From assembly GCF_014205225.1 (NCBI RefSeq), contig NZ_JACHNB010000001.1, positions 2,709,501-2,773,500 of the forward strand: a DNA stretch of 64,000 bases. The letters are read 5' to 3'. This document shows, piece by piece, positions 1 to 64,000 of the stretch. Below the pieces are notes generated by a model, which saw only the letters and a program-made list of their open reading frames with translations, made no database searches and had not been told where the DNA came from. How positions within the stretch are numbered: the first letter of the stretch is position 1; each line of letters begins with the position of its first letter. A program made the translations under genes and the position numbers. This stretch comes from Actinoplanes octamycinicus. GTDB taxonomy: Bacteria > Actinomycetota > Actinomycetes > Mycobacteriales > Micromonosporaceae.

Positions 1-713
<713 letters not shown>

Positions 714-736
714 CACCGGACCGGCAGATCATGGAG

Positions 737-764
737 GTGGCACCCACCCGTCGGTGGGTGCCAC
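737..764 (+). terminator. Enolase terminator hairpin
   Basis: A 12-bp perfect inverted repeat, GTGGCACCCACC / GGTGGGTGCCAC, with a four-base CGTC loop. There is no long T run, as is common in high-GC actinomycetes. It lies between the eno stop and the ftsB ribosome-binding site, so an ATG at 731 inside the hairpin is unlikely to be the ftsB start. Confidence 0.75.
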
Positions 765-802
765 AATCCGTGACGGTCGCATCGATCGGGGGAGGGGCGG
801 AG

Positions 803-1402
803 ATGACACAGCGTCGCATGCCGAGCGGTCAGGGTCCGTCCCGCCGCACGGGTGGCGCGAGTGGTCGTCCCGGCACGTCCCGCGCCCGGGTGACCGCCCC
901 GGTGCGGACCGAGGCCCGCCCGACGGTCCGGGTTCCCACCTCGCGCACCGCCCGCCCGGCCGGCTCCCGGCGGACGTCCCAGTCCGGCGGCCCGGCCGCC
1001 AAGCGCACCGCCGCCCCGCGCCCCCGCTCGCTGACCAGCCGGGCCACCGTGCTGCTCGCGATCTTCGTGGTGCTGGCTCTGGCCTACACCTACCCGCTGC
1101 GGGTCTACCTGCAGCAGGAGGCGCAGATCGCGGAGATGGAGCGGGCCCAGGCCGCGCAGCAGGCCAAGATCGACGCCACCCGCAAGGAGCTGGCGAAATG
1201 GAACGACGACGACTACATCCGGATTCAGGCCCGGGAGCAGAACTTCTTCGTGCGCCCCGGTGAGACGCCGTTGCGGGTCTACTCCGACCCGGACGCCGCC
1301 GCCCGTGAGTCCGACCAGAAATCGCCGGCGGCCGCACCCGACCGCTGGTACGACACGCTGTGGCACAGCGTCCAAGCCGCGAACGCGGAGCCCTCGAACT
1401 GA
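803..1402 (+). CDS. ftsB: FtsB/DivIC-family septum formation initiator
   Basis: A single-pass membrane protein of the divisome FtsB/DivIC class. It has 199 residues from ATG 803, which is preceded by the purine-rich stretch GGGGGAGGGGCGGAG. Residues 1-80 are basic, Pro/Arg/Ser-rich and probably disordered and cytoplasmic. One transmembrane helix spans about 82-97 (TVLLAIFVVLALAYTY). A short coiled coil follows (about 103-133, QQEAQIAEMERAQAAQQ), then the family-typical WNDDDYIRIQAREQNFFVRPGE region. The upstream ATG at 731 is rejected because it lies in the eno terminator. The stop overlaps the next start (TGATG). The long basic N-terminus is typical of actinobacterial members. Confidence 0.9.
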   Translation: MTQRRMPSGQGPSRRTGGASGRPGTSRARVTAPVRTEARPTVRVPTSRTARPAGSRRTSQSGGPAAKRTAAPRPRSLTSRATVLLAIFVVLALAYTYPLRVYLQQEAQIAEMERAQAAQQAKIDATRKELAKWNDDDYIRIQAREQNFFVRPGETPLRVYSDPDAAARESDQKSPAAAPDRWYDTLWHSVQAANAEPSN

Positions 1403-1902
1403 TGGACGAACCGACCCCCGCCGACCTCGACATCGTGGCGGCCCAGCTCGGCCGCCGCCCCCGCGGCACCCGGGCGATCGCACACCGCTGCCCGTGCGGC
1501 AACCCGGACGTGGTGGAGACCTCGCCGCGGCTGGACGACGGCACGCCGTTCCCGACGATGTACTACCTCACCTGTCCACATGCCACCGCCGCGTGCTCCC
1601 GGCTGGAGTCGGCCGGCGTGATGCGGGACATGCAGGAGCGGCTGAGCACCGATCCGGAGCTGGCCGCCCACTACGCCCGGGCGCACCGGGACTACTTGGA
1701 CCGTCGCCAGGCGATCGAGGACGTGCCGGAGATCCACGACGTCTCCGCCGGTGGCATGCCGGACCGGGTGAAATGCCTGCACGTCCACCTCGGGCACGCG
1801 CTGGCCGCCGGCCGCGGGGTGAACCCGTTCGGGGACGAGGTGCGCGACGCCGTCGAGCCGTGGTGGGCCGAGGGCCCCTGCGTCAAGCGCGACGAATGCT
1901 GA
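1402..1902 (+). CDS. DUF501 family protein
   Basis: 166 residues from ATG 1402, which shares one base with the ftsB stop. It matches the DUF501 family of actinobacteria, whose function is unknown. Visible features are an N-terminal QLGRRPRG segment, CPCGNPDVVETSPRLDDG, the cysteine-containing YYLTCPHATAACSRLES motif and a helical ending. The three conserved cysteine/histidine patches could bind a metal; that is inference. Translational coupling to ftsB, and the constant eno-ftsB-DUF501-ppx neighbourhood in actinobacteria, point to a housekeeping role. Confidence 0.9.
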   Translation: MDEPTPADLDIVAAQLGRRPRGTRAIAHRCPCGNPDVVETSPRLDDGTPFPTMYYLTCPHATAACSRLESAGVMRDMQERLSTDPELAAHYARAHRDYLDRRQAIEDVPEIHDVSAGGMPDRVKCLHVHLGHALAAGRGVNPFGDEVRDAVEPWWAEGPCVKRDEC

Positions 1903-2393
1903 TCCGCCGGGCCCGCACCGGGGACGTCAAGGCGATCCGCGCCCTGGTCGACACGTACACCACCGACCGGCGGCTGCTCAGCAAGGCGACGGTCACCCTC
2001 TACGAGTCCGTCCAGGAGTTCTGGGTGGCGGTCGACGAGGCGGACGACACGGTGGCCGGCTGCGGCGCCCTGCACGTGATGTGGGAGGACCTGGCCGAGA
2101 TCCGCACCGTCGCGGTGCACCCGGACAAGCGTGGCCGGAAGATCGGCCACAAGATCGTCGAGGTGCTCCTCGACCAGGCGCGCGAGCTGGGCGTACGCCG
2201 AGTCTTCTGCCTCACGTTCGAGACCCGGTTCTTCGGCTCGTTCGGGTTCGCCGAGATCGACGGCGCGCCGGTCCCGCACGCCGTCTACGAGCAGCTGCTG
2301 CGCTCCTACGACGAGGGTGTCGCCGAGTTCCTGGACCTGGAACGGGTCAAGCCGAACACGTTGGGGAACAAGCGAATGCTGCTGCACCTATGA
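1896..2393 (+). CDS. argA: GNAT amino-acid N-acetyltransferase, ArgA (Rv2747) type
   Basis: A single-domain GNAT of 165 residues resembling the mycobacterial glutamate N-acetyltransferase Rv2747, which makes N-acetylglutamate for arginine synthesis. Shared features are an N-terminal RRARTGDVKAIRALVDTY, VAGCGALHVMWEDLAEIRTV, the acetyl-CoA loop RGRKIGHKIV, LTFETRFFGSFGF and the C-terminal VKPNTLGNKRMLL. The start ATG 1896 overlaps the DUF501 stop by seven bases, and its stop overlaps the ppx start (ATGA), so all are probably translated from one mRNA. The substrate is inferred from resemblance, not shown by the sequence. Confidence 0.82.
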   Translation: MLIRRARTGDVKAIRALVDTYTTDRRLLSKATVTLYESVQEFWVAVDEADDTVAGCGALHVMWEDLAEIRTVAVHPDKRGRKIGHKIVEVLLDQARELGVRRVFCLTFETRFFGSFGFAEIDGAPVPHAVYEQLLRSYDEGVAEFLDLERVKPNTLGNKRMLLHL

Positions 2394-3301
2394 GGGTCGC
2401 CGCCATCGACTGCGGGACGAACGCGATCCGGCTGCTGATCGCCGACGTCCAGGGTGATCAGCTGACCGACGTCGTGCGCAGGATGGAGGTCGTCCGGCTC
2501 GGTGAGGGCGTGGACCGCACCGGCATGCTGTCGCCGGCCGCGATCGAGCGCACCCGGGTCGCGCTCGCCGACTACGCCGCGGAGATCGCCGCGGCCGGCG
2601 CGAAGGAGATCCGGATGTGCGCCACCTCCGCCTCCCGGGACGCCTCCAACGCGCAGGACTTCCGGGACATGGTGCGCGGCGTGCTGGGTGTCGACCCCGA
2701 GGTGATCACCGGCGAGGAGGAGGCCACGCTCTCCTTCCTGGGCGCCGTCAAGGGCCTCGACGCCGAGGGCCCCTATCTGGTCTTCGACCTGGGTGGCGGC
2801 TCCACCGAGTTCGTCACCGGCACCGACGCGGTGCACCGCGCGATCTCGGTGGACATCGGCTGCGTCCGGATGACCGAGCGGCACCTGCACGACGACCCGC
2901 CGACCGCGGCGCAGCTGGCCGCGGCGGAGCGGGACGTGACGGCCGCGGTGGACACCGCGCTGGCGGCCGTCGGCGGCCGGGCGGCGCGCACCCTGGTCGG
3001 GCTGGCCGGCACGGTCACCACCGTGGCGGCGCTGGCGCACGACCTGCCGGAGTACGACTCGGCCCGGATCCACCACAGCCGGGTCGGCCGGGACGCGGTC
3101 ACCCGGGTCACCGCGGACCTGCTGCGGATGACGGTCGAGCAGCGGCGGGCGCTGCCGGTGATGCATCCTGGCCGGGCCGACGTGATCGGTGCCGGGGCCT
3201 TGATCATGCGGATCATCATGGAGCGTTCCGGCCACTCGACGGTGATCGCCTCAGAGCACGACATTCTGGACGGGATCGCCTTCGGCCTCGCCGGGAACTG
3301 A
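2390..3301 (+). CDS. Ppx/GppA phosphatase (exopolyphosphatase or pppGpp phosphatase)
   Basis: A 303-residue cytosolic protein of the ASKHA-fold Ppx/GppA family, which hydrolyses polyphosphate or pppGpp. Key motifs are the N-terminal phosphate loop AAIDCGTNAIRLLIAD, SASRDASNAQDF, GEEEATLSFLGAVKG and the second nucleotide-loop motif VFDLGGGSTEFVTG. At about 300 residues it is the short form, without the C-terminal HD-like domain of E. coli Ppx, as is usual in actinobacteria. It starts at ATG 2390, overlapping the previous stop. Together with PPK2 and the CHAD protein elsewhere in the window it suggests active polyphosphate turnover. Confidence 0.93.
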   Translation: MRVAAIDCGTNAIRLLIADVQGDQLTDVVRRMEVVRLGEGVDRTGMLSPAAIERTRVALADYAAEIAAAGAKEIRMCATSASRDASNAQDFRDMVRGVLGVDPEVITGEEEATLSFLGAVKGLDAEGPYLVFDLGGGSTEFVTGTDAVHRAISVDIGCVRMTERHLHDDPPTAAQLAAAERDVTAAVDTALAAVGGRAARTLVGLAGTVTTVAALAHDLPEYDSARIHHSRVGRDAVTRVTADLLRMTVEQRRALPVMHPGRADVIGAGALIMRIIMERSGHSTVIASEHDILDGIAFGLAGN

Positions 3302-3528
3302 TCCCGGACGCTCCGCCGACCGGCCACTTGGGGCTGTCGGTTCGGCCATATTTCGCCACCCCCGTGTCGCTGCGGCGGTACCCTGCGTCATTTTCCCAGC
3401 AAAGTCTCAGGGCGCTCCCTGTGATCGTCGATAACCGCAGGTGAAGTGGGGTCGCGCGATCCAATGGCGGGTCGTTATCCTCGCCTGCCAAGCGATCGGG
3501 CATCGATCGTGCGTGAAAGGAAACGTCA

Positions 3529-4101
3529 ATGTCGAACCCGGTCGAGCCGAACCCGTACGGCGCGAACGTCCCGCCCGCCCCCGGCGGTCAGGCCTTCCCG
3601 CCGCCGAACGCCGGCGCTCCCGGTGCTCCCGGCTTCCCGCCGCCGAACGCCGGCGCCCCGGGCTACCCGCCGGCCGGCGGCGCCCCCGGTTACCCGCCCG
3701 CGCCCGGCGCTGCGGGCTTCCCGCCGGCGCCCGGCGCCCTGCCGCCCGCGCCGAAGAAGTCCAAGCTCAAGTCGATCCTCGGCGTGGTCGCCGTCATCGT
3801 CGTGGGTATCGCGATCAAGCTGGGCCTGGGCACCGTGCTCTCCTCGGACCCGACCGAGAAGGCCAAGGTCGGCGACTGCATCTCGGTGAACACCGCGCTG
3901 AAGGACGAGGCGTCGGACACCGACGCCAAGATCGTCGACTGCTCCTCGTCGGACGCCAAGTTCACCGTGATCGGCCGCGTCGAGGGCGTCAGCGACGTGA
4001 ACAGCACCGCCTGCGACAAGTTCTTCAAGGAGGGCGACGAGGGCGCCGTGCTCTCCAGCGACAAGGGCAAGGGCTACCTGCTCTGCGTGAAGACCAAGTA
4101 A
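3529..4101 (+). CDS. Proline-rich membrane-anchored LppU/SCO3897-like protein
   Basis: 190 residues. Residues 1-80 are a low-complexity Pro/Gly/Ala segment with repeats of PPPNAGAPG and AGAPGYPP type. A basic KKSKLKS stop-transfer and one transmembrane helix follow (about 84-105, ILGVVAVIVVGIAIKLGLG). The external domain starts VGDCISV and has paired cysteines (GDC, VDCSSSDAKF, TACDKFF, LLCVKTK), as in LppU/SCO3897-type proteins. Translation is probably started by AAAGGAAA just before ATG 3529. A hairpin terminator follows. Its function is unknown; a cell-surface role is inferred from topology. The 227-base gap upstream has a candidate -10 (TATCCT, near 3477). Confidence 0.8.
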   Translation: MSNPVEPNPYGANVPPAPGGQAFPPPNAGAPGAPGFPPPNAGAPGYPPAGGAPGYPPAPGAAGFPPAPGALPPAPKKSKLKSILGVVAVIVVGIAIKLGLGTVLSSDPTEKAKVGDCISVNTALKDEASDTDAKIVDCSSSDAKFTVIGRVEGVSDVNSTACDKFFKEGDEGAVLSSDKGKGYLLCVKTK

Positions 4102-4119
4102 CACAGCACTGAGCGGGAC

Positions 4120-4156
4120 CCGGGGGTGGTGCGTCGTCACGGCGTACCACCCCCGG
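4120..4156 (+). terminator. Terminator hairpin after the LppU-like gene
   Basis: An 11-bp perfect stem, CCGGGGGTGGT / ACCACCCCCGG, with a 15-base loop, beginning 19 bases after the stop codon at 4101. Confidence 0.7.
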
Positions 4157-4171
4157 TGGCATTCTGGTCCG

Positions 4172-4924
4172 GTGCAACCGTCCGAGGGCTCACCGCGTAC
4201 CCCAGAAGGGGTTGCCGCACAGGCGGCCGCGGCTGCCTCGCTGACCGTGCTGGACGCCCGCGTCGCGGATTGTTTCGCCTGCCCCCGGCTGGTCGCGTGG
4301 CGCACCGAAGTGGCCACGGTCAAGCGCGCGTCCTTCCGTGACCAGGACTACTGGGGGCGTCCGGTGCCCGGGATGGGCCCGGCCGACGCCTCGATCGCCA
4401 TCCTCGGCCTGGCGCCGGCCGCGCACGGCGGCAACCGGACCGGCCGGATCTTCACCGGCGACCGCTCCGGCGACGTGCTCTTCGCCGCCCTGCACCGCGC
4501 CGGGCTGGCCAACCAGCCGACCAGCGTGGCCGCCGACGACGGCCTGGAGCTGCGGCACACCCGGATCTTCGCGGCGGTCCGCTGCGCCCCGCCGGACAAC
4601 AAGCCGACGCCGGGCGAGCGGGACACCTGCGCCCCCTGGTTCCATCGTGAGCTGACGCTCATCAGACCCACCCTGAAGGCGGTGGTCACGCTGGGCGCGT
4701 TCGCCTGGACCGCCTGGTGGCCGGCGATGCAATCCGCGTACGGCGTACGCCCGCCCGTCCCCCGGCCGAAGTTCGGGCACGGCGCCGAGGTGCACCTGCC
4801 CGGCGTGCCCCCGCTGCTCGGCTGCTTCCACGTCAGCCAGCAGAACACCTTCACCGGCCGGCTCACCCCCGCCATGCTCGACGACGTGTTCACCCGTGCG
4901 AAGGTTCTGGCGGGCCTGGCATGA
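4172..4924 (+). CDS. udgB: Uracil-DNA glycosylase, family 5 (UdgB type)
   Basis: Removes uracil and other deaminated bases from DNA to start base-excision repair. 250 residues. The Fe-S cysteines of the family are visible: DCFACPRL near the N-terminus, RCAPPDNKPTPGERDTC in the middle. The active-site loop is GLAPAAHGGNRTGRIFTGDR and the C-terminal DNA-intercalation motif is CFHVSQQNTFTGR. The GLAP...HG..RTGR pattern is that of family 5 rather than family 4. The start is GTG 4172, directly after the preceding hairpin, with no clear Shine-Dalgarno site; a later start is possible. Confidence 0.9.
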   Translation: MQPSEGSPRTPEGVAAQAAAAASLTVLDARVADCFACPRLVAWRTEVATVKRASFRDQDYWGRPVPGMGPADASIAILGLAPAAHGGNRTGRIFTGDRSGDVLFAALHRAGLANQPTSVAADDGLELRHTRIFAAVRCAPPDNKPTPGERDTCAPWFHRELTLIRPTLKAVVTLGAFAWTAWWPAMQSAYGVRPPVPRPKFGHGAEVHLPGVPPLLGCFHVSQQNTFTGRLTPAMLDDVFTRAKVLAGLA

Positions 4925-4975
4925 TGCGAGTCCTGTCCGGTTCCCTCCTCGAGTCACGGATCTGAAACCGCCCGC

Positions 4976-5668
4976 ATGGAACTGACGATCGTGCGCCGCT
5001 GGTGGCCGCTGGCCGCCGTCATCGGGCTGCTCTTCGTGACCTCGCTGGCCGCCACCCGGTCGGCGCCGCAGCTGGACCGGATCACCCCGCGGGCCACCGC
5101 GACACCCACCCAGGCGCCGTTGCTGCCGCCGAAACCGCAGCCGACCCTGTCGCCGACCCCGGACACCCCGGTCGAGGCGGCGCGTGGCCTGCCCGACTGG
5201 ATCGGCACCGCGACCACGGTCCTGCTGGTGATCGTCGTGGTGGTGATGGTCGTGGTGCTGTCCTGGGCGCTGATCCGGGACGCCGGCCGCCGGCGGAAGG
5301 GCCGGACCGGCCGCCGGGCCCCGCGCCGCGCCGGGCAGACCGCCGAGGACCTGGTCGCCGCGCTCGACGCCGGCCTGGAGGAGCTCTCCGACACCGACCG
5401 TGACCCGCGCCGCGCGGTGATCGCCTGCTGGGTGCGCCTGGAGCAGGCGGCCGCCGAGGCGGGCACGCCGCGGCACCCCGGGGACAGCCCGACCGACCTG
5501 GTCGGCCGGCTGCTCGCCGAGCAGCGGGTGGACGCCGCCGTGCTGGCCGCGCTGATGGAGGTGTACCGGGAGGCGCGGTACGCCACGCACGCCGTCGACG
5601 ACCGGATGCGCCAGCAGGCCCGTTACGCGCTGGAGCGGCTGCGCGCCGATCTGGGAGCGCTCGCATGA
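4976..5668 (+). CDS. DUF4129 domain membrane protein
   Basis: 230 residues. An N-terminal membrane segment (WWPLAAVIGLLFVTSLAA) is followed by a Pro/Thr-rich external linker, a second helix (about 79-100, TATTVLLVIVVVVMVVVLSWAL), and a basic stretch. The cytoplasmic domain contains the DUF4129 core (AVIACWVRLEQAAAEAGTPR, SPTDLVGRLL, YREARYATHAVDDRMRQQA). This family accompanies MoxR-DUF58-transglutaminase clusters. It opens the operon; its stop overlaps the next start by four bases (ATGA). Its molecular function is unknown. Confidence 0.88.
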   Translation: MELTIVRRWWPLAAVIGLLFVTSLAATRSAPQLDRITPRATATPTQAPLLPPKPQPTLSPTPDTPVEAARGLPDWIGTATTVLLVIVVVVMVVVLSWALIRDAGRRRKGRTGRRAPRRAGQTAEDLVAALDAGLEELSDTDRDPRRAVIACWVRLEQAAAEAGTPRHPGDSPTDLVGRLLAEQRVDAAVLAALMEVYREARYATHAVDDRMRQQARYALERLRADLGALA

Positions 5669-6243
5669 GCGACGGGGGGCTCGGCGGGCTCTTCGAGGGT
5701 GGTGGCGCGCCGGCCGCGGCCGAGCGCGGGCCGCGGCTGCGCCGGCGACGCTCGCCGGCCGCCCGGATCAGCGGCAACGTGGTGCTGGTCGCCGCGGCCA
5801 CCGTGGTCGTGGTGGCCGCGCTGCGGGCCGGCTCGGTGCGTGCCCCGCTGCTCCTGGTGGTCGCGCTGATCACCGGGCTGCGGCTGGTCACCATCGCGGC
5901 CGCGGCGGTCCGCCCGCCGGCACGCGCGCGGGGCGGGGCCGGGGGCGGCGGCGACGCGGCCCGGGCCGCCGACTCGCTGCGGGCCAGCGTGCGCCGCTGG
6001 GAGCAGACACTCGACAAGGCGCACTCCGATCCGGACACCTATGCGCGTAACGTTCTGCCGGTGCTCGGCGAACTCGCCGACGAGCGGTTGCGGCTGCGCC
6101 ACGGCCTGACCCGGTCCAGCGACCCGCGTCGCGCCCGGGAGCTGCTCGGCGACGAGGCCTGGGCGGTGCTCTCCGACCCCGGCCGGCGCGGGCTGAGGAC
6201 GCGGGACCTGGAGACGTACGTACAAGCGATGGAACGACTGTGA
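5665..6243 (+). CDS. Hypothetical membrane protein of the MoxR-DUF58 operon
   Basis: 192 residues, not assigned to a named family. After a charged Gly/Arg-rich N-terminus come two close hydrophobic stretches (about 38-54 and 58-78, NVVLVAAATVVVVAAL and PLLLVVALITGLRLVTIAAAA), then a helical cytoplasmic tail with ADSLRASVRRWEQTLDK and a conserved-looking end (LGDEAWAVLSDP, RTRDLETYVQAMERL). It overlaps the DUF4129 stop and precedes the MoxR ATPase by 13 bases, so it is almost certainly cotranscribed. Confidence 0.8.
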   Translation: MSDGGLGGLFEGGGAPAAAERGPRLRRRRSPAARISGNVVLVAAATVVVVAALRAGSVRAPLLLVVALITGLRLVTIAAAAVRPPARARGGAGGGGDAARAADSLRASVRRWEQTLDKAHSDPDTYARNVLPVLGELADERLRLRHGLTRSSDPRRARELLGDEAWAVLSDPGRRGLRTRDLETYVQAMERL

Positions 6244-6256
6244 GAAAGGTGCGCCG

Positions 6257-7258
6257 GTGACGCAGCAAGGCGGACAGGCTCTTCCTCCGTACGAGGTCGG
6301 GCGGCTGGCCGGCGCGGTCCTCGACGCCGTGAACAGTGTCGTGGTCGGCAAGCGGGAGGCGCTCGAGCTGGTGCTGGCCGGGATCCTGGCCGGCGGTCAC
6401 GTGCTGCTCGAGGACCTGCCCGGGCTGGGCAAGACGCTGACCGCGCGCTCCTTCGCCCAGGCGCTCGGCCTCGACTTCCGGCGCCTGCAGTTCACCCCCG
6501 ACCTGCTGCCCGCCGACGTCACCGGCTCGTTCCTCTACGACCAGCGCAAGGGTGACTTCGCGTTCCGGGCCGGCCCGGTCTTCACCAACATGCTGCTGGC
6601 CGATGAGATCAACCGGACGCCGCCGAAGACCCAGTCCGCCCTGCTCGAGGCGATGCAGGAGAAGCAGGTCTCGGTGGAGGGCGTGACGTACCGGCTGGAC
6701 CCGCCGTTCCATGTGCTGGCCACCGCCAACCCGATCGAGTACGAGGGCACGTACCCGCTGCCCGAGGCCCAGCTCGACCGGTTCCTGCTCCGGGTGTCGT
6801 TCGGCTACCCGACCGCCGAGGAGGAGTGGGAGGTGATGCGCCGCCGGATGTCCCGCCGTCAGGAGGAGGCGCAGCTCACCCCGGTGGTCGACGCGCGGAC
6901 CCTGCAGGTCATGCAGGCGGCGCTGGAGTCGGTGACGGTCGAGGACTCGATCGGGCGGTACATCGTGTCGCTGGCCGCGGCCACCCGCGAGCACAGCGCC
7001 GTGCTGGTCGGCTCGTCGCCGCGCGGCTCGCTCGCCCTGTTGCTGCTGGCCCGGGCCCGGGCGGCGATGTCCGGCCGGGACTACGTGGTGCCGGAGGACG
7101 TGAAGGACGTCGCGGTGCCGGCGCTGGCCCACCGGATCACGCTGCGCCCGGAGATGTGGCTGCGCCAGGTGAACCCGGCGTTCGTGGTGCAGGAGGTGCT
7201 CAGCGCGGTGCCGGCCCCGGCCAGCGGGGCGCTCCCCACGTACGCGCGGCATGACTGA
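6257..7258 (+). CDS. MoxR-family AAA+ ATPase
   Basis: A 333-residue AAA+ chaperone-like ATPase of the MoxR group, typically partnered with DUF58 or VWA proteins. Walker A is LPGLGKT (within EDLPGLGKTLTARSF); Walker B is LLADEINRTPPKTQ; the sensor/arginine region is ATANPIEYEGTYPLPEAQLDRF. The lid domain includes SPRGSLALLLLARARA. The start is GTG 6257 with GAAAGG 10 bases upstream. Its last eight bases overlap the DUF58 start, suggesting coupled synthesis of the two partners. Confidence 0.96.
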   Translation: MTQQGGQALPPYEVGRLAGAVLDAVNSVVVGKREALELVLAGILAGGHVLLEDLPGLGKTLTARSFAQALGLDFRRLQFTPDLLPADVTGSFLYDQRKGDFAFRAGPVFTNMLLADEINRTPPKTQSALLEAMQEKQVSVEGVTYRLDPPFHVLATANPIEYEGTYPLPEAQLDRFLLRVSFGYPTAEEEWEVMRRRMSRRQEEAQLTPVVDARTLQVMQAALESVTVEDSIGRYIVSLAAATREHSAVLVGSSPRGSLALLLLARARAAMSGRDYVVPEDVKDVAVPALAHRITLRPEMWLRQVNPAFVVQEVLSAVPAPASGALPTYARHD

Positions 7259-8555
7259 ACCGGTCGTTCCGAGCTGGGCGCCGACCCGGGCGCTCGGCCG
7301 CTCGGTGCTGCTCACCGGGCTGTTCCTGCTGCTCGGGGTGGCGCTCGGCCGGGTCGACCTGGTGCTGCTGGCCGCCCCGTTCGCGATCGGCGCGGCGCTG
7401 AACCTGCGACGCGTCCCGCAGTCGGTGCCCGAGGTGACCATCACCGCCGACGAGGGGCACCTGGTCGAGGGCGGCGCGGTGCAGGCCGGCCTGACCGTGG
7501 CGAACCCGGACGCGCTCGGCTACGACCTGGTCGTGGTCCGCACCCGGACCTCCCCGTGGCTGCGCCTGGAGCACGCCGACCGGCCGTTCGCGATCACCGT
7601 CCCGTCCGACGGCTGGGCCGCGATCGACCTGCCCGGCGAGGCGCTGCGCTGGGGCCGGCAGGACGTCGGCCCGGCGGCCGCCGCCGCGGCGGCCTGCGGC
7701 GGGCTGCTCTCCTGCCGCCCGGTGGTCACCCCGGCGCACGGCGTCCGGGTCTACCCGGTCACCGAGCCGTTCAAGGCCACCGAGGCGATGCCGGCCGCGG
7801 CCGGCCTGGTCGGCGCGCACCGCTCGCGACGGCTCGGCGAGGGCGGCGAGCTGGCCGGGGTCCGGCAGTTCGCGCCCGGGGACCGGCTGCGCCGGATCGA
7901 CTGGCGGGTGTCGCTGCGCACCCGCGACCTGCACGTGGCGTCCACCCTCTCCGACCGGGACGCCGAGGTGCTGCTGCTGCTCGACCTGCTCGGCGAGGTC
8001 GGCCGGTCCGGGGGCGTGGGCGGCACCTCGTCGGTGCTGGACACCACGGTCCGGGCGGCCGCCGCGATCAGCGAGCACTACCTGCACCGCGGCGACCGGG
8101 TGTCGCTGCTGGAGTACGGCGCCACCGCCCGCCGGCTGCGCGCCGCGTCCGGCCGCCGGCAGTATTTGACCGTCCTGGAGTGGCTGCTCGACGTGCACGC
8201 CGACCCGGTCGACGAGGAGTACGAGCCGGCCCTCGGCTCGCACCAGATCTCCACCTCCGCGCTGGTCGTGGTGCTCACCCCGCTGATCGACCCGCGGGCC
8301 GCGGACATGCTGGCCCAGCTCACCCAGGCCGGCCGGTTCGTGGTCGCGGTGGACACGCTGCCCGCCGACGCCGCCCCGCCGGTCCGCAACCAGTGGAGCC
8401 CGCTGGGCACCCGGCTGTGGCGGATCGAGCGGGAGAACGTGCTGGGCCGGCTCCGCGAGCACGGCGTACCGGTGGTCTCCTGGGCCGGCGCCGGCAGTCT
8501 CGACCTGGTGCTGCGCGACGTGGCCCGGATGGCCGCCGCGCCGAGGGGGCGATGA
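7251..8555 (+). CDS. DUF58 domain protein, MoxR partner
   Basis: 434 residues. There are two N-terminal membrane helices (LGRSVLLTGLFLLLGVALG and VDLVLLAAPFAIGAALNL) and a beta-rich region. The diagnostic DUF58 block is GEGGELAGVRQFAPGDRLR followed by RIDWRVSLRTRDLHV. A VWA-like C-terminal half follows (VLLLLDLLGEVGR, LVVVLTPLIDPRA). Such proteins are thought to work with MoxR ATPases in assembly of cell-envelope components; which one is not shown here. It overlaps moxR by eight bases and is one base from the next gene. Confidence 0.93.
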   Translation: MTEPVVPSWAPTRALGRSVLLTGLFLLLGVALGRVDLVLLAAPFAIGAALNLRRVPQSVPEVTITADEGHLVEGGAVQAGLTVANPDALGYDLVVVRTRTSPWLRLEHADRPFAITVPSDGWAAIDLPGEALRWGRQDVGPAAAAAAACGGLLSCRPVVTPAHGVRVYPVTEPFKATEAMPAAAGLVGAHRSRRLGEGGELAGVRQFAPGDRLRRIDWRVSLRTRDLHVASTLSDRDAEVLLLLDLLGEVGRSGGVGGTSSVLDTTVRAAAAISEHYLHRGDRVSLLEYGATARRLRAASGRRQYLTVLEWLLDVHADPVDEEYEPALGSHQISTSALVVVLTPLIDPRAADMLAQLTQAGRFVVAVDTLPADAAPPVRNQWSPLGTRLWRIERENVLGRLREHGVPVVSWAGAGSLDLVLRDVARMAAAPRGR

Positions 8556-8556
8556 C

Positions 8557-9120
8557 GTGCTGACCACGCTGGTCCGGCGGCTCAGCCGGATACCCACCAT
8601 GGTCCGCCGGGCCACCGTGCTGCCGTTCCTGGTCCGCTGCGGCATCGCGCTCTGCGGCCTGCTGGCGGCCGCGGTGGCCTGGCCGGCCGAGTTGCTGGCC
8701 AGCCAGTTCGTGCTGCCGCTGCTGGTGGTGGCGGTCTGGCCGGCGGTCGCGCCGCGCGGCCGGGGGGCCACCTTCGCCGCGCTGGTCACCGTGGGCGGCT
8801 GGATCGTCGACACGGCCGGCTACGACTCCCGGATCGCGCTGTGGCGGGTGCTGTCCCTGGCCACCCTGCTCTACCTCGGTCACACGCTGACCGCGCTGGC
8901 CGCGGTCCTGCCCTACGACGCGGTGGTGAACCTGGACGTGCCCGGTCTCTGGCTGGGCCGCGCCCTGATCGTCCTGCTGATCTCGGCCGTGTTGACGGTG
9001 CTCGCTCTCGGGCTCACCGAGGACCTTGGGGGAGACGCGTTCCAATTGGCCACATTGGTGGGATTGGCTGCTGCGACGGGTGTGACGATTCTTTTGGTTC
9101 GCCTTACCAGGCGGAGCTGA
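8557..9120 (+). CDS. Small multipass membrane protein, end of the MoxR operon
   Basis: 187 residues beginning at GTG 8557, immediately after the DUF58 stop. A basic N-terminus (RRLSRIPTMVRRATVLPF) is followed by about five hydrophobic segments (CGIALCGLLAAAVAW, FVLPLLVVAVWPAV, ATLLYLGHTLTALAAVL, ALIVLLISAVLTVLALGL, LATLVGLAAATGVTILLV). No enzymatic motif is seen. The position as last gene of the DUF4129/MoxR/DUF58 unit suggests a membrane partner of that system. Confidence 0.82.
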   Translation: MLTTLVRRLSRIPTMVRRATVLPFLVRCGIALCGLLAAAVAWPAELLASQFVLPLLVVAVWPAVAPRGRGATFAALVTVGGWIVDTAGYDSRIALWRVLSLATLLYLGHTLTALAAVLPYDAVVNLDVPGLWLGRALIVLLISAVLTVLALGLTEDLGGDAFQLATLVGLAAATGVTILLVRLTRRS

Positions 9121-9218
9121 ATTCTGGGCAGTTTATGTGGCCTTCGACACTTGACTTTCAAGGTTGCGATGGTCACAGAACGACGCATGAACTGCCTGTC
9201 GCGCGCGAGAATAGGGGC

Positions 9219-10589
9219 GTGAATCCGCCGCGCATAGTCGTCGTAGGTGCAGGTCATGTCGGGCTGTACACGGCCCTACGCCTGTCCAAGAAGCTGAACC
9301 GGAACCACGCCGAGGTCGTTGTCATCGACCCCGTGCCGCACATGACCTATCAGCCGTTCCTGCCCGAGGCAGCGGCCGGTAGCATCTCGCCGCGCCACGC
9401 CGTTGTGCCGCTGCGCCGTGAGCTGAAGAAGTGCCGCATCGTCTCCGGTGAGGTCACCAAGGTCGAGCACGCTCGCAAGACGGTGACCATCCAGCCGATC
9501 GACGGCCCCTCCTACGAGATGGCGTACGACCACATCATCGTGGCGCCCGGCTCGGTCTCGCGGACTCTCCCGATCCCCGGCCTCAGCGAGATCGGTATCG
9601 GTCTCAAGACCATCGGTGAGGCCATCTACCTGCGCAACCACATCCTCGACCGGCTCGACGTCGCCGCCGTGACGCCGGACCCGGAGGTGCGCAAGGCCTC
9701 GCTGAACTTCGTCTTCGTCGGTGGTGGCTTCGCCGGCATCGAGGCGCTCGCCGAGATGCAGGACGTGGTCGCCGACGCGCTGAAGTACTACCCGGAGCTG
9801 GACCCGAAGGAGGTCCACTTCATCCTGGTCGAGGCGACCAACCGGATCCTGCCGGAGGTCGGCCCGGAGATGGGCGCCTACGCCGCCCGGCAGCTCGCCG
9901 CCCGCGGCATCGACCTGCGCCTGGACACCTTCCTCAACTCGTGCGTCGACGGCCAGATCGAGCTCTCCGACGGTGACTCGTTCCGCGCCGAGACCCTGGT
10001 CTGGACGGCCGGTGTCAAGCCGTCGCCGATGCTGCAGCAGACCGACCTGCCGCTCGGCCCGCGCGGGCACGTCAACTGCCTGCCCACCCTGCAGGTCGCC
10101 ACGCTGGACGGCGAGGTGCTCGAGGGCGCCTGGGCGGCCGGCGACTGCGCGCAGGTCCCCGACCTGACCAACCCGGGTGGCTGGTGCTCGCCGAGCGCCC
10201 AGCACGCGGTCCGGCAGGCCAAGGTGCTCGCCGACAACATCCGGCAGGTCGTCCTCGGCGGCGCCCCGAAGGAGTACCGGCACAAGCACGTCGGCGGCGT
10301 CGCCGGCCTGGGCATCAACAAGGGTGTCGCGCACGTCTACGGGATCAAGGTCAAGGGTTACCCGGCCTGGCTGATGCACCGCTTCTACCACGTCAGCCGG
10401 ATCCCGTCGTTCAACCGCAAGGTGCGGGTGCTGGCCGACTGGGTGCTGGCCTTCGTGCTCAAGCGGGAGACCGTGGCGCTCGGCCAGCTGCACGCGCCGC
10501 GGGAGGAGTTCCTCGAGGTGACCCCGCCGGTGGCGCCGAAGCCGAAGGCCGAGGAGAAGTCCGCGGACAAGGTCGGCTCCAGCCGCTGA
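9219..10589 (+). CDS. ndh: Type II NADH:quinone oxidoreductase
   Basis: A single-subunit, non-proton-pumping NADH dehydrogenase that feeds electrons to menaquinone at the inner face of the membrane. 456 residues from GTG 9219. The FAD-binding dinucleotide fold starts at residue 4 (RIVVVGAGHVGLYTAL); the NADH-binding fold is FVFVGGGFAGIEALAEM. Also visible are TLVWTAGVKPSP, the FAD-binding AAGDCAQVPDL, and the quinone-site-like GWCSPSAQHAVRQAK. The C-terminal amphipathic region (WLMHRFYHVSRIPSFNRK) suits membrane attachment. Start choice: the longer open frame upstream has no protein-like content. Confidence 0.93.
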   Translation: MNPPRIVVVGAGHVGLYTALRLSKKLNRNHAEVVVIDPVPHMTYQPFLPEAAAGSISPRHAVVPLRRELKKCRIVSGEVTKVEHARKTVTIQPIDGPSYEMAYDHIIVAPGSVSRTLPIPGLSEIGIGLKTIGEAIYLRNHILDRLDVAAVTPDPEVRKASLNFVFVGGGFAGIEALAEMQDVVADALKYYPELDPKEVHFILVEATNRILPEVGPEMGAYAARQLAARGIDLRLDTFLNSCVDGQIELSDGDSFRAETLVWTAGVKPSPMLQQTDLPLGPRGHVNCLPTLQVATLDGEVLEGAWAAGDCAQVPDLTNPGGWCSPSAQHAVRQAKVLADNIRQVVLGGAPKEYRHKHVGGVAGLGINKGVAHVYGIKVKGYPAWLMHRFYHVSRIPSFNRKVRVLADWVLAFVLKRETVALGQLHAPREEFLEVTPPVAPKPKAEEKSADKVGSSR

Positions 10590-10666
10590 CCGACGGCTCA
10601 TCCGGGGGCCAGCAGTAAGGCCGTTCCCATCGCCCGGGCGGCACCAGCTACGGTGTTCGCAGGCCC

Positions 10667-10749
10667 GCCCGGGTGGTGGAATGGCAGACACGGCCGCCTT
10701 AAAAGCGGCTGCCCTAACAGGCGTGCGGGTTCGAGACCCGCCCCGGGCA
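10667..10749 (+). tRNA. tRNA-Leu (anticodon TAA)
   Basis: The 7-bp acceptor stem GCCCGGG/CCCGGGC is complete, with discriminator A at 10749. The anticodon stem GCCGC/GCGGC encloses the 7-base loop CTTAAAA, giving anticodon TAA at 10700-10702. There is a long variable arm (class II, as expected for Leu) and a T arm GCGGG-TTCGAGA-CCCGC. The 3' CCA is not encoded (CAG follows). TAA reads UUA codons, which are rare in high-GC actinomycetes; the gene is the counterpart of bldA in Streptomyces. Confidence 0.95.
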
Positions 10750-10760
10750 CAGATAACGAA

Positions 10761-10798
10761 GCGGTCGCGACGGTTCGTCGCGGCCGCTCCCGTTTTTG
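10761..10798 (+). terminator. Intrinsic terminator after tRNA-Leu
   Basis: A 12-bp stem (GCGGTCGCGACG / CGTCGCGGCCGC, one G-U pair) with a GTT loop, followed by CTCCCGTTTTTG. It has a real T5 run, unlike the other terminators in the window. Confidence 0.85.
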
Positions 10799-10963
10799 GG
10801 GGCGTTTGTGCTCGCCCGGTTACCACTGGGCGGCCCGGGGTACCCATGACACCTGTCATTTTCAGCCTGCTCACAGCTCCCGGGAGCGGCGGTCCGGCCG
10901 CACAGCGCTTACCCTGGAGCGACAGGCATTGTTGTGCCGAACCCTCAAGGGAGGCTGGACACA

Positions 10964-11845
10964 GTGAAGACTTCTAACCCGGTGCTCTCGCGCCTCGGCC
11001 AGGCGGCCGAGCGGGAGCGGACGGCCGGGTACGGGCCACACGGGCCGGCCGGGCACGCGGGTTACGGTCAGCCGGGTTACGGCGCGCCGGGCTACGGCCA
11101 GCCCGCCTACGGTCAGCCGGCGTACGGGCAGCCGTACCCGACCGCTGATGGCTACGCCGCCGCCCCGCCCTCCGTGCAGCCGATGACCATCGACGACGTG
11201 GTCGTCAAGACGGTCACGCTGCTCGGCATCACCGGCATCTCCGCGGTCGCCGCGTGGAACCTGATCCCGACCTCGCTGACCGGCGTCGCCTGGATCGGCG
11301 CCGCGATGGTCGGCATCGTGCTCGGCATGGTCATCTCGTTCATGCGGATGGCCAACCCGGCGCTCGTCATCACCTACGCGGTGGTCGAGGGCGTCTTCGT
11401 CGGCATGGTCAGCAAGGCGTTCGAGAGCATCCTCGGCTACGACGGCATCATCCTGCAGGCGGTGGTCGCCACCTTCGGGGTCTTCTTCCTGATGGCGGCG
11501 CTCTACCGGGCCCGGGTCATCCGCGCCACGCCGAAGTTCCAGCGCATCATGATCTCGGTGATGGCCGGCCTCTTCGGGGTCATGCTGATCAACTTCGTGC
11601 TGTACCTGTTCGGCGTCAACACCGGCCTGCGCGACAACGGCCCGCTCGGCTACATCTTCAGCCTGGTCTGCATCGTGGTCGCCTCGCTGAGCTTCATCCT
11701 CAACTTCAACGAGATCGAGGAGGGCGTCCGCGCCGGCCTCCCGCGGCGCTACTCGTGGACCGCGGCCTTCGGCATCCTGGTCGGCCTGGTCTGGCTCTAC
11801 ATCGAGATCCTGCGCCTGCTCAGTTACCTCCAGGGCGACGACTGA
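10964..11845 (+). CDS. Bax inhibitor-1/YccA family membrane protein
   Basis: 293 residues from GTG 10964, with AGGGAGG about ten bases upstream; an ATG 30 bases earlier lies upstream of this site. Residues 1-70 are cytoplasmic, rich in Gly/Tyr/Pro (repeats of GYGQP type). Seven hydrophobic segments follow, beginning at TLLGITGISAVAAWNLI and including WIGAAMVGIVLGMVISF, LLINFVLYLFGV-type and IFSLVCIVVASLSFILNF segments. The last two end in NEIEEGVRAGLPRRYSW and GILVGLVWLYIEILRLL, the family's signature acidic/aromatic C-terminal region. Relatives are calcium-leak channels of the TMBIM type; activity here is unknown. Three tandem hairpins follow the gene. Confidence 0.9.
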   Translation: MKTSNPVLSRLGQAAERERTAGYGPHGPAGHAGYGQPGYGAPGYGQPAYGQPAYGQPYPTADGYAAAPPSVQPMTIDDVVVKTVTLLGITGISAVAAWNLIPTSLTGVAWIGAAMVGIVLGMVISFMRMANPALVITYAVVEGVFVGMVSKAFESILGYDGIILQAVVATFGVFFLMAALYRARVIRATPKFQRIMISVMAGLFGVMLINFVLYLFGVNTGLRDNGPLGYIFSLVCIVVASLSFILNFNEIEEGVRAGLPRRYSWTAAFGILVGLVWLYIEILRLLSYLQGDD

Positions 11846-11871
11846 CGGTTCGTCACCAGTCGCCAATCCGC

Positions 11872-11995
11872 AACGCCCGGCCCGACTCCCCGCGGACCGG
11901 GCGTTGCCCCGATCCACTCGACGCCCGGCCCGCCTCGCGGTCCGGGCGTCGCCCCGATCCACCTGACGCCCGGCCCGCCTCGCGGTCCGGGCGTC
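11872..11995 (+). repeat. Three tandem terminator-like hairpins
   Basis: Three units begin at 11873, 11921 and 11966 (spacing 48 and 45). Each forms an inverted repeat around CGCCCGG...CCGGGCG. Unit 1 closes with CAA/TTG pairs, units 2 and 3 with GA/TC pairs, so the stem is kept by compensatory changes. Units 2 and 3 also have an inner CCGC-CTC-GCGG hairpin. The position, 27 bases after the Bax-inhibitor gene, fits a reinforced terminator. Confidence 0.7.
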
Positions 11996-12639
11996 GCCCT
12001 TTCCCGGCGTCCGCCCGTCATCTTCTGGGCCGGTTGCCGCCCGTCGTCCGGGCCCGGCTCTGCCCTACGCGTCAGCCCCCGGCCCTCGCCCTTGTGCGTC
12101 GCCGCGGCTGCCGCATTTCTCATCGCCCCTCTTTTCTCATTCGCTGTCGATTGCTGTTCTGCGCCGATGAGGCTTTGTTCTCCGATTAGGCACCGGATAT
12201 CCGTTCCCCTTTCGTTTCGCGCGGATCGCCTTTACTGCTGGTTGTCCCTTTGGTCACCCGCTGCGACATTCGGTTCGCTGACGGTTCCGCATTCCGCTTC
12301 GGTCACGGTGCGCTTTCCGACACCACTTTCCGGTACGACCGGAGCCGGGCTCCCTCCCTCGACTGTCTGGCGGGCTGGCCGTGAGGGGGTGTGTCCCGGC
12401 GGCCGAAACACCCCTGGAAGCCAGCCGGGGCCGTGACCGCGCCGCGTGCCGGAGTTCCCAGCGGACTTCGCGTCGTGGGGCGGGCTCCCGGCCGGTGGGG
12501 AGGGCGGATCGTGCGGGCTGGTAGTGAGTGGGCGGGCCGCCGACCCCACTACCGGCGCCACCGCCCGTGGGGTGCGGGGCTGCTCAGGGGCGAAGCGGCG
12601 GAGTGATCGGCGGCGACGGGTGGCGGGTAGGCTCGCCGG
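11996..12639. other. Gene-poor region, pyrimidine-rich
   Basis: No protein-like reading frame is supported here. The plus strand is rich in C and T, and 12,100-12,330 is noticeably more AT-rich than the surroundings. The promoter of the next gene is at the right end: TAGGCT (12627-12632) lies seven bases before ATG 12640, a layout typical of a leaderless actinobacterial mRNA. Confidence 0.5.
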
Positions 12640-12945
12640 ATGTCCGAGTTCGCGACTTCTGTCGAGCGGCTGCTGGCCCAGGTGCGGCACTGGGAGGAGA
12701 CGCGCTGGGCGGCCGGCGCCGGTGCCGGGACCCGGGGGGATCTGGTCTTCGCGCTGGTGCAGCGGTTGGCCGACCTGAGCGCCGAGGCGGAAGGGCGGGC
12801 GTCCCGGCCCGTCCCGCGGGCCCACGACCTGGTGCTGCCCGACCAGCTGCGCGTCATCGCCGACGACATCATCGCCGCCGACCCCACCGTCGACCTGCTG
12901 ACCAGGGCCACAGCCGCAGTCGACGAGGTCCGCCAAACCCTCTGA
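12640..12945 (+). CDS. Small conserved-looking hypothetical protein
   Basis: 101 residues, not recognised. It is acidic, mostly alpha-helical by composition, with no membrane segment. It starts SEFATSVERLLAQVRHWEE and contains DLVFALVQRLADLSAEAEG, LPDQLRVIADDIIAADP and a helical end (LLTRATAAVDEVRQTL). Regular codon use with G/C in third positions and a TAGGCT -10 box seven bases before the ATG support a real, probably leaderless gene. It is convergent with the acetyltransferase at 13372, with a tandem repeat between them. Confidence 0.7.
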   Translation: MSEFATSVERLLAQVRHWEETRWAAGAGAGTRGDLVFALVQRLADLSAEAEGRASRPVPRAHDLVLPDQLRVIADDIIAADPTVDLLTRATAAVDEVRQTL

Positions 12946-13047
12946 CGCCCCGCCGGCCGCGCTCACGTGTGGCCGCCCCGCCGCTGATCACCATGAAGCC
13001 GTGCCCGAGCGCGCCAGGCGGCCCGGTGCGCCTGCGGCCCCTGCGGG

Positions 13048-13365
13048 GTTCAAGTGGCCGAGCGGGCCAGCGGGTCCGGTGTGCCTGCGGCCTCTGCTGG
13101 GTTCAAGTGGCCGAGCATGCCAGCGGGTTCGGTGCGCCTTTGGCCTCTGCTGGGTTCAAGTGGCGGAGCGTGCTAGGGGGTTCGGTGTGCCTGCGGCCTC
13201 TGCTGGGTTCAAGTGGCCGCGCGGGCCTGTGGGGCCGGTGTGCCTGTGGTCTGCGCTGGGTTCAGGTGGCCGAGCGTGCCAGAGGGTCCCGTGTGCCTGT
13301 GGTCTCTGCTGGGTTCAGGTGGCCGGGCGGACCAGTGGGGCCGGTGTGCCTCCGGACCGGCCGCT
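13048..13365. repeat. 53-bp tandem repeat, six copies
   Basis: GTTCAAGTGG or GTTCAGGTGG recurs at 13048, 13101, 13154, 13207, 13260 and 13313, always exactly 53 bases apart. Between these are GCC(G/A)GCG-type, GGTGTGCCTG and CTCTGCTGGG blocks. A degenerate partial copy precedes it from about 12,995. The period is not a multiple of three, so reading frames through it change from copy to copy and it is not coding. It fills the gap between two convergent genes. Confidence 0.92.
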
Positions 13366-13371
13366 GGCTGG

Positions 13372-13857
13372 TCAGGTGGTGTGTGGGGGAGTGGGGAGAG
13401 GCAGGCTGAGGTTGGTCAGGCCGTCGACCGGGTGGAAGCCGGCTGACTTGTAGAGGGACAGGGCCGGGGTGTTGTCCGGTTCGGTCTGCAAGGAGACGCG
13501 GAGGGCGCCGGCGGCTCGGGCCTCGGTGACCACGTGGTCCAGGAGAGCCCGGGCGGTGCCGCCGCGTCGCTGGCCGGGACTCACGAAGAGGTCGCGGATC
13601 ATCCAGAAGGTGGCCAGCCGCAAGGAGGCCGGCAACACGGCGGTGGTGACGAAACCGCAGGCCGCTGAGGGAGTGGGAGCGGCCGGGAAGGCCAGGAAGG
13701 CGCGCAACTCGCCGGAGCGCAACCGCTCGGACAGCCAGCCGGCGGTCCGGGCCGGTTCGGGCGTCTCGCCGTAGTGCGCCCGGTAGTCGTCGAAGAGCCG
13801 CACCAACTGGACGAAGTCCGGATCGCCGGGATGCGCCGGTTCGATGGTCACGCTCAT
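13372..13857 (-). CDS. GNAT family N-acetyltransferase
   Basis: 161 residues from ATG 13857 (MSVTIEPAHPGD). A GTG at 13911 in the same frame is possible but adds residues unlike the family. The acetyl-CoA-binding motif A is DLFVSPGQRRGGTARALLDH (R-R-G-G-T-A loop). Motif B follows as RVSLQTEPDNTPALSLYKSAGF, the usual asparagine- and tyrosine-containing end of the fold. The substrate is unknown. The stop abuts the 53-bp repeat array. Confidence 0.85.
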   Translation of the reverse strand: MSVTIEPAHPGDPDFVQLVRLFDDYRAHYGETPEPARTAGWLSERLRSGELRAFLAFPAAPTPSAACGFVTTAVLPASLRLATFWMIRDLFVSPGQRRGGTARALLDHVVTEARAAGALRVSLQTEPDNTPALSLYKSAGFHPVDGLTNLSLPLPTPPHTT

Positions 13858-14030
13858 CCGCTCAGCCTTGTCGATGCGCCCGGTCTCGTCGACCCCGGTA
13901 CCCGGAATCACGGGCTGTTGACCGAGGTGCCGGAAGATAGCCGGCCGGGGGACGTCCCGGAAGGCCGCTGGCCGCGGGCTTGCCGGAAAGTGGGGCTGCG
14001 GGCGTATCGGACGGCGGCGGGCGCCGGGCG

Positions 14031-14141
14031 TACCGGAGAGTGGTCAGTTGCGGCGCGCCGAAAAGGTGGGCTGCGGGCGTACCGGAAAGTGGTCAGTTGC
14101 GGCGCGCCGAAAGGGGCGGGCGGCGGGCGTACCGGAAATTG
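14031..14141. repeat. 49-50 bp direct repeat, about 2.3 copies
   Basis: Units starting TACCGGA at 14031, 14080 and 14130 (spacing 49 and 50) share GTGGTCAGTTGCGGCGCGCC and GAAA followed by a G-rich run. Shorter related pieces (GCCGGAAAGTGGGGCTGCGG at 13982) extend leftward. The gap 13858-14238 holds nothing else recognisable. Confidence 0.75.
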
Positions 14142-14238
14142 TCTTGGGAATGGGGCGGGCCCGGCGCGGAGACGCCGGGCCCGGTGTGGAGCGGTCGGAT
14201 CGGATCGGAAGGCGGCCGGAGGCCGGATCCGGGACCGG

Positions 14239-15483
14239 TCAGCTGAGGCGTTCGATGATCAGGGCCATGCCCTGGCCGCCGCCGACGCACATGGTCTCCA
14301 GGCCGATCGACTTGTCGTGCCAGTCGAGAGAGTTGATCAGGGTGCCGGTGATCCGGGCGCCGGTCATGCCGAACGGGTGGCCGACCGCGATCGCGCCGCC
14401 GTTGACGTTCAGTTTCTCCAGCGGGATGCCCAGATCCTGGTAGGACGGGATGACCTGGGCCGCGAACGCCTCGTTGATCTCGACCAGGTCGACGTCGTCG
14501 ATGGTCATGCCGGCCCGCTTCAGCGCCTGCTTGGAGGCCTCCACCGGGCCGAGACCCATGATCTCCGGGGAGAGCGCGGTGACGCCGGTGGAGACGATCC
14601 GGGCGAGCGGCGTGATGCCCAGCTCCCGGGCCTTGGTGTCGCTCATGATGACCAGCGCGGCGGCGCCGTCGTTGAGCGGGCAGCAGTTGCCGGCGGTGAC
14701 CCGGCCGTCCTCCCGGAAGACCGGCTTGAGCTGGGAGACCGCGTCCAGGGTGACGCCCGCGCGGGGGCCGTCGTCCTTCGACACGACGGTGCCGTCGGGC
14801 AGCGTCACCGGGGTGATCTCGCGGGCCCAGAAGCCGTTCGCGATGGCCTTCTCGGCCAGGTTCTGCGAGCGGACGCCGAACTCGTCCATCTCCTCGCGGG
14901 AGACGTTCTTCAGCTGGGCGAGGTTTTCCGCGGTGTAGCCCATCCCGATGTAGATGTCCGGGAGCTGGCCGTCCTCGCGCGGGTCGTGCCAGACCCCGCC
15001 GTTCTTCGCGGTGGCCGCGGTGCGTGCCTGGGCCTCCTCGAAGGCCGGGTTCTCCCAGCCGCCGCCGACCAGGGCCTGGGCGGCCGAGGGCAGGCCGTCG
15101 GAGCTGCCCCGGGCGAACCGGGACACGGTCTCCACACCGGCCGAGATGAAGATGTCGCCCTCACCGGCCTTGATGGCGTGGAACGCCATCCGGGTGGTCT
15201 GCAGCGACGACGAGCAGTAACGGGTGATGGTGGCGGCGGGCAGGCCGTCCAGGCCCAGCTTGGTGGCGACCACGCGGCCCATGTTGAAGCCCTGCTCACC
15301 GCCGGGCAGGCCGCAGCCGAGGTAGAGGTCCTCGATCAGGGCGCGGTCAAGCTGGGGCACCTTGTTGAGCGCGGCGTCGACGATGGTGGCGGTGAGGTCG
15401 TCGGGGCGCAGATCCTTGAGCGAGCCCTTGTGGGCGCGGCCGATCGGTGAGCGGGCAGTGGCGACGATGACAGCTTCCGGCAT
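14239..15483 (-). CDS. fadA: Acetyl-CoA C-acyltransferase (thiolase)
   Basis: A 414-residue thiolase catalysing the thiolytic step of fatty-acid beta-oxidation or the reverse condensation. The nucleophilic cysteine is Cys90 in TRYCSSSLQ. The catalytic histidine lies in [17 protein letters not shown], and the second cysteine in [14 protein letters not shown]. The EINEAFAAQ motif is also present. The short stretch between its ATG and the upstream region has a -10-like TAAACT six bases before the start, so the mRNA is probably leaderless. No beta-oxidation partner is adjacent; an acyl-CoA dehydrogenase lies at 49747. Confidence 0.95.
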
Positions 15484-15489
15484 GGTCCC

Positions 15490-15506
15490 AGTTTACTTAC
15501 GGGTAA
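15490..15506 (-). promoter_or_regulatory. Thiolase promoter with short palindrome
   Basis: Read on the minus strand, TAAACT (15490-15495) sits six bases upstream of the thiolase ATG, the spacing of a leaderless transcript. Just upstream is TTACCCGTAA (15497-15506), a TTAC/GTAA inverted repeat that could be an operator. This is a pattern match only. Confidence 0.4.
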
Positions 15507-15539
15507 CATGGTCGGAAGTGTGGATTTGTCACACCCGCT

Positions 15540-16328
15540 TCACACACCGCTCATCGTGGCCTTGGCTACCGCCGGATAGAGCGCGTGCGCCCACACCCGA
15601 TAGCCGTCCGCGGACGGGTGGAACCCGTCGTAGCAGAGCGTCCCCGCGTCGGCCCGGAACACCGTGCCGGTCTCCGCGCCCAGATCGACCACCGAGCCGC
15701 CGGCCTCGGTCACCGCCTTGGCCTGGGCCCGCGCCATCCGGCGCCCGAGCAGCCCGGCGATCTGCCGCAGCGGCGGCGCCATCGAGCGCATCGCGCCCAG
15801 GTCGGGGCAGGTGCCGACGACCACCTGCACGCCGGCCGAGCGCAGCCGCCGGACCGCCTGGGCCAGGTGGCCGGCCGCCTCCTCCGGAGCGCGCAGCGAG
15901 GTGGCGTCGTGCGAGCCGATCAGGATCACCGCCACGTCCGGCCGGGTGCCGAGCAGGGCCCGGGCCACCTGGGTGGCCAGGTCCATCGACCGCGAGCCGG
16001 CCACACCCACGCTGGACAGCAGCACGTGCCGCGGGCCGGTCTCCGGGGTGCCGTCGGCGACCAGCCGGGCCAGCTGCCCGCCGACCGTGTCGGCCAGCCA
16101 CTCCACGCCGACCCCGACCGCGGCCGAGTCGCCGAGCAGCACCAGCCGCAGCGGCGGGGCGCCGGCCGGGCCCATCGACGTGCGCAGGGCCAGCCCCATG
16201 GTGGGTTTGGCGTAGCGGCGGGCCTTGGCGGCCAGCATCTCCCCGGCGAGCAGGGCGGCGCCGCCCAGCGCGCCGGCGAGCAGGCTCGTGGCCGCGGCCT
16301 TGGTCAATCGTTCCGGCAGCCCAGCCAT
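15540..16328 (-). CDS. SGNH/GDSL-type hydrolase with altered block III
   Basis: 262 residues from ATG 16328. An N-terminal hydrophobic segment (AAATSLLAGALGGAALLAGEML) suggests a membrane anchor or signal. SGNH block I is LVLLGDSAAVGVG (catalytic serine); block V is DGFHPSADGY (catalytic Asp/His). Block III reads LIGSHDATSL where the family normally has G-x-N-D, so the oxyanion-hole asparagine is replaced by histidine. It is a paralogue of the next gene, which keeps GGND. Possible roles are esterase or lipase; the substrate is unknown. Confidence 0.85.
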   Translation of the reverse strand: MAGLPERLTKAAATSLLAGALGGAALLAGEMLAAKARRYAKPTMGLALRTSMGPAGAPPLRLVLLGDSAAVGVGVEWLADTVGGQLARLVADGTPETGPRHVLLSSVGVAGSRSMDLATQVARALLGTRPDVAVILIGSHDATSLRAPEEAAGHLAQAVRRLRSAGVQVVVGTCPDLGAMRSMAPPLRQIAGLLGRRMARAQAKAVTEAGGSVVDLGAETGTVFRADAGTLCYDGFHPSADGYRVWAHALYPAVAKATMSGV

Positions 16329-16372
16329 GTCCCGCCTCCCTGCGTCCGGTCGACTTCGATGATCCTTCTTCT

Positions 16373-17374
16373 CTACCCTACGGCGCTGGCCGCACCCGGC
16401 TTCGATCCCGAGCCGAACCAGTGCCGCGACTCCCCGAACCACGGGTGCCGGCGCAACTGTGCCCAGCGCCCGCCGGCCCGGACCGGGCTGACCTCGGTGC
16501 CCGGCGCGCGGACCGCCTCGTCGGCCGCCTCCGGCAGGGTGCGCACCGTCTCGGCGAGCGGCACGGCGGGCCGGTCGTCCTCGCCCAGGGCAGCCATCAC
16601 CGTCGGCATCATGACGGCCGCAGCTCGTGCGTACCCCTCGGCGGACGGGTGAAAACGATCCGAGCCGAACATCCGTGCGGGGTCGGCCTCGAACATCGGG
16701 CCGAGCAGGTTGCCGATCGACACGGTCCGGCCACCGGCGCGGACCACGGCGACCGTCTGCGCGGCCGCCAGCTGCCGGCTCCAGCGCCGGGCCAGCCAGC
16801 GCAGCGGCGGCTTGATCGGCTGGATGGCGCCGATGTCCGGGCAGGTGCCGACGACCACCCGGCACCCCGCCTCGCGCAGCCGGCGCACCGCGTCGCCGAG
16901 GTGGGTGACCGCGGACGCCCGCGCCGAGAAGTGCGTGACGTCATTGCCGCCGATCAGGATGATCGCCAGGTCCGGCTGGTAGTCCAGGGCGGCGTCCACC
17001 TGCCAGGGCAGGCCGGCCGAGACCGAACCGACCACGGCCAGCCGGTGCAGCCGCACCGGGCGGTGCAGGCGGCGGGAGATGCCGGTGGCGAAGAGCGCGC
17101 CGGGTGTCTCCCGCGGGCGGTGCACGCCGTAACCGGCCGCCGACGAGTCACCGAGGATCACCAGGTTGAGTGGCCGGCCGGGAAATTTCGCGCCGTAGAC
17201 GCCGTCGCCCCGGGGCGGTGGCGCCTCGGCCAGCGGGATGATCCGGCGCGCGTCGGCGGCCTGGCGCATCAGGAGGCCGGCGGAGAGGGCGGTGAGGCCG
17301 GCGAGCACCCCGGCGATCTGCCCGGCTGCCTTGATCCGCTGCCGGGTGCCCGTGCTGATGACAATGGTGTTCAC
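16373..17374 (-). CDS. SGNH/GDSL-type hydrolase
   Basis: 333 residues from GTG 17374, preceded by GCGAGGGAGACT; a longer start at 17449 is possible. A membrane segment lies near the N-terminus (AGQIAGVLAGLTALSAGLLM). All SGNH blocks are intact: LVILGDSSAAGYGV (Ser), SVSAGLPW (Gly), IILIGGNDVTHF (Asn) and DRFHPSAEGYARAA (Asp/His). The catalytic domain ends near residue 275; the last 60 residues are a charged tail. It lies 44 bases upstream of its paralogue on the same strand, so the two are probably one transcript produced by gene duplication. Confidence 0.88.
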   Translation of the reverse strand: MNTIVISTGTRQRIKAAGQIAGVLAGLTALSAGLLMRQAADARRIIPLAEAPPPRGDGVYGAKFPGRPLNLVILGDSSAAGYGVHRPRETPGALFATGISRRLHRPVRLHRLAVVGSVSAGLPWQVDAALDYQPDLAIILIGGNDVTHFSARASAVTHLGDAVRRLREAGCRVVVGTCPDIGAIQPIKPPLRWLARRWSRQLAAAQTVAVVRAGGRTVSIGNLLGPMFEADPARMFGSDRFHPSAEGYARAAAVMMPTVMAALGEDDRPAVPLAETVRTLPEAADEAVRAPGTEVSPVRAGGRWAQLRRHPWFGESRHWFGSGSKPGAASAVG

Positions 17375-17554
17375 AGTCTCCCTCGCTGTCGTCCGAAGGG
17401 AACCATCCGGCCCGGCGTTCGCTCCCCGGGTGTGGGAGCCGTCCGGCACGGCCTAGATCGGCACCTGGCGTCGGGATTCGAGGCTAACTCGCGATGGCGA
17501 GAGGCAATCATGGCGTACCCAAGTCATGCTGGAGTTGCGGAAAGGGGAACAGAC

Positions 17555-17899
17555 ATGGCCAAAACTCTGAAACGTACGGCGGCCTTCACCGCACTCGGCC
17601 GGGCCCTGATGGCCGGCGCCCGCGGCGGACCGTCGCTGAGCAGGCGGCTCGCCGCGATCCCGCGGATGCTCAAGGCCACCGCCAAGGGTGAGTACGACGG
17701 CGGCATGCGGCTCGCCCTGATGGCCGCCGCCACCGCCTATGTGATCTCGCCCATCGACGCCGTGCCGGAGGCCGTCCTGTTCGTCTTCGGGCTGGTCGAC
17801 GACGCGGTGGCGATCACCTGGCTGGCCGGCACGGTGCTCAGCGAGACCGAGCGGTTCCTGGAGTGGGAGCGGGTGACCAAGCCCGTCGTCGTACGCTGA
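17555..17899 (+). CDS. DUF1232 (YkvA family) small membrane protein
   Basis: 114 residues from ATG 17555, with AAAGGGGAA about seven bases upstream. The DUF1232 core is RLALMAAATAYVISPIDAVPEAV followed by a hydrophobic stretch (LFVFGLVDDAVAITWLAGTVL). The YVISP(I/L)D motif with the following PE is diagnostic of this family of small membrane proteins, whose function is not known. The stop is three bases before the CBS start, so the two are likely cotranscribed. Confidence 0.9.
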   Translation: MAKTLKRTAAFTALGRALMAGARGGPSLSRRLAAIPRMLKATAKGEYDGGMRLALMAAATAYVISPIDAVPEAVLFVFGLVDDAVAITWLAGTVLSETERFLEWERVTKPVVVR

Positions 17900-17902
17900 A
17901 GC

Positions 17903-19261
17903 GTGCGCTATTACGACAACGTGGTCGAGATCATCGGCAACACCCCGCTGGTCCGGCTCAAAAGCGTGACCGAGGGCATCAGTGCCACCGTGCTGGCCAA
18001 GGTCGAGTACATGAATCCCGGCGGTTCGGTGAAAGACCGGATCGCCCTGCGGATGGTCGAGGACGCCGAGGCCGCGGGGCTGCTCAAGCCCGGCGGCACG
18101 ATCGTCGAGCCGACCAGCGGCAACACCGGGGTGGGCCTGGCCCTGGTGGCGCAGCAGCGAGGCTACAAGTGCGTCTTCGTCTGCCCGGACAAGGTCAGCG
18201 AGGACAAGCAGAACGTGTTGCGGGCCTACGGCGCCGAGGTCGTGGTCTGCCCGACCGCGGTGGCCCCGGAGGACCCGCGTTCCTACTACAACGTCTCCGA
18301 CCAGCTGACCCGGGACATCCCGGGCGCCTGGAAACCCGACCAGTACAGCAACCCGGCCAACCCGCGGTCGCACTACGAGCAGACCGGCCCGGAGCTCTGG
18401 GAGCAGACCGACGGCAAGATCACCCACTTTGTGACCGGGGTGGGCACCGGCGGGACGATCAGCGGCGTCGGGCGCTACCTCAAGGAGCAGGGCGACGTCC
18501 GGGTGATCGGCGCCGACCCGGAGGGCTCGGTGTACTCCGGCGGTACCGGCCGGCCGTACCTGGTGGAGGGCGTCGGCGAGGACTTCTGGCCGACCGCCTA
18601 CGACCAGTCGGTCACCGACGAGGTGATCAAGGTGAGCGACTCGGACTCGTTCGAGATGACCCGCCGCCTGGCCCGCGAGGAGGGCCTGCTGGTCGGTGGC
18701 TCGTGCGGGATGGCCGTGGTCGCGGCGCTCGAGGTGGCCCGCAAGGCCGGCCCGGACGACGTGGTCGTGGTGCTCCTGCCGGACGGCGGCCGCGGTTACC
18801 TCTCCAAGATCTTCAACGACAAGTGGATGGCCCGGTACGGCTTCCTGCGCACCCCCGGCGACGCCCCGACGGTGGCCGACGCGCTGGCCGCCAAGGGCGC
18901 CGAGATCCCGCCGCTGGTGCACGTGCACCCGACCGAGACGGTGCGCGACGCGATCGACTACATGCGGGAGTACGGCGTCAGTCAGCTCCCCGTCCTCAAG
19001 GCCGAGCCGCCGGTGGTGACCGGAGAGGTGGCCGGGTCGATCTCGGAGAAGGCGCTGATGGACGCGCTGTTCACCGGTCAGGCGCACCTGCACGACACGA
19101 TCGAGCGGCACATGGGCGAGTCGCTGCCGATGATCGGTGGCGGGGAGCCGGTGAGCGAGGCGGTGGCCCTGCTGGAGAAGGCGGACGCCGCGATGGTTTT
19201 GGTCGACGGCAAGCCGGCCGGCGTCCTGACCCGGCAGGACCTGCTGACGCATCTGAGCTGA
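17903..19261 (+). CDS. cbs: Cystathionine beta-synthase
   Basis: Condenses serine and homocysteine to cystathionine (first step of reverse transsulfuration) using PLP. 452 residues. PLP lysine is Lys44 in NPGGSVKDRIAL; the substrate loop is EPTSGNTGVGLAL; the PLP phosphate loop is GVGTGGTISGVGRYL. Two CBS regulatory domains occupy about 330-452 (VHPTETVRDAIDYMREYGV, SLPMIGGGEPVSEAVALL). No N-terminal heme-binding segment is present. With the cystathionine gamma-synthase at 28329 and Mca at 34615 it places sulfur metabolism, including cysteine supply for mycothiol, in this region. Small repeats begin right after the stop. Confidence 0.95.
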   Translation: MRYYDNVVEIIGNTPLVRLKSVTEGISATVLAKVEYMNPGGSVKDRIALRMVEDAEAAGLLKPGGTIVEPTSGNTGVGLALVAQQRGYKCVFVCPDKVSEDKQNVLRAYGAEVVVCPTAVAPEDPRSYYNVSDQLTRDIPGAWKPDQYSNPANPRSHYEQTGPELWEQTDGKITHFVTGVGTGGTISGVGRYLKEQGDVRVIGADPEGSVYSGGTGRPYLVEGVGEDFWPTAYDQSVTDEVIKVSDSDSFEMTRRLAREEGLLVGGSCGMAVVAALEVARKAGPDDVVVVLLPDGGRGYLSKIFNDKWMARYGFLRTPGDAPTVADALAAKGAEIPPLVHVHPTETVRDAIDYMREYGVSQLPVLKAEPPVVTGEVAGSISEKALMDALFTGQAHLHDTIERHMGESLPMIGGGEPVSEAVALLEKADAAMVLVDGKPAGVLTRQDLLTHLS

Positions 19262-19264
19262 GCT

Positions 19265-19372
19265 GAGCTGGCTGGCTTCGCTTCGCTCCGCGGCAATGCT
19301 GAGCTGGCTGGCTTCGCTTCGCTTCGCGGCAATGCTGAGCTGGCTGGCTTCGCTTCGCTCCGCGGCAATTCG
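19265..19372. repeat. 36-bp tandem repeat, three copies
   Basis: GAGCTGGCTGGCTTCGCTTC starts at 19265, 19301 and 19337, each unit 36 bases and ending CCGCGGCAATGCT or CCGCGGCAATTCG. Copies differ by only one or two bases (GCTCCGCGG versus GCTTCGCGG). The array begins within four bases of the CBS stop codon. Confidence 0.92.
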
Positions 19373-19380
19373 CCTTGTAA

Positions 19381-19453
19381 CCGGTGAGAGGGGCGCGGTT
19401 TTTCCGCCACCGCACACCCCGCGGCGTCGGAAAAACCGTGCCCCTCTCACCGG
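19381..19453. terminator. Long inverted repeat between convergent genes
   Basis: Two 26-base arms (19381-19406 and 19428-19453) pair with a single mismatch that becomes G-U in plus-strand RNA, around a 21-base loop. Each arm runs from CCGGTGAGAGGGGC into GGTTTTTCCG. Lying between the CBS gene (+) and the protease gene (-), it probably acts as a bidirectional terminator; it is unusually long for one. Confidence 0.75.
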
Positions 19454-19675
19454 CGGCGAATTGCGGCCTGTCAGGGCAACTCCGTGGGGACGGTCAGGAC
19501 GTCGGCAAGGCGTTGCGTCGCAGCAGCGTGATCGGCAGGTGGACGCCGATCGCTGGGCCCGCCGGCGGCGAATTGCGGCCTGTCAGGGCAACTCCGTGGG
19601 GACGGTGAGGACGTCCACCAAGGCGTTGCGTCGTAGCAGCGTGATCGGCAGGTCGACGCCGATCGCCGGGCCCAG
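19452..19675. repeat. 112-bp tandem duplication of the protease gene's 3' end
   Basis: The segment 19564-19675 contains the last 31 or so codons and stop of the protease gene. An almost identical copy lies directly beyond it at 19452-19563 (for example GAATTGCGGCCTGTCAGGGC at 19458 and 19570). The outer copy has scattered substitutions and a one-base deletion, so it is a non-coding relic. Confidence 0.85.
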
Positions 19676-20512
19676 CATCAGCCGCTGCAGGGCCTGCACC
19701 GACGTGGTGGGGCGGCCGCCCGCCGTGATCAGCACGTCACCCAGGTAGATCCCGGCCAGCCCGGCCGGGCTGCCCGGCACCACCTCCACCACGCGCAGGC
19801 CCTGTTTCTGGCCCAGCCGCTCGGCGAGTGGTGGCGGCAGCGGAGCGGGCACCCCGGCCACGCCCAGCCAGGCGCGCCGGACCCGGCCGGTGGCGACCAG
19901 CTCGCCGATGATCGAGCGGGTGGTGTCGTTGATCGGGACGGCCAGGCCCAGCCCGTACCCGGCAACCGCGGTGTTCACCCCGACCACCGTGCCGGTCGAA
20001 TCGGCCAGCGCGCCGCCGGAATTGCCGGGGTTCAGCGCGGCGTCGGTCTGGATGACGTTGTCGATGATCCGGACCCGGCGGCCGTCCCGGGCCGGCAGCG
20101 AACGGCCCAGCCCGGAGACCACCCCGGCGGTGACCGAGCCGGCCAAACCCATCGGGTTGCCGACTGCCACCACCAGCTGACCGATCCGCAGCCGGTCCGC
20201 GTCGCCGAGCGGCGCGGCCGGCGCGCCCGGATGGTGCACCCGGACCACCGCCAGGTCGGAGAGCGGATCCGCGCCGACCACGTCGAAGGCCGTGTCGGTG
20301 CCGTCCGCGAAGGCCGCCGAACCAGTGGTGGCGCCGGCCACCACGTGCGCGTTCGTCAGCAGGAAGCCGTCGTCGGTGAAGGTGACCGCGGAGCCGGCGC
20401 CGCCGCGCGGGGAACTGATCGTGAGTGCCGCCACCGAGGGCAGGAGGCGGCTGGCCACACCGGTGACGATGCGGCTGTAGGCATCGAGCGCCTCGGATTC
20501 TTCGGTGTCCAT
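19583..20512 (-). CDS. Trypsin-like serine protease with PDZ domain (HtrA/DegP type)
   Basis: 309 residues from ATG 20512; GTG starts further upstream cannot be excluded. The S1C protease domain has the full triad: His in TNAHVVAG, Asp in DPLSDLAVVRV and Ser in NPGNSGGALADS. A C-terminal PDZ domain follows (about 225-305, VVEVVPGSPAGLAGIYLGDV). HtrA enzymes degrade or refold damaged proteins, normally outside the cytoplasm. Here no signal peptide or membrane helix is visible from this start, which is unusual; an intracellular enzyme or a missed start are both possible. The gene's 3' end is duplicated downstream. Confidence 0.9.
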   Translation of the reverse strand: MDTEESEALDAYSRIVTGVASRLLPSVAALTISSPRGGAGSAVTFTDDGFLLTNAHVVAGATTGSAAFADGTDTAFDVVGADPLSDLAVVRVHHPGAPAAPLGDADRLRIGQLVVAVGNPMGLAGSVTAGVVSGLGRSLPARDGRRVRIIDNVIQTDAALNPGNSGGALADSTGTVVGVNTAVAGYGLGLAVPINDTTRSIIGELVATGRVRRAWLGVAGVPAPLPPPLAERLGQKQGLRVVEVVPGSPAGLAGIYLGDVLITAGGRPTTSVQALQRLMLGPAIGVDLPITLLRRNALVDVLTVPTELP

Positions 20513-20713
20513 GTCCGGGTCAACGCCGAGTCCGCCCACGTCGATGCCGATGGATCGTCCGCCGTCGGCGAACACGGCACCGCGGACACTGTGGACATCA
20601 GCGGTTACAGATAGTCGCCACAATCGCACAGACAGTCCGACCAGCGGAGGACCCCATGCGGTTGTATGTGTCGTGACGGAGCTATGAGCCACTCCCGGAC
20701 GAAGGGGTAGGGG

Positions 20714-21007
20714 ATGGTCGACGTCGACGAGGCGGCGCCTGCCGACATCGTGGATCGGCTGCTGTGGCAGGACGCGCAGCAGATGCTCGGCCGGCATCTG
20801 ACAGCCGGACCGGACGGCAACTGTGTCTGGTGTGGATGGCGCTGGCCGTGCTCGGCCCGCCGGCTGGCGGAGCGCGCCGACGCGGTGTCCCGCCGCCCCT
20901 GGCGCGAGGCCTGGACCCTGCGCCACGACCGCAACAGCCTGCCGGCCTCGATGACCGATCGCGGCCGCCTGGAACACAACCACCACCATCGGAGGTACCT
21001 GGACTGA
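20714..21007 (+). CDS. Small cysteine-containing hypothetical protein
   Basis: 97 residues from ATG 20714, preceded by the purine-rich AGGGGTAGGGG. No named family recognised. The middle carries NCVWCGWRWPCSARRLAERA, a C-x2-C-x5-C pattern with tryptophans reminiscent of small actinobacterial zinc-knuckle proteins. The C-terminus is basic and His-rich (LEHNHHHRRYLD). Divergent from the protease gene. Moderate confidence that it is translated. Confidence 0.6.
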   Translation: MVDVDEAAPADIVDRLLWQDAQQMLGRHLTAGPDGNCVWCGWRWPCSARRLAERADAVSRRPWREAWTLRHDRNSLPASMTDRGRLEHNHHHRRYLD

Positions 21008-21675
21008 GACTTCGACGTCGTCGACGAGCTTGACCGTCCCCCGGCAAGCCTTGGCTTCCCGGCCCGGCGAACGTCTCCCGGCGGTGACGCCGGTGCGCCC
21101 CGCCAGCGCTCCGGTATTCCCGCGCCCAAGCCCGCTCCGAACCGGGCAGGGATCAGCACGCCTCCGCTGATCCCGCGCCTCCGGCCAGGCGCACCGGTTC
21201 GAGCGGGGCGGTTGGCGGGAGCGCGTGACTACAGGTTCCCCCGCATTCACTCGGTCGCGCGTTCCCGCCCAACCAGCAGCCCGCCGCCCCAAAGCGGCGG
21301 GCGCTTCCATTCGTCCCAAGCCGCGTCCGCGTCCCCGCGCCGCGTCCGCGTCCCCGCGCCGCTTTCGCTTCTGCGTGACCTCGCGCCGTGTCCGCTTCTT
21401 CGTGACCCGCGCCGCTTCCGCGTACCTCTTGGCCGCTTCTCTCCTCCGGTCCAGCTTCCCGGACCGAACCGCATGCCTCCTGGCCGCTTGCCTCCTCCGG
21501 TCCAGCTACCCACCGCCGTCCGCCCGTCGTCCGGGCCGGACCGTCTGCCTTTCCTCTGCCATCGGGCCGGCGACCGGGCGGGATGGAGAGCGAGCCATCC
21601 ACCACGCCGTGAGTTTCCGCGTTGACGACCGGCCGTTGGATCGGTCTCCCGGGGCACTGGACTGCTACGGCGGGC
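21008..21675. other. Non-coding gap with CT-rich short repeats
   Basis: No supported gene. From 21,190 to 21,530 the plus strand is rich in C and T. A 19-bp unit (GCCGCGTCCGCGTCCCCGC) occurs twice in tandem at 21320 and 21339, and a 51-bp unit containing TGGCCGCTT and CCTCCGGTCCAGCT occurs at 21425 and 21476. The 51-bp unit stays open on the minus strand, but the encoded text is low-complexity and shows no family resemblance. Confidence 0.55.
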
Positions 21676-22179
21676 CTACAGCGGGTGTGAGTAGCGGAGC
21701 TGGGGGACTGGGACGCCGTTGATGGGCTCGGTGCGGGTGGCGCCGTCGGGGTGCCAGCCGCCGTTCTCGTAGAAGCGGCGGGCCTGATGGTTTTCGCTCA
21801 GCACCCAGAGGACCGCACGGTCGCCGCCGAGGCTGGGCAGCTCCTTCAACGCGTGGATCATCAGCGCGCGGCCGACGCCGGTGCCGATGTGGTCCGGATC
21901 GACGTGGATGGCGTAGAGCTCGACGGCGCCCGGAGTCTCACTCGGGCCGATGTAGCTGAAGCCGGCCAGCTCGCCATCCACCTCGGCGAGCGTCATCCGG
22001 TGTGTCTCCTGCTCCCAGCGCCAGCGCTCCGCCCACCACTCGCCGAACGACTCAGCGGTGCGTGCCTCGAGGACCTCCCGGCTGATGAAGCCGGAGTAGG
22101 CAGCCACCCGGGAACGCTGATGCAGAAAACCGACCCGGATCGGATCGGTCTCGGCAGCGGGACGCAGCAGAACGCTCAT
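21676..22179 (-). CDS. GNAT family N-acetyltransferase
   Basis: 167 residues from ATG 22179. The fold's motif A is LYAIHVDPDHIGTGVGRALM with the classic Q/R-x-x-G-x-G/A loop (IGTGVG), and motif B is AVLWVLSENHQARRFYENGG. The C-terminal GATRTEPINGVPVPQLRYS is typical of RimI-like or small-molecule acetyltransferases. The open frame continues upstream past the start, but those residues derive from the 46-bp repeat array. The substrate is unknown. Confidence 0.88.
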   Translation of the reverse strand: MSVLLRPAAETDPIRVGFLHQRSRVAAYSGFISREVLEARTAESFGEWWAERWRWEQETHRMTLAEVDGELAGFSYIGPSETPGAVELYAIHVDPDHIGTGVGRALMIHALKELPSLGGDRAVLWVLSENHQARRFYENGGWHPDGATRTEPINGVPVPQLRYSHPL

Positions 22180-22217
22180 GCGAACGACACTAGTGCCGCG
22201 AACCGAGCGAAAGCCGG

Positions 22218-22243
22218 TTGTCCACAATGCTGCTTCGTCCACA
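22218..22243 (+). promoter_or_regulatory. Two DnaA-box-like sites
   Basis: TTGTCCACA (22218-22226) is an exact match to the DnaA box known in high-GC actinomycetes; TCGTCCACA (22235-22243) differs at one base and has the same orientation, 17 bases on. They lie about 40 bases upstream of the acetyltransferase start. With two sites only, this is not an origin. Confidence 0.4.
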
Positions 22244-22450
22244 GGTCGCCCCGCACGCCCGCCCTTTCCCCGTGACACTGTCGAGCGGGGGCAACCCCCT
22301 GGGAGGGCGGGTTCTGTGGTGGTGGCGTGGCCGTGATCATGACGGGTGGAACCGGCCGATACATGCAGCCCGCAGCGCAGGGTCTGCTCGTCCTCGGCGT
22401 GCGCGGGCGGCCGGGCGCCGTCGGTCGATGATGCGTGTAGAAGCGGCGCG

Positions 22451-22745
22451 TGATTGGTCAGGGCGCCGTGAGTCAACGGCGTGTGGGAGCGGCGCGTGAT
22501 TGGTCAGGGCGCCGTGAGTCAACGGCGTGTGGGAGCGGCGCGTGATTGGTCAGGGCGCCGTGAGTCAACGGCGTGTGGGAGCGGCGCGTGATTGGTCAGG
22601 GCGCCGTGAGTCAACGGCGTGTGGGAGCGGCGCGTGATTGGTCAGGGCGCCGTGAGTCAACGGCGTGTGGGAGCGGCGTGTGACTGGTCAGGGCGCCGTG
22701 AGCCGACTGCGTGTGGAAGCCGCGCGTGACTGGTCAGCGGCGTGT
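22451..22745. repeat. 46-bp tandem repeat, seven copies
   Basis: TGATTGGTCAGGGCGCCGTG recurs at 22451, 22497, 22543, 22589 and 22635, then as TGACTGGTCA at 22681 and 22727, always 46 bases apart. The first five copies are essentially identical. Each contains CGCCGTGAGTCAACGGCG, a 6-bp stem with a GAGTCA loop. There are no variable spacers, so it is not CRISPR. It fills the gap between the RNase Z gene and the acetyltransferase gene, both on the minus strand. Confidence 0.93.
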
Positions 22746-22794
22746 GACGAGGGTGGACGAGCGTCCCCGGTCAGTGCGAACCCCCAACACCCGA

Positions 22795-23688
22795 TCAACG
22801 ACGCCCCGGGAAGGGGACGCGCAGCAGATCCTCGGCGATGGTGATCGGGCCGTCGAATTCCTTGCGGGCTTCCTCCAGGAAACGGGACGGGTCCTGGTAG
22901 CGCTGCGAGAAGTGGGTCAGCACGACGTGCCGCACCCCGCACTCCCGGGCCACCGCCGCCGCCTGCCCGGCGGTCAGGTGACCCACCTGGGCTGCCATCC
23001 CGGCGTCCTCGGCCAGGAACGTCGACTCGATGACCAGCAGGTCCACCCCTTGGGCCAGGGCGTAGACGTTGTCGCACAGGCCGGTGTCCATCACGAAGGC
23101 CATGCTCTGGCCGGGCCGGACGGTGCTCACCTGCTCCAGGGTGACCGGGCCGGCGCGGCCGGTGCGCTGCAGCTCGCCGACGGCGGGGCCGCTGATCCCG
23201 TGGGCGCTGAGCAGGTCGGGGAGCATGCGGCGGGAGTCCGGCTCGGTGAGGCGGTAGCCGTACGTCTCGATCGAATGATGCAGCGGCAGGGCGGTGAGGC
23301 GCCCCGCGGACGTCTCCGCGACGAAGGCCGCGCCCACCGGCGACGGCACGATGTCGGCGTTGTCCCAGTAGCTCGTGGCGTGCCGGAGCCGGTCGTAGAA
23401 CTCCTGGCCACCGGCCGGGTAGTGGACCGACACCGGGTGCGGCACCCGGTCCAGTGAGATCCGCTGCAGGATGCCGGGCAGGCCGAGGCTGTGGTCGCCG
23501 TGGAAGTGGGTGACGCAGATCCGTGTGATCGGGGTCACCGGGAGGCCGGCCAGCAGCAGCTGGCGCTGGGTGCCCTCGCCCGGGTCGAAGAGGATCACCT
23601 CGTCGTCGAAGCGGAGCAGGTAGCCGTTGTGGTTGCGGTGCCGGGTCGGCACCTGGCTGGCGGTGCCCAGAACGACCAGCTCACGCAT
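22795..23688 (-). CDS. rnz: Ribonuclease Z (tRNA 3' processing endonuclease)
   Basis: A metallo-beta-lactamase-fold nuclease that trims tRNA 3' trailers, relevant here because the tRNA-Leu in this window does not encode CCA. 297 residues from ATG 23688. The zinc motif is [13 protein letters not shown] (His61, His63, Asp65, His66). Further ligands are in [18 protein letters not shown] and VLTHFSQRY. The flexible-arm region is short, as in bacterial enzymes. An unusual foldable leader lies 43 bases upstream of the start. Confidence 0.93.
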
Positions 23689-23730
23689 CAGAGACCCCCG
23701 GCTGCGCCGATCCAGGAACAGAAATGAAGC

Positions 23731-23799
23731 GACCCCCGGGGACTTCCACACTCGCGAGCGAGTGAGGTCCGGTCGGACAAGGCCGGATCCCCGGGGGTC
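23731..23799 (-). promoter_or_regulatory. Branched inverted-repeat element upstream of rnz
   Basis: Two 12-base arms, GACCCCCGGGGA (23731-23742) and TCCCCGGGGGTC (23788-23799), pair perfectly. Between them are two further hairpins, CACTCG-CGAG-CGAGTG (23749-23764) and GTCC-GGTC-GGAC (23767-23778). This would give a three-way junction in RNA. It lies between ppk2 and rnz, both minus strand, and could be the ppk2 terminator or an rnz leader. The rest of the 300-base gap shows nothing recognisable. Confidence 0.5.
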
Positions 23800-23989
23800 G
23801 GGTGGCTGTCTGGTACTCGCCGGGCCGCTGCCACACGGTCTCGACGCATTCAAAACGAAGCTGTCAAGGACAGCGGCTAGCGGACAGCCACCTCACGAGT
23901 CCCGTTGCTATACAACTTCGGACCACCTCCCTTCACGTGTACGGCCACGTTAACCACCCGCCGCCGTCCCCGCCAACGGTTTTGAATCA

Positions 23990-24943
23990 CTAGAGCCGCG
24001 GGAATACGCGAGGGCCGTCCTCGGTCGTCTCGACCACCAGGGAAGCGGGGCCGACGATCAACGGGTCCGGCTTGCCGACGACCTCCTCGTCCTTGCCGTC
24101 GTAGTCGAACCGGCACAGCACGTGCCGCATGGCCTCCAGGCGGGCGCGTTTCTTGTCGTTGCTCTTCACCACGGTCCACGGCGCGTCGGCGGTGTCGGTG
24201 TAGAAGAACATCGCCTCCTTCGCCTCGGTGTAGTCGTCCCACTTGTCCAGCGACTCGAGGTCCATCGGCGAGAGCTTCCACTGCCGGACCGGGTCGACCT
24301 GGCGGATCGCGAACCGGGTGTGCTGCTCCTTCTGGGTCACCGAGAACCAGAACTTGACCAGCTTGATGCCGGAGAGGACCAGCATCCTCTCCAGCTCCGG
24401 GGTCTGCCGGAGGAACTCCAGGTACTCCTTGCGGTCGCAGAAACCCATCACCCGCTCGACGCCGGCCCGGTTGTACCAGGACCGGTCGAAGAGCACGATC
24501 TCACCGGCGGACGGCAGGTGCTTGATGTAGCGCTGGTAGTACCACTGGGTGCTCTCCCGCTGGTTAGGTTTCTCCAGCGCGACCACCGAGGCGCCCCGCG
24601 GGTTGAGGTGCTCCATGAAGCGCTTGATGGTGCCGCCCTTGCCGGCCGCGTCCCGGCCCTCGAAGAGGATGACCAGGCGCTCCCCGGTGTCCTTGCACCA
24701 GTTCTGCAGCTTCAGCAGCTCGATCTGCAGCAGCCGCTTGTGGTGGTCGTACTCGGCGCGGGACAGCCGTTCGTCGTACGGATAGTCCTCCCGCCAGGTG
24801 TCCACCGGGCTGCCGTCGGCTTTCAGCAGCCGGGGGTCGTCGTCCTCGTCGTCGACCACCCGGTAGCCGGTCAGCTCGGCGATCGGCCCCGCGTAGGGGT
24901 GGGTGATCGCCTCTTCGTATTCACGGTCGACTTCAGTGCTCAT
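23990..24943 (-). CDS. ppk2: Polyphosphate kinase 2
   Basis: Transfers phosphate between polyphosphate and nucleoside diphosphates. 317 residues. Walker A is FEGRDAAGKGGTIKRF (residues 94-109); Walker B is LFDRSWYNRAGVERVMGF; the lid-region lysines/arginines are seen in TQKEQHTRFAIRQVDPVRQW. Size and the single domain place it in the one-domain PPK2 class I group; direction of the reaction cannot be told from sequence. It starts three bases after the CYTH-CHAD stop on the same strand, an operon of two polyphosphate-related genes. Confidence 0.94.
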   Translation of the reverse strand: MSTEVDREYEEAITHPYAGPIAELTGYRVVDDEDDDPRLLKADGSPVDTWREDYPYDERLSRAEYDHHKRLLQIELLKLQNWCKDTGERLVILFEGRDAAGKGGTIKRFMEHLNPRGASVVALEKPNQRESTQWYYQRYIKHLPSAGEIVLFDRSWYNRAGVERVMGFCDRKEYLEFLRQTPELERMLVLSGIKLVKFWFSVTQKEQHTRFAIRQVDPVRQWKLSPMDLESLDKWDDYTEAKEAMFFYTDTADAPWTVVKSNDKKRARLEAMRHVLCRFDYDGKDEEVVGKPDPLIVGPASLVVETTEDGPRVFPRL

Positions 24944-24946
24944 GTC

Positions 24947-26380
24947 TCACGCCTTCACCAGCCAACGACGGACCTTTTTACGCCGTGACGCCCGCACCAG
25001 CGCGGGGACAGCGATGAGAGTCTCCTTACCCACGGCCTCCTGCCGGCCGTAGAGAACGCCGAAATAGAAACTGTCCGGCCCGATTTCATGCAGTGTTTCC
25101 CGGGCGATCGTGGAGTCCTGGTGCGCGCCCAGGCCGTCCTGCAGGGCGGTCAGCGACTTGACCAGCCGCTTGGCCGGCTTGCCGGACTCGGGGGTGATCA
25201 GCTCGACGGCGTACCGCGCCTGCTTGTACTTCTTGCGGGCCGCGTGCAGCTCCTCGTCGACGCCGTCGGCCAGCGCGGTGTCCAGCCGCTCGTCCGCCTT
25301 GGCGAGCACCTTGCGGGCCCGCTCGGCCGGGTTGCGGGTGTCCGGCAGCGGGGTGTCGGCGAGCGCGTCGATCCGGTCCAGCAGCTCCAGGTAGCGGTCC
25401 GAGTCGAGGGCGGCGACCAGCTCCTCGCGGCCCTTGGCCACCCGGTGCTCCAGCGCCGCCCGGATCCGGTTGCCGGCGGACTGGAACTCCGGGCCGGCGT
25501 CACCCAGCCCGGCCAGCAGCTTGCCCTCCAGCACCTGCGGGTCGCGGACCGCGCCCAGCGTCCCGGCCAGCCAGCGCAGCTCGTCGCCGAGCCCGTCGGT
25601 GGCCGGCTCCGGGAACCAGCGGCGGAAACTCTTCAGCGTGCTGCGCAGCCGCCGGGTGGCGACCCGCATCTTGTGCACGGCCTCCTCGTCACCCCGCCGG
25701 GCCGCCGGATCGTGCTCGATGATCGCGTCACGTTGCTCGCGGACGTACCGGGAAACGGGGTTGATCTTGTCGTGCCGGTCCGGCTGGGACGCGGCGAGCC
25801 GGCCGGCCAGCGCGCGGGACAGCTTGGACGGGCCGGCAGCGGGCGTGGCACCGGCCTTGAGCAGCACCTTCTCCACCGCGGCGAGCAGTTTCTCGTCGCC
25901 GTCGACCAGCTCGACCTCGACCTCCTGCCAGGCGCTGTGGTCGTCGCCGGCGTCGGCCCGGACCTGGTCCTGGGCGATCAGTGCGAGGGTGCGGCCGGAG
26001 TCGTCGCGCAGCGGGGTCTCCACCCGGTGGGTCCGCAGCCGGCACACCGGCTCCAGCGGGTGGCGCCGGACATAGGTGCGGACCAGGGCGCGCAGCTCGT
26101 CCGGGACCTGCTCGCTCGCGCCGGGCATCCGGTGCTCCTTGCGGCCGCTGCCGTCGGCCGGCGTCTTCAGGTGCCAGCCCGCGTCGTGCCCCCCGGAGCG
26201 GCGGCGAAGAGTCCGACGGTTTTTCGTCAACCGGAGGTCGTGCGTGTCGAAGTAGGTGGCGTCGAGGTCGTGGGTCTCGGCGCCGTCGGACCGCGTGATG
26301 CCGGCGACACCGGTCAGGTCCGGAAGTTCGAAGGACTCGGGGACGTCGTACTTGCGTTCGGTCTCGGTCGCGGTCTCCAC
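24947..26380 (-). CDS. CYTH and CHAD domain protein
   Basis: 477 residues from GTG 26380. The N-terminal CYTH domain (about 1-200) starts with the signature ETERKYDVP (E-x-E-x-K) and acts on or binds triphosphates. The C-terminal CHAD domain (about 215-470) is alpha-helical and rich in conserved His/Arg: EEAVHKMRVATRRLRSTL, LRWLAGTLGAVRDPQVL and ELHAARKKYKQARYAVEL. CHAD domains bind inorganic polyphosphate. Position directly before ppk2 supports that role. The start is the only one that begins the CYTH domain correctly; no strong Shine-Dalgarno is seen. Confidence 0.93.
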   Translation of the reverse strand: METATETERKYDVPESFELPDLTGVAGITRSDGAETHDLDATYFDTHDLRLTKNRRTLRRRSGGHDAGWHLKTPADGSGRKEHRMPGASEQVPDELRALVRTYVRRHPLEPVCRLRTHRVETPLRDDSGRTLALIAQDQVRADAGDDHSAWQEVEVELVDGDEKLLAAVEKVLLKAGATPAAGPSKLSRALAGRLAASQPDRHDKINPVSRYVREQRDAIIEHDPAARRGDEEAVHKMRVATRRLRSTLKSFRRWFPEPATDGLGDELRWLAGTLGAVRDPQVLEGKLLAGLGDAGPEFQSAGNRIRAALEHRVAKGREELVAALDSDRYLELLDRIDALADTPLPDTRNPAERARKVLAKADERLDTALADGVDEELHAARKKYKQARYAVELITPESGKPAKRLVKSLTALQDGLGAHQDSTIARETLHEIGPDSFYFGVLYGRQEAVGKETLIAVPALVRASRRKKVRRWLVKA

Positions 26381-26476
26381 CCGATCAATGGTGCCCGCCC
26401 GGACCGTTTCGACACAGCGATGTCTCAGGTTGCCCTGGCATCGTGAAATTCTGCCTCGGTTGTTGGGAGTCGCTGT

Positions 26477-26647
26477 ATGGAGAAGTCGGATCGTCGCCAG
26501 GTCCCGCTCGCGGGGTTGCGGTTGATCGGAGCCGGTGCGGTGCTCGGGCTGGCGCTCGCGGCGCCGGCGGGCCCGGCGCAGGCCGCGCCGCCGCGTCCGG
26601 ACGCCGCCCCGACGGCCGAGCACGACGCCCCCAACCCGGACCGCTGA
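26477..26647 (+). CDS. Small secreted peptide (candidate)
   Basis: 56 residues from ATG 26477, with GGGAG (26465-26469) seven bases upstream. It reads as a signal peptide: charged start (MEKSDRRQ), hydrophobic core (GLRLIGAGAVLGLALAAPAG) and a likely AQA-A cleavage. The mature part would be only about 20 residues, Pro/Ala/Asp-rich (PPRPDAAPTAEHDAPNPDR). It is divergent from the CYTH-CHAD gene with a 96-base gap. No family known; the signal-like pattern and ribosome site are the support. Confidence 0.5.
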   Translation: MEKSDRRQVPLAGLRLIGAGAVLGLALAAPAGPAQAAPPRPDAAPTAEHDAPNPDR

Positions 26648-26711
26648 CCGGTTCCCGCTCCGCTGCGGGCTGTTTCCCGGTACGCGGGTAGGCGCTTCCG
26701 GACTCCCGCTC

Positions 26712-27059
26712 TCAGAGGCGGGCCGAGCGGCTGGTGTGCAGGTAGAGCGCGCGGGAATAGTTGGCCGACGCCGCCCCGTAATACATGCTCGCCAAGGACA
26801 CGTAGAAGTTGTTGTTGGTGATCGCGTTCTTCGCGGCCGTCGACGCCGACCAGCGGATCTCCGCGTCCGTGGTCCCGATGCCCCGGCGCTCGCAGCGCAG
26901 CCGGTTCATCTCCTTGCCGGTCTTCCACATGTTCAGCGCGTTCTCGGCCTCGCGCATCATCGCCCGAGCCTGCTCCAGCATCGCCTCGGCCTGTGCCCAG
27001 GCGTCCCGCTCGTCAGAGTCGCGGAACCGCTCGTCGTGGTGAAAAAGGCTCGCTGACAT
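26712..27059 (-). CDS. Hypothetical helical protein
   Basis: 115 residues from ATG 27059, preceded by GGGAGGTGG; the frame opens 24 bases earlier but this start has the ribosome site. No family recognised. The N-terminal half is a charged helix rich in Ala/Glu/Met ([20 protein letters not shown]). The second half has polar aromatic stretches ([33 protein letters not shown]). There is no signal or membrane helix. It stands alone between the small peptide gene and msrA. Confidence 0.75.
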
Positions 27060-27192
27060 CGATCCACCTCCCGCCCGTCTCACTTCCGAGTGTGCGGCGG
27101 GAGGTCGGGACCTGTCGATTTTTGTACCTCGACGGCGTGAACACTTCCGGTCAAACGCGCCGCGCCGGAAGATCCGGCGCGGCGCCGTGCGG

Positions 27193-27857
<665 letters not shown>

Positions 27858-27861
<4 letters not shown>

Positions 27862-28304
27862 TCCCTTCGTCCGCTGTCTGTAACGCCGAGGCGGCGGTAT
27901 TCCTTACCGATGTTCTCGGCGAACTCCGCGGCCTCCTCGTCGCCGGCGTACTTGTGCCGGGGCCAGAAGAACCCGCGCAGGCCGTCGCCCTTGGTCCGGG
28001 GCACGACGTGGGTGTGCAGGTGCGGCACCGACTGGGAGACGAGGTTGTTCATCGCGACGAAGGTCCCGGTGGTGCCGAGGGCCGCGGGCACCGCCGCGCT
28101 GAGGCGCTGCACCAGCCCGAAATACCCGCCGATCAGGTCGGCGGGGAGCTCGGTGAGCTGGACGATGTGGGGGCGGGGCACCACCAGGACGTGCCCTTTG
28201 AACACCGGCCGGGTGTCGAGGAAGGCCAGCCCGGACGGCTCGTCGGCGACCTTGAACGCCGGGACATCGCCCGCCACGATTCCACAGAACACGCAGTCCG
28301 CCAC
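27858..28304 (-). CDS. HIT family nucleotide hydrolase
   Basis: 148 residues. The histidine triad is PHLHTHVVP (His95, His97, His99). An N-terminal C-x2-C pair (DCVFCGIV) suits the zinc site seen in HinT-like proteins. HIT enzymes hydrolyse nucleoside phosphoramidates or dinucleotides such as Ap4A. The GTG start at 28304 faces the cystathionine gamma-synthase gene across only 24 bases. A -10-like TAGTCT lies six bases upstream, so the transcript is probably leaderless. MsrA follows with a four-base overlap. Confidence 0.93.
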
Positions 28305-28328
28305 GGAGTGAGACTAGCCTTGCGCTAC
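28305..28328. promoter_or_regulatory. Divergent promoter with overlapping -10 boxes
   Basis: AGACTAGCCT (28311-28320) contains TAGCCT for the plus strand and TAGTCT for the minus strand, overlapping by two bases at TA. The plus-strand box is eight bases before ATG 28329 and the minus-strand box six bases before GTG 28304, both leaderless spacings. The -35 regions would lie inside the opposite genes. Initiation at one box would physically exclude the other. Confidence 0.5.
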
Positions 28329-29480
28329 ATGACAACCGATCAGTACGGGTTCGACACCCTCGCCATCCACGCGGGCCAGGACCCGGACCCCCGCACCGGC
28401 GCGGTGGTTCCGCCGATCTACCAGACGAGCACGTACGCACAGGACGCGGTGGGCGCCCCGCGGCTCGGCTACGAGTACAGCCGGTCCGGCAACCCGACCA
28501 GGGACGCGCTGCAGGAGTGCCTCGCGGCGATCGAGGGCGGCCGGCGCGGGCTGGCCTTCGCCAGTGGCCTCGCGGCCGAGGACACCCTGCTGCGGACGAT
28601 CTGCCGGCCCGGCGACCACGTGGTCATCCCGAACGACGCGTACGGCGGCACCTACCGGCTCTTCGCGAAGGTCGCCGAGCGCTGGGGCCTGGACTGGACC
28701 GCCGCCCCGCTGGACGACCCGGACGCGGTGCGCGCCGCGTTCCGCCCCGGCCACACCCGGCTGATCTGGGCCGAGACGCCGACCAACCCGCTGCTGAACA
28801 TCGCCGACATCCCGGCGCTGGCCGCGCTCGCCCACGAGTACGACGCGCTGCTCGCGGTGGACAACACGTTCGCCTCGCCGTACCTGCAGCAGCCGCTCGC
28901 GCTGGGCGCCGACGTGGTGATCCACTCCACCACGAAGTACCTGGGTGGACATTCCGACGTGGTCGGCGGCGCGCTGGTGGTGGCGGACCCCGGCCTCGGC
29001 GACGAGCTGGGCTTCCACCAGAACGCGATGGGCGCGGTGAACGGTCCGTTCGACGCGTGGCTGACCCTGCGCGGGATCAAGACCCTCGGCGTACGGATGG
29101 ATCGGCACTGTGACAACGCCGAGCGGATCGTCGGCTTCCTGAGCGAGCACAAGAAGGTGTCCAGCGTGCTCTACCCGGGGCTGGACACCCACCCGGGTCA
29201 CGAGACCGCGGCCAAGCAGATGCGCCGGTTCGGCGGCATGGTGTCGTTCCGCGCGGCGGGTGGCGCCGAGCAGGCGATCGAGATCTGCAACCGGGCGAAG
29301 CTCTTCGTGCTCGCCGAGTCGCTGGGCGGCGTCGAGTCGCTGATCGAGCACCCGGGGCAGATGACACATCTGTCGGCTGCGGGCTCAGCGCTTGAAGTTC
29401 CCGCCGATCTCGTGCGACTGTCTGTCGGCATCGAAACCGTTGACGATCTGCTCGCCGATCTGGAGCAGGCGCTCGGCTAG
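28329..29480 (+). CDS. metB: Cystathionine gamma-synthase
   Basis: A PLP enzyme of the Cys/Met metabolism family joining an activated homoserine to cysteine (forward transsulfuration); a gamma-lyase activity cannot be excluded by sequence. 383 residues. PLP lysine is Lys203 in HSTTKYLGGHSDVVGG; YEYSRSGNPTRDALQ binds the phosphate of the neighbouring subunit's cofactor; ASGLAAEDTLL and DNTFASPYLQQPL are family motifs. Start: ATG 28329, only 24 bases from the HIT gene. It complements the cystathionine beta-synthase at 17903. Confidence 0.94.
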   Translation: MTTDQYGFDTLAIHAGQDPDPRTGAVVPPIYQTSTYAQDAVGAPRLGYEYSRSGNPTRDALQECLAAIEGGRRGLAFASGLAAEDTLLRTICRPGDHVVIPNDAYGGTYRLFAKVAERWGLDWTAAPLDDPDAVRAAFRPGHTRLIWAETPTNPLLNIADIPALAALAHEYDALLAVDNTFASPYLQQPLALGADVVIHSTTKYLGGHSDVVGGALVVADPGLGDELGFHQNAMGAVNGPFDAWLTLRGIKTLGVRMDRHCDNAERIVGFLSEHKKVSSVLYPGLDTHPGHETAAKQMRRFGGMVSFRAAGGAEQAIEICNRAKLFVLAESLGGVESLIEHPGQMTHLSAAGSALEVPADLVRLSVGIETVDDLLADLEQALG

Positions 29481-29508
29481 GGACTTCGGGACGCGGGAGA
29501 GTTCGCGC

Positions 29509-30867
29509 ATGGACAGCACGACCTGGGTGGGCGCCACCGCGAAGCAGATCGCCCGGGCGGTGCGGCGCGGGGATACCAACGCCACCCAGGTCGTGGCCGA
29601 CCACCTGGAACAGATCGCCATCTCGGACCCGGCGCTCGGCGCGTTCCGGGTGGTCCGCGGCGGTGAGGCGATCGCCGAGGCGGAGAAGGTCGACGAGCAG
29701 GAGGACCTGGCGAACCTGCCGCTGGCCGGGGTGCCGGTGGCGGTCAAGGAGAACACCGGCGTGGCCGGCCTGCCGACCTGGCACGGCTCGGCCGCGGCCC
29801 GCACCCGCGAGGTGGCCGAGGAGGACCACGAGGTGGTCCGCCGGCTCCGCGGGGCGGGCGCGGTGGTGGTCGGCGTCACCAAGATGCCGGAGATGGGCCT
29901 CTGGGCGGTCACCGACGACGAGGACGGGGCCACCCGCAACCCCTGGGACCTGGAGCGCACCCCCGGCGGCTCGTCCGGTGGCTCGGCCGCCGCGGTGGCC
30001 GCCGGGCTGGTCCCGATGGCCCAGGGCAACGACGGGCTCGGCTCGATCCGGATCCCGGCGGCCTGCTGCGGCCTGGTCGGGCTCAAGCCGGGCCGCGGCG
30101 TGGTGCCGGTCGACTTCGGCGACATGGACTGGTTCGGCCTGGTGGAGAACGGCGTGCTGACCACCACGGTGGCGGACGCCGCGCTCGGCTTCAGCGTGCT
30201 CTCCGGGCAGGCCCCGGTGAAACTGGTCGAGCCGGCGAAACTGCGGGTCGGCGTGTCGCTGCGCTCGCCGATCTCCGGGGTGAAACCGGACGAGGCGAAC
30301 GTCTCGGCGGTCGCCACCGCGTCGAAACTGCTGGTCGAGGCGGGGCACGACACGATCAAGGCGGATCCGCGCTACCCCACCGGGGTGCAGCTCGGCGTGC
30401 TGGCCACCTGGTTCGCGGGGGCGTACCGGAACTCGGAAGGTCTTGATCTGCGCAGTCTGCAGCCGCGCACCCAGCGGCACATCCGGCTGGGCAAGGCGGC
30501 GATGCGGGCCGGCCTGGTCCGGCAGTCGCAGCGCGACGGGTGGCGGGAGCGGTCCATCCGGTTCTTCGCCGACCGCAACGTGGACCTGCTGCTCACCCCG
30601 GCGCTGGCCACCGCGCCGCCGCCGGCCCTGCAGTACTCGTCGATCCCGTGGTACCGCAACATGCGGGCGAACGCGGAGTACGCGCCGTACGCCGCGCCGT
30701 GGAACTTCGCCGGGCTGCCGGCCATCGTGGTGCCGGTCGGCTTCCGGCCGGACGGGCTGCCGCTGGCCGTGCAGCTGGTCGGCCCGCCCGACTCGGAGCT
30801 GCTGCTGCTCTCCGTGGCCGGGCAGTTCGAGGTGCAGAACCCCTGGCAGCGTCACGCCCTCGTGTGA
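29509..30867 (+). CDS. Amidase signature family protein
   Basis: 452 residues from ATG 29509, 28 bases after metB. Amidase-signature residues are all present: Lys80 (AGVPVAVKENTGVAG), the GGSSGGS run at about 153-159 and the nucleophilic Ser179 in DGLGSIRIPAACCGLVGLKP. The family hydrolyses amide bonds in diverse substrates, and GatA belongs to it, but no gatB or gatC is nearby, so a catabolic or unknown amidase is more likely. It probably shares a transcript with metB. Confidence 0.9.
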   Translation: MDSTTWVGATAKQIARAVRRGDTNATQVVADHLEQIAISDPALGAFRVVRGGEAIAEAEKVDEQEDLANLPLAGVPVAVKENTGVAGLPTWHGSAAARTREVAEEDHEVVRRLRGAGAVVVGVTKMPEMGLWAVTDDEDGATRNPWDLERTPGGSSGGSAAAVAAGLVPMAQGNDGLGSIRIPAACCGLVGLKPGRGVVPVDFGDMDWFGLVENGVLTTTVADAALGFSVLSGQAPVKLVEPAKLRVGVSLRSPISGVKPDEANVSAVATASKLLVEAGHDTIKADPRYPTGVQLGVLATWFAGAYRNSEGLDLRSLQPRTQRHIRLGKAAMRAGLVRQSQRDGWRERSIRFFADRNVDLLLTPALATAPPPALQYSSIPWYRNMRANAEYAPYAAPWNFAGLPAIVVPVGFRPDGLPLAVQLVGPPDSELLLLSVAGQFEVQNPWQRHALV

Positions 30868-30899
30868 CGCCGCCGGCCCGGGTGGCAGGATGGGCAGCC

Positions 30900-32135
30900 A
30901 TGACCGACCTGCTCGCCCTGGCCGACGTCGAAGCCGCCCGGGATCTGCTCGGCGGGGTCGTGAAGACCACGCCGCTGGTGACCTCCCGCCCGCTCACTGA
31001 GATCACCGGGGTGCCGGTCTGGCTCAAGTGCGAGAACCAGCAGCGGGCCGGGTCGTACAAGGTGCGCGGGGCCTACACCCGGATCGCCCGCCTCTCCGAC
31101 GCGGAGCGGGCCCGGGGCGTGGTCGCGGCCAGCGCCGGCAACCACGCGCAGGGCGTGGCGCTCGCCGCCGGGCTGCTCGGCATCAAGGCGACCGTCTTCA
31201 TGCCGGAGGGCGCGCCGCTGCCCAAGGTGACCGCGACCAAGGGGTACGGCGCCTCCGTCGAGTACGCCGGGACCAGCGTCGACGACGCGCTCGCCGCGGC
31301 CGCCGACTTCGCCCGGCAGACCGGCGCGGTGCTGATCCACCCGTTCGACCACCCGGACGTGATCGCCGGCCAGGGCACGGTGGCGCTGGAGATCCTGGAG
31401 CAGTGCCCGGAGGCGGCCACCATCATCACCGCGGTCGGCGGCGGCGGGCTGATCTCCGGTCTCGCGGTCGCGGCCAAGGCGCTCCGGCCCGACCTGCGGA
31501 TCGTCGGGGTGCAGGCGAGCGGGGCGGCGGCCTTCCCGCCCTCGCTGGCCGCCGGCGCGCCGCAGAAGCTGGACTCGTGCCTGACCATCGCCGACGGCAT
31601 CGCGGTGATGCGGCCCGGCGAGCTGACCTTCGCGCACGTCGCGAAGCTGGTCGACGAGGTGGTCACGGTCACCGACGAGGACCTGTCGGCGGCCCTGCTG
31701 GTGCTGCTGGAGCGGCACAAGATGGTGGTCGAGCCGGCCGGCGCGGCCGCGGTGGCCGCCCTGCTCACCGGGGCGTACGTGCCGGCTCGCGACGGCGGCC
31801 CGGTGGTGGCGATCCTGTCCGGCGGCAACATCGACCCGATGCTGCTGCTCAAGGTGATCGAGCACGGGCTCGCCTCGGCCGGGCGCTACCTGCGCCTCGC
31901 GGTCCGCTGCACCGACCGGCCCGGCCAGCTGGTCGGGATGCTCCGGGAGATCGCCGACCAGCGGGCCAACATCGTCGACGTGGTGCACTCCCGGCAGAGC
32001 CCGCGGCTCGGTTTCGGCGAGGTGGAGGTGGCGCTGTCCGTCGAGACCCGCGGCCCGGCCCACTCGTCGGCGCTGATCAGCGCCCTCCGCGACGCCGGTT
32101 ACCGGGTCTCCCTGCTGGCCGACGCCACCCCCTGA
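30900..32135 (+). CDS. ilvA: Threonine ammonia-lyase (dehydratase) with ACT domain
   Basis: Deaminates threonine to 2-oxobutanoate, feeding isoleucine synthesis. 411 residues. PLP lysine is Lys54 in AGSYKVRGAYTR; the substrate loop is ASAGNHAQGVALAA; the phosphate loop is AVGGGGLISGLAVAAK. A single C-terminal ACT domain (about 330-411, LRLAVRCTDRPGQLVGMLRE) is seen, so it is the shorter type rather than the two-ACT IlvA of E. coli. It starts at ATG 30900, 32 bases after the amidase. Confidence 0.94.
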   Translation: MTDLLALADVEAARDLLGGVVKTTPLVTSRPLTEITGVPVWLKCENQQRAGSYKVRGAYTRIARLSDAERARGVVAASAGNHAQGVALAAGLLGIKATVFMPEGAPLPKVTATKGYGASVEYAGTSVDDALAAAADFARQTGAVLIHPFDHPDVIAGQGTVALEILEQCPEAATIITAVGGGGLISGLAVAAKALRPDLRIVGVQASGAAAFPPSLAAGAPQKLDSCLTIADGIAVMRPGELTFAHVAKLVDEVVTVTDEDLSAALLVLLERHKMVVEPAGAAAVAALLTGAYVPARDGGPVVAILSGGNIDPMLLLKVIEHGLASAGRYLRLAVRCTDRPGQLVGMLREIADQRANIVDVVHSRQSPRLGFGEVEVALSVETRGPAHSSALISALRDAGYRVSLLADATP

Positions 32136-32180
32136 CCCCGGGGTTGCGGGTCGCCGCCCCGCCCTGGATGATCTTGACCC

Positions 32181-33440
32181 GTGTCGATGGTGTCGGTGGG
32201 GGAGAGCTGCCCGAAGTGCGCGGCGGCGACGATCAGCAAGCGGTCCGCCGAGCCCTGGTGCCCGGCCTGTGAGTGGAACCTGGACCGGTTCGAGGCGGAC
32301 CGGGCGCCGGAGATCGGCTGGCGCTGGGTGGACCGGCGCCTGTTCGGCACCGCGTACTGGCTGACCGAGCGGCAGTTCGCCGAGCTCAAGGGCGCGCCGC
32401 TGGCCGGCCGCCGGGCATCGGCGGCCCGGATCGCCACGATCGTCCTGTCCGTGGTGCTGCTCGCCGCGGTCGGCGCGCTGCTGGTGACCGGGGTCTGGCT
32501 GCTCACCTACGACTTCTTCACGCCGGTCAACCTGATCGGGCTGGTGCTGGTGCTGATCGCGGTGGTGCTCCGGCCGCGGCTGGGCCGATTGTCCCGGCTC
32601 GCTGCGGGCGCGCAGCAGCTGGACCGGGCCACCGCGCCAGCGCTTTTCGACGTGATCGAGCGGGTGGCGGGGGCGATCGGCGCGCCGATACCGGACGTGG
32701 TGCTGCTCTCCGCCGACCGGAACGCGTTCACCGCGACGATCGGGGTGCGCCGCCAGCGGGTGCTCTGCCTGGGCGCCCCGCTCTGGGCGGTGCTGGACCC
32801 GCAGGAACGGGTCGCGCTGCTCGGGCACGAGCTGGGTCACTTCGTGAACGGGGACGTGCGGCGCGGGGTGGTGACCCAGGCTGCGGTGACCACTCTCGGA
32901 CAGGTCGCGTACCTGCTGGCGCCCCGGGGACGTCGCAGCGGCTTCGTCGAGATGGTGGTCGACTTCCTGGCCCGGACGGCGGCCAGGTTCTTCTTGTCGG
33001 TGCACCTGGTGCTGGTGTGGATCAGCATGCGTGACTCGCAGCGCGCCGAGTACCTGGCCGACGAGATGGCGGCGCGGGCGGCCGGCAGCGAGGCCGCGAT
33101 CCGGCTGTGCGACCAGTTCCTGTTCGACGAGGCGATCGACACCGTGGTGCGGCGGGAGGCGCGGGCCGGGAACGGGGCGGCGGCCTGGCGGACTGCGGCG
33201 GGACAGGCGCGGACCGGGCTGTCCGCGGACGTTCCGGCGTATCGACAGCTCAGTCGGCGTACCGAAGCGTCGCTTTTCGCCTCTCATCCGCCTTTCGGCC
33301 TGCGGGCCGGGCTGATCGCCGGGCGGGAGGCGCAGCCGGCCGCGGTGGTGCTGACCGAGGCGGAGCGGGCCCGGATGGACGACGAGCTCGCGGCGCACTA
33401 CGAGCGAGTGCGCCGCGAGCTCGTTGCCGCGAACTGGTGA
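32181..33440 (+). CDS. M48 family membrane metalloprotease with N-terminal zinc ribbon
   Basis: 419 residues from GTG 32181. A four-cysteine zinc ribbon (CPKC ... CPAC) is followed by two membrane helices (TIVLSVVLLAAVGALLVTGVW and NLIGLVLVLIAVVL). The metallopeptidase signature HELGHFVNGD lies near residue 214 and the third ligand in RAEYLADEMAARA. Members are HtpX-like membrane proteases; the topology suggests an active site on the cytoplasmic face. The zinc ribbon at the front is the less usual part. Its stop is three bases from the greA stop (convergent). Confidence 0.9.
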   Translation: MSMVSVGESCPKCAAATISKRSAEPWCPACEWNLDRFEADRAPEIGWRWVDRRLFGTAYWLTERQFAELKGAPLAGRRASAARIATIVLSVVLLAAVGALLVTGVWLLTYDFFTPVNLIGLVLVLIAVVLRPRLGRLSRLAAGAQQLDRATAPALFDVIERVAGAIGAPIPDVVLLSADRNAFTATIGVRRQRVLCLGAPLWAVLDPQERVALLGHELGHFVNGDVRRGVVTQAAVTTLGQVAYLLAPRGRRSGFVEMVVDFLARTAARFFLSVHLVLVWISMRDSQRAEYLADEMAARAAGSEAAIRLCDQFLFDEAIDTVVRREARAGNGAAAWRTAAGQARTGLSADVPAYRQLSRRTEASLFASHPPFGLRAGLIAGREAQPAAVVLTEAERARMDDELAAHYERVRRELVAANW

Positions 33441-33443
33441 GGG

Positions 33444-33938
33444 TCAGCCCTCGAAGGCGCCGAACTTGACCACGGTGACCTTGATGTCGGCGCCGCTGGG
33501 GGCCGTGTAGGTCACGGTCTGGCCGGGGCGGGCGCCGAGGATCGCCTTGCCGAGCGCCGACTCCGGGCTGTAGACGGTCAGGTCGGTGGTCGACGAGATC
33601 TCCCGCGAGCCGAGCAGGAACGTCTCGGTGTCGGCCTGGTCGTCGTCGAAGTAGATCGTCACGACCGAGCCGGGCACCACCGAGTCGGCGGCCTGGACCT
33701 CGCCGACCTCGGAGTTGCGCAGGAACTCCTTCAAGTACAGGATCCGGCCCTCCTGGCGGCTCTGCTCCTCGCGGGCCGCGTGGTAGCCGCCGTTCTCCCG
33801 GAGGTCGCCCTCCTCGCGCCGGGCGTTGATCTCCGCCGCTATCGCCGGCCGGCCTGCGATCAACTCGTCGAGCTCGGCCTGCAGCCGGTCGTATGCGTCC
33901 TGGGAGAGCCAGGTCTTCGGGGCCTGGGAACTGGACAC
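33444..33938 (-). CDS. greA: Transcription elongation factor GreA
   Basis: Rescues backtracked RNA polymerase by stimulating cleavage of the nascent RNA. 164 residues from GTG 33938, with AAGGAGA upstream. The N-terminal antiparallel coiled coil (about 8-80, LSQDAYDRLQAELDELIAGR) includes the tip region EINARREEGDLRENGGYH that carries the acidic residues reaching the active site. The C-terminal FKBP-like domain ends VTYTAPSGADIKVTVVKFG. The greA-DUF4307 / mca order is the same as in mycobacteria. Confidence 0.95.
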   Translation of the reverse strand: MSSSQAPKTWLSQDAYDRLQAELDELIAGRPAIAAEINARREEGDLRENGGYHAAREEQSRQEGRILYLKEFLRNSEVGEVQAADSVVPGSVVTIYFDDDQADTETFLLGSREISSTTDLTVYSPESALGKAILGARPGQTVTYTAPSGADIKVTVVKFGAFEG

Positions 33939-34074
33939 GGTCGATCTCCTTGCTGGACAGGAAGTGCGAAAAGCTGGGACGGGCAGTGCACAACTGAGTG
34001 CGTCGGAAACGCAGCGAATCACCAACCTTACCAGCGGTACGCCGTACGCCGGCTCGGTCGATCTCCGGACCGGG

Positions 34075-34497
34075 TCAGCCGGCCGGGCGGCAGCTCATCA
34101 CGTCGCCCACCGAGGCGCGCGCGGTGGTCGGCACGGTCTCCGCGACCACCACCTCGCCGCCGCCGTCCGGGGCGGGCACCGTCACGGTCCGGGTGCCCAG
34201 CTCGTAGCCCTGGTAGTCACGGGCGCGCAGCACGCACGAGGCGGTCTCGCCGGCCGGCACCCGGACCCGGAACTTGATCACCATGGCGGTGTCGGCCGGC
34301 TCGTTCCAGCCGATGATCTCCGGGCTGTAGTTGGTCTGCCCGAATTTCTGGTAATAGGCCCAGGTCAGCCCGAGGGCGCCGACGCCGAAGACGACAGCGG
34401 CCACGATCAGGGCCAGCGGGCGGCGCCGGCGGCCGTCCCGGCGCCGGCCATACCGCCCGGGCGGGAAAACCGGGGTTGTGGCGCGCGTCTCGCTCAC
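34075..34497 (-). CDS. DUF4307 membrane protein
   Basis: 140 residues from GTG 34497, with GAGGG eight bases upstream. A basic cytoplasmic N-terminus (RYGRRRDGRRRRP) is followed by one membrane helix (LALIVAAVVFGVGALGLTWA) and a small external beta-rich domain (VIKFRVRVPAGETASCVLRA, ASVGDVMSCRPAG) with two cysteines that could pair. The family is DUF4307, found next to mca and greA across actinobacteria; its function is not known. Divergent from mca by 117 bases. Confidence 0.92.
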   Translation of the reverse strand: MSETRATTPVFPPGRYGRRRDGRRRRPLALIVAAVVFGVGALGLTWAYYQKFGQTNYSPEIIGWNEPADTAMVIKFRVRVPAGETASCVLRARDYQGYELGTRTVTVPAPDGGGEVVVAETVPTTARASVGDVMSCRPAG

Positions 34498-34614
34498 CTG
34501 GCAGCCCTCTCGTGCGTTTGTCGTCGGGGGATCGGCAAGAATGGCAGTGTTTCATCATCGCAGCCGAGCTCGGCCTGCTGGCTGGCAGGCCAGGTCGAGA
34601 GGGTCTTAACAACT

Positions 34615-35496
34615 GTGGCTGAGCAACTGCGTCTCATGACTGTGCACGCCCACCCGGACGACGAGTCCAGCAAGGGCGCCGCCACGATGGCGAAATACGT
34701 CGCCGAGGGGGCCAAGGTGCTCGTGGCCACCTGCACCGGTGGCGAGCGCGGCAGCGTGCTGAACCCGAAGATGGACCGCCCCGAGGTGCTGGCGGACATC
34801 ACCAACATCCGGCGCAAGGAGATGGACCGGGCCCGCGAGATCCTCGGGGTGGACCAGGCCTGGCTGGGCTTCGTCGACTCCGGGCTGCCCGAGGGTGACC
34901 CGCTGCCGCCGCTGCCGGAGGGTTGTTTCGGCCTGCAGGACCCGCAGGAGGCGGCGAAACCGCTGATCAAGCTGATCCGCGAGTTCCGGCCGCACGTGAT
35001 GACCACCTACGACGAGAACGGCGGATATCCGCACCCCGACCACATCATGTGCCACAAGGTGGCGGTGGTCGCCTTCGAGCAGGCCGGCGACCCGGAGCTC
35101 TACCCGGAGCTGGGCGAGCCGTGGCAGCCGCTGAAGCTGTACTACAACTCCGGCTGGACCCGGGCCCGGATGCTGGCGCTGCACGAGGGCATGCTCGCGG
35201 CCGGCCTGGAGTCGCCGTACGCGGAGTGGCTGGAGAAGTGGTCGGACCGGCAGGACCGGGGCGACAAGATCACCACTCGGGTCGAGTGCGGGGAGTACTT
35301 CGCGATCCGCGACGACGCGCTGCGGGCGCACGCCACCCAGGTCGACCCGGACGGGTTCTGGTTCCACATCCCGCTGGAGATGCAGCAGAAGGTGTGGCCG
35401 ACCGAGGACTTCGAGCTGGCCCGCTCGCTGGTGGACAGCCCGGTTCCGGAGTCCGACCTGTTCGCGGGCATCCGGGAGAAGGTCGAAGCGGCCTGA
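34615..35496 (+). CDS. mca: Mycothiol S-conjugate amidase
   Basis: Cleaves mycothiol S-conjugates so that electrophile adducts leave the cell as mercapturic acids; a mark of mycothiol-producing actinobacteria. 293 residues from GTG 34615. The zinc-binding LmbE-type motif is VHAHPDDESSKGA (His13, Asp16) with the third ligand in GGYPHPDHIMCHK. TCTGGERGSVLNP and YYNSGWTRARM are also Mca-like; the paralogue MshB has a similar zinc motif, but greA/DUF4307 context favours Mca. Confidence 0.94.
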   Translation: MAEQLRLMTVHAHPDDESSKGAATMAKYVAEGAKVLVATCTGGERGSVLNPKMDRPEVLADITNIRRKEMDRAREILGVDQAWLGFVDSGLPEGDPLPPLPEGCFGLQDPQEAAKPLIKLIREFRPHVMTTYDENGGYPHPDHIMCHKVAVVAFEQAGDPELYPELGEPWQPLKLYYNSGWTRARMLALHEGMLAAGLESPYAEWLEKWSDRQDRGDKITTRVECGEYFAIRDDALRAHATQVDPDGFWFHIPLEMQQKVWPTEDFELARSLVDSPVPESDLFAGIREKVEAA

Positions 35497-35513
35497 GCAG
35501 TACTCTTGGGGAC

Positions 35514-35864
35514 GTGGACATTTTCGCGGCCAACAACTTCGGGGACACCCGGGACGGCGGGCTCGCCGGCCCGATGGGCCTGTTCCTGATCGTCCTGATG
35601 TGCATAGCGACGGTCGCGTTGATCCGCAACATGAACAAGCGCATTCGTCGGCTTCCCGACAGTTTCGACGACGAGGCCGAGCGCGGACGTGTGGCGGAAA
35701 TCGCGCGGCTCAATGAAGATCTCGAGCGCTCCGGCGGCGACGCCGCCGGAGATGTCGAAGCGCATCGATCGGCCAAGGCCGGCGACGGTGCGGAGTCCGA
35801 GGTGGCGACGGTCGATGAGGACAAAAGCGAGTCCGCATCGGACACCGGCCGGACCACTCGATGA
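35514..35864 (+). CDS. Small membrane protein downstream of mca
   Basis: 116 residues from GTG 35514. A -10-like TACTCT lies seven bases before the start, so it may be leaderless. A short external N-terminus (DIFAANNFGDTRDGG) precedes one helix (GLFLIVLMCIATVALIRNM), then a basic KRIRRLPDSF motif and a long acidic, low-complexity tail. The position and the helix-then-RRLP arrangement match the small protein that follows mca in mycobacteria (Rv1083-like). Function unknown. Confidence 0.85.
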   Translation: MDIFAANNFGDTRDGGLAGPMGLFLIVLMCIATVALIRNMNKRIRRLPDSFDDEAERGRVAEIARLNEDLERSGGDAAGDVEAHRSAKAGDGAESEVATVDEDKSESASDTGRTTR

Positions 35865-36099
35865 TCGTGATGTCGCCCATCGCACCGGCCGTCCGGTTCG
35901 CGGTGGGCGACGAGTGGCGGTGGTCCGCCGCCGTCAAGCCCTGTTGCGTTCATCGGGATTGATTTAGCCTTCCGCCGGGGGCCATACGGCTCCCGGGACC
36001 CTGCGCGGAAGGGGGCGCCGAGATGAGTGCACTCCGGCGCCGAGTCTCCCCGGGCCATCTGCACGTGCATTTTCCCGTGCCGTCCCGCCGGGCCCGATC

Positions 36100-38610
36100 A
36101 TGAGCGGTCCCTCCGCACCGTACCGTCGCGCGTGGACCGCCCTGGCCGGGCGCTCCCAGCCGGTCCGCGTCCTGACCGTCACCCTGGTCGTCGCCGCCGT
36201 CGCGGCGGTCTTCCTGGGCGCCCTGCAGACCCCGCACCTGCCGCCCGGCAGTCCGCTGTCGCCGGTCGACGGCGTGTGCGTGGCCGCCGTGCTGGCCGCC
36301 ATCGCGCAGCTGGCCGGCCTGCGCTTCCGGCTCGGTCCGGACGCGGTCTCGGTGAGCTGGGCCGAGGCGGCCGTGGTGGTCGGCCTGGTGATCTGCCCGG
36401 CCGGCTGGCTGCCGACCGCCACGCTGGCCGGGGTCGGCGCCGCCTGGCTGCTGCTGGCCTGGCTGATCGGGGTGCGCAACCCGGCCGAGGTGGTCCATCT
36501 GGTCGCCTCGATGACGCTCGGGGTCTCGGCGGCCGCCCTGGTCACCTCGCTGCTGGCCGGTGACGCCGGGGTGCGCAGCGGCCGGTTGGCGCTGGCCCTG
36601 GTCGCCGGCGCGGGCACCTACCTGCTGATCACCTTCGGTCTGGTGGTGCTCACCCTCACCCTGCAGCGGGACGTCCCGCCGGCCCAGGTCGCCGCCAAGG
36701 TGCTCTACGCCAAGGCGCCGATGTCGGCGGGGAACGTGATCGTCGGCCTGGCCGCGGTCTACGCGCTGGTCCGTGAGCCGCTCTGGCTGCTCGCCTTCGG
36801 CCCGGTGCTCTGGCTGCTGCACCGCACCTACCGCTTCCACCTGCGGGCCGCCGAGGAGCGCCGGATGTGGGAGGCGTTCGCCGCGGCCACCGCGCGGCTG
36901 CCCGGGGTCAGCGAGGCCGAGGTGGCCCGGGCCGGGCTGCGCGGCGCGCTGGACGTCTTCGGCGCCCGCCGGGTGCAGCTGGAGCTGCTCTCCGAGCACG
37001 GCAACCGGAAATACACCCAGGACGGGCCGGGGGAGAGCCCGGACGCGGCGCGTTCCGGCCCGGCGGTGACCCGGAGCATGGCGGTGGCCGGGCGGCCGGT
37101 CGGCGAGCTGACCGTCTGGCTCGGCGAGCCGGCCCTGCCGGTGCGGCATGACGAGGCCGCCCTCACCGCCTACGGGGAGGCGCTGGCCGGGGCGCTCCGC
37201 GACGCGGCCGCCCACCAGCGGATCGCCGAGCTGGACGCCCGGGTCGCGCACGACCGGGTGCACGACCCGCTGACCGGTCTGATCAACCGGTCCGCGCTGG
37301 TCAGCGACGGGGACGCGGCACTGCGCGGCGGCGAGCGCGGCCGGCCGGCCGCCCTGCTGCTGCTCGACGTGGTCGACTTCCGCGAGGTGAACAGCACGCT
37401 CGGGCACCGCGGCGGCGACGAGGTGCTCCGGCTGATCGCCGAGCGGCTGGTCGAGCAGGCCCGGCCCGGCGAGCTGGTGGCGCGCACCGGCGACGACGAG
37501 TTCGCGCTGCTGCTGCCCGGGCTGACCGCGCTGGCCGGCGCGTCCGCGGCGCCGCACTCGCTGTCCCAGGCCCTGCGCCGGGCCCGGGAGCTGGTCGAGC
37601 AGCTGCGGCTGCCGATGCGGGTGGCCGGGGTGCGGCTGGCCGTCGAGGTCACGGTCGGCGCGGTGGTCGCCCCGGCCGGCCAGGTCGAGGTCGGTGAGCT
37701 GCTGCGGCGCGCCGAGCTGGCCGCCCGCCGGGCCAAGGAGCAGGGCCTGACCGTCGGCACCTACGACGCCGGGCAGGACGCCAGCAGCACCGACCGGCTG
37801 GCGCTGCTCGCCGAGCTGCAGGACGCGTTCGCCGCCGACGACCAGATCATGCTGCACCTGCAGCCCGCGGTCGACCTGATCACCGCCGAGCCGACCGGCT
37901 GTGAGGCGCTGGTCCGCTGGCGGCACCCGCGGCGCGGCCAGCTCTCGCCGGCCGAGTTCCTGCCCGCGGTGGAGCGCAGCGAGCTGCTCATCCCGTTCAC
38001 CCGCCGGGTGCTCGACCTGGCCCTGGCCGCCGCCGCGGACTGGACCGCGCACGGCATCGACGTGCCGGTCTCGGTCAACGTGTCGGCTCGCAGCCTGACC
38101 GACCCGACCTTCCCGGCCCAAGTCACCGAGGCGCTGCGGCGGCACCGGACGCCGGCGTCCCGGCTGGTCCTGGAGATCACCGAGTCGGTGGCGGTCAGCG
38201 AGCAGGAGATCGTCGACGAGGTGCTGGCCCGGCTGCGGGCCGGCGGGGTGCAGGTCTCGCTGGACGACTTCGGCACCGGGTTCTCCTCGCTGGCCTCGGT
38301 CACCCGGATGCCGGTCGACGAGATCAAGATCGACCGGTCGTTCGTGGACGAGATGATCGACTCCCCGGCTGCCGGCGCGGTGGTGCGCGGCGCGGTCGAG
38401 CTGGGCGCCCGGCTCGGGGTCCGGGTGGTGGCCGAGGGGATCGAGACGATCGAGCAGCGGGCCGCGCTGATCGCGCTCGGCTGCCCGTCCGCCCAGGGCT
38501 ACCACTTCTGCAAGCCGATGCCCGCCGACAAGATCGTGCAGGCGCTGTCCCAGCTGCGCGGATCCTCCTCCGCCACGATCACCCCGCTGCGCGCCGACGG
38601 CGCTTCGTGA
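36100..38610 (+). CDS. Membrane GGDEF-EAL protein, probable c-di-GMP phosphodiesterase
   Basis: 836 residues. Residues 1-235 are membrane-embedded with about seven helices (VLTVTLVVAAVAAVFLGAL, AAVVVGLVICPAGWLP, LLITFGLVVLTLTL). A GAF-like stretch is possible at 250-370. The GGDEF domain (about 380-545) has G464-D-D-E-F in place of GGDEF, so cyclase activity is doubtful. The EAL domain (about 565-825) is intact: EALVRWRHP (from 602), VNVSARSL, EITESVA, LDDFGTGFSSL, EIKIDRSFV, AEGIET and QGYHF. It should therefore degrade c-di-GMP, with the GGDEF part perhaps sensing GTP. It is preceded by 235 bases without a clear gene. Confidence 0.93.
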   Translation: MSGPSAPYRRAWTALAGRSQPVRVLTVTLVVAAVAAVFLGALQTPHLPPGSPLSPVDGVCVAAVLAAIAQLAGLRFRLGPDAVSVSWAEAAVVVGLVICPAGWLPTATLAGVGAAWLLLAWLIGVRNPAEVVHLVASMTLGVSAAALVTSLLAGDAGVRSGRLALALVAGAGTYLLITFGLVVLTLTLQRDVPPAQVAAKVLYAKAPMSAGNVIVGLAAVYALVREPLWLLAFGPVLWLLHRTYRFHLRAAEERRMWEAFAAATARLPGVSEAEVARAGLRGALDVFGARRVQLELLSEHGNRKYTQDGPGESPDAARSGPAVTRSMAVAGRPVGELTVWLGEPALPVRHDEAALTAYGEALAGALRDAAAHQRIAELDARVAHDRVHDPLTGLINRSALVSDGDAALRGGERGRPAALLLLDVVDFREVNSTLGHRGGDEVLRLIAERLVEQARPGELVARTGDDEFALLLPGLTALAGASAAPHSLSQALRRARELVEQLRLPMRVAGVRLAVEVTVGAVVAPAGQVEVGELLRRAELAARRAKEQGLTVGTYDAGQDASSTDRLALLAELQDAFAADDQIMLHLQPAVDLITAEPTGCEALVRWRHPRRGQLSPAEFLPAVERSELLIPFTRRVLDLALAAAADWTAHGIDVPVSVNVSARSLTDPTFPAQVTEALRRHRTPASRLVLEITESVAVSEQEIVDEVLARLRAGGVQVSLDDFGTGFSSLASVTRMPVDEIKIDRSFVDEMIDSPAAGAVVRGAVELGARLGVRVVAEGIETIEQRAALIALGCPSAQGYHFCKPMPADKIVQALSQLRGSSSATITPLRADGAS

Positions 38611-38645
38611 TCGTCGCCGTCCACCCGGCGTGAGAGGGTGGGGAC

Positions 38646-40637
<1,992 letters not shown>

Positions 40638-40643
40638 CGAGGG

Positions 40644-41204
40644 TCAGTTCGCCGACGGCAGGTGGTCTCCCGGGGAGGACTGCAACAGCCAGGCGAGGGG
40701 CAGCTTGGCCGCCGTCTCGTAGTCGTCGCTCCCGTTGCTGCGATAAAGGGTCACCGTGTTCGCCGGGTCGCGGTCGACCACCCAGTAGTGGGGGATGCCG
40801 GCGCGAGCATATTCCTTGACCTTGTGCTCCCGATCGGTGGTCCGGGAACTGGGCGAGACGATCTCGATGGCTAGTACCAGGCGGGTTGTCTCCGGCCAGA
40901 CTCCCTGCGGAGGCTCTGTCCAGAGAGTCAGATCCGGTATGCGACCACCGTCGCCCTCCGGCAGTGAAATGCGGATGCCCACGGCTTGCAGGATCTGCCG
41001 CGGCGGCCAACCGGCGGCGAGGAGCCATGCGAACAGGTCGCTGGCGATTCCGGCGTGCTCCGCGTCGGGCGGCGGCGTGATGGTGACCGCTCCCTCGGTA
41101 CTCAGTTCGAACCGATGACCGAATTCATCACCCTCGATCAGCGCGGTGAGGTTTTCGAGCGTGATGACAGGTGGCAAGGACTTCGCGAATGCCTCTGCGC
41201 TCAT
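40644..41204 (-). CDS. Uma2 family protein (PD-(D/E)xK nuclease fold)
   Basis: 186 residues. The fold's catalytic signature is seen as IPDLTLW (Asp91), LAIEIVSPSSRTTDRE (Glu114) and HKVKEYARAGIPHYWVVD (Lys128/Lys130). Uma2 (DUF820) proteins are expanded in cyanobacteria and actinomycetes. They are presumed endonucleases and often lie near mobile elements, but their targets are unknown. Divergent from purK; the 180-base gap between them holds the purK promoter. Confidence 0.92.
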   Translation of the reverse strand: MSAEAFAKSLPPVITLENLTALIEGDEFGHRFELSTEGAVTITPPPDAEHAGIASDLFAWLLAAGWPPRQILQAVGIRISLPEGDGGRIPDLTLWTEPPQGVWPETTRLVLAIEIVSPSSRTTDREHKVKEYARAGIPHYWVVDRDPANTVTLYRSNGSDDYETAAKLPLAWLLQSSPGDHLPSAN

Positions 41205-41384
41205 ACCGCCATGCTAGTGACCGCATCTGCCGATGTCCTGCATCGAACGGGGTCGTCCGGTGCCTGGCGGGCGGCGCTCCGGTCGTACTGGAAAAGGTTT
41301 TGATCTTGGGGTGGTGGCCGGAAGTGGGACGGGCGCCGGGTTGATTTCCGGAGGTCGGGATCGCGTCGCTAGGCTGGGCGGGCG

Positions 41385-42527
41385 ATGGATACCCGAACCG
41401 GTCTGCCTGTGGTCGGCATGGTGGGGGGCGGGCAGCTCGCCCGGATGACCCACCAGGCCGCGATTTCTCTCGGTCAGTCACTGCGTGTGCTCAGTGAGAA
41501 GCCTGACGACTCCGCCGCGCTGGTCGCCGCGGACGTGCCGATCGGCACGCATACCGATCTTGCGGCGCTGCGTGAGTTCGCCAAGGGGTGCGACGCGGTC
41601 ACGTTCGATCATGAGCATGTGCCGACGGAGCACATCCAGGCGCTCGAGGCCGAGGGTGTGAAGATCTTCCCCGGCTCGGCCGCGCTGGTCTTCGCCCAGG
41701 ACAAGGGCATGATGCGGGAACGGCTGGCCGCGCTCGGCGCGCCGGTGCCGCGATGGGCCCGGGTCAGCACCGCCGAGGAGATCGAGGCGTTCGCCGGCGG
41801 CTCCTGGCCGGTGGTGGCCAAGGCCACCCGCGGCGGCTACGACGGCCGCGGTGTCTGGATGGTCGGCTCCCGGGAGGCCGCCGAGGACCTGGTGTCGACC
41901 GGCATCCCGCTGATCGTCGAGGAGCGGGTGCCGCTCCGCCGGGAGCTCGCGGCGCTCGTCGCGCGGTCGCCGTTCGGGCAGGTCGCGGCCTACCCGGTGG
42001 TGGAGACCGTGCAGCGGGACGGGATCTGCGTCGAGGTGATCGCCCCGGCGCCGGACCTGCCCGAGGAGCTCGCGCTGGAGGCCCAGCAGCTCGCCATCGA
42101 CCTGGCCACCGAGCTGGGGGTGGTCGGCCTGCTGGCCGTCGAGCTGTTCGAGACCGACGCCGGCATCGTGGTGAACGAGCTGGCCATGCGCCCGCACAAC
42201 TCCGGGCACTGGACCATCGAGGGGGCCCGGACCTCGCAGTTCGAGCAGCACCTGCGGGCCGTCCTGGACTACCCGATGGGCGCCACCGCGCTGACCGCCC
42301 CGGTCGTCGTGATGGCGAACGTGCTGGGTGGCGAGCCGGGCGGCATCTCGATCGACGAGCGGCTGCACCACCTGTTCGCCGAGGTCCCGGACGCCCGGGT
42401 GCACCTTTACGGCAAGCAGGTCCGCCCGGGCCGCAAGATCGGGCACGTCACGGTGCTCGGCGACGACTTGGCATCGGTGCGCGCGCGGGCCGCGCGGGCC
42501 GCCCAGTGGCTTCAGGAAGGCAAGTGA
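41385..42527 (+). CDS. purK: N5-carboxyaminoimidazole ribonucleotide synthase
   Basis: Makes N5-CAIR from AIR, bicarbonate and ATP in purine synthesis. 380 residues with an ATP-grasp fold: N-terminal [20 protein letters not shown]-binding [16 protein letters not shown], metal-binding [20 protein letters not shown] and [20 protein letters not shown]. The -10-like TAGGCT lies nine bases before ATG 41385, so a leader is nearly absent. Its stop overlaps the purE start (TGATG). Confidence 0.97.
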
Positions 42528-43024
42528 TGGCTCCCTCCGTCGGCATCATCATGGGCAGCGACTCGGACTGGCCGACCATGGAGGCGGCCGCGCTGGCGCT
42601 GGCCGAGTTCGAGGTGCCGTTCGAGGTCGGTGTGGTCTCCGCACACCGGACGGTGCGCAAGATGGTGGACTACGCCGAGTCGGCGGCCGGGCGCGGGATC
42701 AAGGCGATCATCGCCGGGGCCGGCGGCGCGGCGCACCTGCCCGGCATGGTCGCGGCGCTCACCCCGCTGCCGGTGATCGGCGTCCCGGTGCCGCTGAAGC
42801 ACCTGGACGGGATGGACTCGCTGCTGTCGATCGTGCAGATGCCGGCCGGGGTGCCGGTGGCCACCGTGTCGATCGGCGGCGCGCGGAACGCCGGGCTGCT
42901 CGCGGTCCGGATCCTCGGGGCGTCCGACGCGGGGCTGCGGCAGAAGATGGTCGACTTCCAGGCCGGGCTGGAGAAACTGGTCGCCGAGAAGGACGCCGCG
43001 CTCCGCGACAAACTGCTCGGTTAG
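42527..43024 (+). CDS. purE: N5-CAIR mutase
   Basis: Converts N5-CAIR to CAIR, the step after PurK. 165 residues, class I. The substrate-binding signature is [16 protein letters not shown], followed by [32 protein letters not shown], and [20 protein letters not shown]. Catalytic His is in SAHRT. ATG 42527 shares one base with the purK stop, a translationally coupled pair. Confidence 0.97.
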
Positions 43025-43041
43025 GCCGCCGATCCGGCAGC

Positions 43042-44508
43042 ATGGTGGCGGTGAGACGTCGCTGGCTGTTCGCCGATCAGCTCGGGCCGCACTTCCTGGA
43101 CGCGCCCGATCAGCCGGTGCTGCTGATCGAGTCCAAGGCGGTGTTCCGGCGCCGGGCCTTCCACCGGCAGAAGGCCCACCTGGTGCTCTCCGCGCTGCGG
43201 CACCGGGCCCGGGACGGCGACGTGCGGCTGGTGCGTGCGGAGACGTACGCCGAAGCGGTGACCGAACCGCTCACCGTGTGCCATCCCACCTCCCGGGCCG
43301 CCCGCGGTCTGGTCCGGCGGTTGCCGGACGTCGAGATGCTGCCGCCGCGCGGCTTCGTCACCGCCCCGCCGGACTTCGTGCGCTGGGCGGGTGAGCGGGA
43401 CCATCTGCGGCTGGAGGACTTCTACCGGTTCGCCCGGCGGCACCACGAGGTGCTGATGGACGGCGGCGAGCCGGCCGGCGGCCGGTGGAACCTGGACGAG
43501 GAGAACCGGGAGCCGCCGCCGCGCGGTGCCGGGCGGCTGGGCGTCCCGGCGCCGCCGGCGATCGTCGAGGACGAGATCGACGAGCAGGTCCGGGCGGATC
43601 TGGACCGGTGGGCGCGGGACGACGGGATCACCTTCGTCGGCCGGGACGGTCCGCGGCTGTTCCCGGCGACCCGGGCGGAGGCGCTGGCCCGGCTGCGGCA
43701 CTTCGTCGAGCACCGGCTGCCGGCGTTCGGGCCGTACGAGGACGCGATGCTGGCCGGTGACCCCCGGATGGCGCACAGCATGCTCAGCCCGGCGATCAAC
43801 CTGGGCCTGCTCGACCCGGTCGAGGTGATCGACGCCGCCGAGGGCGCCTACCGGGCCGGCGACGTGCCGCTGGCCAGCGCCGAAGGGTTCATCCGGCAGA
43901 TTCTCGGCTGGCGCGACTTCGTCTGGCACCTCTACTGGTATTTCGAGCCGGAGTACCGGGCGGCGAACGAGCTGAACGCCCGCGGGCAGCTGCCGACAGG
44001 GTTCGCCGAGCTGAACGCCGACGCGGTGCGGGCGCGCTGCCTGGCCGACGTGCTGGCCGGGGTCCGGGACCGCGGCTGGGTCCACCACATCCCGCGGCTG
44101 ATGGTGCTCGGCAACTACGCGATGCAGCGCGGCTGGCGGCCCGGGGCGGTCGCCGACTGGTTCCACCGCAGCTTCGTCGACGGGTACGAGTGGGTGATGA
44201 CGGCGAACGTGGTCGGGATGAGCCAGTACGCCGACGGCGGCCGGATGAGCACGAAGCCGTACGCCGCCGGTGGCGCCTACCTGCACCGGATGAGCGACTA
44301 CTGCGGCGGGTGCCGGTACGACCCGAAGGTCCGGGTGGGCGCGGACGCCTGCCCGTACACCGCCGGGTACTGGAACTTCCTGGCCCGGCACGAGCCGGAG
44401 CTGGCCGGCAACCATCGGCTGCGCCGGCCGCTGCAGGGCCTGCGCCGCCTCGCCGACCTGGAGGCGGTGCTGGAGCAGGAGCGGGCCCGCGGATCGCGGG
44501 CACCCTGA
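43042..44508 (+). CDS. FeS-type cryptochrome/(6-4) photolyase family protein
   Basis: 488 residues from ATG 43042 (in-frame GTG 43051 is also possible). The N-terminal half is an alpha/beta domain (RRRWLFADQLGPHFLD). The C-terminal half is FAD-binding helical (LGWRDFVWHLYWYFEP, ANVVGMSQYADGGRMSTKPY), and the end carries the cysteines of the [4Fe-4S] cluster (DYCGGCRYDPKVRVG, DACPYTAGYW). This is the PhrB/CryB (FeS-BCP) lineage, whose characterised members repair (6-4) photoproducts; repair versus photoreceptor function cannot be decided from sequence. It follows purE by 17 bases. Confidence 0.92.
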   Translation: MVAVRRRWLFADQLGPHFLDAPDQPVLLIESKAVFRRRAFHRQKAHLVLSALRHRARDGDVRLVRAETYAEAVTEPLTVCHPTSRAARGLVRRLPDVEMLPPRGFVTAPPDFVRWAGERDHLRLEDFYRFARRHHEVLMDGGEPAGGRWNLDEENREPPPRGAGRLGVPAPPAIVEDEIDEQVRADLDRWARDDGITFVGRDGPRLFPATRAEALARLRHFVEHRLPAFGPYEDAMLAGDPRMAHSMLSPAINLGLLDPVEVIDAAEGAYRAGDVPLASAEGFIRQILGWRDFVWHLYWYFEPEYRAANELNARGQLPTGFAELNADAVRARCLADVLAGVRDRGWVHHIPRLMVLGNYAMQRGWRPGAVADWFHRSFVDGYEWVMTANVVGMSQYADGGRMSTKPYAAGGAYLHRMSDYCGGCRYDPKVRVGADACPYTAGYWNFLARHEPELAGNHRLRRPLQGLRRLADLEAVLEQERARGSRAP

Positions 44509-44524
44509 GCCGGCGCCGGGCCGG

Positions 44525-44620
44525 TCAGCGCATCGCTCGCCGGCTTCGGCCCCGGACCCGGCCGGTCAGCGCATCGCTCGCCAGCGCCGGGCCGGGCCGG
44601 GCCGGGCCGGTCAGCGCATC
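44525..44620. repeat. Direct repeats of a gene 3' end, three copies
   Basis: GGCCGGTCAGCGCATC occurs ending at 44534, 44575 and 44620 (its TCAGCGCATC at 44525, 44566, 44611; spacing 41 and 45). The innermost copy is the stop codon and last codons of the 1642-residue membrane protein (minus strand). GCTCGCC follows in the two outer copies. The array fills most of the 102-base gap between convergent genes. Confidence 0.75.
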
Positions 44621-47600
44621 TGTGAGACGCGGGTGCGGAGCTCCTGGGTGCGGCGGCGGCTCTCGCTCGTCGCGCCCAGGAAGATCAGGATCACGCCGAC
44701 CGGGACCAGGGTGACCCAGGGGCCGCCCAGGCTGAAGACGAACTTCAGCGCGGCGACCACGGTGGCGAGCGTGCCGATCACCACCGGGGCCTGCTGCCGG
44801 GTGCGCGAGCCGATGATCAGCGTGGCCACGCCGCCGAGCAGCAGCATCAGGGCACGGCCGTCCTGGTCGCCGCCGGCCAGCACGATGCCGATGGTCGGGA
44901 CGAACGCGGCGAGCAGGGCCGGGCCGTACGCCGCCCAGCTGCTCAGCTCCGGGCGGTGGTGCGCCTCGACGACGCCGACCGCCAGGGCCAGCGCCGCGAA
45001 CGGCAGCGTGTAGGCCTCCGGCAGGGCCACCTCGGCCAGCGCGATGAACAGCCACCAGCCGACGATCTCGAAGCCGACTGCCAGCCAGAACATCAGGCGG
45101 CGCTGGCTGGGCGTGCGGTCCGGGCGGGACGCGGTCAGGCCGAGCACCGCGCCCCAGGCGGCCAGCAGCGCGGCCAGGTGGGCCGGCGAGTCGAAGGCCA
45201 GCGCGCCGGCGATGGCCGCCGAGGCGTAACCGCTCCACTCCACGGTGACCGCCTCGGCGCGGTACTGCGCCAGGCCGAGCCGGGGGAGCAGCGACTCCAG
45301 GGCAAGCAGCCCGGCGCCCACGGCGAGCACCCCGAACGCCGCCCAGTGCCGGTCCAGGCCCAGCGACATCGCCGTGGCCAGCACGAACATCTGGCCCATC
45401 AGCGCGGCGAACAGCCAGCCCAGCAGGCGGGCGGTCGAGGTGCGCCCGGCGACCGCGGCGACCAGGCCGACGCCGACCGCGCTGCCCAGGGTGAACAGCG
45501 TCAGGTCCTCCCGGGCCAGGCTGCCGGCCAGCCCGGCGCCGCCGGCCAGCAGGCCGATCGCGAAGACCACGGTGCGGGTGCCGCGTAGCAGCGACGCGCG
45601 GCTGGCGCCCGGTGGCAGGGTGAGCGCCAGGCCGAGCATCGAGATGGTGAAGACGACCAGCGCCGCGCCGGTCGCCGCCGGGAACCCGGCGTGCAGCGCG
45701 ATCGGGGTGATCAGCAGGGTGAGCGCCACGCCGGGCAGGATCACCGGGACGGTCTCCGCCGGGCGGCCGCCGAAGCCGAGCGCGGCCAGCGCGGCCGCCC
45801 CGGTGAGCAGCACCGCGGCCAGCGCGCTGGTCCCGTCGACGTTGCCGGCGGCCGGGCTGACCAGCTCCGGGACCGGGCCCTGCCAGATCGCGCCGAGCTG
45901 CCTCATCGGGTCGAGCAGCGCCGCGCGCAGGGCCGGGGCCAGTGAGAAGAGCGCCAGCACGGTGGGCAGCAGGGCGAGCATCACCGCGCCGGTCGCCGGG
46001 TCCTGCCGCCAGCGCTGGAACAGGCCGCCGCCACGGAGCCGGCGGGCCCGGTGGTAGCGGATGTCGCCGGCCGGGAACTCGTCGACCACGGCCGGCCGGA
46101 CCGGCAGCGGGACCGCGCCGCGCAGCATTTCGGCGAGCACGCCGAGCAGGGCGGCGGCGGCGGCGTAGAGCGCGGTCGGGAACTCCGTCCCGACCGAGAC
46201 CAGCGCGGTCACCGTCGCGCCGAGGACCAGCCCGATGGTGGACCAAGGCAGGTACTGCGGGATGTCCCGGCCGAACATGGCGAGCAGCGCCAGGCCGAGG
46301 CTCGACCCGGCCAGCGCGGCGGTCAGCACCACCTGGGCGTCGTGGCCCTGCTCGGCGGCGAAGGCGGCGAACACCCCGGGCAGGGCGAGCAGCACGGCCC
46401 CGGTGGCGGCGCCGCCGATCTGCGCCCGGTGGGCGGGCAGCAGGCCGTGCTCCGCGTCGGACGCCTGCGGCAGCCGGGCGGTCACCGCGACCAGCGCGCC
46501 GAGCAGCACCACGGTGAGCAGCGCCATCCCGGTCGACCAGGGGCGGGCCAGGCCGACCGTGGCGGCGTGCAGCAGGACCACCCCGGCCACCGTGGCCCGG
46601 GCCCGGGCGGCGCGCGGGTCGGTGGTGGCCAGGGCGGCCATCGCGTACGCCGTGGCGACCGCGGCGCCGATCAGCAACGGGGACCACCAGGGCAGCCCGA
46701 GGGCCCAGGGCGCGCCCATCGCGGCCAGCGCGGCGCACACCCCGGAGGCGTAGTGCGACCACGGCTTGGGCAGCCCGATGGCGGCCGTGATGGCGACCAT
46801 GACCAGCGCGAACGGGGCCTGCCAGGCGCCCGCCGGCGGATCGGTGACGAAGCTGTCGACGTCGAACTGCCACAGCGGGCCGGGCGCGGAGAGGATCCGC
46901 AGGCTGCCGCCGATCGCCTGCCAGCCGGCCAGCCCGGCGACCACCAGGGCGGCGATCGCCAGGCCGCGGGACGGCCCGCGTTTCCAGTCGTCCATCAGCA
47001 CGGTCACGCCCATGCCGACCAGCAGCACCACCACGCCGGCCACGGCCAGCGGCGCGGTCGGGAAGGCGAGCGCGGCCACCCGGGCCAGCGCGCCGCAGAT
47101 CGCCACGGTGGCGGCCGCGGCGGCCAGGTCCGGGCCGTCCAGGTCCCGGTCGGTCCGGCCGCGGTTGTCGATCGTCTTGGCCAGGAACAGCAGCAGCGCC
47201 GCGCCGAGCAGCAGCGCGCCCACGCACACGTCGGGGATGGTGCGGCCGGGCGCGAACAGGGCGGCCACCGCCATCGCGACCGCGCCCACCCCGGTGCCGA
47301 CGGTCAGCGGGAAGCTGATCTCCCGGCGGGCCACCTGGAACACCGCGGCGTAGCTGAGCGTGCCGGCCACCGCGAGGAAGCCGGCGGCCAGCGCCGGGAC
47401 GGTGGCCGCGGCGGTGGGCGGCGGACCCTGTCCGGTGTCCGAGATGGCCAGCGCCGCGGTCACCGCGGCGCCCGGGATGGCCAGCGCGGCCGCGCCGGAC
47501 GCCCAGTCGCCGACCACCCAGGCGAACAACCGGACCGGGATCGCCCGGGCCGCGATGGTCACCATCACGCCGGCGCCGGCCAGGGCGGTCAGCACCGCGG

Positions 47601-49539
47601 CGGTCAGCCAGGTGGCGGAGAGCGCGGCACCGGCCCCGAACAGGCCGACCACGCCGGCCGCGGCGACGTGCGTGATCGCGATCCGGTGGGTGCCCGCCCA
47701 GAGACCGGCCCCGCCCAGCCCGATCGCCGCCAGCACCAGCGGCCAGGGCGCCTCGGACCAGGCCAGGCCGAGCGAGACGGGCAGCGCCAGGGCGGTCATC
47801 GCGATGCCGATCACGGCGCCCTCGTGCCGGATGCCGGTCGGCAGCGCCAGTGCCGCCGCGATCGTCACCAGCAGTGCGCTGAACGCCAGCAGCCAGCCGG
47901 CCGGGCCGACCGCCTCGGCCATCGTCCGCGCGTAGTCGGCGGTGTCGGCGTGCCAGATCGGGCGGGCCGCGGCCACCGGGGCGATCGCGGCGCGCAGCGT
48001 GTCGATCGCCACCAGCAGGCCGATCACGGCCAGCGCGGCGGTGGAGGCGTACTGCGGGCCGGTGCGCACGGTGACCGGCAGCAGGCCGACCACGGCGCCG
48101 GTGAGCGCCACCGCGGCGGCCGCGACCACCAGCGTCCAGCGCGGGTCGATCACCGCGGCGACCCGGGCCGCGGCGCCGATCACCGCGAGGGTGAGCACGC
48201 CACCGGCGATGTTCCGGGCCAGCGGGTGGTCGAGCAGTTGGGCGGCGGCCACCACGGTGCTCGCCGCGGCGATCAGGATCAGGCCGGAGCGCAGCGCGTC
48301 CGGCACCGCCTGGGCGCTCAGCAGGGCCACCGAGGAGTAGAGCAGGGCGCCCGCCGAGGCGAAGCAGAGCAGGGCGAAGGTCAGCTCGCGCAGCCAGTCC
48401 GCGGAGGGCGGCTCGGCCGGCGGGGCGAGCGGCACCGACCCGGCCGGCTCGGCGCCCTCCGGCCGCGGGCCGGGGAAGATCCGGGTCGGCGTCCAGCGGC
48501 GGCGTTTCGGCTGCAGACCCGGGATGACCAGGTCCGGCTCCTCCGGCATCGACTCCGGCCGGGAGGTGCTCTCGACGCGGGCCTCGGCCTCCGCCTCGGC
48601 GACCCGGTCGGCGGCGGTCGGCCGGCCCAGCGGCCAGCGCGGCACCAGCCGGCCACGCCGGATCACCCGGGTGAGCAGCAGCAGATCGAGGACGGCCACC
48701 ACGGTCAGCGCCATGCCCCAGCCGGCCGGGCTCTCGATCAGCGGATAGGCCAGCAGCGGGGCGACCGGCTGGGTGGCGATCACCGTGGCGTACCGCGGGA
48801 TGGCCAGGCGGGTGGCGCCGGCGTAGACGAAGCTGGCGATCGCCGTGACCGCGAAGGTGATCCCCAGATAGAGCGGGGTGGCCACGTCCGGGCCGCCGGC
48901 CAGCGCGCTGCCGTGCAGCGTGTACAGCGTCATCGGCAGCAGGATCAGGCCGATCGCGGCGATCGTCTCGGCGGTCGAGGTCAGCGTGCGGCGGGCCACC
49001 CCGGGCGCCACGGTCAGCGCGATCGCGGTGAACAGGGCCAGGATCACCGCCCGGGCGACCGGGTTGGAGAAGGCCACCCCGGCGAACACCACGGCGGCCA
49101 CGCCGATCAGCAGCGCGCCCAGGCCGAGCAGGAGGTTCTGCACCGACTGGCTGGACGCCTCGGGCGGGTGCTCCATCGGGGCCAGCGGCTCCCGGGGCGG
49201 GCGGCGCTCACCCCCGGTGCGGCGCGGGCCGTCGGCGGCCGGCCGGCGGGCCCGGGTCGCGGCGGCCGGGGGCGGCGGGGGCGCCTCCTCCGGGCCGACC
49301 GGCCGGGCGCCCGGCGGGGGCGGCGGCGGGAAGTCCCCGGTCGCCGGGCGACGGGTCCGGCCGGCTTTCTGCTTCTGCGCGTGCGCCAGGATGTCGCGCT
49401 GGAACTGGGCGGCCTGGATCTTGCTGGCGATCTTGGTGCGGGTGGCGGCGGCATCCATGTCCTGCACCTTGAGGGCCGCTATCGAGGCGTCGATCCGAGC
49501 CAACTCGTCCTGATAGTCGGGCTCGTCAGCCTTGGCCAC
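44611..49539 (-). CDS. Giant multipass membrane protein (about 1640 residues)
   Basis: 1642 residues from GTG 49539, preceded by GAGGAGGT. Residues 1-60 form a short helical, probably coiled-coil region (LARIDASIAALKVQDMDAAA). Residues 65-125 are proline-rich (a PPPPPP run, EEAPPPPPAAATR). From about residue 130 to the last 30 residues the chain is almost continuous hydrophobic segments, on the order of forty helices, with only one polar linker near 315-375. It resembles very large actinobacterial permease-like membrane proteins annotated as SCO7102-like, with no catalytic motif visible. Function unknown. Its 3' end is surrounded by repeats. Confidence 0.85.
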   Translation of the reverse strand: MAKADEPDYQDELARIDASIAALKVQDMDAAATRTKIASKIQAAQFQRDILAHAQKQKAGRTRRPATGDFPPPPPPGARPVGPEEAPPPPPAAATRARRPAADGPRRTGGERRPPREPLAPMEHPPEASSQSVQNLLLGLGALLIGVAAVVFAGVAFSNPVARAVILALFTAIALTVAPGVARRTLTSTAETIAAIGLILLPMTLYTLHGSALAGGPDVATPLYLGITFAVTAIASFVYAGATRLAIPRYATVIATQPVAPLLAYPLIESPAGWGMALTVVAVLDLLLLTRVIRRGRLVPRWPLGRPTAADRVAEAEAEARVESTSRPESMPEEPDLVIPGLQPKRRRWTPTRIFPGPRPEGAEPAGSVPLAPPAEPPSADWLRELTFALLCFASAGALLYSSVALLSAQAVPDALRSGLILIAAASTVVAAAQLLDHPLARNIAGGVLTLAVIGAAARVAAVIDPRWTLVVAAAAVALTGAVVGLLPVTVRTGPQYASTAALAVIGLLVAIDTLRAAIAPVAAARPIWHADTADYARTMAEAVGPAGWLLAFSALLVTIAAALALPTGIRHEGAVIGIAMTALALPVSLGLAWSEAPWPLVLAAIGLGGAGLWAGTHRIAITHVAAAGVVGLFGAGAALSATWLTAAVLTALAGAGVMVTIAARAIPVRLFAWVVGDWASGAAALAIPGAAVTAALAISDTGQGPPPTAAATVPALAAGFLAVAGTLSYAAVFQVARREISFPLTVGTGVGAVAMAVAALFAPGRTIPDVCVGALLLGAALLLFLAKTIDNRGRTDRDLDGPDLAAAAATVAICGALARVAALAFPTAPLAVAGVVVLLVGMGVTVLMDDWKRGPSRGLAIAALVVAGLAGWQAIGGSLRILSAPGPLWQFDVDSFVTDPPAGAWQAPFALVMVAITAAIGLPKPWSHYASGVCAALAAMGAPWALGLPWWSPLLIGAAVATAYAMAALATTDPRAARARATVAGVVLLHAATVGLARPWSTGMALLTVVLLGALVAVTARLPQASDAEHGLLPAHRAQIGGAATGAVLLALPGVFAAFAAEQGHDAQVVLTAALAGSSLGLALLAMFGRDIPQYLPWSTIGLVLGATVTALVSVGTEFPTALYAAAAALLGVLAEMLRGAVPLPVRPAVVDEFPAGDIRYHRARRLRGGGLFQRWRQDPATGAVMLALLPTVLALFSLAPALRAALLDPMRQLGAIWQGPVPELVSPAAGNVDGTSALAAVLLTGAAALAALGFGGRPAETVPVILPGVALTLLITPIALHAGFPAATGAALVVFTISMLGLALTLPPGASRASLLRGTRTVVFAIGLLAGGAGLAGSLAREDLTLFTLGSAVGVGLVAAVAGRTSTARLLGWLFAALMGQMFVLATAMSLGLDRHWAAFGVLAVGAGLLALESLLPRLGLAQYRAEAVTVEWSGYASAAIAGALAFDSPAHLAALLAAWGAVLGLTASRPDRTPSQRRLMFWLAVGFEIVGWWLFIALAEVALPEAYTLPFAALALAVGVVEAHHRPELSSWAAYGPALLAAFVPTIGIVLAGGDQDGRALMLLLGGVATLIIGSRTRQQAPVVIGTLATVVAALKFVFSLGGPWVTLVPVGVILIFLGATSESRRRTQELRTRVSQMR

Positions 49540-49746
49540 GGGACCTCCTCGCCAGCGCTTCGCTCCGTAGTTAGAGCATGCCGGGTTGCGACACCATTAG
49601 AACAGTCTCAAGCGGGTGGAGATCTGTTGAAACGACCCCGAACCCGGCAGCGATATTCCGCACAGCACCAGTTCCCCTGCCCGGCCTGCGCTACGCGCCA
49701 GTAACATGACGGTCGGGTCCGTTGCTGAGGGAAGGTTAAGGCGAGC

Positions 49747-50898
49747 ATGACTGATTTCGATGTCTACCGGCTGCCGGAGGATCACGAGACGATCCGCGCC
49801 GCCGTGCGCGAGGTCTGTGACGCCCGGGTGGCTCCGAACGCCGCCGAGGCCGACGAGACCGGGGAGTTCCCCAAGGCGTCGTACGACGCCCTGCGGTCCT
49901 CCGACTTCCACGCCCCGCACATCCCGGTCGAGTACGGCGGCGCCGGCGCGGACGCCCTGGCCACCGCGATCGTGATCGAGGAGGTGGCCCGCGCCTGCGC
50001 CTCGTCCTCGCTGATCCCGGCGGTCAACAAGCTCGGCTCGCTGCCGCTGATCCTGTCCGCCTCCGAGGAGCTCAAGCAGAAGTACCTGTCGAAGGTGGCG
50101 GCCGGCGAGGGGATGTTCTCCTACTGCCTGTCCGAGCCGGAGGCCGGTTCGGACGCCGCGTCGATGACCACCCGCGCGGTGCGCGACGGCGACTTCTGGG
50201 TGCTCAACGGCGTGAAGCGGTGGATCACCAACGCCGGGGTGTCGGAGTTCTACACGGTCTTCGCGGTCACCGACCCGGCCGCCCGGTCCCGGGGCATCTC
50301 GGCGTTCGTGGTGGAGAAGTCCGACCCGGGTGTCAGCTTCGGCGCGCCGGAGAAGAAGCTGGGCATCAAGGGCTCGCCGACCCGCGAGGTGTACTTCGAC
50401 AACGTGCGGATCCCGGCGGACCGGATGATCGGCGCCGAGGGCACCGGTTTCGCGACCGCGATGAAGACCCTGGACCACACCCGGGTCACGATCGCGGCGC
50501 AGGCGATCGGCATCGCGCAGGGCGCGCTGGACTTCGCTCTGTCGTACGCCAAGGAGCGCAAGCAGTTCGGCAAGTCGATCGCCGAGTTCCAGGGTCTGCA
50601 GTTCATGCTCGCCGACATGGGCATGAAGCTGGAGGCGGCCCGGCAGCTGACCTACGCCGCGGCCGGCAAGAGCGAGCGCGGCGACGCCGACCTGACCTAC
50701 TTCGGCGCGGCGGCCAAGTGCTTCGCCTCGGACGTGGCCATGGAGATCACCACCGACGCGGTGCAGATCCTCGGCGGCTACGGCTACACCCGCGACTACC
50801 CGGTCGAGCGGATGATGCGGGACGCCAAGATCACCCAGATCTACGAAGGGACCAATCAGGTCCAGCGCATCGTGATGGCACGGCAGCTCCTCAAGTAA
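49747..50898 (+). CDS. Acyl-CoA dehydrogenase
   Basis: 383 residues from ATG 49747, preceded by GAGGGAAGG. FAD/substrate-binding motifs are CLSEPEAGSDAASMTTRA and VLNGVKRWITNAGVS. The C-terminal domain contains DHTRVTIAAQAIGIAQGAL and KERKQFGKSIAEFQ; the catalytic glutamate lies in QIYEGTNQVQRIVMARQ. It catalyses alpha,beta-dehydrogenation of an acyl-CoA; chain-length preference is not visible. It is the last clearly chromosomal gene before the island. A candidate -10 (TAACAT) lies at 49702. Confidence 0.95.
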   Translation: MTDFDVYRLPEDHETIRAAVREVCDARVAPNAAEADETGEFPKASYDALRSSDFHAPHIPVEYGGAGADALATAIVIEEVARACASSSLIPAVNKLGSLPLILSASEELKQKYLSKVAAGEGMFSYCLSEPEAGSDAASMTTRAVRDGDFWVLNGVKRWITNAGVSEFYTVFAVTDPAARSRGISAFVVEKSDPGVSFGAPEKKLGIKGSPTREVYFDNVRIPADRMIGAEGTGFATAMKTLDHTRVTIAAQAIGIAQGALDFALSYAKERKQFGKSIAEFQGLQFMLADMGMKLEAARQLTYAAAGKSERGDADLTYFGAAAKCFASDVAMEITTDAVQILGGYGYTRDYPVERMMRDAKITQIYEGTNQVQRIVMARQLLK

Positions 50899-50903
50899 GC
50901 CTG

Positions 50904-50925
50904 TGGCCTGTACTTCCGCAGGCCA
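50904..50925 (+). terminator. Hairpin after acyl-CoA dehydrogenase gene
   Basis: TGGCCTG / CAGGCCA (7 bp) with an eight-base loop, six bases past the stop at 50898. No T run. It also marks the left border of the accessory region; 50926-51098 shows only short GTGTGAC-like repeats. Confidence 0.5.
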
Positions 50926-51098
50926 GCGTCATGATAGACCCAGGTCTTGGGTGCTGTCGCCGTCCGCTGGGAGTTGGTCCGCCAGCACCCGGCGGCACGG
51001 CGCGGCACAGCCTGTGTGACGGGCTGTGTGACAGGTGATGTGACGCGGCGCGGTGTGCCGCGTGGCTGCCGTTAGGCGCTCCGGTGGCAGCGGGCGAC

Positions 51099-51980
51099 TC
51101 ACGCCATAGTCGGTCGCAAGGGCAGCGCAGGCAAGGTTGATCTGGGATACCTCTGCGCTAGTACCGCCTTGCCCTCGCGCCGGAGTGGGTGGTGCCATTC
51201 CAGGGCATCCCACGCGTTCGCGATGCGCATCACCTCGTACACGGGAATCAGCCTGGGCGGGATGTGGTCACCGCAGGTGCACGTGGATTCGATGATGTGG
51301 GCCAGGAGATCGAAGGCCGTGGCGGTCCTCAGGTTGCATGAGAAGTCGAAGTGCAAACCGTCGAGCATGTAGCCGACGATCTCCCCGATCGAAGCCTCCG
51401 ACTGATCCCAATCCCGCCATGCGATGGAGGAGTGCTCGCCGCTCGACTCGATCTCTGCCGCATCACATCTCCGTTCGGGTTGAAGGTTGAGATCGGCTGC
51501 GAGGACCTCCTCGGCCAAGATCTCGACCTCTGCGGCGTTCAGGCTGACGGGCTTACCCGCGGCCCAGCGTAGGTAGATGCGTGCGACAACATGCCGGATG
51601 TCCAACTTCGCAGGGGCAGTGCTCGCGGTTTGGCAGGGAATGCAGAGCCAACCGGGATCGCCATAGCGGGCACACGTCCGGTCGATGCGTCCGATCGTCT
51701 CCCCGATCATGATCGCGCTCCGGCAAACCGGACACATGGAGTTGTAGCGCGCGACTATGCGCCGGCCCGGCTTGTTCGAAGTGGTCGCGCGGACCGTCTT
51801 GTTAACGTTCGGTGGCTTTCCGCCACTTGGAGGTAGCTCTCCTCCAGCAAGATCTGTCCGGCCGGGTGACGGCAGGATTTCAACGATCTCCACGCACATG
51901 GCATCTCCCATCGCGACGCGGCGACGCGCCGTAGCGCCCTCGCCGTAAGCCAAGAGGTGGGCGGCGTCGGCCTTGAGCAT
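51099..51980 (-). CDS. Cys-rich hypothetical protein with zinc-knuckle-like motif
   Basis: 293 residues from ATG 51980. A longer open frame reaches 52166, but it would cross the inverted repeat at 52015-52038 and overlap the gene upstream. It has a C-x2-C ... C-x2-C pattern (Cys83/Cys86 in SMCPVCRSA and Cys113/Cys116 in PGWLCIPC) around MIGETIGRIDR, a small treble-clef or zinc-ribbon-like unit. A further CTCGDH lies near 245. The C-terminal half is helical and acidic. No named family or enzyme motif is recognised. It is the last minus-strand gene behind the RM operon; its role is unknown. Confidence 0.65.
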   Translation of the reverse strand: MLKADAAHLLAYGEGATARRRVAMGDAMCVEIVEILPSPGRTDLAGGELPPSGGKPPNVNKTVRATTSNKPGRRIVARYNSMCPVCRSAIMIGETIGRIDRTCARYGDPGWLCIPCQTASTAPAKLDIRHVVARIYLRWAAGKPVSLNAAEVEILAEEVLAADLNLQPERRCDAAEIESSGEHSSIAWRDWDQSEASIGEIVGYMLDGLHFDFSCNLRTATAFDLLAHIIESTCTCGDHIPPRLIPVYEVMRIANAWDALEWHHPLRREGKAVLAQRYPRSTLPALPLRPTMA

Positions 51981-52014
51981 TGCCGCAACGTTCGCCGGGA
52001 TGCACCTTAAACCG

Positions 52015-52038
52015 CATAGTGCGCTATTGTGCACTATG
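52015..52038 (-). promoter_or_regulatory. Inverted-repeat operator candidate
   Basis: CATAGTGC-N8-GCACTATG, a perfect 8+8 bp repeat with an 8-base spacer, so the half-site centres are 16 bases apart, as for a dimeric helix-turn-helix repressor. On the minus strand a -10-like TAAGGT (52004-52009) follows, 23 bases before ATG 51980. The repeat would cover the -35 and spacer region and could block that promoter. Confidence 0.6.
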
Positions 52039-52119
52039 TGCTCGCGTGTCGTGGTTCTCTTCATCGAGAGGACGAATACGGCGGCCACAAAATGGCCGCC
52101 GGTGCTGCTGTCGGTTGCT

Positions 52120-53958
52120 TCAGTTGGTCTGCTTGGTGGGAAGATGCCGCCCGATGTATCCCACATAGATCAGGCCGCCGCCAGCGGTGTCATCATGGCA
52201 GTGCACTCGAGGGCTGGTCATCCCCGATTGCGTGATCTTGAAGTGCGCTCCCATGAAAACCCGCCCAGACGGATGAACCGACTCAGGCACCGTCAGTGTC
52301 CGGGCCTTTCGGAACGCGGTGTTGTTCTTGACGTCTTCGCTTTCGTCGTAGGCGTACCGGTTGACCGACCAGACGTGGCAGCCATCCGGGGTGTGCTGAA
52401 GGAACCCATGCAGGTCGCGCCCCCAGCGGCCGTCAGCCTTGGCCATCCCGTAGTCGTTCAGCGCAAGTAGGGCATCCCACGTCTTCGACGCCCACGAGCC
52501 GAGCGTGTCGATGTCATCCAAATCGATGGCGCAGTCCGGATCGCCGGTGAAGACCACGTACTTCAATCTGGGCAGCCAACGCAGCAGCTCGCCGAAGCTG
52601 CCAGGCCGGGATACGTGCTCTTCAGCCGGCTGCTCCGTCCATGCGATGTCGCCATGCCCGGTCTCTGCGAGCCGGCGTCGCAATGCGCGGACGGTCTCCT
52701 CGGAGCGGGTAAGGCCGTCGAGCGCGTCGCGGTTCTCTAACTGCTCGTCCTCCAGCCTGCGGACGAGAGCTGCGTTGACTGCTGTGACCTCGTCCAAGTC
52801 CGTCTGCAGCTGCGAGAGCCGCGAAGCGACATCAGCCTTGGCCTCCAGAGATTCCTTGCCGATACCAATCCAGTCGGCCATCTCGTCGATCGCGTCGACG
52901 TTGATCTCCGGCAACTCGAGCTTGAGTCGCAGATACTCCAGCAACAGGGCGGAGCGATCGTCAGGAGCGGCCTGCTCGGTCTGCTGAGCCTCAACCCGTG
53001 TCTGGATCGTTGCAGGTGCCTCAAGCGAGGCGATTCGGCGCGTGCCGTCACCCAATCGATGAACGAGTAGTTCGTCGGCAAGCCGCTCCAGCATCCGGTG
53101 AACCCGAGTCGCTGGCGTGGGTAAGGGCTGTTCAAGGGCCTGCGCGTGAGCACTCGATGCGAGAATGCGAGCTAAGGAGTTGTGCTCCCGGTCATCGATG
53201 ATCCGTTCTGTGCTCAGTACCCGGTGCCGCAGTGCGTCGACCATGTCATGTGGCTTGACGTCAGGCCGGAAGGACCGCAGCGTGCCAGCAGGCACGGCAT
53301 GCACCGGTCCGAGTCGTTCGTTGATCAGCCGAGTCGCTTCGCCGTCGAGTACATAGCAGGCGGCCACGCCGTGGGTGAACCGAGTGAGCTTGGCGATCAG
53401 GTCGGTCCAAGGAACGAGCGGAAGCGTGTCGTCGTTGCCCGCGACGAATACGAAGCCGCGTCGGTCCCGGTCGAGTAGCGCCTGGTATACCTCGTTGACC
53501 TCGCTGCCGCGGATGATGACTGGCCGAGTCGTCAGCCGGACCGAACCATCCCATGCATCAACGACGTCCAGCAGCGGCGCGATGAACCGAGGCGTTCCGG
53601 CTCGTGTACGGCGGGCGTGGCCAGTCGCAGCGTCCTGGTCCGGCGCCTCCACGTCGATCCACGCCCACGCTGTCCTGTCGCGGCTGCTCGGCGTGTGCAT
53701 GGTCACCTGAGTGACCCACTGCTCCTCGGACTTACTCTCTACGATCCTGACGCGTTCCGACTCAGAACCGTCTTGGCCGGCGTGGTGAAGGAGTAAGCCA
53801 CGAACACCGTCGCCGATGGTTACCCAGCGGTCAGCACGCAATGCCGCCGGATCCCAACCCTTCCAGTCGGTCATCCACCGATCGAGTTGTTCACGAGTCA
53901 GCGTGTGGAGATTGTCGCGATGATCGTGGGCAGCGAAGTACGACCGGAAACCGAGCAT
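52120..53958 (-). CDS. Uncharacterised 612-residue protein linked to type I RM operon
   Basis: 612 residues from ATG 53958, with GGAAGG five bases upstream. No named family recognised. Three parts are visible. Residues 1-310 are mixed alpha/beta with conserved-looking stretches: TAWAWIDVEAPDQDAATGHA, RRGFVFVAGNDDTLPLVPW, FTHGVAACYVLDGEATRLIN and GTLRSFRPDVKPHDMVDALR. Residues 365-430 are a coiled coil (LEAKADVASRLSQLQTDLDE). Residues 465-612 form a C-terminal domain with WDALLALNDYGMAKADGRWG, FMGAHFKITQS and HCHDDTAGGGLIYVGYIGRH. No nuclease, helicase or methyltransferase motif is seen. Its place 138 bases after hsdR on the same strand suggests a defence function; this is inference. Confidence 0.85.
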   Translation of the reverse strand: MLGFRSYFAAHDHRDNLHTLTREQLDRWMTDWKGWDPAALRADRWVTIGDGVRGLLLHHAGQDGSESERVRIVESKSEEQWVTQVTMHTPSSRDRTAWAWIDVEAPDQDAATGHARRTRAGTPRFIAPLLDVVDAWDGSVRLTTRPVIIRGSEVNEVYQALLDRDRRGFVFVAGNDDTLPLVPWTDLIAKLTRFTHGVAACYVLDGEATRLINERLGPVHAVPAGTLRSFRPDVKPHDMVDALRHRVLSTERIIDDREHNSLARILASSAHAQALEQPLPTPATRVHRMLERLADELLVHRLGDGTRRIASLEAPATIQTRVEAQQTEQAAPDDRSALLLEYLRLKLELPEINVDAIDEMADWIGIGKESLEAKADVASRLSQLQTDLDEVTAVNAALVRRLEDEQLENRDALDGLTRSEETVRALRRRLAETGHGDIAWTEQPAEEHVSRPGSFGELLRWLPRLKYVVFTGDPDCAIDLDDIDTLGSWASKTWDALLALNDYGMAKADGRWGRDLHGFLQHTPDGCHVWSVNRYAYDESEDVKNNTAFRKARTLTVPESVHPSGRVFMGAHFKITQSGMTSPRVHCHDDTAGGGLIYVGYIGRHLPTKQTN

Positions 53959-54096
53959 CGTGCCTTCCGAACGAGGAGGGGGTGCGGACCATCCAGAGGG
54001 AGTCCGTGCACCCTACGCCTGCAGGTGCCTCCGGATCGTCACCGATTCGGTGCTTCTGGGTTGCCAATCGGCTACATAAGACATCTGCCGTTGCCT

Positions 54097-57000
54097 TTAC
54101 GAGGCCTCGGCTGCCACGGCAGTCTCGCGGATCCGGTCGAGTACGGCGACCAACGAGAACACGTCAGCATCGGGGAAGATGTCACCGGGACCACCTGGAG
54201 CGATGGCAGTGAACGGAGCCTCGTAGAGATCCGCCGCATTGACAATGCCGCGCTTGACGATGACTTCGGTCAACAGGTTTAAGAAGTGCAGCTGACTGGC
54301 GGTGAAGTTGCTGCTGGCCTGGAAGGCATCGAGCGCGGCGCTCGCCGCTTCACGTTCGAGCCCGGTCAGAGATCTCAGGAAGAGCCCGAGACCCTCGTGG
54401 GCTTCGGCGGCGGCGGCCACATCCTCCTCGGTGCCGAACCCGGAGGAGACGAACACCTCCTTGAGAGCTTCCAGATCAAGTGTCGTGATCTGCTTGTTCC
54501 GCCGCAGCTTTTGCACGGCCAGATTGTCCTCGTGGCCCCGCAGGTAGATCCGTACCTTGGCCTGGAAGCGGCTCTGGTCGGTTCCAACGACACTGCCGGG
54601 AAGGTCAACCTCGCCGAGCTCCCCGAGTTGATCCTCGAAGTCGGTGTAGACCACCGCCCGCCGAGTTCGTTCGATCAGCCTTACAAGGCCGCGGATTCTG
54701 CGACGCATCGTCTCCAGCATTGGCAGCGTGACGTCGACCCACCACTCTTCGCCAGCCAGTTCCTCGAGAAGCTGCTGCTGTGCGGCAACGGCCGGAATGG
54801 TCGTCTGATTCAGCAGCGCATTGGCGATGTCCTGCACCTGGGCGTGCAACGCATCGAAGCCCGGTTCACCGAGTACGGCCAGCTGGAGGCGAAGAGTTAG
54901 CAGGTCGAACCGCTTGGCCTCCTCACCGTTGTCGTCGTCGCCGTGGAACCCGGACGGCAACGGGGCAAGGTGCTCTACGACCTCCTGATGCCTCTCCGGC
55001 GTGACCCGGCCCCAGTGAGACCACTCGCCGTAGTACTCAACTTGGCGCCGGTGCGGCCTAACAAGAACGTTTTCAGGGTCCATGCTGCGTACTTCGACGT
55101 TCAGGTGCCGGGCGTTGAGCCATCGGATGTCAAGGTTGGAGACCGGTCCGCCAGTCTGCTCCTCGGAGGGCTGCCCGATGTCCTCAAGGATTTTGTCGAG
55201 AGCCAGTACGAGGTCGGCCCGGCGGCTGAAGATTCGTTGCTTGAGCGACGGTGTCACCTTGCCCTCGGCCGTGGCCATGCCAGCCTTGAAGAACTCGACG
55301 TTCTGGCACAGGTCGAAGACGAGGAAGCCCTGCTTGTCCCGCCCTGGCCCGAAGAGATCCGGTCGAAGGCGTGTGCCGCGGCCGATCATCTGCCAGAACT
55401 TGGTTTTGGACCGAATGAGCTTGAAGAAGACCAGGTTGACAACCTCGGGCACGTCAATGCCGGTATCCAGCATGTCGACCGAGATCGCGATGTGCGGATC
55501 CTTCTCGGGCTGCGTGAAGTTGTCGATCACGCTCTGCGCGAAGGCCGTCGAGTGCGTAATGACCTGCGCGAAGTTTCCGGCATGTTCCGGGAAGGCAGCG
55601 TCGAATCGCTGTCGAATGAACTCGGCGTGCGCCTGGTTCTTGGCGAAGACGATCGTCTTGCCGAGCCGGTCACCGCCAGCCACCTTGGCGCCGTGTGTCA
55701 TCAGGGTCGCCAGCGCCTTATCAACCGTGTCGGCGTTGAAGAGGAACTTGTTCAGTTCCTCCGAGCTGATCTCGGTGGGAACGGTTCCGTCTTCATCCCA
55801 CTCGAGAGCGTCCCACTCCTCCTTCTCCTCCTCCGAGAGATCGTCGTACCGGATGCCCTGTCGCTGGAACTTCAGCGGTACGTCGACCGTGCGCGGCGCG
55901 ACGAGGTAGCCCTCGGAGACCGCCTCCTCCAGGCTGTAGGAGTCGGTCGGCACCCCGCTCTCGAGATGGAAGAGGCGGTACGTGTTTCGGTCGATCTCAT
56001 CCTTCGGCGTCGCGGTCAGGCCAACCAACAGCGCGTCGAAGTAGTCGAAGATTGCCTTGTACTTCTGGTAGATCGACCGGTGAGCCTCATCCACGATGAT
56101 CAGGTCGAAATAGCCGGGTCCGAAACGGCGCCGGTCCCCGTCCATCTCGTTGAGCAAGCCCATCATCGTCGGGTAGGTGCTGACCACGACCCGGGCGTCC
56201 GGGTTCTTCTCCGTGAGCAGGTTGACCGCCGGCATACCGGGCAGGTGGGCCTTGAACGCGTTCACCGCCTGGGTGACTAGTGCCTTGCGGTCGGCCAGGA
56301 ACAGTACGCGCTTGACCCAGTTCGCCCGAGCCAGCTGATCGACCAGCGCGATCACTGTGCGGGTCTTGCCTGAGCCGGTCGCCATCACGAGCAGGGCGTG
56401 CCGCTGTTTCCTGGCGAACGTGTCGCCGACCTGGCGGATCGCGCGGGATTGATAGTGCCGGTTAACGATGTCGTCGTTGATCGTCACCCCGGCCAGAGCG
56501 TGCTTGCTGGCTCGGCGCTGGATCAGCAAGCGCAGCTCATCCTTGGTGTAGAAGCCCTGTACCGGCCGCGGCGGATAGGCCAGGTCGTCCCAGATGAAGG
56601 TCTCGTAGCCGTTGGTGTAGAAGATGACCGGCCGCTGCCCGAACATCTGCTCTAGCGCGTCCGCGTAGCACTTGGCCTGCTGCTGCCCTCGCTGCGCGTC
56701 GTAGGTGGCACGCTTGGCCTCGACCACGGCTAGGGGTTTGCCGTCGTCGTCCCACAGCACGTAGTCGACCTTGCCCTTGCCGGTCTTGCTTGCCGACGCG
56801 GGCAACCCTTCAACCGGATACTCCCGGTCCTGTGGGTTCTGGAGCGTCCAGCCAGCTTCGCGCAGCAGCAAATCGATGATGAATGTGCGAGTGTCCGCCT
56901 CGTTGTAGTCATGCTCATCAGGGCGCGACTCATTGGCCTGTTTCGCAGCCTTGATCTGCTCGCGCAATCTCGCGAGTTCGGCGTCGAGGTCCTGGCTGCG

Positions 57001-57534
57001 GCGACGCTCCTCGGCCAACTCCGCCTGTTGTTTGGCGAACTCTTCGGCCTGCTTCTGAAGCTCAGCGAGTTGCTGCTGACGACGCTGCGCCGGCCGCGGG
57101 ATAAGGCTCGTGTCGAACTGCAGGCCGGCGTCCGGCACGTTGTCCGGGTTGCGGGCGTAGCGCCGAGCGATCCAATACGTCACCTGGAACAGTTCGCCGA
57201 CCACCCGGACGGAGTCGATCTCCGGAACCTTGGTAGTGCGGTGAACCGCTCGGTTCCCGACCCGGCGGATCAGGTCCATCTTCGCGCGAATCGCCGGGCC
57301 GACGAGCGTGAGTAGCGTCGGCTCGGCGATCATCGCTGAAAGGTCATCACGGTAGGGTGTACGCAGCTTCTCATCGGCCTGGTAGAGCCAGATGAGCCCG
57401 AGTTCCAAGCAGCGTCGAGCGTAGAAGCAGGAAGCGCGTGGGTCGGCCACAGCGATGTGCTCCGCTCTTGCGGCTTCATCGAACAGCTCTGGCCACTCCG
57501 ACTCAAGAAACCCGAAGTTTCCCACCCGCGCCAC
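54097..57534 (-). CDS. hsdR: Type I restriction enzyme R subunit with N-terminal DUF4145
   Basis: The motor/nuclease subunit. 1145 residues from GTG 57534. Residues 1-125 are a DUF4145-like helical domain (ARRCLELGLIWLYQADEKL). Residues 150-205 are a charged coiled coil. HSDR_N nuclease at 215-330 has Asp257 and Glu272-x-Lys274 (KVDYVLWDDDGKPLAVVEAK). The SF2 helicase has Walker A ATGSGKT (385-391), DEAH 482-485, VGLTATP and late motifs SVDMLDTGIDVPEVVNLVFF and QMIGRGTRLRPDL. The C-terminus matches EcoEI-type R subunits. It starts 37 bases after hsdS. The R-subunit organisation is of the EcoEI type. Confidence 0.95.
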   Translation of the reverse strand: MARVGNFGFLESEWPELFDEAARAEHIAVADPRASCFYARRCLELGLIWLYQADEKLRTPYRDDLSAMIAEPTLLTLVGPAIRAKMDLIRRVGNRAVHRTTKVPEIDSVRVVGELFQVTYWIARRYARNPDNVPDAGLQFDTSLIPRPAQRRQQQLAELQKQAEEFAKQQAELAEERRRSQDLDAELARLREQIKAAKQANESRPDEHDYNEADTRTFIIDLLLREAGWTLQNPQDREYPVEGLPASASKTGKGKVDYVLWDDDGKPLAVVEAKRATYDAQRGQQQAKCYADALEQMFGQRPVIFYTNGYETFIWDDLAYPPRPVQGFYTKDELRLLIQRRASKHALAGVTINDDIVNRHYQSRAIRQVGDTFARKQRHALLVMATGSGKTRTVIALVDQLARANWVKRVLFLADRKALVTQAVNAFKAHLPGMPAVNLLTEKNPDARVVVSTYPTMMGLLNEMDGDRRRFGPGYFDLIIVDEAHRSIYQKYKAIFDYFDALLVGLTATPKDEIDRNTYRLFHLESGVPTDSYSLEEAVSEGYLVAPRTVDVPLKFQRQGIRYDDLSEEEKEEWDALEWDEDGTVPTEISSEELNKFLFNADTVDKALATLMTHGAKVAGGDRLGKTIVFAKNQAHAEFIRQRFDAAFPEHAGNFAQVITHSTAFAQSVIDNFTQPEKDPHIAISVDMLDTGIDVPEVVNLVFFKLIRSKTKFWQMIGRGTRLRPDLFGPGRDKQGFLVFDLCQNVEFFKAGMATAEGKVTPSLKQRIFSRRADLVLALDKILEDIGQPSEEQTGGPVSNLDIRWLNARHLNVEVRSMDPENVLVRPHRRQVEYYGEWSHWGRVTPERHQEVVEHLAPLPSGFHGDDDNGEEAKRFDLLTLRLQLAVLGEPGFDALHAQVQDIANALLNQTTIPAVAAQQQLLEELAGEEWWVDVTLPMLETMRRRIRGLVRLIERTRRAVVYTDFEDQLGELGEVDLPGSVVGTDQSRFQAKVRIYLRGHEDNLAVQKLRRNKQITTLDLEALKEVFVSSGFGTEEDVAAAAEAHEGLGLFLRSLTGLEREAASAALDAFQASSNFTASQLHFLNLLTEVIVKRGIVNAADLYEAPFTAIAPGGPGDIFPDADVFSLVAVLDRIRETAVAAEAS

Positions 57535-57571
57535 GCTCCCCGGTTCAAGCCGTCAATCCAGTCTTATCACT

Positions 57572-58759
57572 CTACAACTCACCACGAAAGGCTCGGTCAC
57601 GCAATGCTTCGAAGAGAGCCTCAAGCTCAGAGAGTTGTTCCTGCTGGACTTGCCGAACCTCGCTAAGGTGAACGGCGTATCGGCTGAATGCCTCTTGCCG
57701 CTCCAACGGCGGGATTACGATCTCAATCTTCTCGAGAGCTCCCTGGTTCACCTTAAACGTTCCGTTGGTCGTCCGCGCAGACACTTCGATCTGGCGACGA
57801 ACCAGTCGGGAATGCCATATCCTCTGCATAAAACTTGGGAGCAGTTTGTCTGGCCTGACGCGAGCGGCAATCGCGGTGTCGGGGAAAGTTGTATCGGGCA
57901 TGCTTTCCGAAGGGAAGGCTCCCCGTCCTACTAGATCAAGATTCCCATTTCCGCGGCAGATTAGGAAATCTCGAGCATCCACGAGATGATTCTTCGATGG
58001 GGTTTCGTTAAACTTTGCCGCCTTGGTAGATCCTTGATTGAAAGCGCGACCTGTGATGGCAGAAAGTGTGAGAACCCTACCTTCGATCATTCCTGTGCTC
58101 GAAGGCGAAAGTCCGTTCCGCAGCGGTATCTGCAGAACTGTTGCTAGATTCTCCAGTGGCCACTCGCCCGGATTTCGCTCCGGGTTGCCAAAATATTCTA
58201 CAAATGCGGACTCCTCCAAAGAATCAAGGGTTTGAATCGTCGACCGGCGAGCGGCGCGTAGCGCATCGGCCTCGTCTAGTATCTCGGCGATTCGCTGCTG
58301 TTCCTTCAATGCTGGTAGTGGGATTTTGAGGTGCTTCAACTTGTCGACCGGGAAGTTGTCGGCAGTGGTCGCTCGAACCCACCCGAGAATCTCGGGCGAT
58401 TTATATTTTATGTAGTGAGCAAGGTAGTCGGAGTTGATGTCTGGAGAGCAGATCAAAGCCTTCATATCTTGATTTATCGCCACCGGAACTTTAGCGATCC
58501 CTACCGGTAGCGTGTGCTTTAGAACCCCAGAGCGAACCACGACGAGCACGGCGCCTTCAGGAGCCATGCGGGCAGCGCTATTTTGCAGGCCTTGCTCTGT
58601 GATCCGGACCTGGGCATCGGTGATGTCCCAGCGTTTCATATCCTTCGGGGTTACCCAAGGAATGGAGCCGCCGTAGTAATCGGCATTTTGGCGGCTCGGT
58701 GTGCCTCCGCCGATGAAGTTGACCAGTTGACCGATGGGAACCTTCGAGGAGGCGTTCAC
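57572..58759 (-). CDS. hsdS: Type I restriction-modification specificity subunit
   Basis: Chooses the DNA target for methylation and cleavage. 395 residues, with two target-recognition domains (about 5-160 and 195-360). Conserved spacer helices are KEQQRIAEILDEADALRAAR and RQVQQEQLSELEALFEALRD. The TRD openings (IGQLVNFIGGGTPSRQNADY, EWPLENLATVLQIPLRNG) follow the EcoEI-like arrangement. GTG 58759 overlaps the hsdM stop by four bases. The DNA of this gene is clearly more AT-rich than the chromosome to the left, consistent with transfer. Confidence 0.95.
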   Translation of the reverse strand: MNASSKVPIGQLVNFIGGGTPSRQNADYYGGSIPWVTPKDMKRWDITDAQVRITEQGLQNSAARMAPEGAVLVVVRSGVLKHTLPVGIAKVPVAINQDMKALICSPDINSDYLAHYIKYKSPEILGWVRATTADNFPVDKLKHLKIPLPALKEQQRIAEILDEADALRAARRSTIQTLDSLEESAFVEYFGNPERNPGEWPLENLATVLQIPLRNGLSPSSTGMIEGRVLTLSAITGRAFNQGSTKAAKFNETPSKNHLVDARDFLICRGNGNLDLVGRGAFPSESMPDTTFPDTAIAARVRPDKLLPSFMQRIWHSRLVRRQIEVSARTTNGTFKVNQGALEKIEIVIPPLERQEAFSRYAVHLSEVRQVQQEQLSELEALFEALRDRAFRGEL

Positions 58760-60294
58760 GAGAGCATTCCCTTGAGGTTGTTAAGGCGATGTTGGATGCT
58801 CGCCTCAAGGCGTTCTAGTTCGTCAAATACTTCTGAGGTTGGGCGATGCTCGATCTCCTGCTCAACCGTCTCCTTGTAGCGATTGAAGCTGAGGTCGTAG
58901 CCTTGTGTGGCAATCTCCTCACGGGAAACGCAAAAACTGTAATCTGTGCGGGAGCGATCCCGTTCCGTGCCGTTGCGGCGCGCCCACCGTGCTAGAACGT
59001 CGGGTAGGTTATTTTTCGTTTTTTCTCCGTCTAGAAGGGGTTCGGTTGGCCTGCACCCGAGCTTCGCCTCGGCTAGAAGCGGGGTGCGCTTGTCATCGAG
59101 GCTAAATCCGTCGGCAGTTACTTCGTAGAACCAGACTTCATCAGTCCCGCCGCTGTCGGTGCGAACAAAGGAGAGGATAGCAGTGGATACCCCAGCGTAA
59201 GGCTTAAATACGCCGCTAGGGAGCTTTACTACCGATTCAAGTTTGTGCTCTTCGACCAGCATGCGGCGCACGTCTCTGTGTGCCTTTGTTGACCCGAAAA
59301 GTACCCCATCGGGCACGATTACGGCGGCACGACCCCCAGGTTTGAGCAGGCGCAAAAAAAGTGCTAAGAAGAGTAGTTCAGTCTTTTTTGTCTTAACGAT
59401 CTGTTGAAGGTCCTTGGCGGTAGCTTCGTAGTCAAGACTGCCAGCGAAGGGTGGATTCGCTAGGATCATGGTGTACTTGCCGGCGTCGCTAGACGCACTC
59501 TCTGCGAGGGAATCGCGATAGCGGATGTCTGGTTGCTCAACCTCGTGCAACAGCATATTCATGCTTGCGATCCGCAACATGGTGCGATCGAAGTCGAAAC
59601 CATGGAACATGCTGCTGTTGAAGTGACTTCGTTGTTCAACGTCGAGTAGGGCGTCCCGATGGGTGCGACTAACATACTGCGCGCTGGCAACGAGAAAACC
59701 AGCAGTACCGCAGGCGGGGTCGCAGATCTCGTCACCTGGTCCGGGCGCCATCATCTCTACAATCAGCTCGATGATGTGCCGTGGCGTCCGAAACTGACCG
59801 TTCTGGCCCGCTGTGGCGATCTTGCCGAGCATGTACTCATAGAGGTCGCCTTTGGTATCACGCTCGCTTAACGGGAGCCCGCCGATCATGTCGACGACCT
59901 TTGCAAGCAGTGTCGAGGTCGGGATGGTGAACCGGGCGTCGCGCATGTGGAGCGAGTAGGTTGACTCGTCGCCGCCGAGCTGGCGCAGCCACGGAAAAAC
60001 CTGATCTTGAACAACTTTCAGCATGTCGTCGGGATGGCCAAGCGCGGTGAACTGTGTCCAGCGCAGGTGGTTGTCCGCTTCGGTATAGATCGGATCTTTA
60101 ATCGGCTGTTTGGTATGAGTGGCGATGCCCTCTTTGCGTCGCTGTAGGTCGTCCAGGCGCTTGATGAACATCAAGTAAGTGATCTGCTCGATCACTTCCA
60201 GCGGGTTGGAGATGCCGCCCGACCAGAAGGCGTCCCATACCCGGTCAATCTTGCTCTTGAGTTCGCCAGTGATCACCCGCCGCAGCCTACTCAC
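58756..60294 (-). CDS. hsdM: Type I restriction-modification methyltransferase subunit
   Basis: The adenine methyltransferase subunit. 512 residues from GTG 60294 (GGGAG six bases upstream). The open frame reaches 60477, but the extra residues are unlike HsdM, and HsdM_N begins here with RVITGELKSKIDRVWDAFWS. AdoMet motif I is CDPACGTAGFLVAS (191-204); the catalytic motif IV is ILANPPFAG (NPPF at 280-283). The tail region EQEIEHRPTSEVFDELERLE is helical. It is the first gene of the hsdM-hsdS-hsdR operon and is divergent from the primase-like gene, with a 170-base promoter region between. Confidence 0.96.
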   Translation of the reverse strand: MSRLRRVITGELKSKIDRVWDAFWSGGISNPLEVIEQITYLMFIKRLDDLQRRKEGIATHTKQPIKDPIYTEADNHLRWTQFTALGHPDDMLKVVQDQVFPWLRQLGGDESTYSLHMRDARFTIPTSTLLAKVVDMIGGLPLSERDTKGDLYEYMLGKIATAGQNGQFRTPRHIIELIVEMMAPGPGDEICDPACGTAGFLVASAQYVSRTHRDALLDVEQRSHFNSSMFHGFDFDRTMLRIASMNMLLHEVEQPDIRYRDSLAESASSDAGKYTMILANPPFAGSLDYEATAKDLQQIVKTKKTELLFLALFLRLLKPGGRAAVIVPDGVLFGSTKAHRDVRRMLVEEHKLESVVKLPSGVFKPYAGVSTAILSFVRTDSGGTDEVWFYEVTADGFSLDDKRTPLLAEAKLGCRPTEPLLDGEKTKNNLPDVLARWARRNGTERDRSRTDYSFCVSREEIATQGYDLSFNRYKETVEQEIEHRPTSEVFDELERLEASIQHRLNNLKGMLS

Positions 60295-60464
60295 GAAGAC
60301 TCCCAGCTCAAGGACTTGGGGTCCGACATCAAGAGAAGTCGAGCTGTCGTGGGACTGGAGGCTTCGTCCGCTGACACATCGACTCGTAACGGCGACCGTG
60401 TGCTGCTCGGCCGCCGGGTCAAAGGCATGCTGACAAGCGGAGGTGCCCCCGGACGGTCCCGTGG

Positions 60465-63400
60465 GTGTCCTCCCCACTCACGTACGACAGTACTCACGCA
60501 GCCGCCGACTTCGCCTACCTGACGGCGGCGAGACGAGATCGCTTTCGCGTCGCCCGTACCTACGGCGGTCGGACCGCCCACGGGTACGCCGATCGGCCTT
60601 GGGCCAGTGCAACGCCTCCGACCGTTCCGTACGCCGTTTACCTAGCGGACGGCGAGTCGTTTCGTACCCTAGCCTTCGATCTTGATGCGAAGCCGGGAGC
60701 GGACCCAGAAGCTGATGCAGCACGGCTGCGCGGCTTGCTCGATGAGGCCGGGATCAAACATGTGGAAGCGATCTCGGGGCCGTCCGGTGGCCGGCACTTG
60801 ATCGCAACGTTCCGTGATCCGTTGCCCGCTGACACGGTCCGGGCGCTGGCCCTTGCCTTGCGCTCTACTCTTGTTCCGTCGCTGGACCCGACGCCGCTGT
60901 GCAACCCTGGGACTGGTGCGATCCGCCCACCAGGATCGCCACACCGGTCAGGGGGTTTCTCGACCTTGATCACACCGGTTGCGGAAGCCCGCACGCTTCT
61001 CTGTGACGGTAACGCGCGATCTGCCTTTGATCATCTTCTTGGGCTTGTCGCTCACCCTTCGACGACGTTAGTCATCAGGGAAGCGGTGGAGCCTCGGCAC
61101 GTACGCCCGCTTCCCGCCCATATCGTCCGCATGGAGCAGTTCGGCGATGAGGACGGCCGGTACGGCGATCGGTCATCTCTCGCCGCCGCCATCTGCCTCA
61201 GCTACGTCAATGCTGGCCGGGATTATAAGGAGTTCGAGGAAGCCGCTGTCGATCCGTCACGTCTCGGTCTCGACCATCTGCGCCGTGAACAGCTCGGTCA
61301 TGGGCATGTTCGTGACCGTTCAGAGGCCCAGATCCGCATGGCCGCTGCTCGGATGTGGCAGCGCCGCATGGTCTACGCCGCGGAGCATCCGCCAGAGCGC
61401 TCCGGCGCCTTCGATGAAGATGTCGAGCGCGAACTCGATGCGCTCTGCGCTGCTATGCGAGCTGTCCCCAGGCGTTGGGGCGGGCTGGGCGGTCCCAGCG
61501 ATCAAGCCGTCCTCTCGGCGATCCTCGAGACGGCGAGGCGGTGCAACAAGATGGTCATAGGCTGTGCCAACCGTACGCTTGCTGAACGGACCGGGAAGTC
61601 TCGGACCGCTGTATGGCGGTCGATCAAGTCGCTGCTGGAGGACGGCTGGCTCGTCATCGATACGCCCAGCGCGGGACCGAACGCTACGACATACCGCCTG
61701 GCGATTCCGGACGCCGTACTGTCGGGCTTGGCAGAGGCGCCGAAGGGCCAGCGCTCTGATGGTGACGTACGCGTGTCACTAGACCCGGCGCCCTGCACAG
61801 ATCACACGCTGCAGACCGGCCTCGCCATCCAGGCGCACGATGCCATGTCGAACAGTAAAGGGCTGGGCCGCCATGCAGCTGTCGTCTTCGCTGCCCTCAC
61901 CAAAGCAGCCGGAACAGCTGTCGACGTGGTCCGCCGTACCGGCCTCGTTCTCCGCACCGTCAACCGTCATTTGAGGCGGCTCGAGAGCTGGGGTCTGGTA
62001 CGTCTCGTAGATGGGACCTGGAGTGCTCGCGACATTCGCCAACTGGACCGTGCCGCACGCGAGCATGGCGCGGTAGGTGCCGCAACGGAGCGGGCTACCG
62101 CGCATCGCCATGAGCGGGAGGCCTATCACTGGTACCTCGCCGACCACGCCGCGCGCCGGGGATGGACGCCAGAGAAGGGCTTATGGCAACCCGGGCACCA
62201 TGCCCTGGTCCATGGCGACCGCCGGCCCGTACCCTCTCTCCCCTTTCCTCGGCGTGATGGTCGTGCTGTCTTTCGGGATGCACTTGACCTTGTCGTCGCT
62301 GGGCAGGGTCCAACACTGGAAAGTGTCGAAGCTGTGCTCAAGGCCTCATCCGCCGGACAGACGGCCGCGCTGCCGTCACCAGCAGCGCGGCGCGCATCGA
62401 TTACTACGTCGAGCCGGTCGAAGAGTGCCCGTCGTCTCGCTGCACCAGCCAGCGACTCCTCGTCGGCGGGCTCACTTGAACCACCGGTTGTGCTGATAGG
62501 CGAAAGCGTCGGGCCCATCGAGCTCCTGCGTGGTGTTGTTGAGCCGGGCGAGGAAGACCGAGCCCTTGGTTCCAGTCTTGGTGCGGAGTGTGTACACCGG
62601 CTCCGAGGCGGGCGCGACGTCTATGCGAGCGACCGTGCGGCTGTCGATGCTGCTGAACCTGACGGTGACGTTAGCCATGGCGCCCTTGCCGAAGTCCAGG
62701 ATCAGCAGCTGGGTGAGCCACTGCTCCCAGGCGTCGGTGTTCTTCTTGGTGAAGACCGTCAGGTCCTCCTCCAGGCCGAGCACGTTCCCGTCGTCCTCGA
62801 CGCCGACGAGCAGCGTCCCTCCGTGGCCGTTCATGAAGCCGGCGACCGTCTTGGTCACCGCCCACTCGATCGCACGGTCCTTCTGACCGGTAGAAAGGTT
62901 CTTCCGGCCGGTCGACTTGAACTCGACGATCTTGCTCTCGCCCGCCATGATCAGCGCCTGGATGCTACGAGCCAGCGCGGCCCCGCCTTGGTACTCGGCG
63001 AACGGGCTACCGTGGTTGTCTCCGCGGTTCACGGGCCGGCCAGTCGCATCCTCAATCTGCCGGATCAGTCGTTCGTAGCGAGCATCGAAGACGGCCCGGA
63101 AGTCGTCCTGCCGCAGAGCGACCGGGTCGATGTCGTGACTGGCGATGATCGCGTCCAAGTCCTGGGAGTCCACTGGCAGGTCGGCTTCGACTGCGGCCAG
63201 GTACTTGCTCGGAGCGTTCGTGCCGATGTATCCCCAGGTCTGTCCGTCGATGGCGGTCTTGTTGACGATGCAGTTGGCGTAGCCGCTGTCGATGCCGTTC
63301 GCCGCGCACCACTTCTGCGGGAAGATGTGGCGGATGTCGATCGAGTCGGCGGCATAGGCCTTGGCGTCGATCGTGTCGCCGGTCCGGAAGTCACGACCGC

Positions 63401-63956
63401 CGCGTTTCATGGCGAGCGCGTAGAGACCTTTGTAGGCGGCACTGTTCCGGGTCCGAAGGCCCAGGAGCCGTTCGGCCTGGAACTGGGACTCGCGGACCGT
63501 CCGCGGTTCTTCACCGTCGTCCTGGATCCAGCTGAGAACGTCTTGCAGGTCGTTGGCGAATCGGGTGTCGGTGGTACCCCCGTACAGCTCTCCGAATACT
63601 CCGCACCAGTACCACTGGCGCAACTTCGCTCGGGGTGCAGGCTTGAAGGCGTCTTCGCCCAAGAGCGTGAGGATTGCGGTCAACGGCACCAACTGCGTGC
63701 TGTACGGAAGGTCGCGGGCACGGAAGATGCGCTCACCATGCAGAAAGCGCACGACGCGCTGAAGCGTGTCGGTGACGGCGTCGGCCCAGCCCTTGTACCC
63801 GCTCAGCGGCAACGACAACATCTCGCGACGCTTGGCGGATACTCCTGGAACGCGGTCACCACGAACCCGCTCCTGCATACGTTCTTCCCAGCGACTTCGG
63901 GTCCAGAGCAGGGTCACGATCTGGAGAAAGGTCGTGGCGTCCAGATCGGCGAGTAG
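60465..63956 (+). CDS. Primase-polymerase-like protein with winged-helix regions; no stop of its own
   Basis: Convincing protein content runs from GTG 60465 to about 62,470 (some 670 residues). The remaining frame to the stop at 63956 is antisense to the HNH-AlbA_2 gene and is not credible as protein. The N-terminal part resembles archaeo-eukaryotic primase (Prim-Pol) domains: hhhDhD motif LAFDLDAKPG (Asp72, Asp74), S-x-H motif SGPSGGRHL (His111), and AIRPPGSPHRSGG. Two winged-helix-like segments follow near 350-400 (LAERTGKSRTAVWRSIKSLL) and 470-515 (RRTGLVLRTVNRHLRRLESW). Such proteins initiate replication of plasmids or integrative elements; here that is inferred. The true 3' end is unresolved and may be lost. 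Confidence 0.6.
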   Translation: MSSPLTYDSTHAAADFAYLTAARRDRFRVARTYGGRTAHGYADRPWASATPPTVPYAVYLADGESFRTLAFDLDAKPGADPEADAARLRGLLDEAGIKHVEAISGPSGGRHLIATFRDPLPADTVRALALALRSTLVPSLDPTPLCNPGTGAIRPPGSPHRSGGFSTLITPVAEARTLLCDGNARSAFDHLLGLVAHPSTTLVIREAVEPRHVRPLPAHIVRMEQFGDEDGRYGDRSSLAAAICLSYVNAGRDYKEFEEAAVDPSRLGLDHLRREQLGHGHVRDRSEAQIRMAAARMWQRRMVYAAEHPPERSGAFDEDVERELDALCAAMRAVPRRWGGLGGPSDQAVLSAILETARRCNKMVIGCANRTLAERTGKSRTAVWRSIKSLLEDGWLVIDTPSAGPNATTYRLAIPDAVLSGLAEAPKGQRSDGDVRVSLDPAPCTDHTLQTGLAIQAHDAMSNSKGLGRHAAVVFAALTKAAGTAVDVVRRTGLVLRTVNRHLRRLESWGLVRLVDGTWSARDIRQLDRAAREHGAVGAATERATAHRHEREAYHWYLADHAARRGWTPEKGLWQPGHHALVHGDRRPVPSLPFPRRDGRAVFRDALDLVVAGQGPTLESVEAVLKASSAGQTAALPSPAARRASITTSSRSKSARRLAAPASDSSSAGSLEPPVVLIGESVGPIELLRGVVEPGEEDRALGSSLGAECVHRLRGGRDVYASDRAAVDAAEPDGDVSHGALAEVQDQQLGEPLLPGVGVLLGEDRQVLLQAEHVPVVLDADEQRPSVAVHEAGDRLGHRPLDRTVLLTGRKVLPAGRLELDDLALARHDQRLDATSQRGPALVLGERATVVVSAVHGPASRILNLPDQSFVASIEDGPEVVLPQSDRVDVVTGDDRVQVLGVHWQVGFDCGQVLARSVRADVSPGLSVDGGLVDDAVGVAAVDAVRRAPLLREDVADVDRVGGIGLGVDRVAGPEVTTAAFHGERVETFVGGTVPGPKAQEPFGLELGLADRPRFFTVVLDPAENVLQVVGESGVGGTPVQLSEYSAPVPLAQLRSGCRLEGVFAQEREDCGQRHQLRAVRKVAGTEDALTMQKAHDALKRVGDGVGPALVPAQRQRQHLATLGGYSWNAVTTNPLLHTFFPATSGPEQGHDLEKGRGVQIGE

Positions 63957-64000
63957 CGGCTCATCGGCCCAGGTCGCCTGCCGCCGCTCCCAGTCGTCCC
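62472..64000 (-). CDS. DUF262/DUF1524-type HNH protein fused to AlbA_2 domain (5' end outside window)
   Basis: The open frame continues past the GTG at 63917 to the window edge with family-like residues (DATTFLQIVTLLWTRSRW), so the gene is truncated by the window; 508 residues are visible. These are the C-terminal half of a DUF262-DUF1524 (GmrSD-like) protein: helical LPYSTQLVPLTAILTLLGE, HNH-like DIRHIFPQKWCAANGI followed by NCIVNKTAI and APSKYLAAVE. After these is an AlbA_2 (Schlafen-like) domain with ESKIVEFKSTGR, EWAVTKTVAGFMNGHGGTLL and VGVEDDGNVLGLEEDL. GmrSD relatives cut glucosylated phage DNA. The AlbA_2 fusion is the odd part. A role in defence is inferred from the neighbouring RM genes. 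Confidence 0.88.
   Translation of the reverse strand, partial: DDWERRQATWADEPLLADLDATTFLQIVTLLWTRSRWEERMQERVRGDRVPGVSAKRREMLSLPLSGYKGWADAVTDTLQRVVRFLHGERIFRARDLPYSTQLVPLTAILTLLGEDAFKPAPRAKLRQWYWCGVFGELYGGTTDTRFANDLQDVLSWIQDDGEEPRTVRESQFQAERLLGLRTRNSAAYKGLYALAMKRGGRDFRTGDTIDAKAYAADSIDIRHIFPQKWCAANGIDSGYANCIVNKTAIDGQTWGYIGTNAPSKYLAAVEADLPVDSQDLDAIIASHDIDPVALRQDDFRAVFDARYERLIRQIEDATGRPVNRGDNHGSPFAEYQGGAALARSIQALIMAGESKIVEFKSTGRKNLSTGQKDRAIEWAVTKTVAGFMNGHGGTLLVGVEDDGNVLGLEEDLTVFTKKNTDAWEQWLTQLLILDFGKGAMANVTVRFSSIDSRTVARIDVAPASEPVYTLRTKTGTKGSVFLARLNNTTQELDGPDAFAYQHNRWFK

Follow-up and report, generated by a model that had tools for sequence, protein, structure and literature searches.

Gene content of the locus and of its integrative element

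The window analysed here, a 64-kb stretch (64,000 nucleotides) of the Actinoplanes octamycinicus genome, carries five ORFs on its minus strand in the order hsdM, hsdS, hsdR, P612 and P293, with intergenic gaps of −4, 37, 138 and 139 bp, respectively. The ORFs, their strand, order and gaps were all reproduced as given in an initial annotation of this DNA. The features are as follows:

50827..50895, plus strand: left attachment-like repeat, located in the 3′-terminal part of an acyl-CoA dehydrogenase gene; its partner lies at window-equivalent 76882–76950, outside the 64-kb window
51099..51980, minus strand: P293, Cys-rich protein with CxxC...CxxC (293 aa; ORF open to 52166, giving 355 aa)
52079..52101, minus strand: strong hairpin 18 nt past the P612 stop, terminator-like, without a T run
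52120..53958, minus strand: P612, HEC-07/NsnC-like protein (612 aa; from PADLOC, AlphaFold2, structural alignment and conservation)
52123..52659, minus strand: RelE-like C-terminal domain of P612
54097..57534, minus strand: hsdR, type I restriction subunit (1145 aa)
57572..58759, minus strand: hsdS, type I specificity subunit (395 aa; 4-bp overlap with hsdM)
58756..60294, minus strand: hsdM, DNA methyltransferase subunit of the type I system (512 aa with a GTG start; ORF extendable to 60477)
60465..62480, plus strand: divergent gene encoding winged-HTH domains, with a match to a primase-polymerase that is weak (Pfam HTH_24 9e-11, LigD_Prim-Pol 0.048)
62472..64000, minus strand: gene for a GmrSD_N and Schlafen AlbA_2 protein of the same element (778 aa, continuing to window-equivalent 64808; Pfam GmrSD_N 1.4e-30, SLFN_AlbA_2 3e-13)

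Profile searches showed that HsdM, scanned as a 573-aa form, matches Pfam N6_Mtase (3e-59) and HsdM_N (3e-16) and PADLOC MTase_I (2e-186), that HsdS matches Pfam Methylase_S in two stretches (2.5e-24), and that HsdR matches Pfam HSDR_N, ResIII and EcoEI_R_C. With hsdM, an hsdS of two target domains and an hsdR with helicase and endonuclease N-domain on one strand, hsdMSR (54097–60294) is an ordinary type I restriction-modification (RM) system. Relatives of HsdR were found in 30 of 300 genomes of the family, the own genome included; 28 of the 29 in other genomes share 53–82% identity with it and one shares 35%.

hsdMSR, P612 and P293 lie in an integrative element of ~26 kb. The acyl-CoA dehydrogenase gene has its 3′ end repeated at 76.9 kb, adjoining a tyrosine integrase gene. 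The two attachment-like direct repeats are identical at 60 of 69 positions (best other match within the element, 34 of 69), and the site is uninterrupted in relatives at all three loci viewed in wide stretches. DNA similarity to relatives stops at 50888–50895 in these three and in 18 of 19 short loci, and at 51050 in the remaining one. The clear edge noted earlier at 50.9 kb is therefore real and is explained by insertion of the element; GC content is 0.723 for positions 1–50800 and 0.620 for 50900–64000. A DUF262 gene lies ~8.5 kb from P612 on the same element; SMC and kinase genes were absent among the element genes scanned, as was any OLD match among those scanned by Pfam. The GmrSD-type gene is overlapped in antisense by the stop-free ORF of the divergent gene, which extends to 63956.

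Folding predictions showed that the region behind P612 (52070–52119) reaches −21 kcal/mol (z −3.17), with 1 of 200 shuffles equally stable, and that the interval between hsdR and P612 has no unusual structure (z +0.43). The hairpin was absent from the output of a consensus scan. The hsdMSR–P612 unit probably ends at this hairpin, and hsdR and P612 may share a transcript.

P293 contains 10 Cys among its 293 residues. It had no match in Pfam, NCBIfam, PADLOC or viral contigs and no credible match by sequence in the PDB; PHROGs gave one weak match (0.002), to a family of unknown function. Clear relatives were found in two (G143 and G242) of 299 other genomes, and the ~20-kb stretches around them contained neither P612 nor a match to the A. 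octamycinicus Hsd proteins. In addition, a single-sequence P293 model had no match listed for any of 108 P612-relative loci, and P293 adjoins the attachment-like repeat. The common strand and short gaps are what a single, dedicated five-gene compound system of hsdMSR, P612 and P293 would show, and P293 had been proposed as part of the RM system; however, this reading is rejected because of the distribution of P293 and the hairpin after P612, and we regard it as highly improbable. P293 is probably cargo of the mobile element, outside the RM system.

Domains and conserved residues of P612

No Pfam or NCBIfam family matched P612, and there was no match to phage records or, at E 0.001, to a viral structure library. 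Two PADLOC profiles did match, HEC-07 (4e-13) and NsnC (7e-7), and both were matched by all 42 aligned members of the P612 family. The HEC-07 match covers residues 112–277, with the best stretch spanning profile positions 133–299 of 553, and the NsnC match is limited to a C-terminal stretch, profile positions 251–314 of 316. Weak matches of a few family members to LmuB, JetC, PbeC and RmrT in PADLOC were taken as coiled-coil noise. Nine plasmid records matched P612, one with coverage of 80% or more; among three of these plasmids examined, none had annotated RM genes in PLSDB, whose annotation is incomplete.

AlphaFold2 modelling combined with structural alignment gave a thioredoxin-like fold at residues ~134–274, a mostly helical, coiled-coil part at 281–433 and a RelE/YafQ-like domain at 434–612. 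The C-terminal domain is nearest to the RelE/YafQ RNases by structural alignment only, no similarity to RelE-type toxins being found by sequence or sequence profile. According to the initial annotation, the two extra genes belonged to no recognised family and matched no known RM accessory, toxin pairs included. The former stands for Pfam and NCBIfam and fails for P612 in PADLOC, and the modelled RelE-like fold of P612, a resemblance by structural alignment only, speaks against the latter.

Conserved in the C-terminal domain are E539, R553, H572, R584, H586, D589, Y601 and H605; across 48 sequences E539, H572, R584 and H605 are invariant and H586 and D589 nearly so. These residues are computed candidates for catalysis. 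The placement against YafQ, in which H50, H63, D67 and H87 are the putative counterparts of H572, H586, D589 and H605, follows order and spacing rather than superposed coordinates, and the modelled fold suggests that P612 may be an RNase. A different role is conceivable, in that P612 could be a regulatory or structural adaptor of DNA-targeting machines, with a thioredoxin fold that is dead and a RelE-like domain that binds DNA or protein without catalysis, rather than a nuclease. ParE-type domains of the RelE fold need not be RNases, CxxC is missing from the thioredoxin-like domain in 42 of 42 family members, and the family recurs next to very different ATP-driven DNA machines. However, the invariant and near-invariant residues would seem to resemble an active site more than a binding surface, and we consider the adaptor role improbable.

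Genomic neighbourhoods of the P612 family

Relatives of P612 were sought in genome contigs by means of two peptides conserved at the C terminus of actinobacterial seed sequences, which kept the sample within that phylum. A separate search gave matches in 51 other genomes, and the neighbourhood stretches analysed cover 39 of these. A locus was assigned to type I RM on any of three grounds: HsdR no more than 10 kb away, HsdM no more than 6 kb away together with HsdS no more than 10 kb away, or HsdM no more than 1 kb away (thresholds of 200 bits for HsdM and 100 bits for HsdR and HsdS). Among 97 other distinct loci, with L047 and L048 of G228 counted separately although they look like a single gene split between contigs, six were type I RM loci, two of them intact operons; 31 carried DUF4011-helicase, SMC or DUF1156/DUF499 genes; and 60 had none of these, a tally that includes L091, whose GmrSD gene was missed by the model. 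Outside the RM count are L110 and L142, where the HsdM-model match lies further off, and L082, where an upstream 188-aa ORF reached only 37 bits to the HsdR model and had no Pfam match. Weak HsdM matches (30–44 bits) in ORFs of ~1100–2450 residues in Streptomyces loci were discarded as spurious.

The two intact operons (L041 and L083) have divergent Hsd proteins and a P612-like gene directly behind hsdR: the two ORFs overlap in L041, and in L083 the likely start lies 40 bp past the hsdR stop, in a gene set comprising HTH-MTase, HsdM, HsdS, Mrr, HsdR, P612 and a protein kinase. In 18 loci an SMC gene and a ~130-aa gene precede the P612-family gene, one such SMC protein being LmuB- and mad3-like, and a DUF262 gene occurs in the P612 operons of L052, L055, L056 and L091. 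From the HsdR side, P612 was not found within the 1.5-kb flanks of the 29 other HsdR loci, although the G221 contig stops ~65 bp past hsdR, and it was absent from 13 HsdR loci viewed in wide stretches. An accessory role dedicated to RM is rejected from both directions: 91 of the 97 P612 loci do not qualify as type I RM over the stretches examined, and in these samples both P612 and P293 lie mostly away from RM systems, contrary to the proposal that the two proteins are dedicated to RM. The broader suggestion of an RM system extended into a compound defence retains its P612 part and loses P293: a compound RM and effector unit is plausible because members of the P612 family are repeatedly found next to restriction and defence genes, those of L041 and L083 among them.

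A FastTree phylogeny placed a clade from DUF4011-helicase operons as sister group of A. octamycinicus P612 with 100% support; the tree carries long-branch warnings, and we rely mainly on this grouping. On one strand of G162 (L034), hsdR is followed by a DUF4011 helicase, a 278-aa gene and P612. P612 could accordingly be an orphan defence gene related to such operons, parked behind hsdR and functionally unlinked to RM, a reading that also draws on the 138-bp gap behind hsdR and on the absence of P612 from the other HsdR loci. The own genome has only distant DUF4011-type genes, at 2.98 and 9.0–9.1 Mb, and no 278-aa protein match in a search made without positive control. On the other hand, the P612 ORF is intact and keeps every conserved residue, it lies on the strand of hsdR with structurally ordinary DNA between them, and L041 and L083 share the arrangement. 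We therefore consider the orphan reading unlikely.

Proposed mechanism and comparison with known systems

On balance we favour an hsdMSR system of the integrative element to which P612 was appended as a modular RNase-type abortive effector, with P293 as unrelated cargo; both the coupling of P612 to RM and the abortive outcome are conjectural. The tyrosine integrase would have inserted the element, with its RM operon and P612, at the 3′ terminus of the acyl-CoA dehydrogenase gene, and transcription probably stops after P612. HsdMSR would cut unmodified phage DNA as a first line. If restriction were blocked or overwhelmed, or if the HsdMSR complex sensed infection, P612 might pass the signal from its N-terminal and thioredoxin-like parts through the coiled coil to a C-terminal domain that would cleave RNA, probably mRNA and perhaps on the ribosome, so that the cell is arrested or killed. 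More tentatively, and with real doubt, P612 may be a plug-in RNase effector, composed of a redox-dead sensor with thioredoxin-like fold, a coiled coil and a RelE-like nuclease, that unrelated DNA-targeting defence machines have recruited repeatedly; here and in at least two other genomes it would make type I RM two-tier, with DNA cut first and translation shut down if restriction fails. The same effector would then be exchanged between systems of the RM, SMC, helicase-nuclease and GmrSD/DUF499 kinds, and a RelE-type RNase end would offer one structural explanation for HEC-07, undescribed in PADLOC, and for the C-terminal part of NsnC.

The match to HEC-07, a PADLOC candidate defence family, lies over the thioredoxin-like region of P612. 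NsnC is a Menshen protein; the part matched is the C-terminal end, here modelled as RelE-like. The DUF262 and OLD-nuclease neighbours of Menshen are missing at P612, whose adjacent genes are hsdR and P293 and whose adjoining machine is HsdMSR. Compared with mRNA interferases of the YafQ, YoeB and RelE type and with Cami1, a RelE-type protein, P612 showed no sequence similarity, and its domain ends a 612-aa protein. Unlike in a type II toxin-antitoxin pair, no small antitoxin gene adjoins P612, hsdR and P293 being its neighbours. Lamassu combines the SMC protein LmuB with an exchangeable effector, LmuA; the 18 P612-family loci above share an SMC gene, whereas the A. octamycinicus element has none among the genes scanned. 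With MADS, the L083 operon shares the combination of RM genes and a protein kinase, the latter again absent among the element genes scanned. Menshen includes a DUF262 gene (PMC10952713), a feature shared with the P612 operons of L052, L055, L056 and L091. A description of HEC-07 was not found in the literature searched ('HEC' is absent from PMC8565338 and PMC9252829), nor was a paper describing hsdMSR with P612, most subscription journals lying outside that coverage.

The proposed logic, in which an RNase effector is joined to an operon for type I restriction, is that of PrrC and RloC, although Pfam, PADLOC and NCBIfam gave P612 no match of ATPase or HEPN type. PrrC and RloC are anticodon nucleases associated with type I RM, and hsdMSR–P612, if our reading is correct, would be a testable counterpart that uses a different nuclease.

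Gene content and boundaries of the locus

The initial annotation had described a type I restriction-modification (RM) operon and suggested that two dedicated proteins might extend it. The lengths, strand and gaps of the five genes were reproduced by the ORF list (source genome, one contig of 10.28 Mb), and domain and profile matches marked all three Hsd proteins (HsdM, HsdS, HsdR) as ordinary components of a type I RM system.

Features of the locus (positions above 64,000 are window-equivalent)
50827-50895, left repeat, last 69 bases of the acyl-CoA dehydrogenase gene; direct repeat of the right copy
51099-51980 (-), P293, 293-residue Cys-rich protein
52120-53958 (-), P612, 612-residue protein
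54097-57534 (-), hsdR
57572-58759 (-), hsdS
58756-60294 (-), hsdM
75271-76635, tyrosine integrase (Phage_integrase, 2e-12), adjoining the right repeat
76882-76950, right repeat (in L032, a stretch of the same genome), 60/69 identical to the left copy
Further element cargo, by domain matches: GmrSD_N+AlbA gene, HTH genes, others

DNA similarity to relatives breaks off where the acyl-CoA dehydrogenase gene ends (the 50.9 kb edge), and the sequence between the repeats was absent in all three wide loci of relatives. The next best ungapped match to the 69-base repeat within the element was 34/69, and GC between the repeats was 0.632 versus 0.723 left of the element. The stretch between the repeats is an integrative element of about 26 kb; the host acyl-CoA dehydrogenase gene stays intact on insertion, the element supplying a new 3' end.

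In its first part, a stop-free ORF at 60465-63956 (+) matched winged-HTH domains and, weakly, a primase-polymerase; the remainder lies antisense to the GmrSD/AlbA gene over about 1.5 kb. Further along the same element (L031 17151 to L032 5381; window-equivalent about 66-74 kb), an ORF matching RNase III-like and dsRNA-binding domains is followed by a response-regulator protein and then by a 1151-aa HTH/resolvase-like ORF.

P293 was matched in 4 of 300 family genomes: its own, two with relatives at 51-55% (G143, G242), and a fourth with a marginal match. Neither P612 nor anything matching the Hsd proteins of the window was found within about 20 kb of the relatives in G143 and G242, and a hairpin 18 nt past the P612 stop (-21 kcal/mol, a stability reached by 1 of 200 shuffles) separates P293 from P612, both of which speak against the proposed membership of P293 in the RM system. 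The consensus terminator scan did not list this hairpin, presumably because it lacks a T run. Lying beyond the hairpin and next to the attachment-like repeat, P293 is best read as element cargo.

Neighbours and descent of P612 and HsdR relatives

P612 relatives were found in 52 of the 300 family genomes, own included, and flanking stretches were compared for 39 of the 51 others. A species-level collection scan with two peptide patterns, both from actinobacterial seeds, gave 68 P612-family loci, all actinobacterial by title. Removal of 10 duplicates and one locus without a usable ORF left 97 distinct loci of 108.

Neighbours of P612-like genes at the 97 loci
SMC gene: 18
DUF4011 helicase: 8 (helicase downstream in one)
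DUF1156/DUF499: 5 (3 also with a DUF262 gene)
Type I RM genes: 4
DUF4011 and RM: 1
RM and SMC: 1
None of SMC, DUF4011, DUF1156/DUF499 or RM: 60 (partly missing sequence, flank length varying by locus; a GmrSD neighbour in L091 was overlooked by the model)

Among the six loci with RM genes, two (L041 and L083) have intact hsdMSR operons with P612 directly after hsdR; the two ORFs overlap in L041, and the likely P612 start in L083 is 40 bp past the hsdR stop. As for the others, the RM genes of L051 are on the opposite strand from P612, hsdR precedes a DUF4011 operon in L034, a solitary hsdM is the RM gene in L084, and the RM evidence in L109 is an hsdR fragment only. From 35 HSDR_N matches in 61 family genomes (about 454 Mb by summed sizes), about 0.15 of the 97 loci would be expected by chance to carry HSDR_N within 10 kb of P612, versus 5 observed; defence-gene clustering alone could be a sufficient explanation for this excess.

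HsdR relatives (E 1e-50 or better) occurred in 30 of the 300 genomes, own included. P612 was found neither within their 1.5 kb flanks in the 29 other genomes (the G221 contig stops about 65 bp past hsdR) nor in 13 wide HsdR loci. In G162 (L034), P612 lies 5.4 kb downstream of an HsdR relative, the genes for a DUF4011 helicase and for a 278-aa protein coming in between.

A FastTree tree of 96 rows placed the window P612 as sister to DUF4011-operon proteins with 100% support. The five rows labelled RM alone required five changes, no fewer than with shuffled labels, indicating that RM linkage does not follow descent. The tree is compatible both with the window gene leaving a DUF4011-type operon and with the opposite direction. 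Of the compound defence system first envisaged, hsdMSR-P612 may stand as an RM plus effector unit, P293 drops out, and P612 is an effector shared among systems; its activity, its coupling to RM and an abortive outcome are predictions.

P612 family members and known defence systems

P612 gave no worthwhile Pfam match and no NCBIfam match, and the PADLOC HEC-07 and NsnC profiles were matched by all 42 aligned family members. Modelling gave its C-terminal domain a putative RelE-like fold, with a middling structural-alignment Z. NsnC is a protein of the Menshen system. Menshen is described as comprising a DUF262 gene together with a predicted OLD-type nuclease (PMC10952713).

A GmrSD-type gene is directly upstream of the P612-like gene in L052, L055 and L056. 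At L091 (Amycolatopsis deserti, 7351-11792), the P612-like gene lies about 370 bp downstream of a GmrSD-type enzyme with GmrSD_N, GmrSD_C and methylguanine-methyltransferase DNA-binding domains. In the 14 loci of genus g12 (L053, L054, L057-L068), the P612-like proteins are mostly about 620-670 aa and the neighbour-gene clusters are common to many genomes, which suggests that the genes keep a fixed place in the chromosome and that the same fold possibly serves a role outside defence.

The seven genes of L083 (Lentzea nigeriaca, 654-13287) encode an HTH-N6 methylase, HsdM, HsdS, an Mrr nuclease, HsdR, the P612-like protein and a protein kinase, a unit that resembles a MADS-type compound system. 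L095, L102, L107, L119 and similar Streptomyces loci carry in tandem an SMC ATPase, a protein of about 130 aa and a P612-like gene, with an HTH-N6 methylase on the opposite strand 5-8 kb further; these units have a Lamassu-like look, with a putative RelE-type effector.
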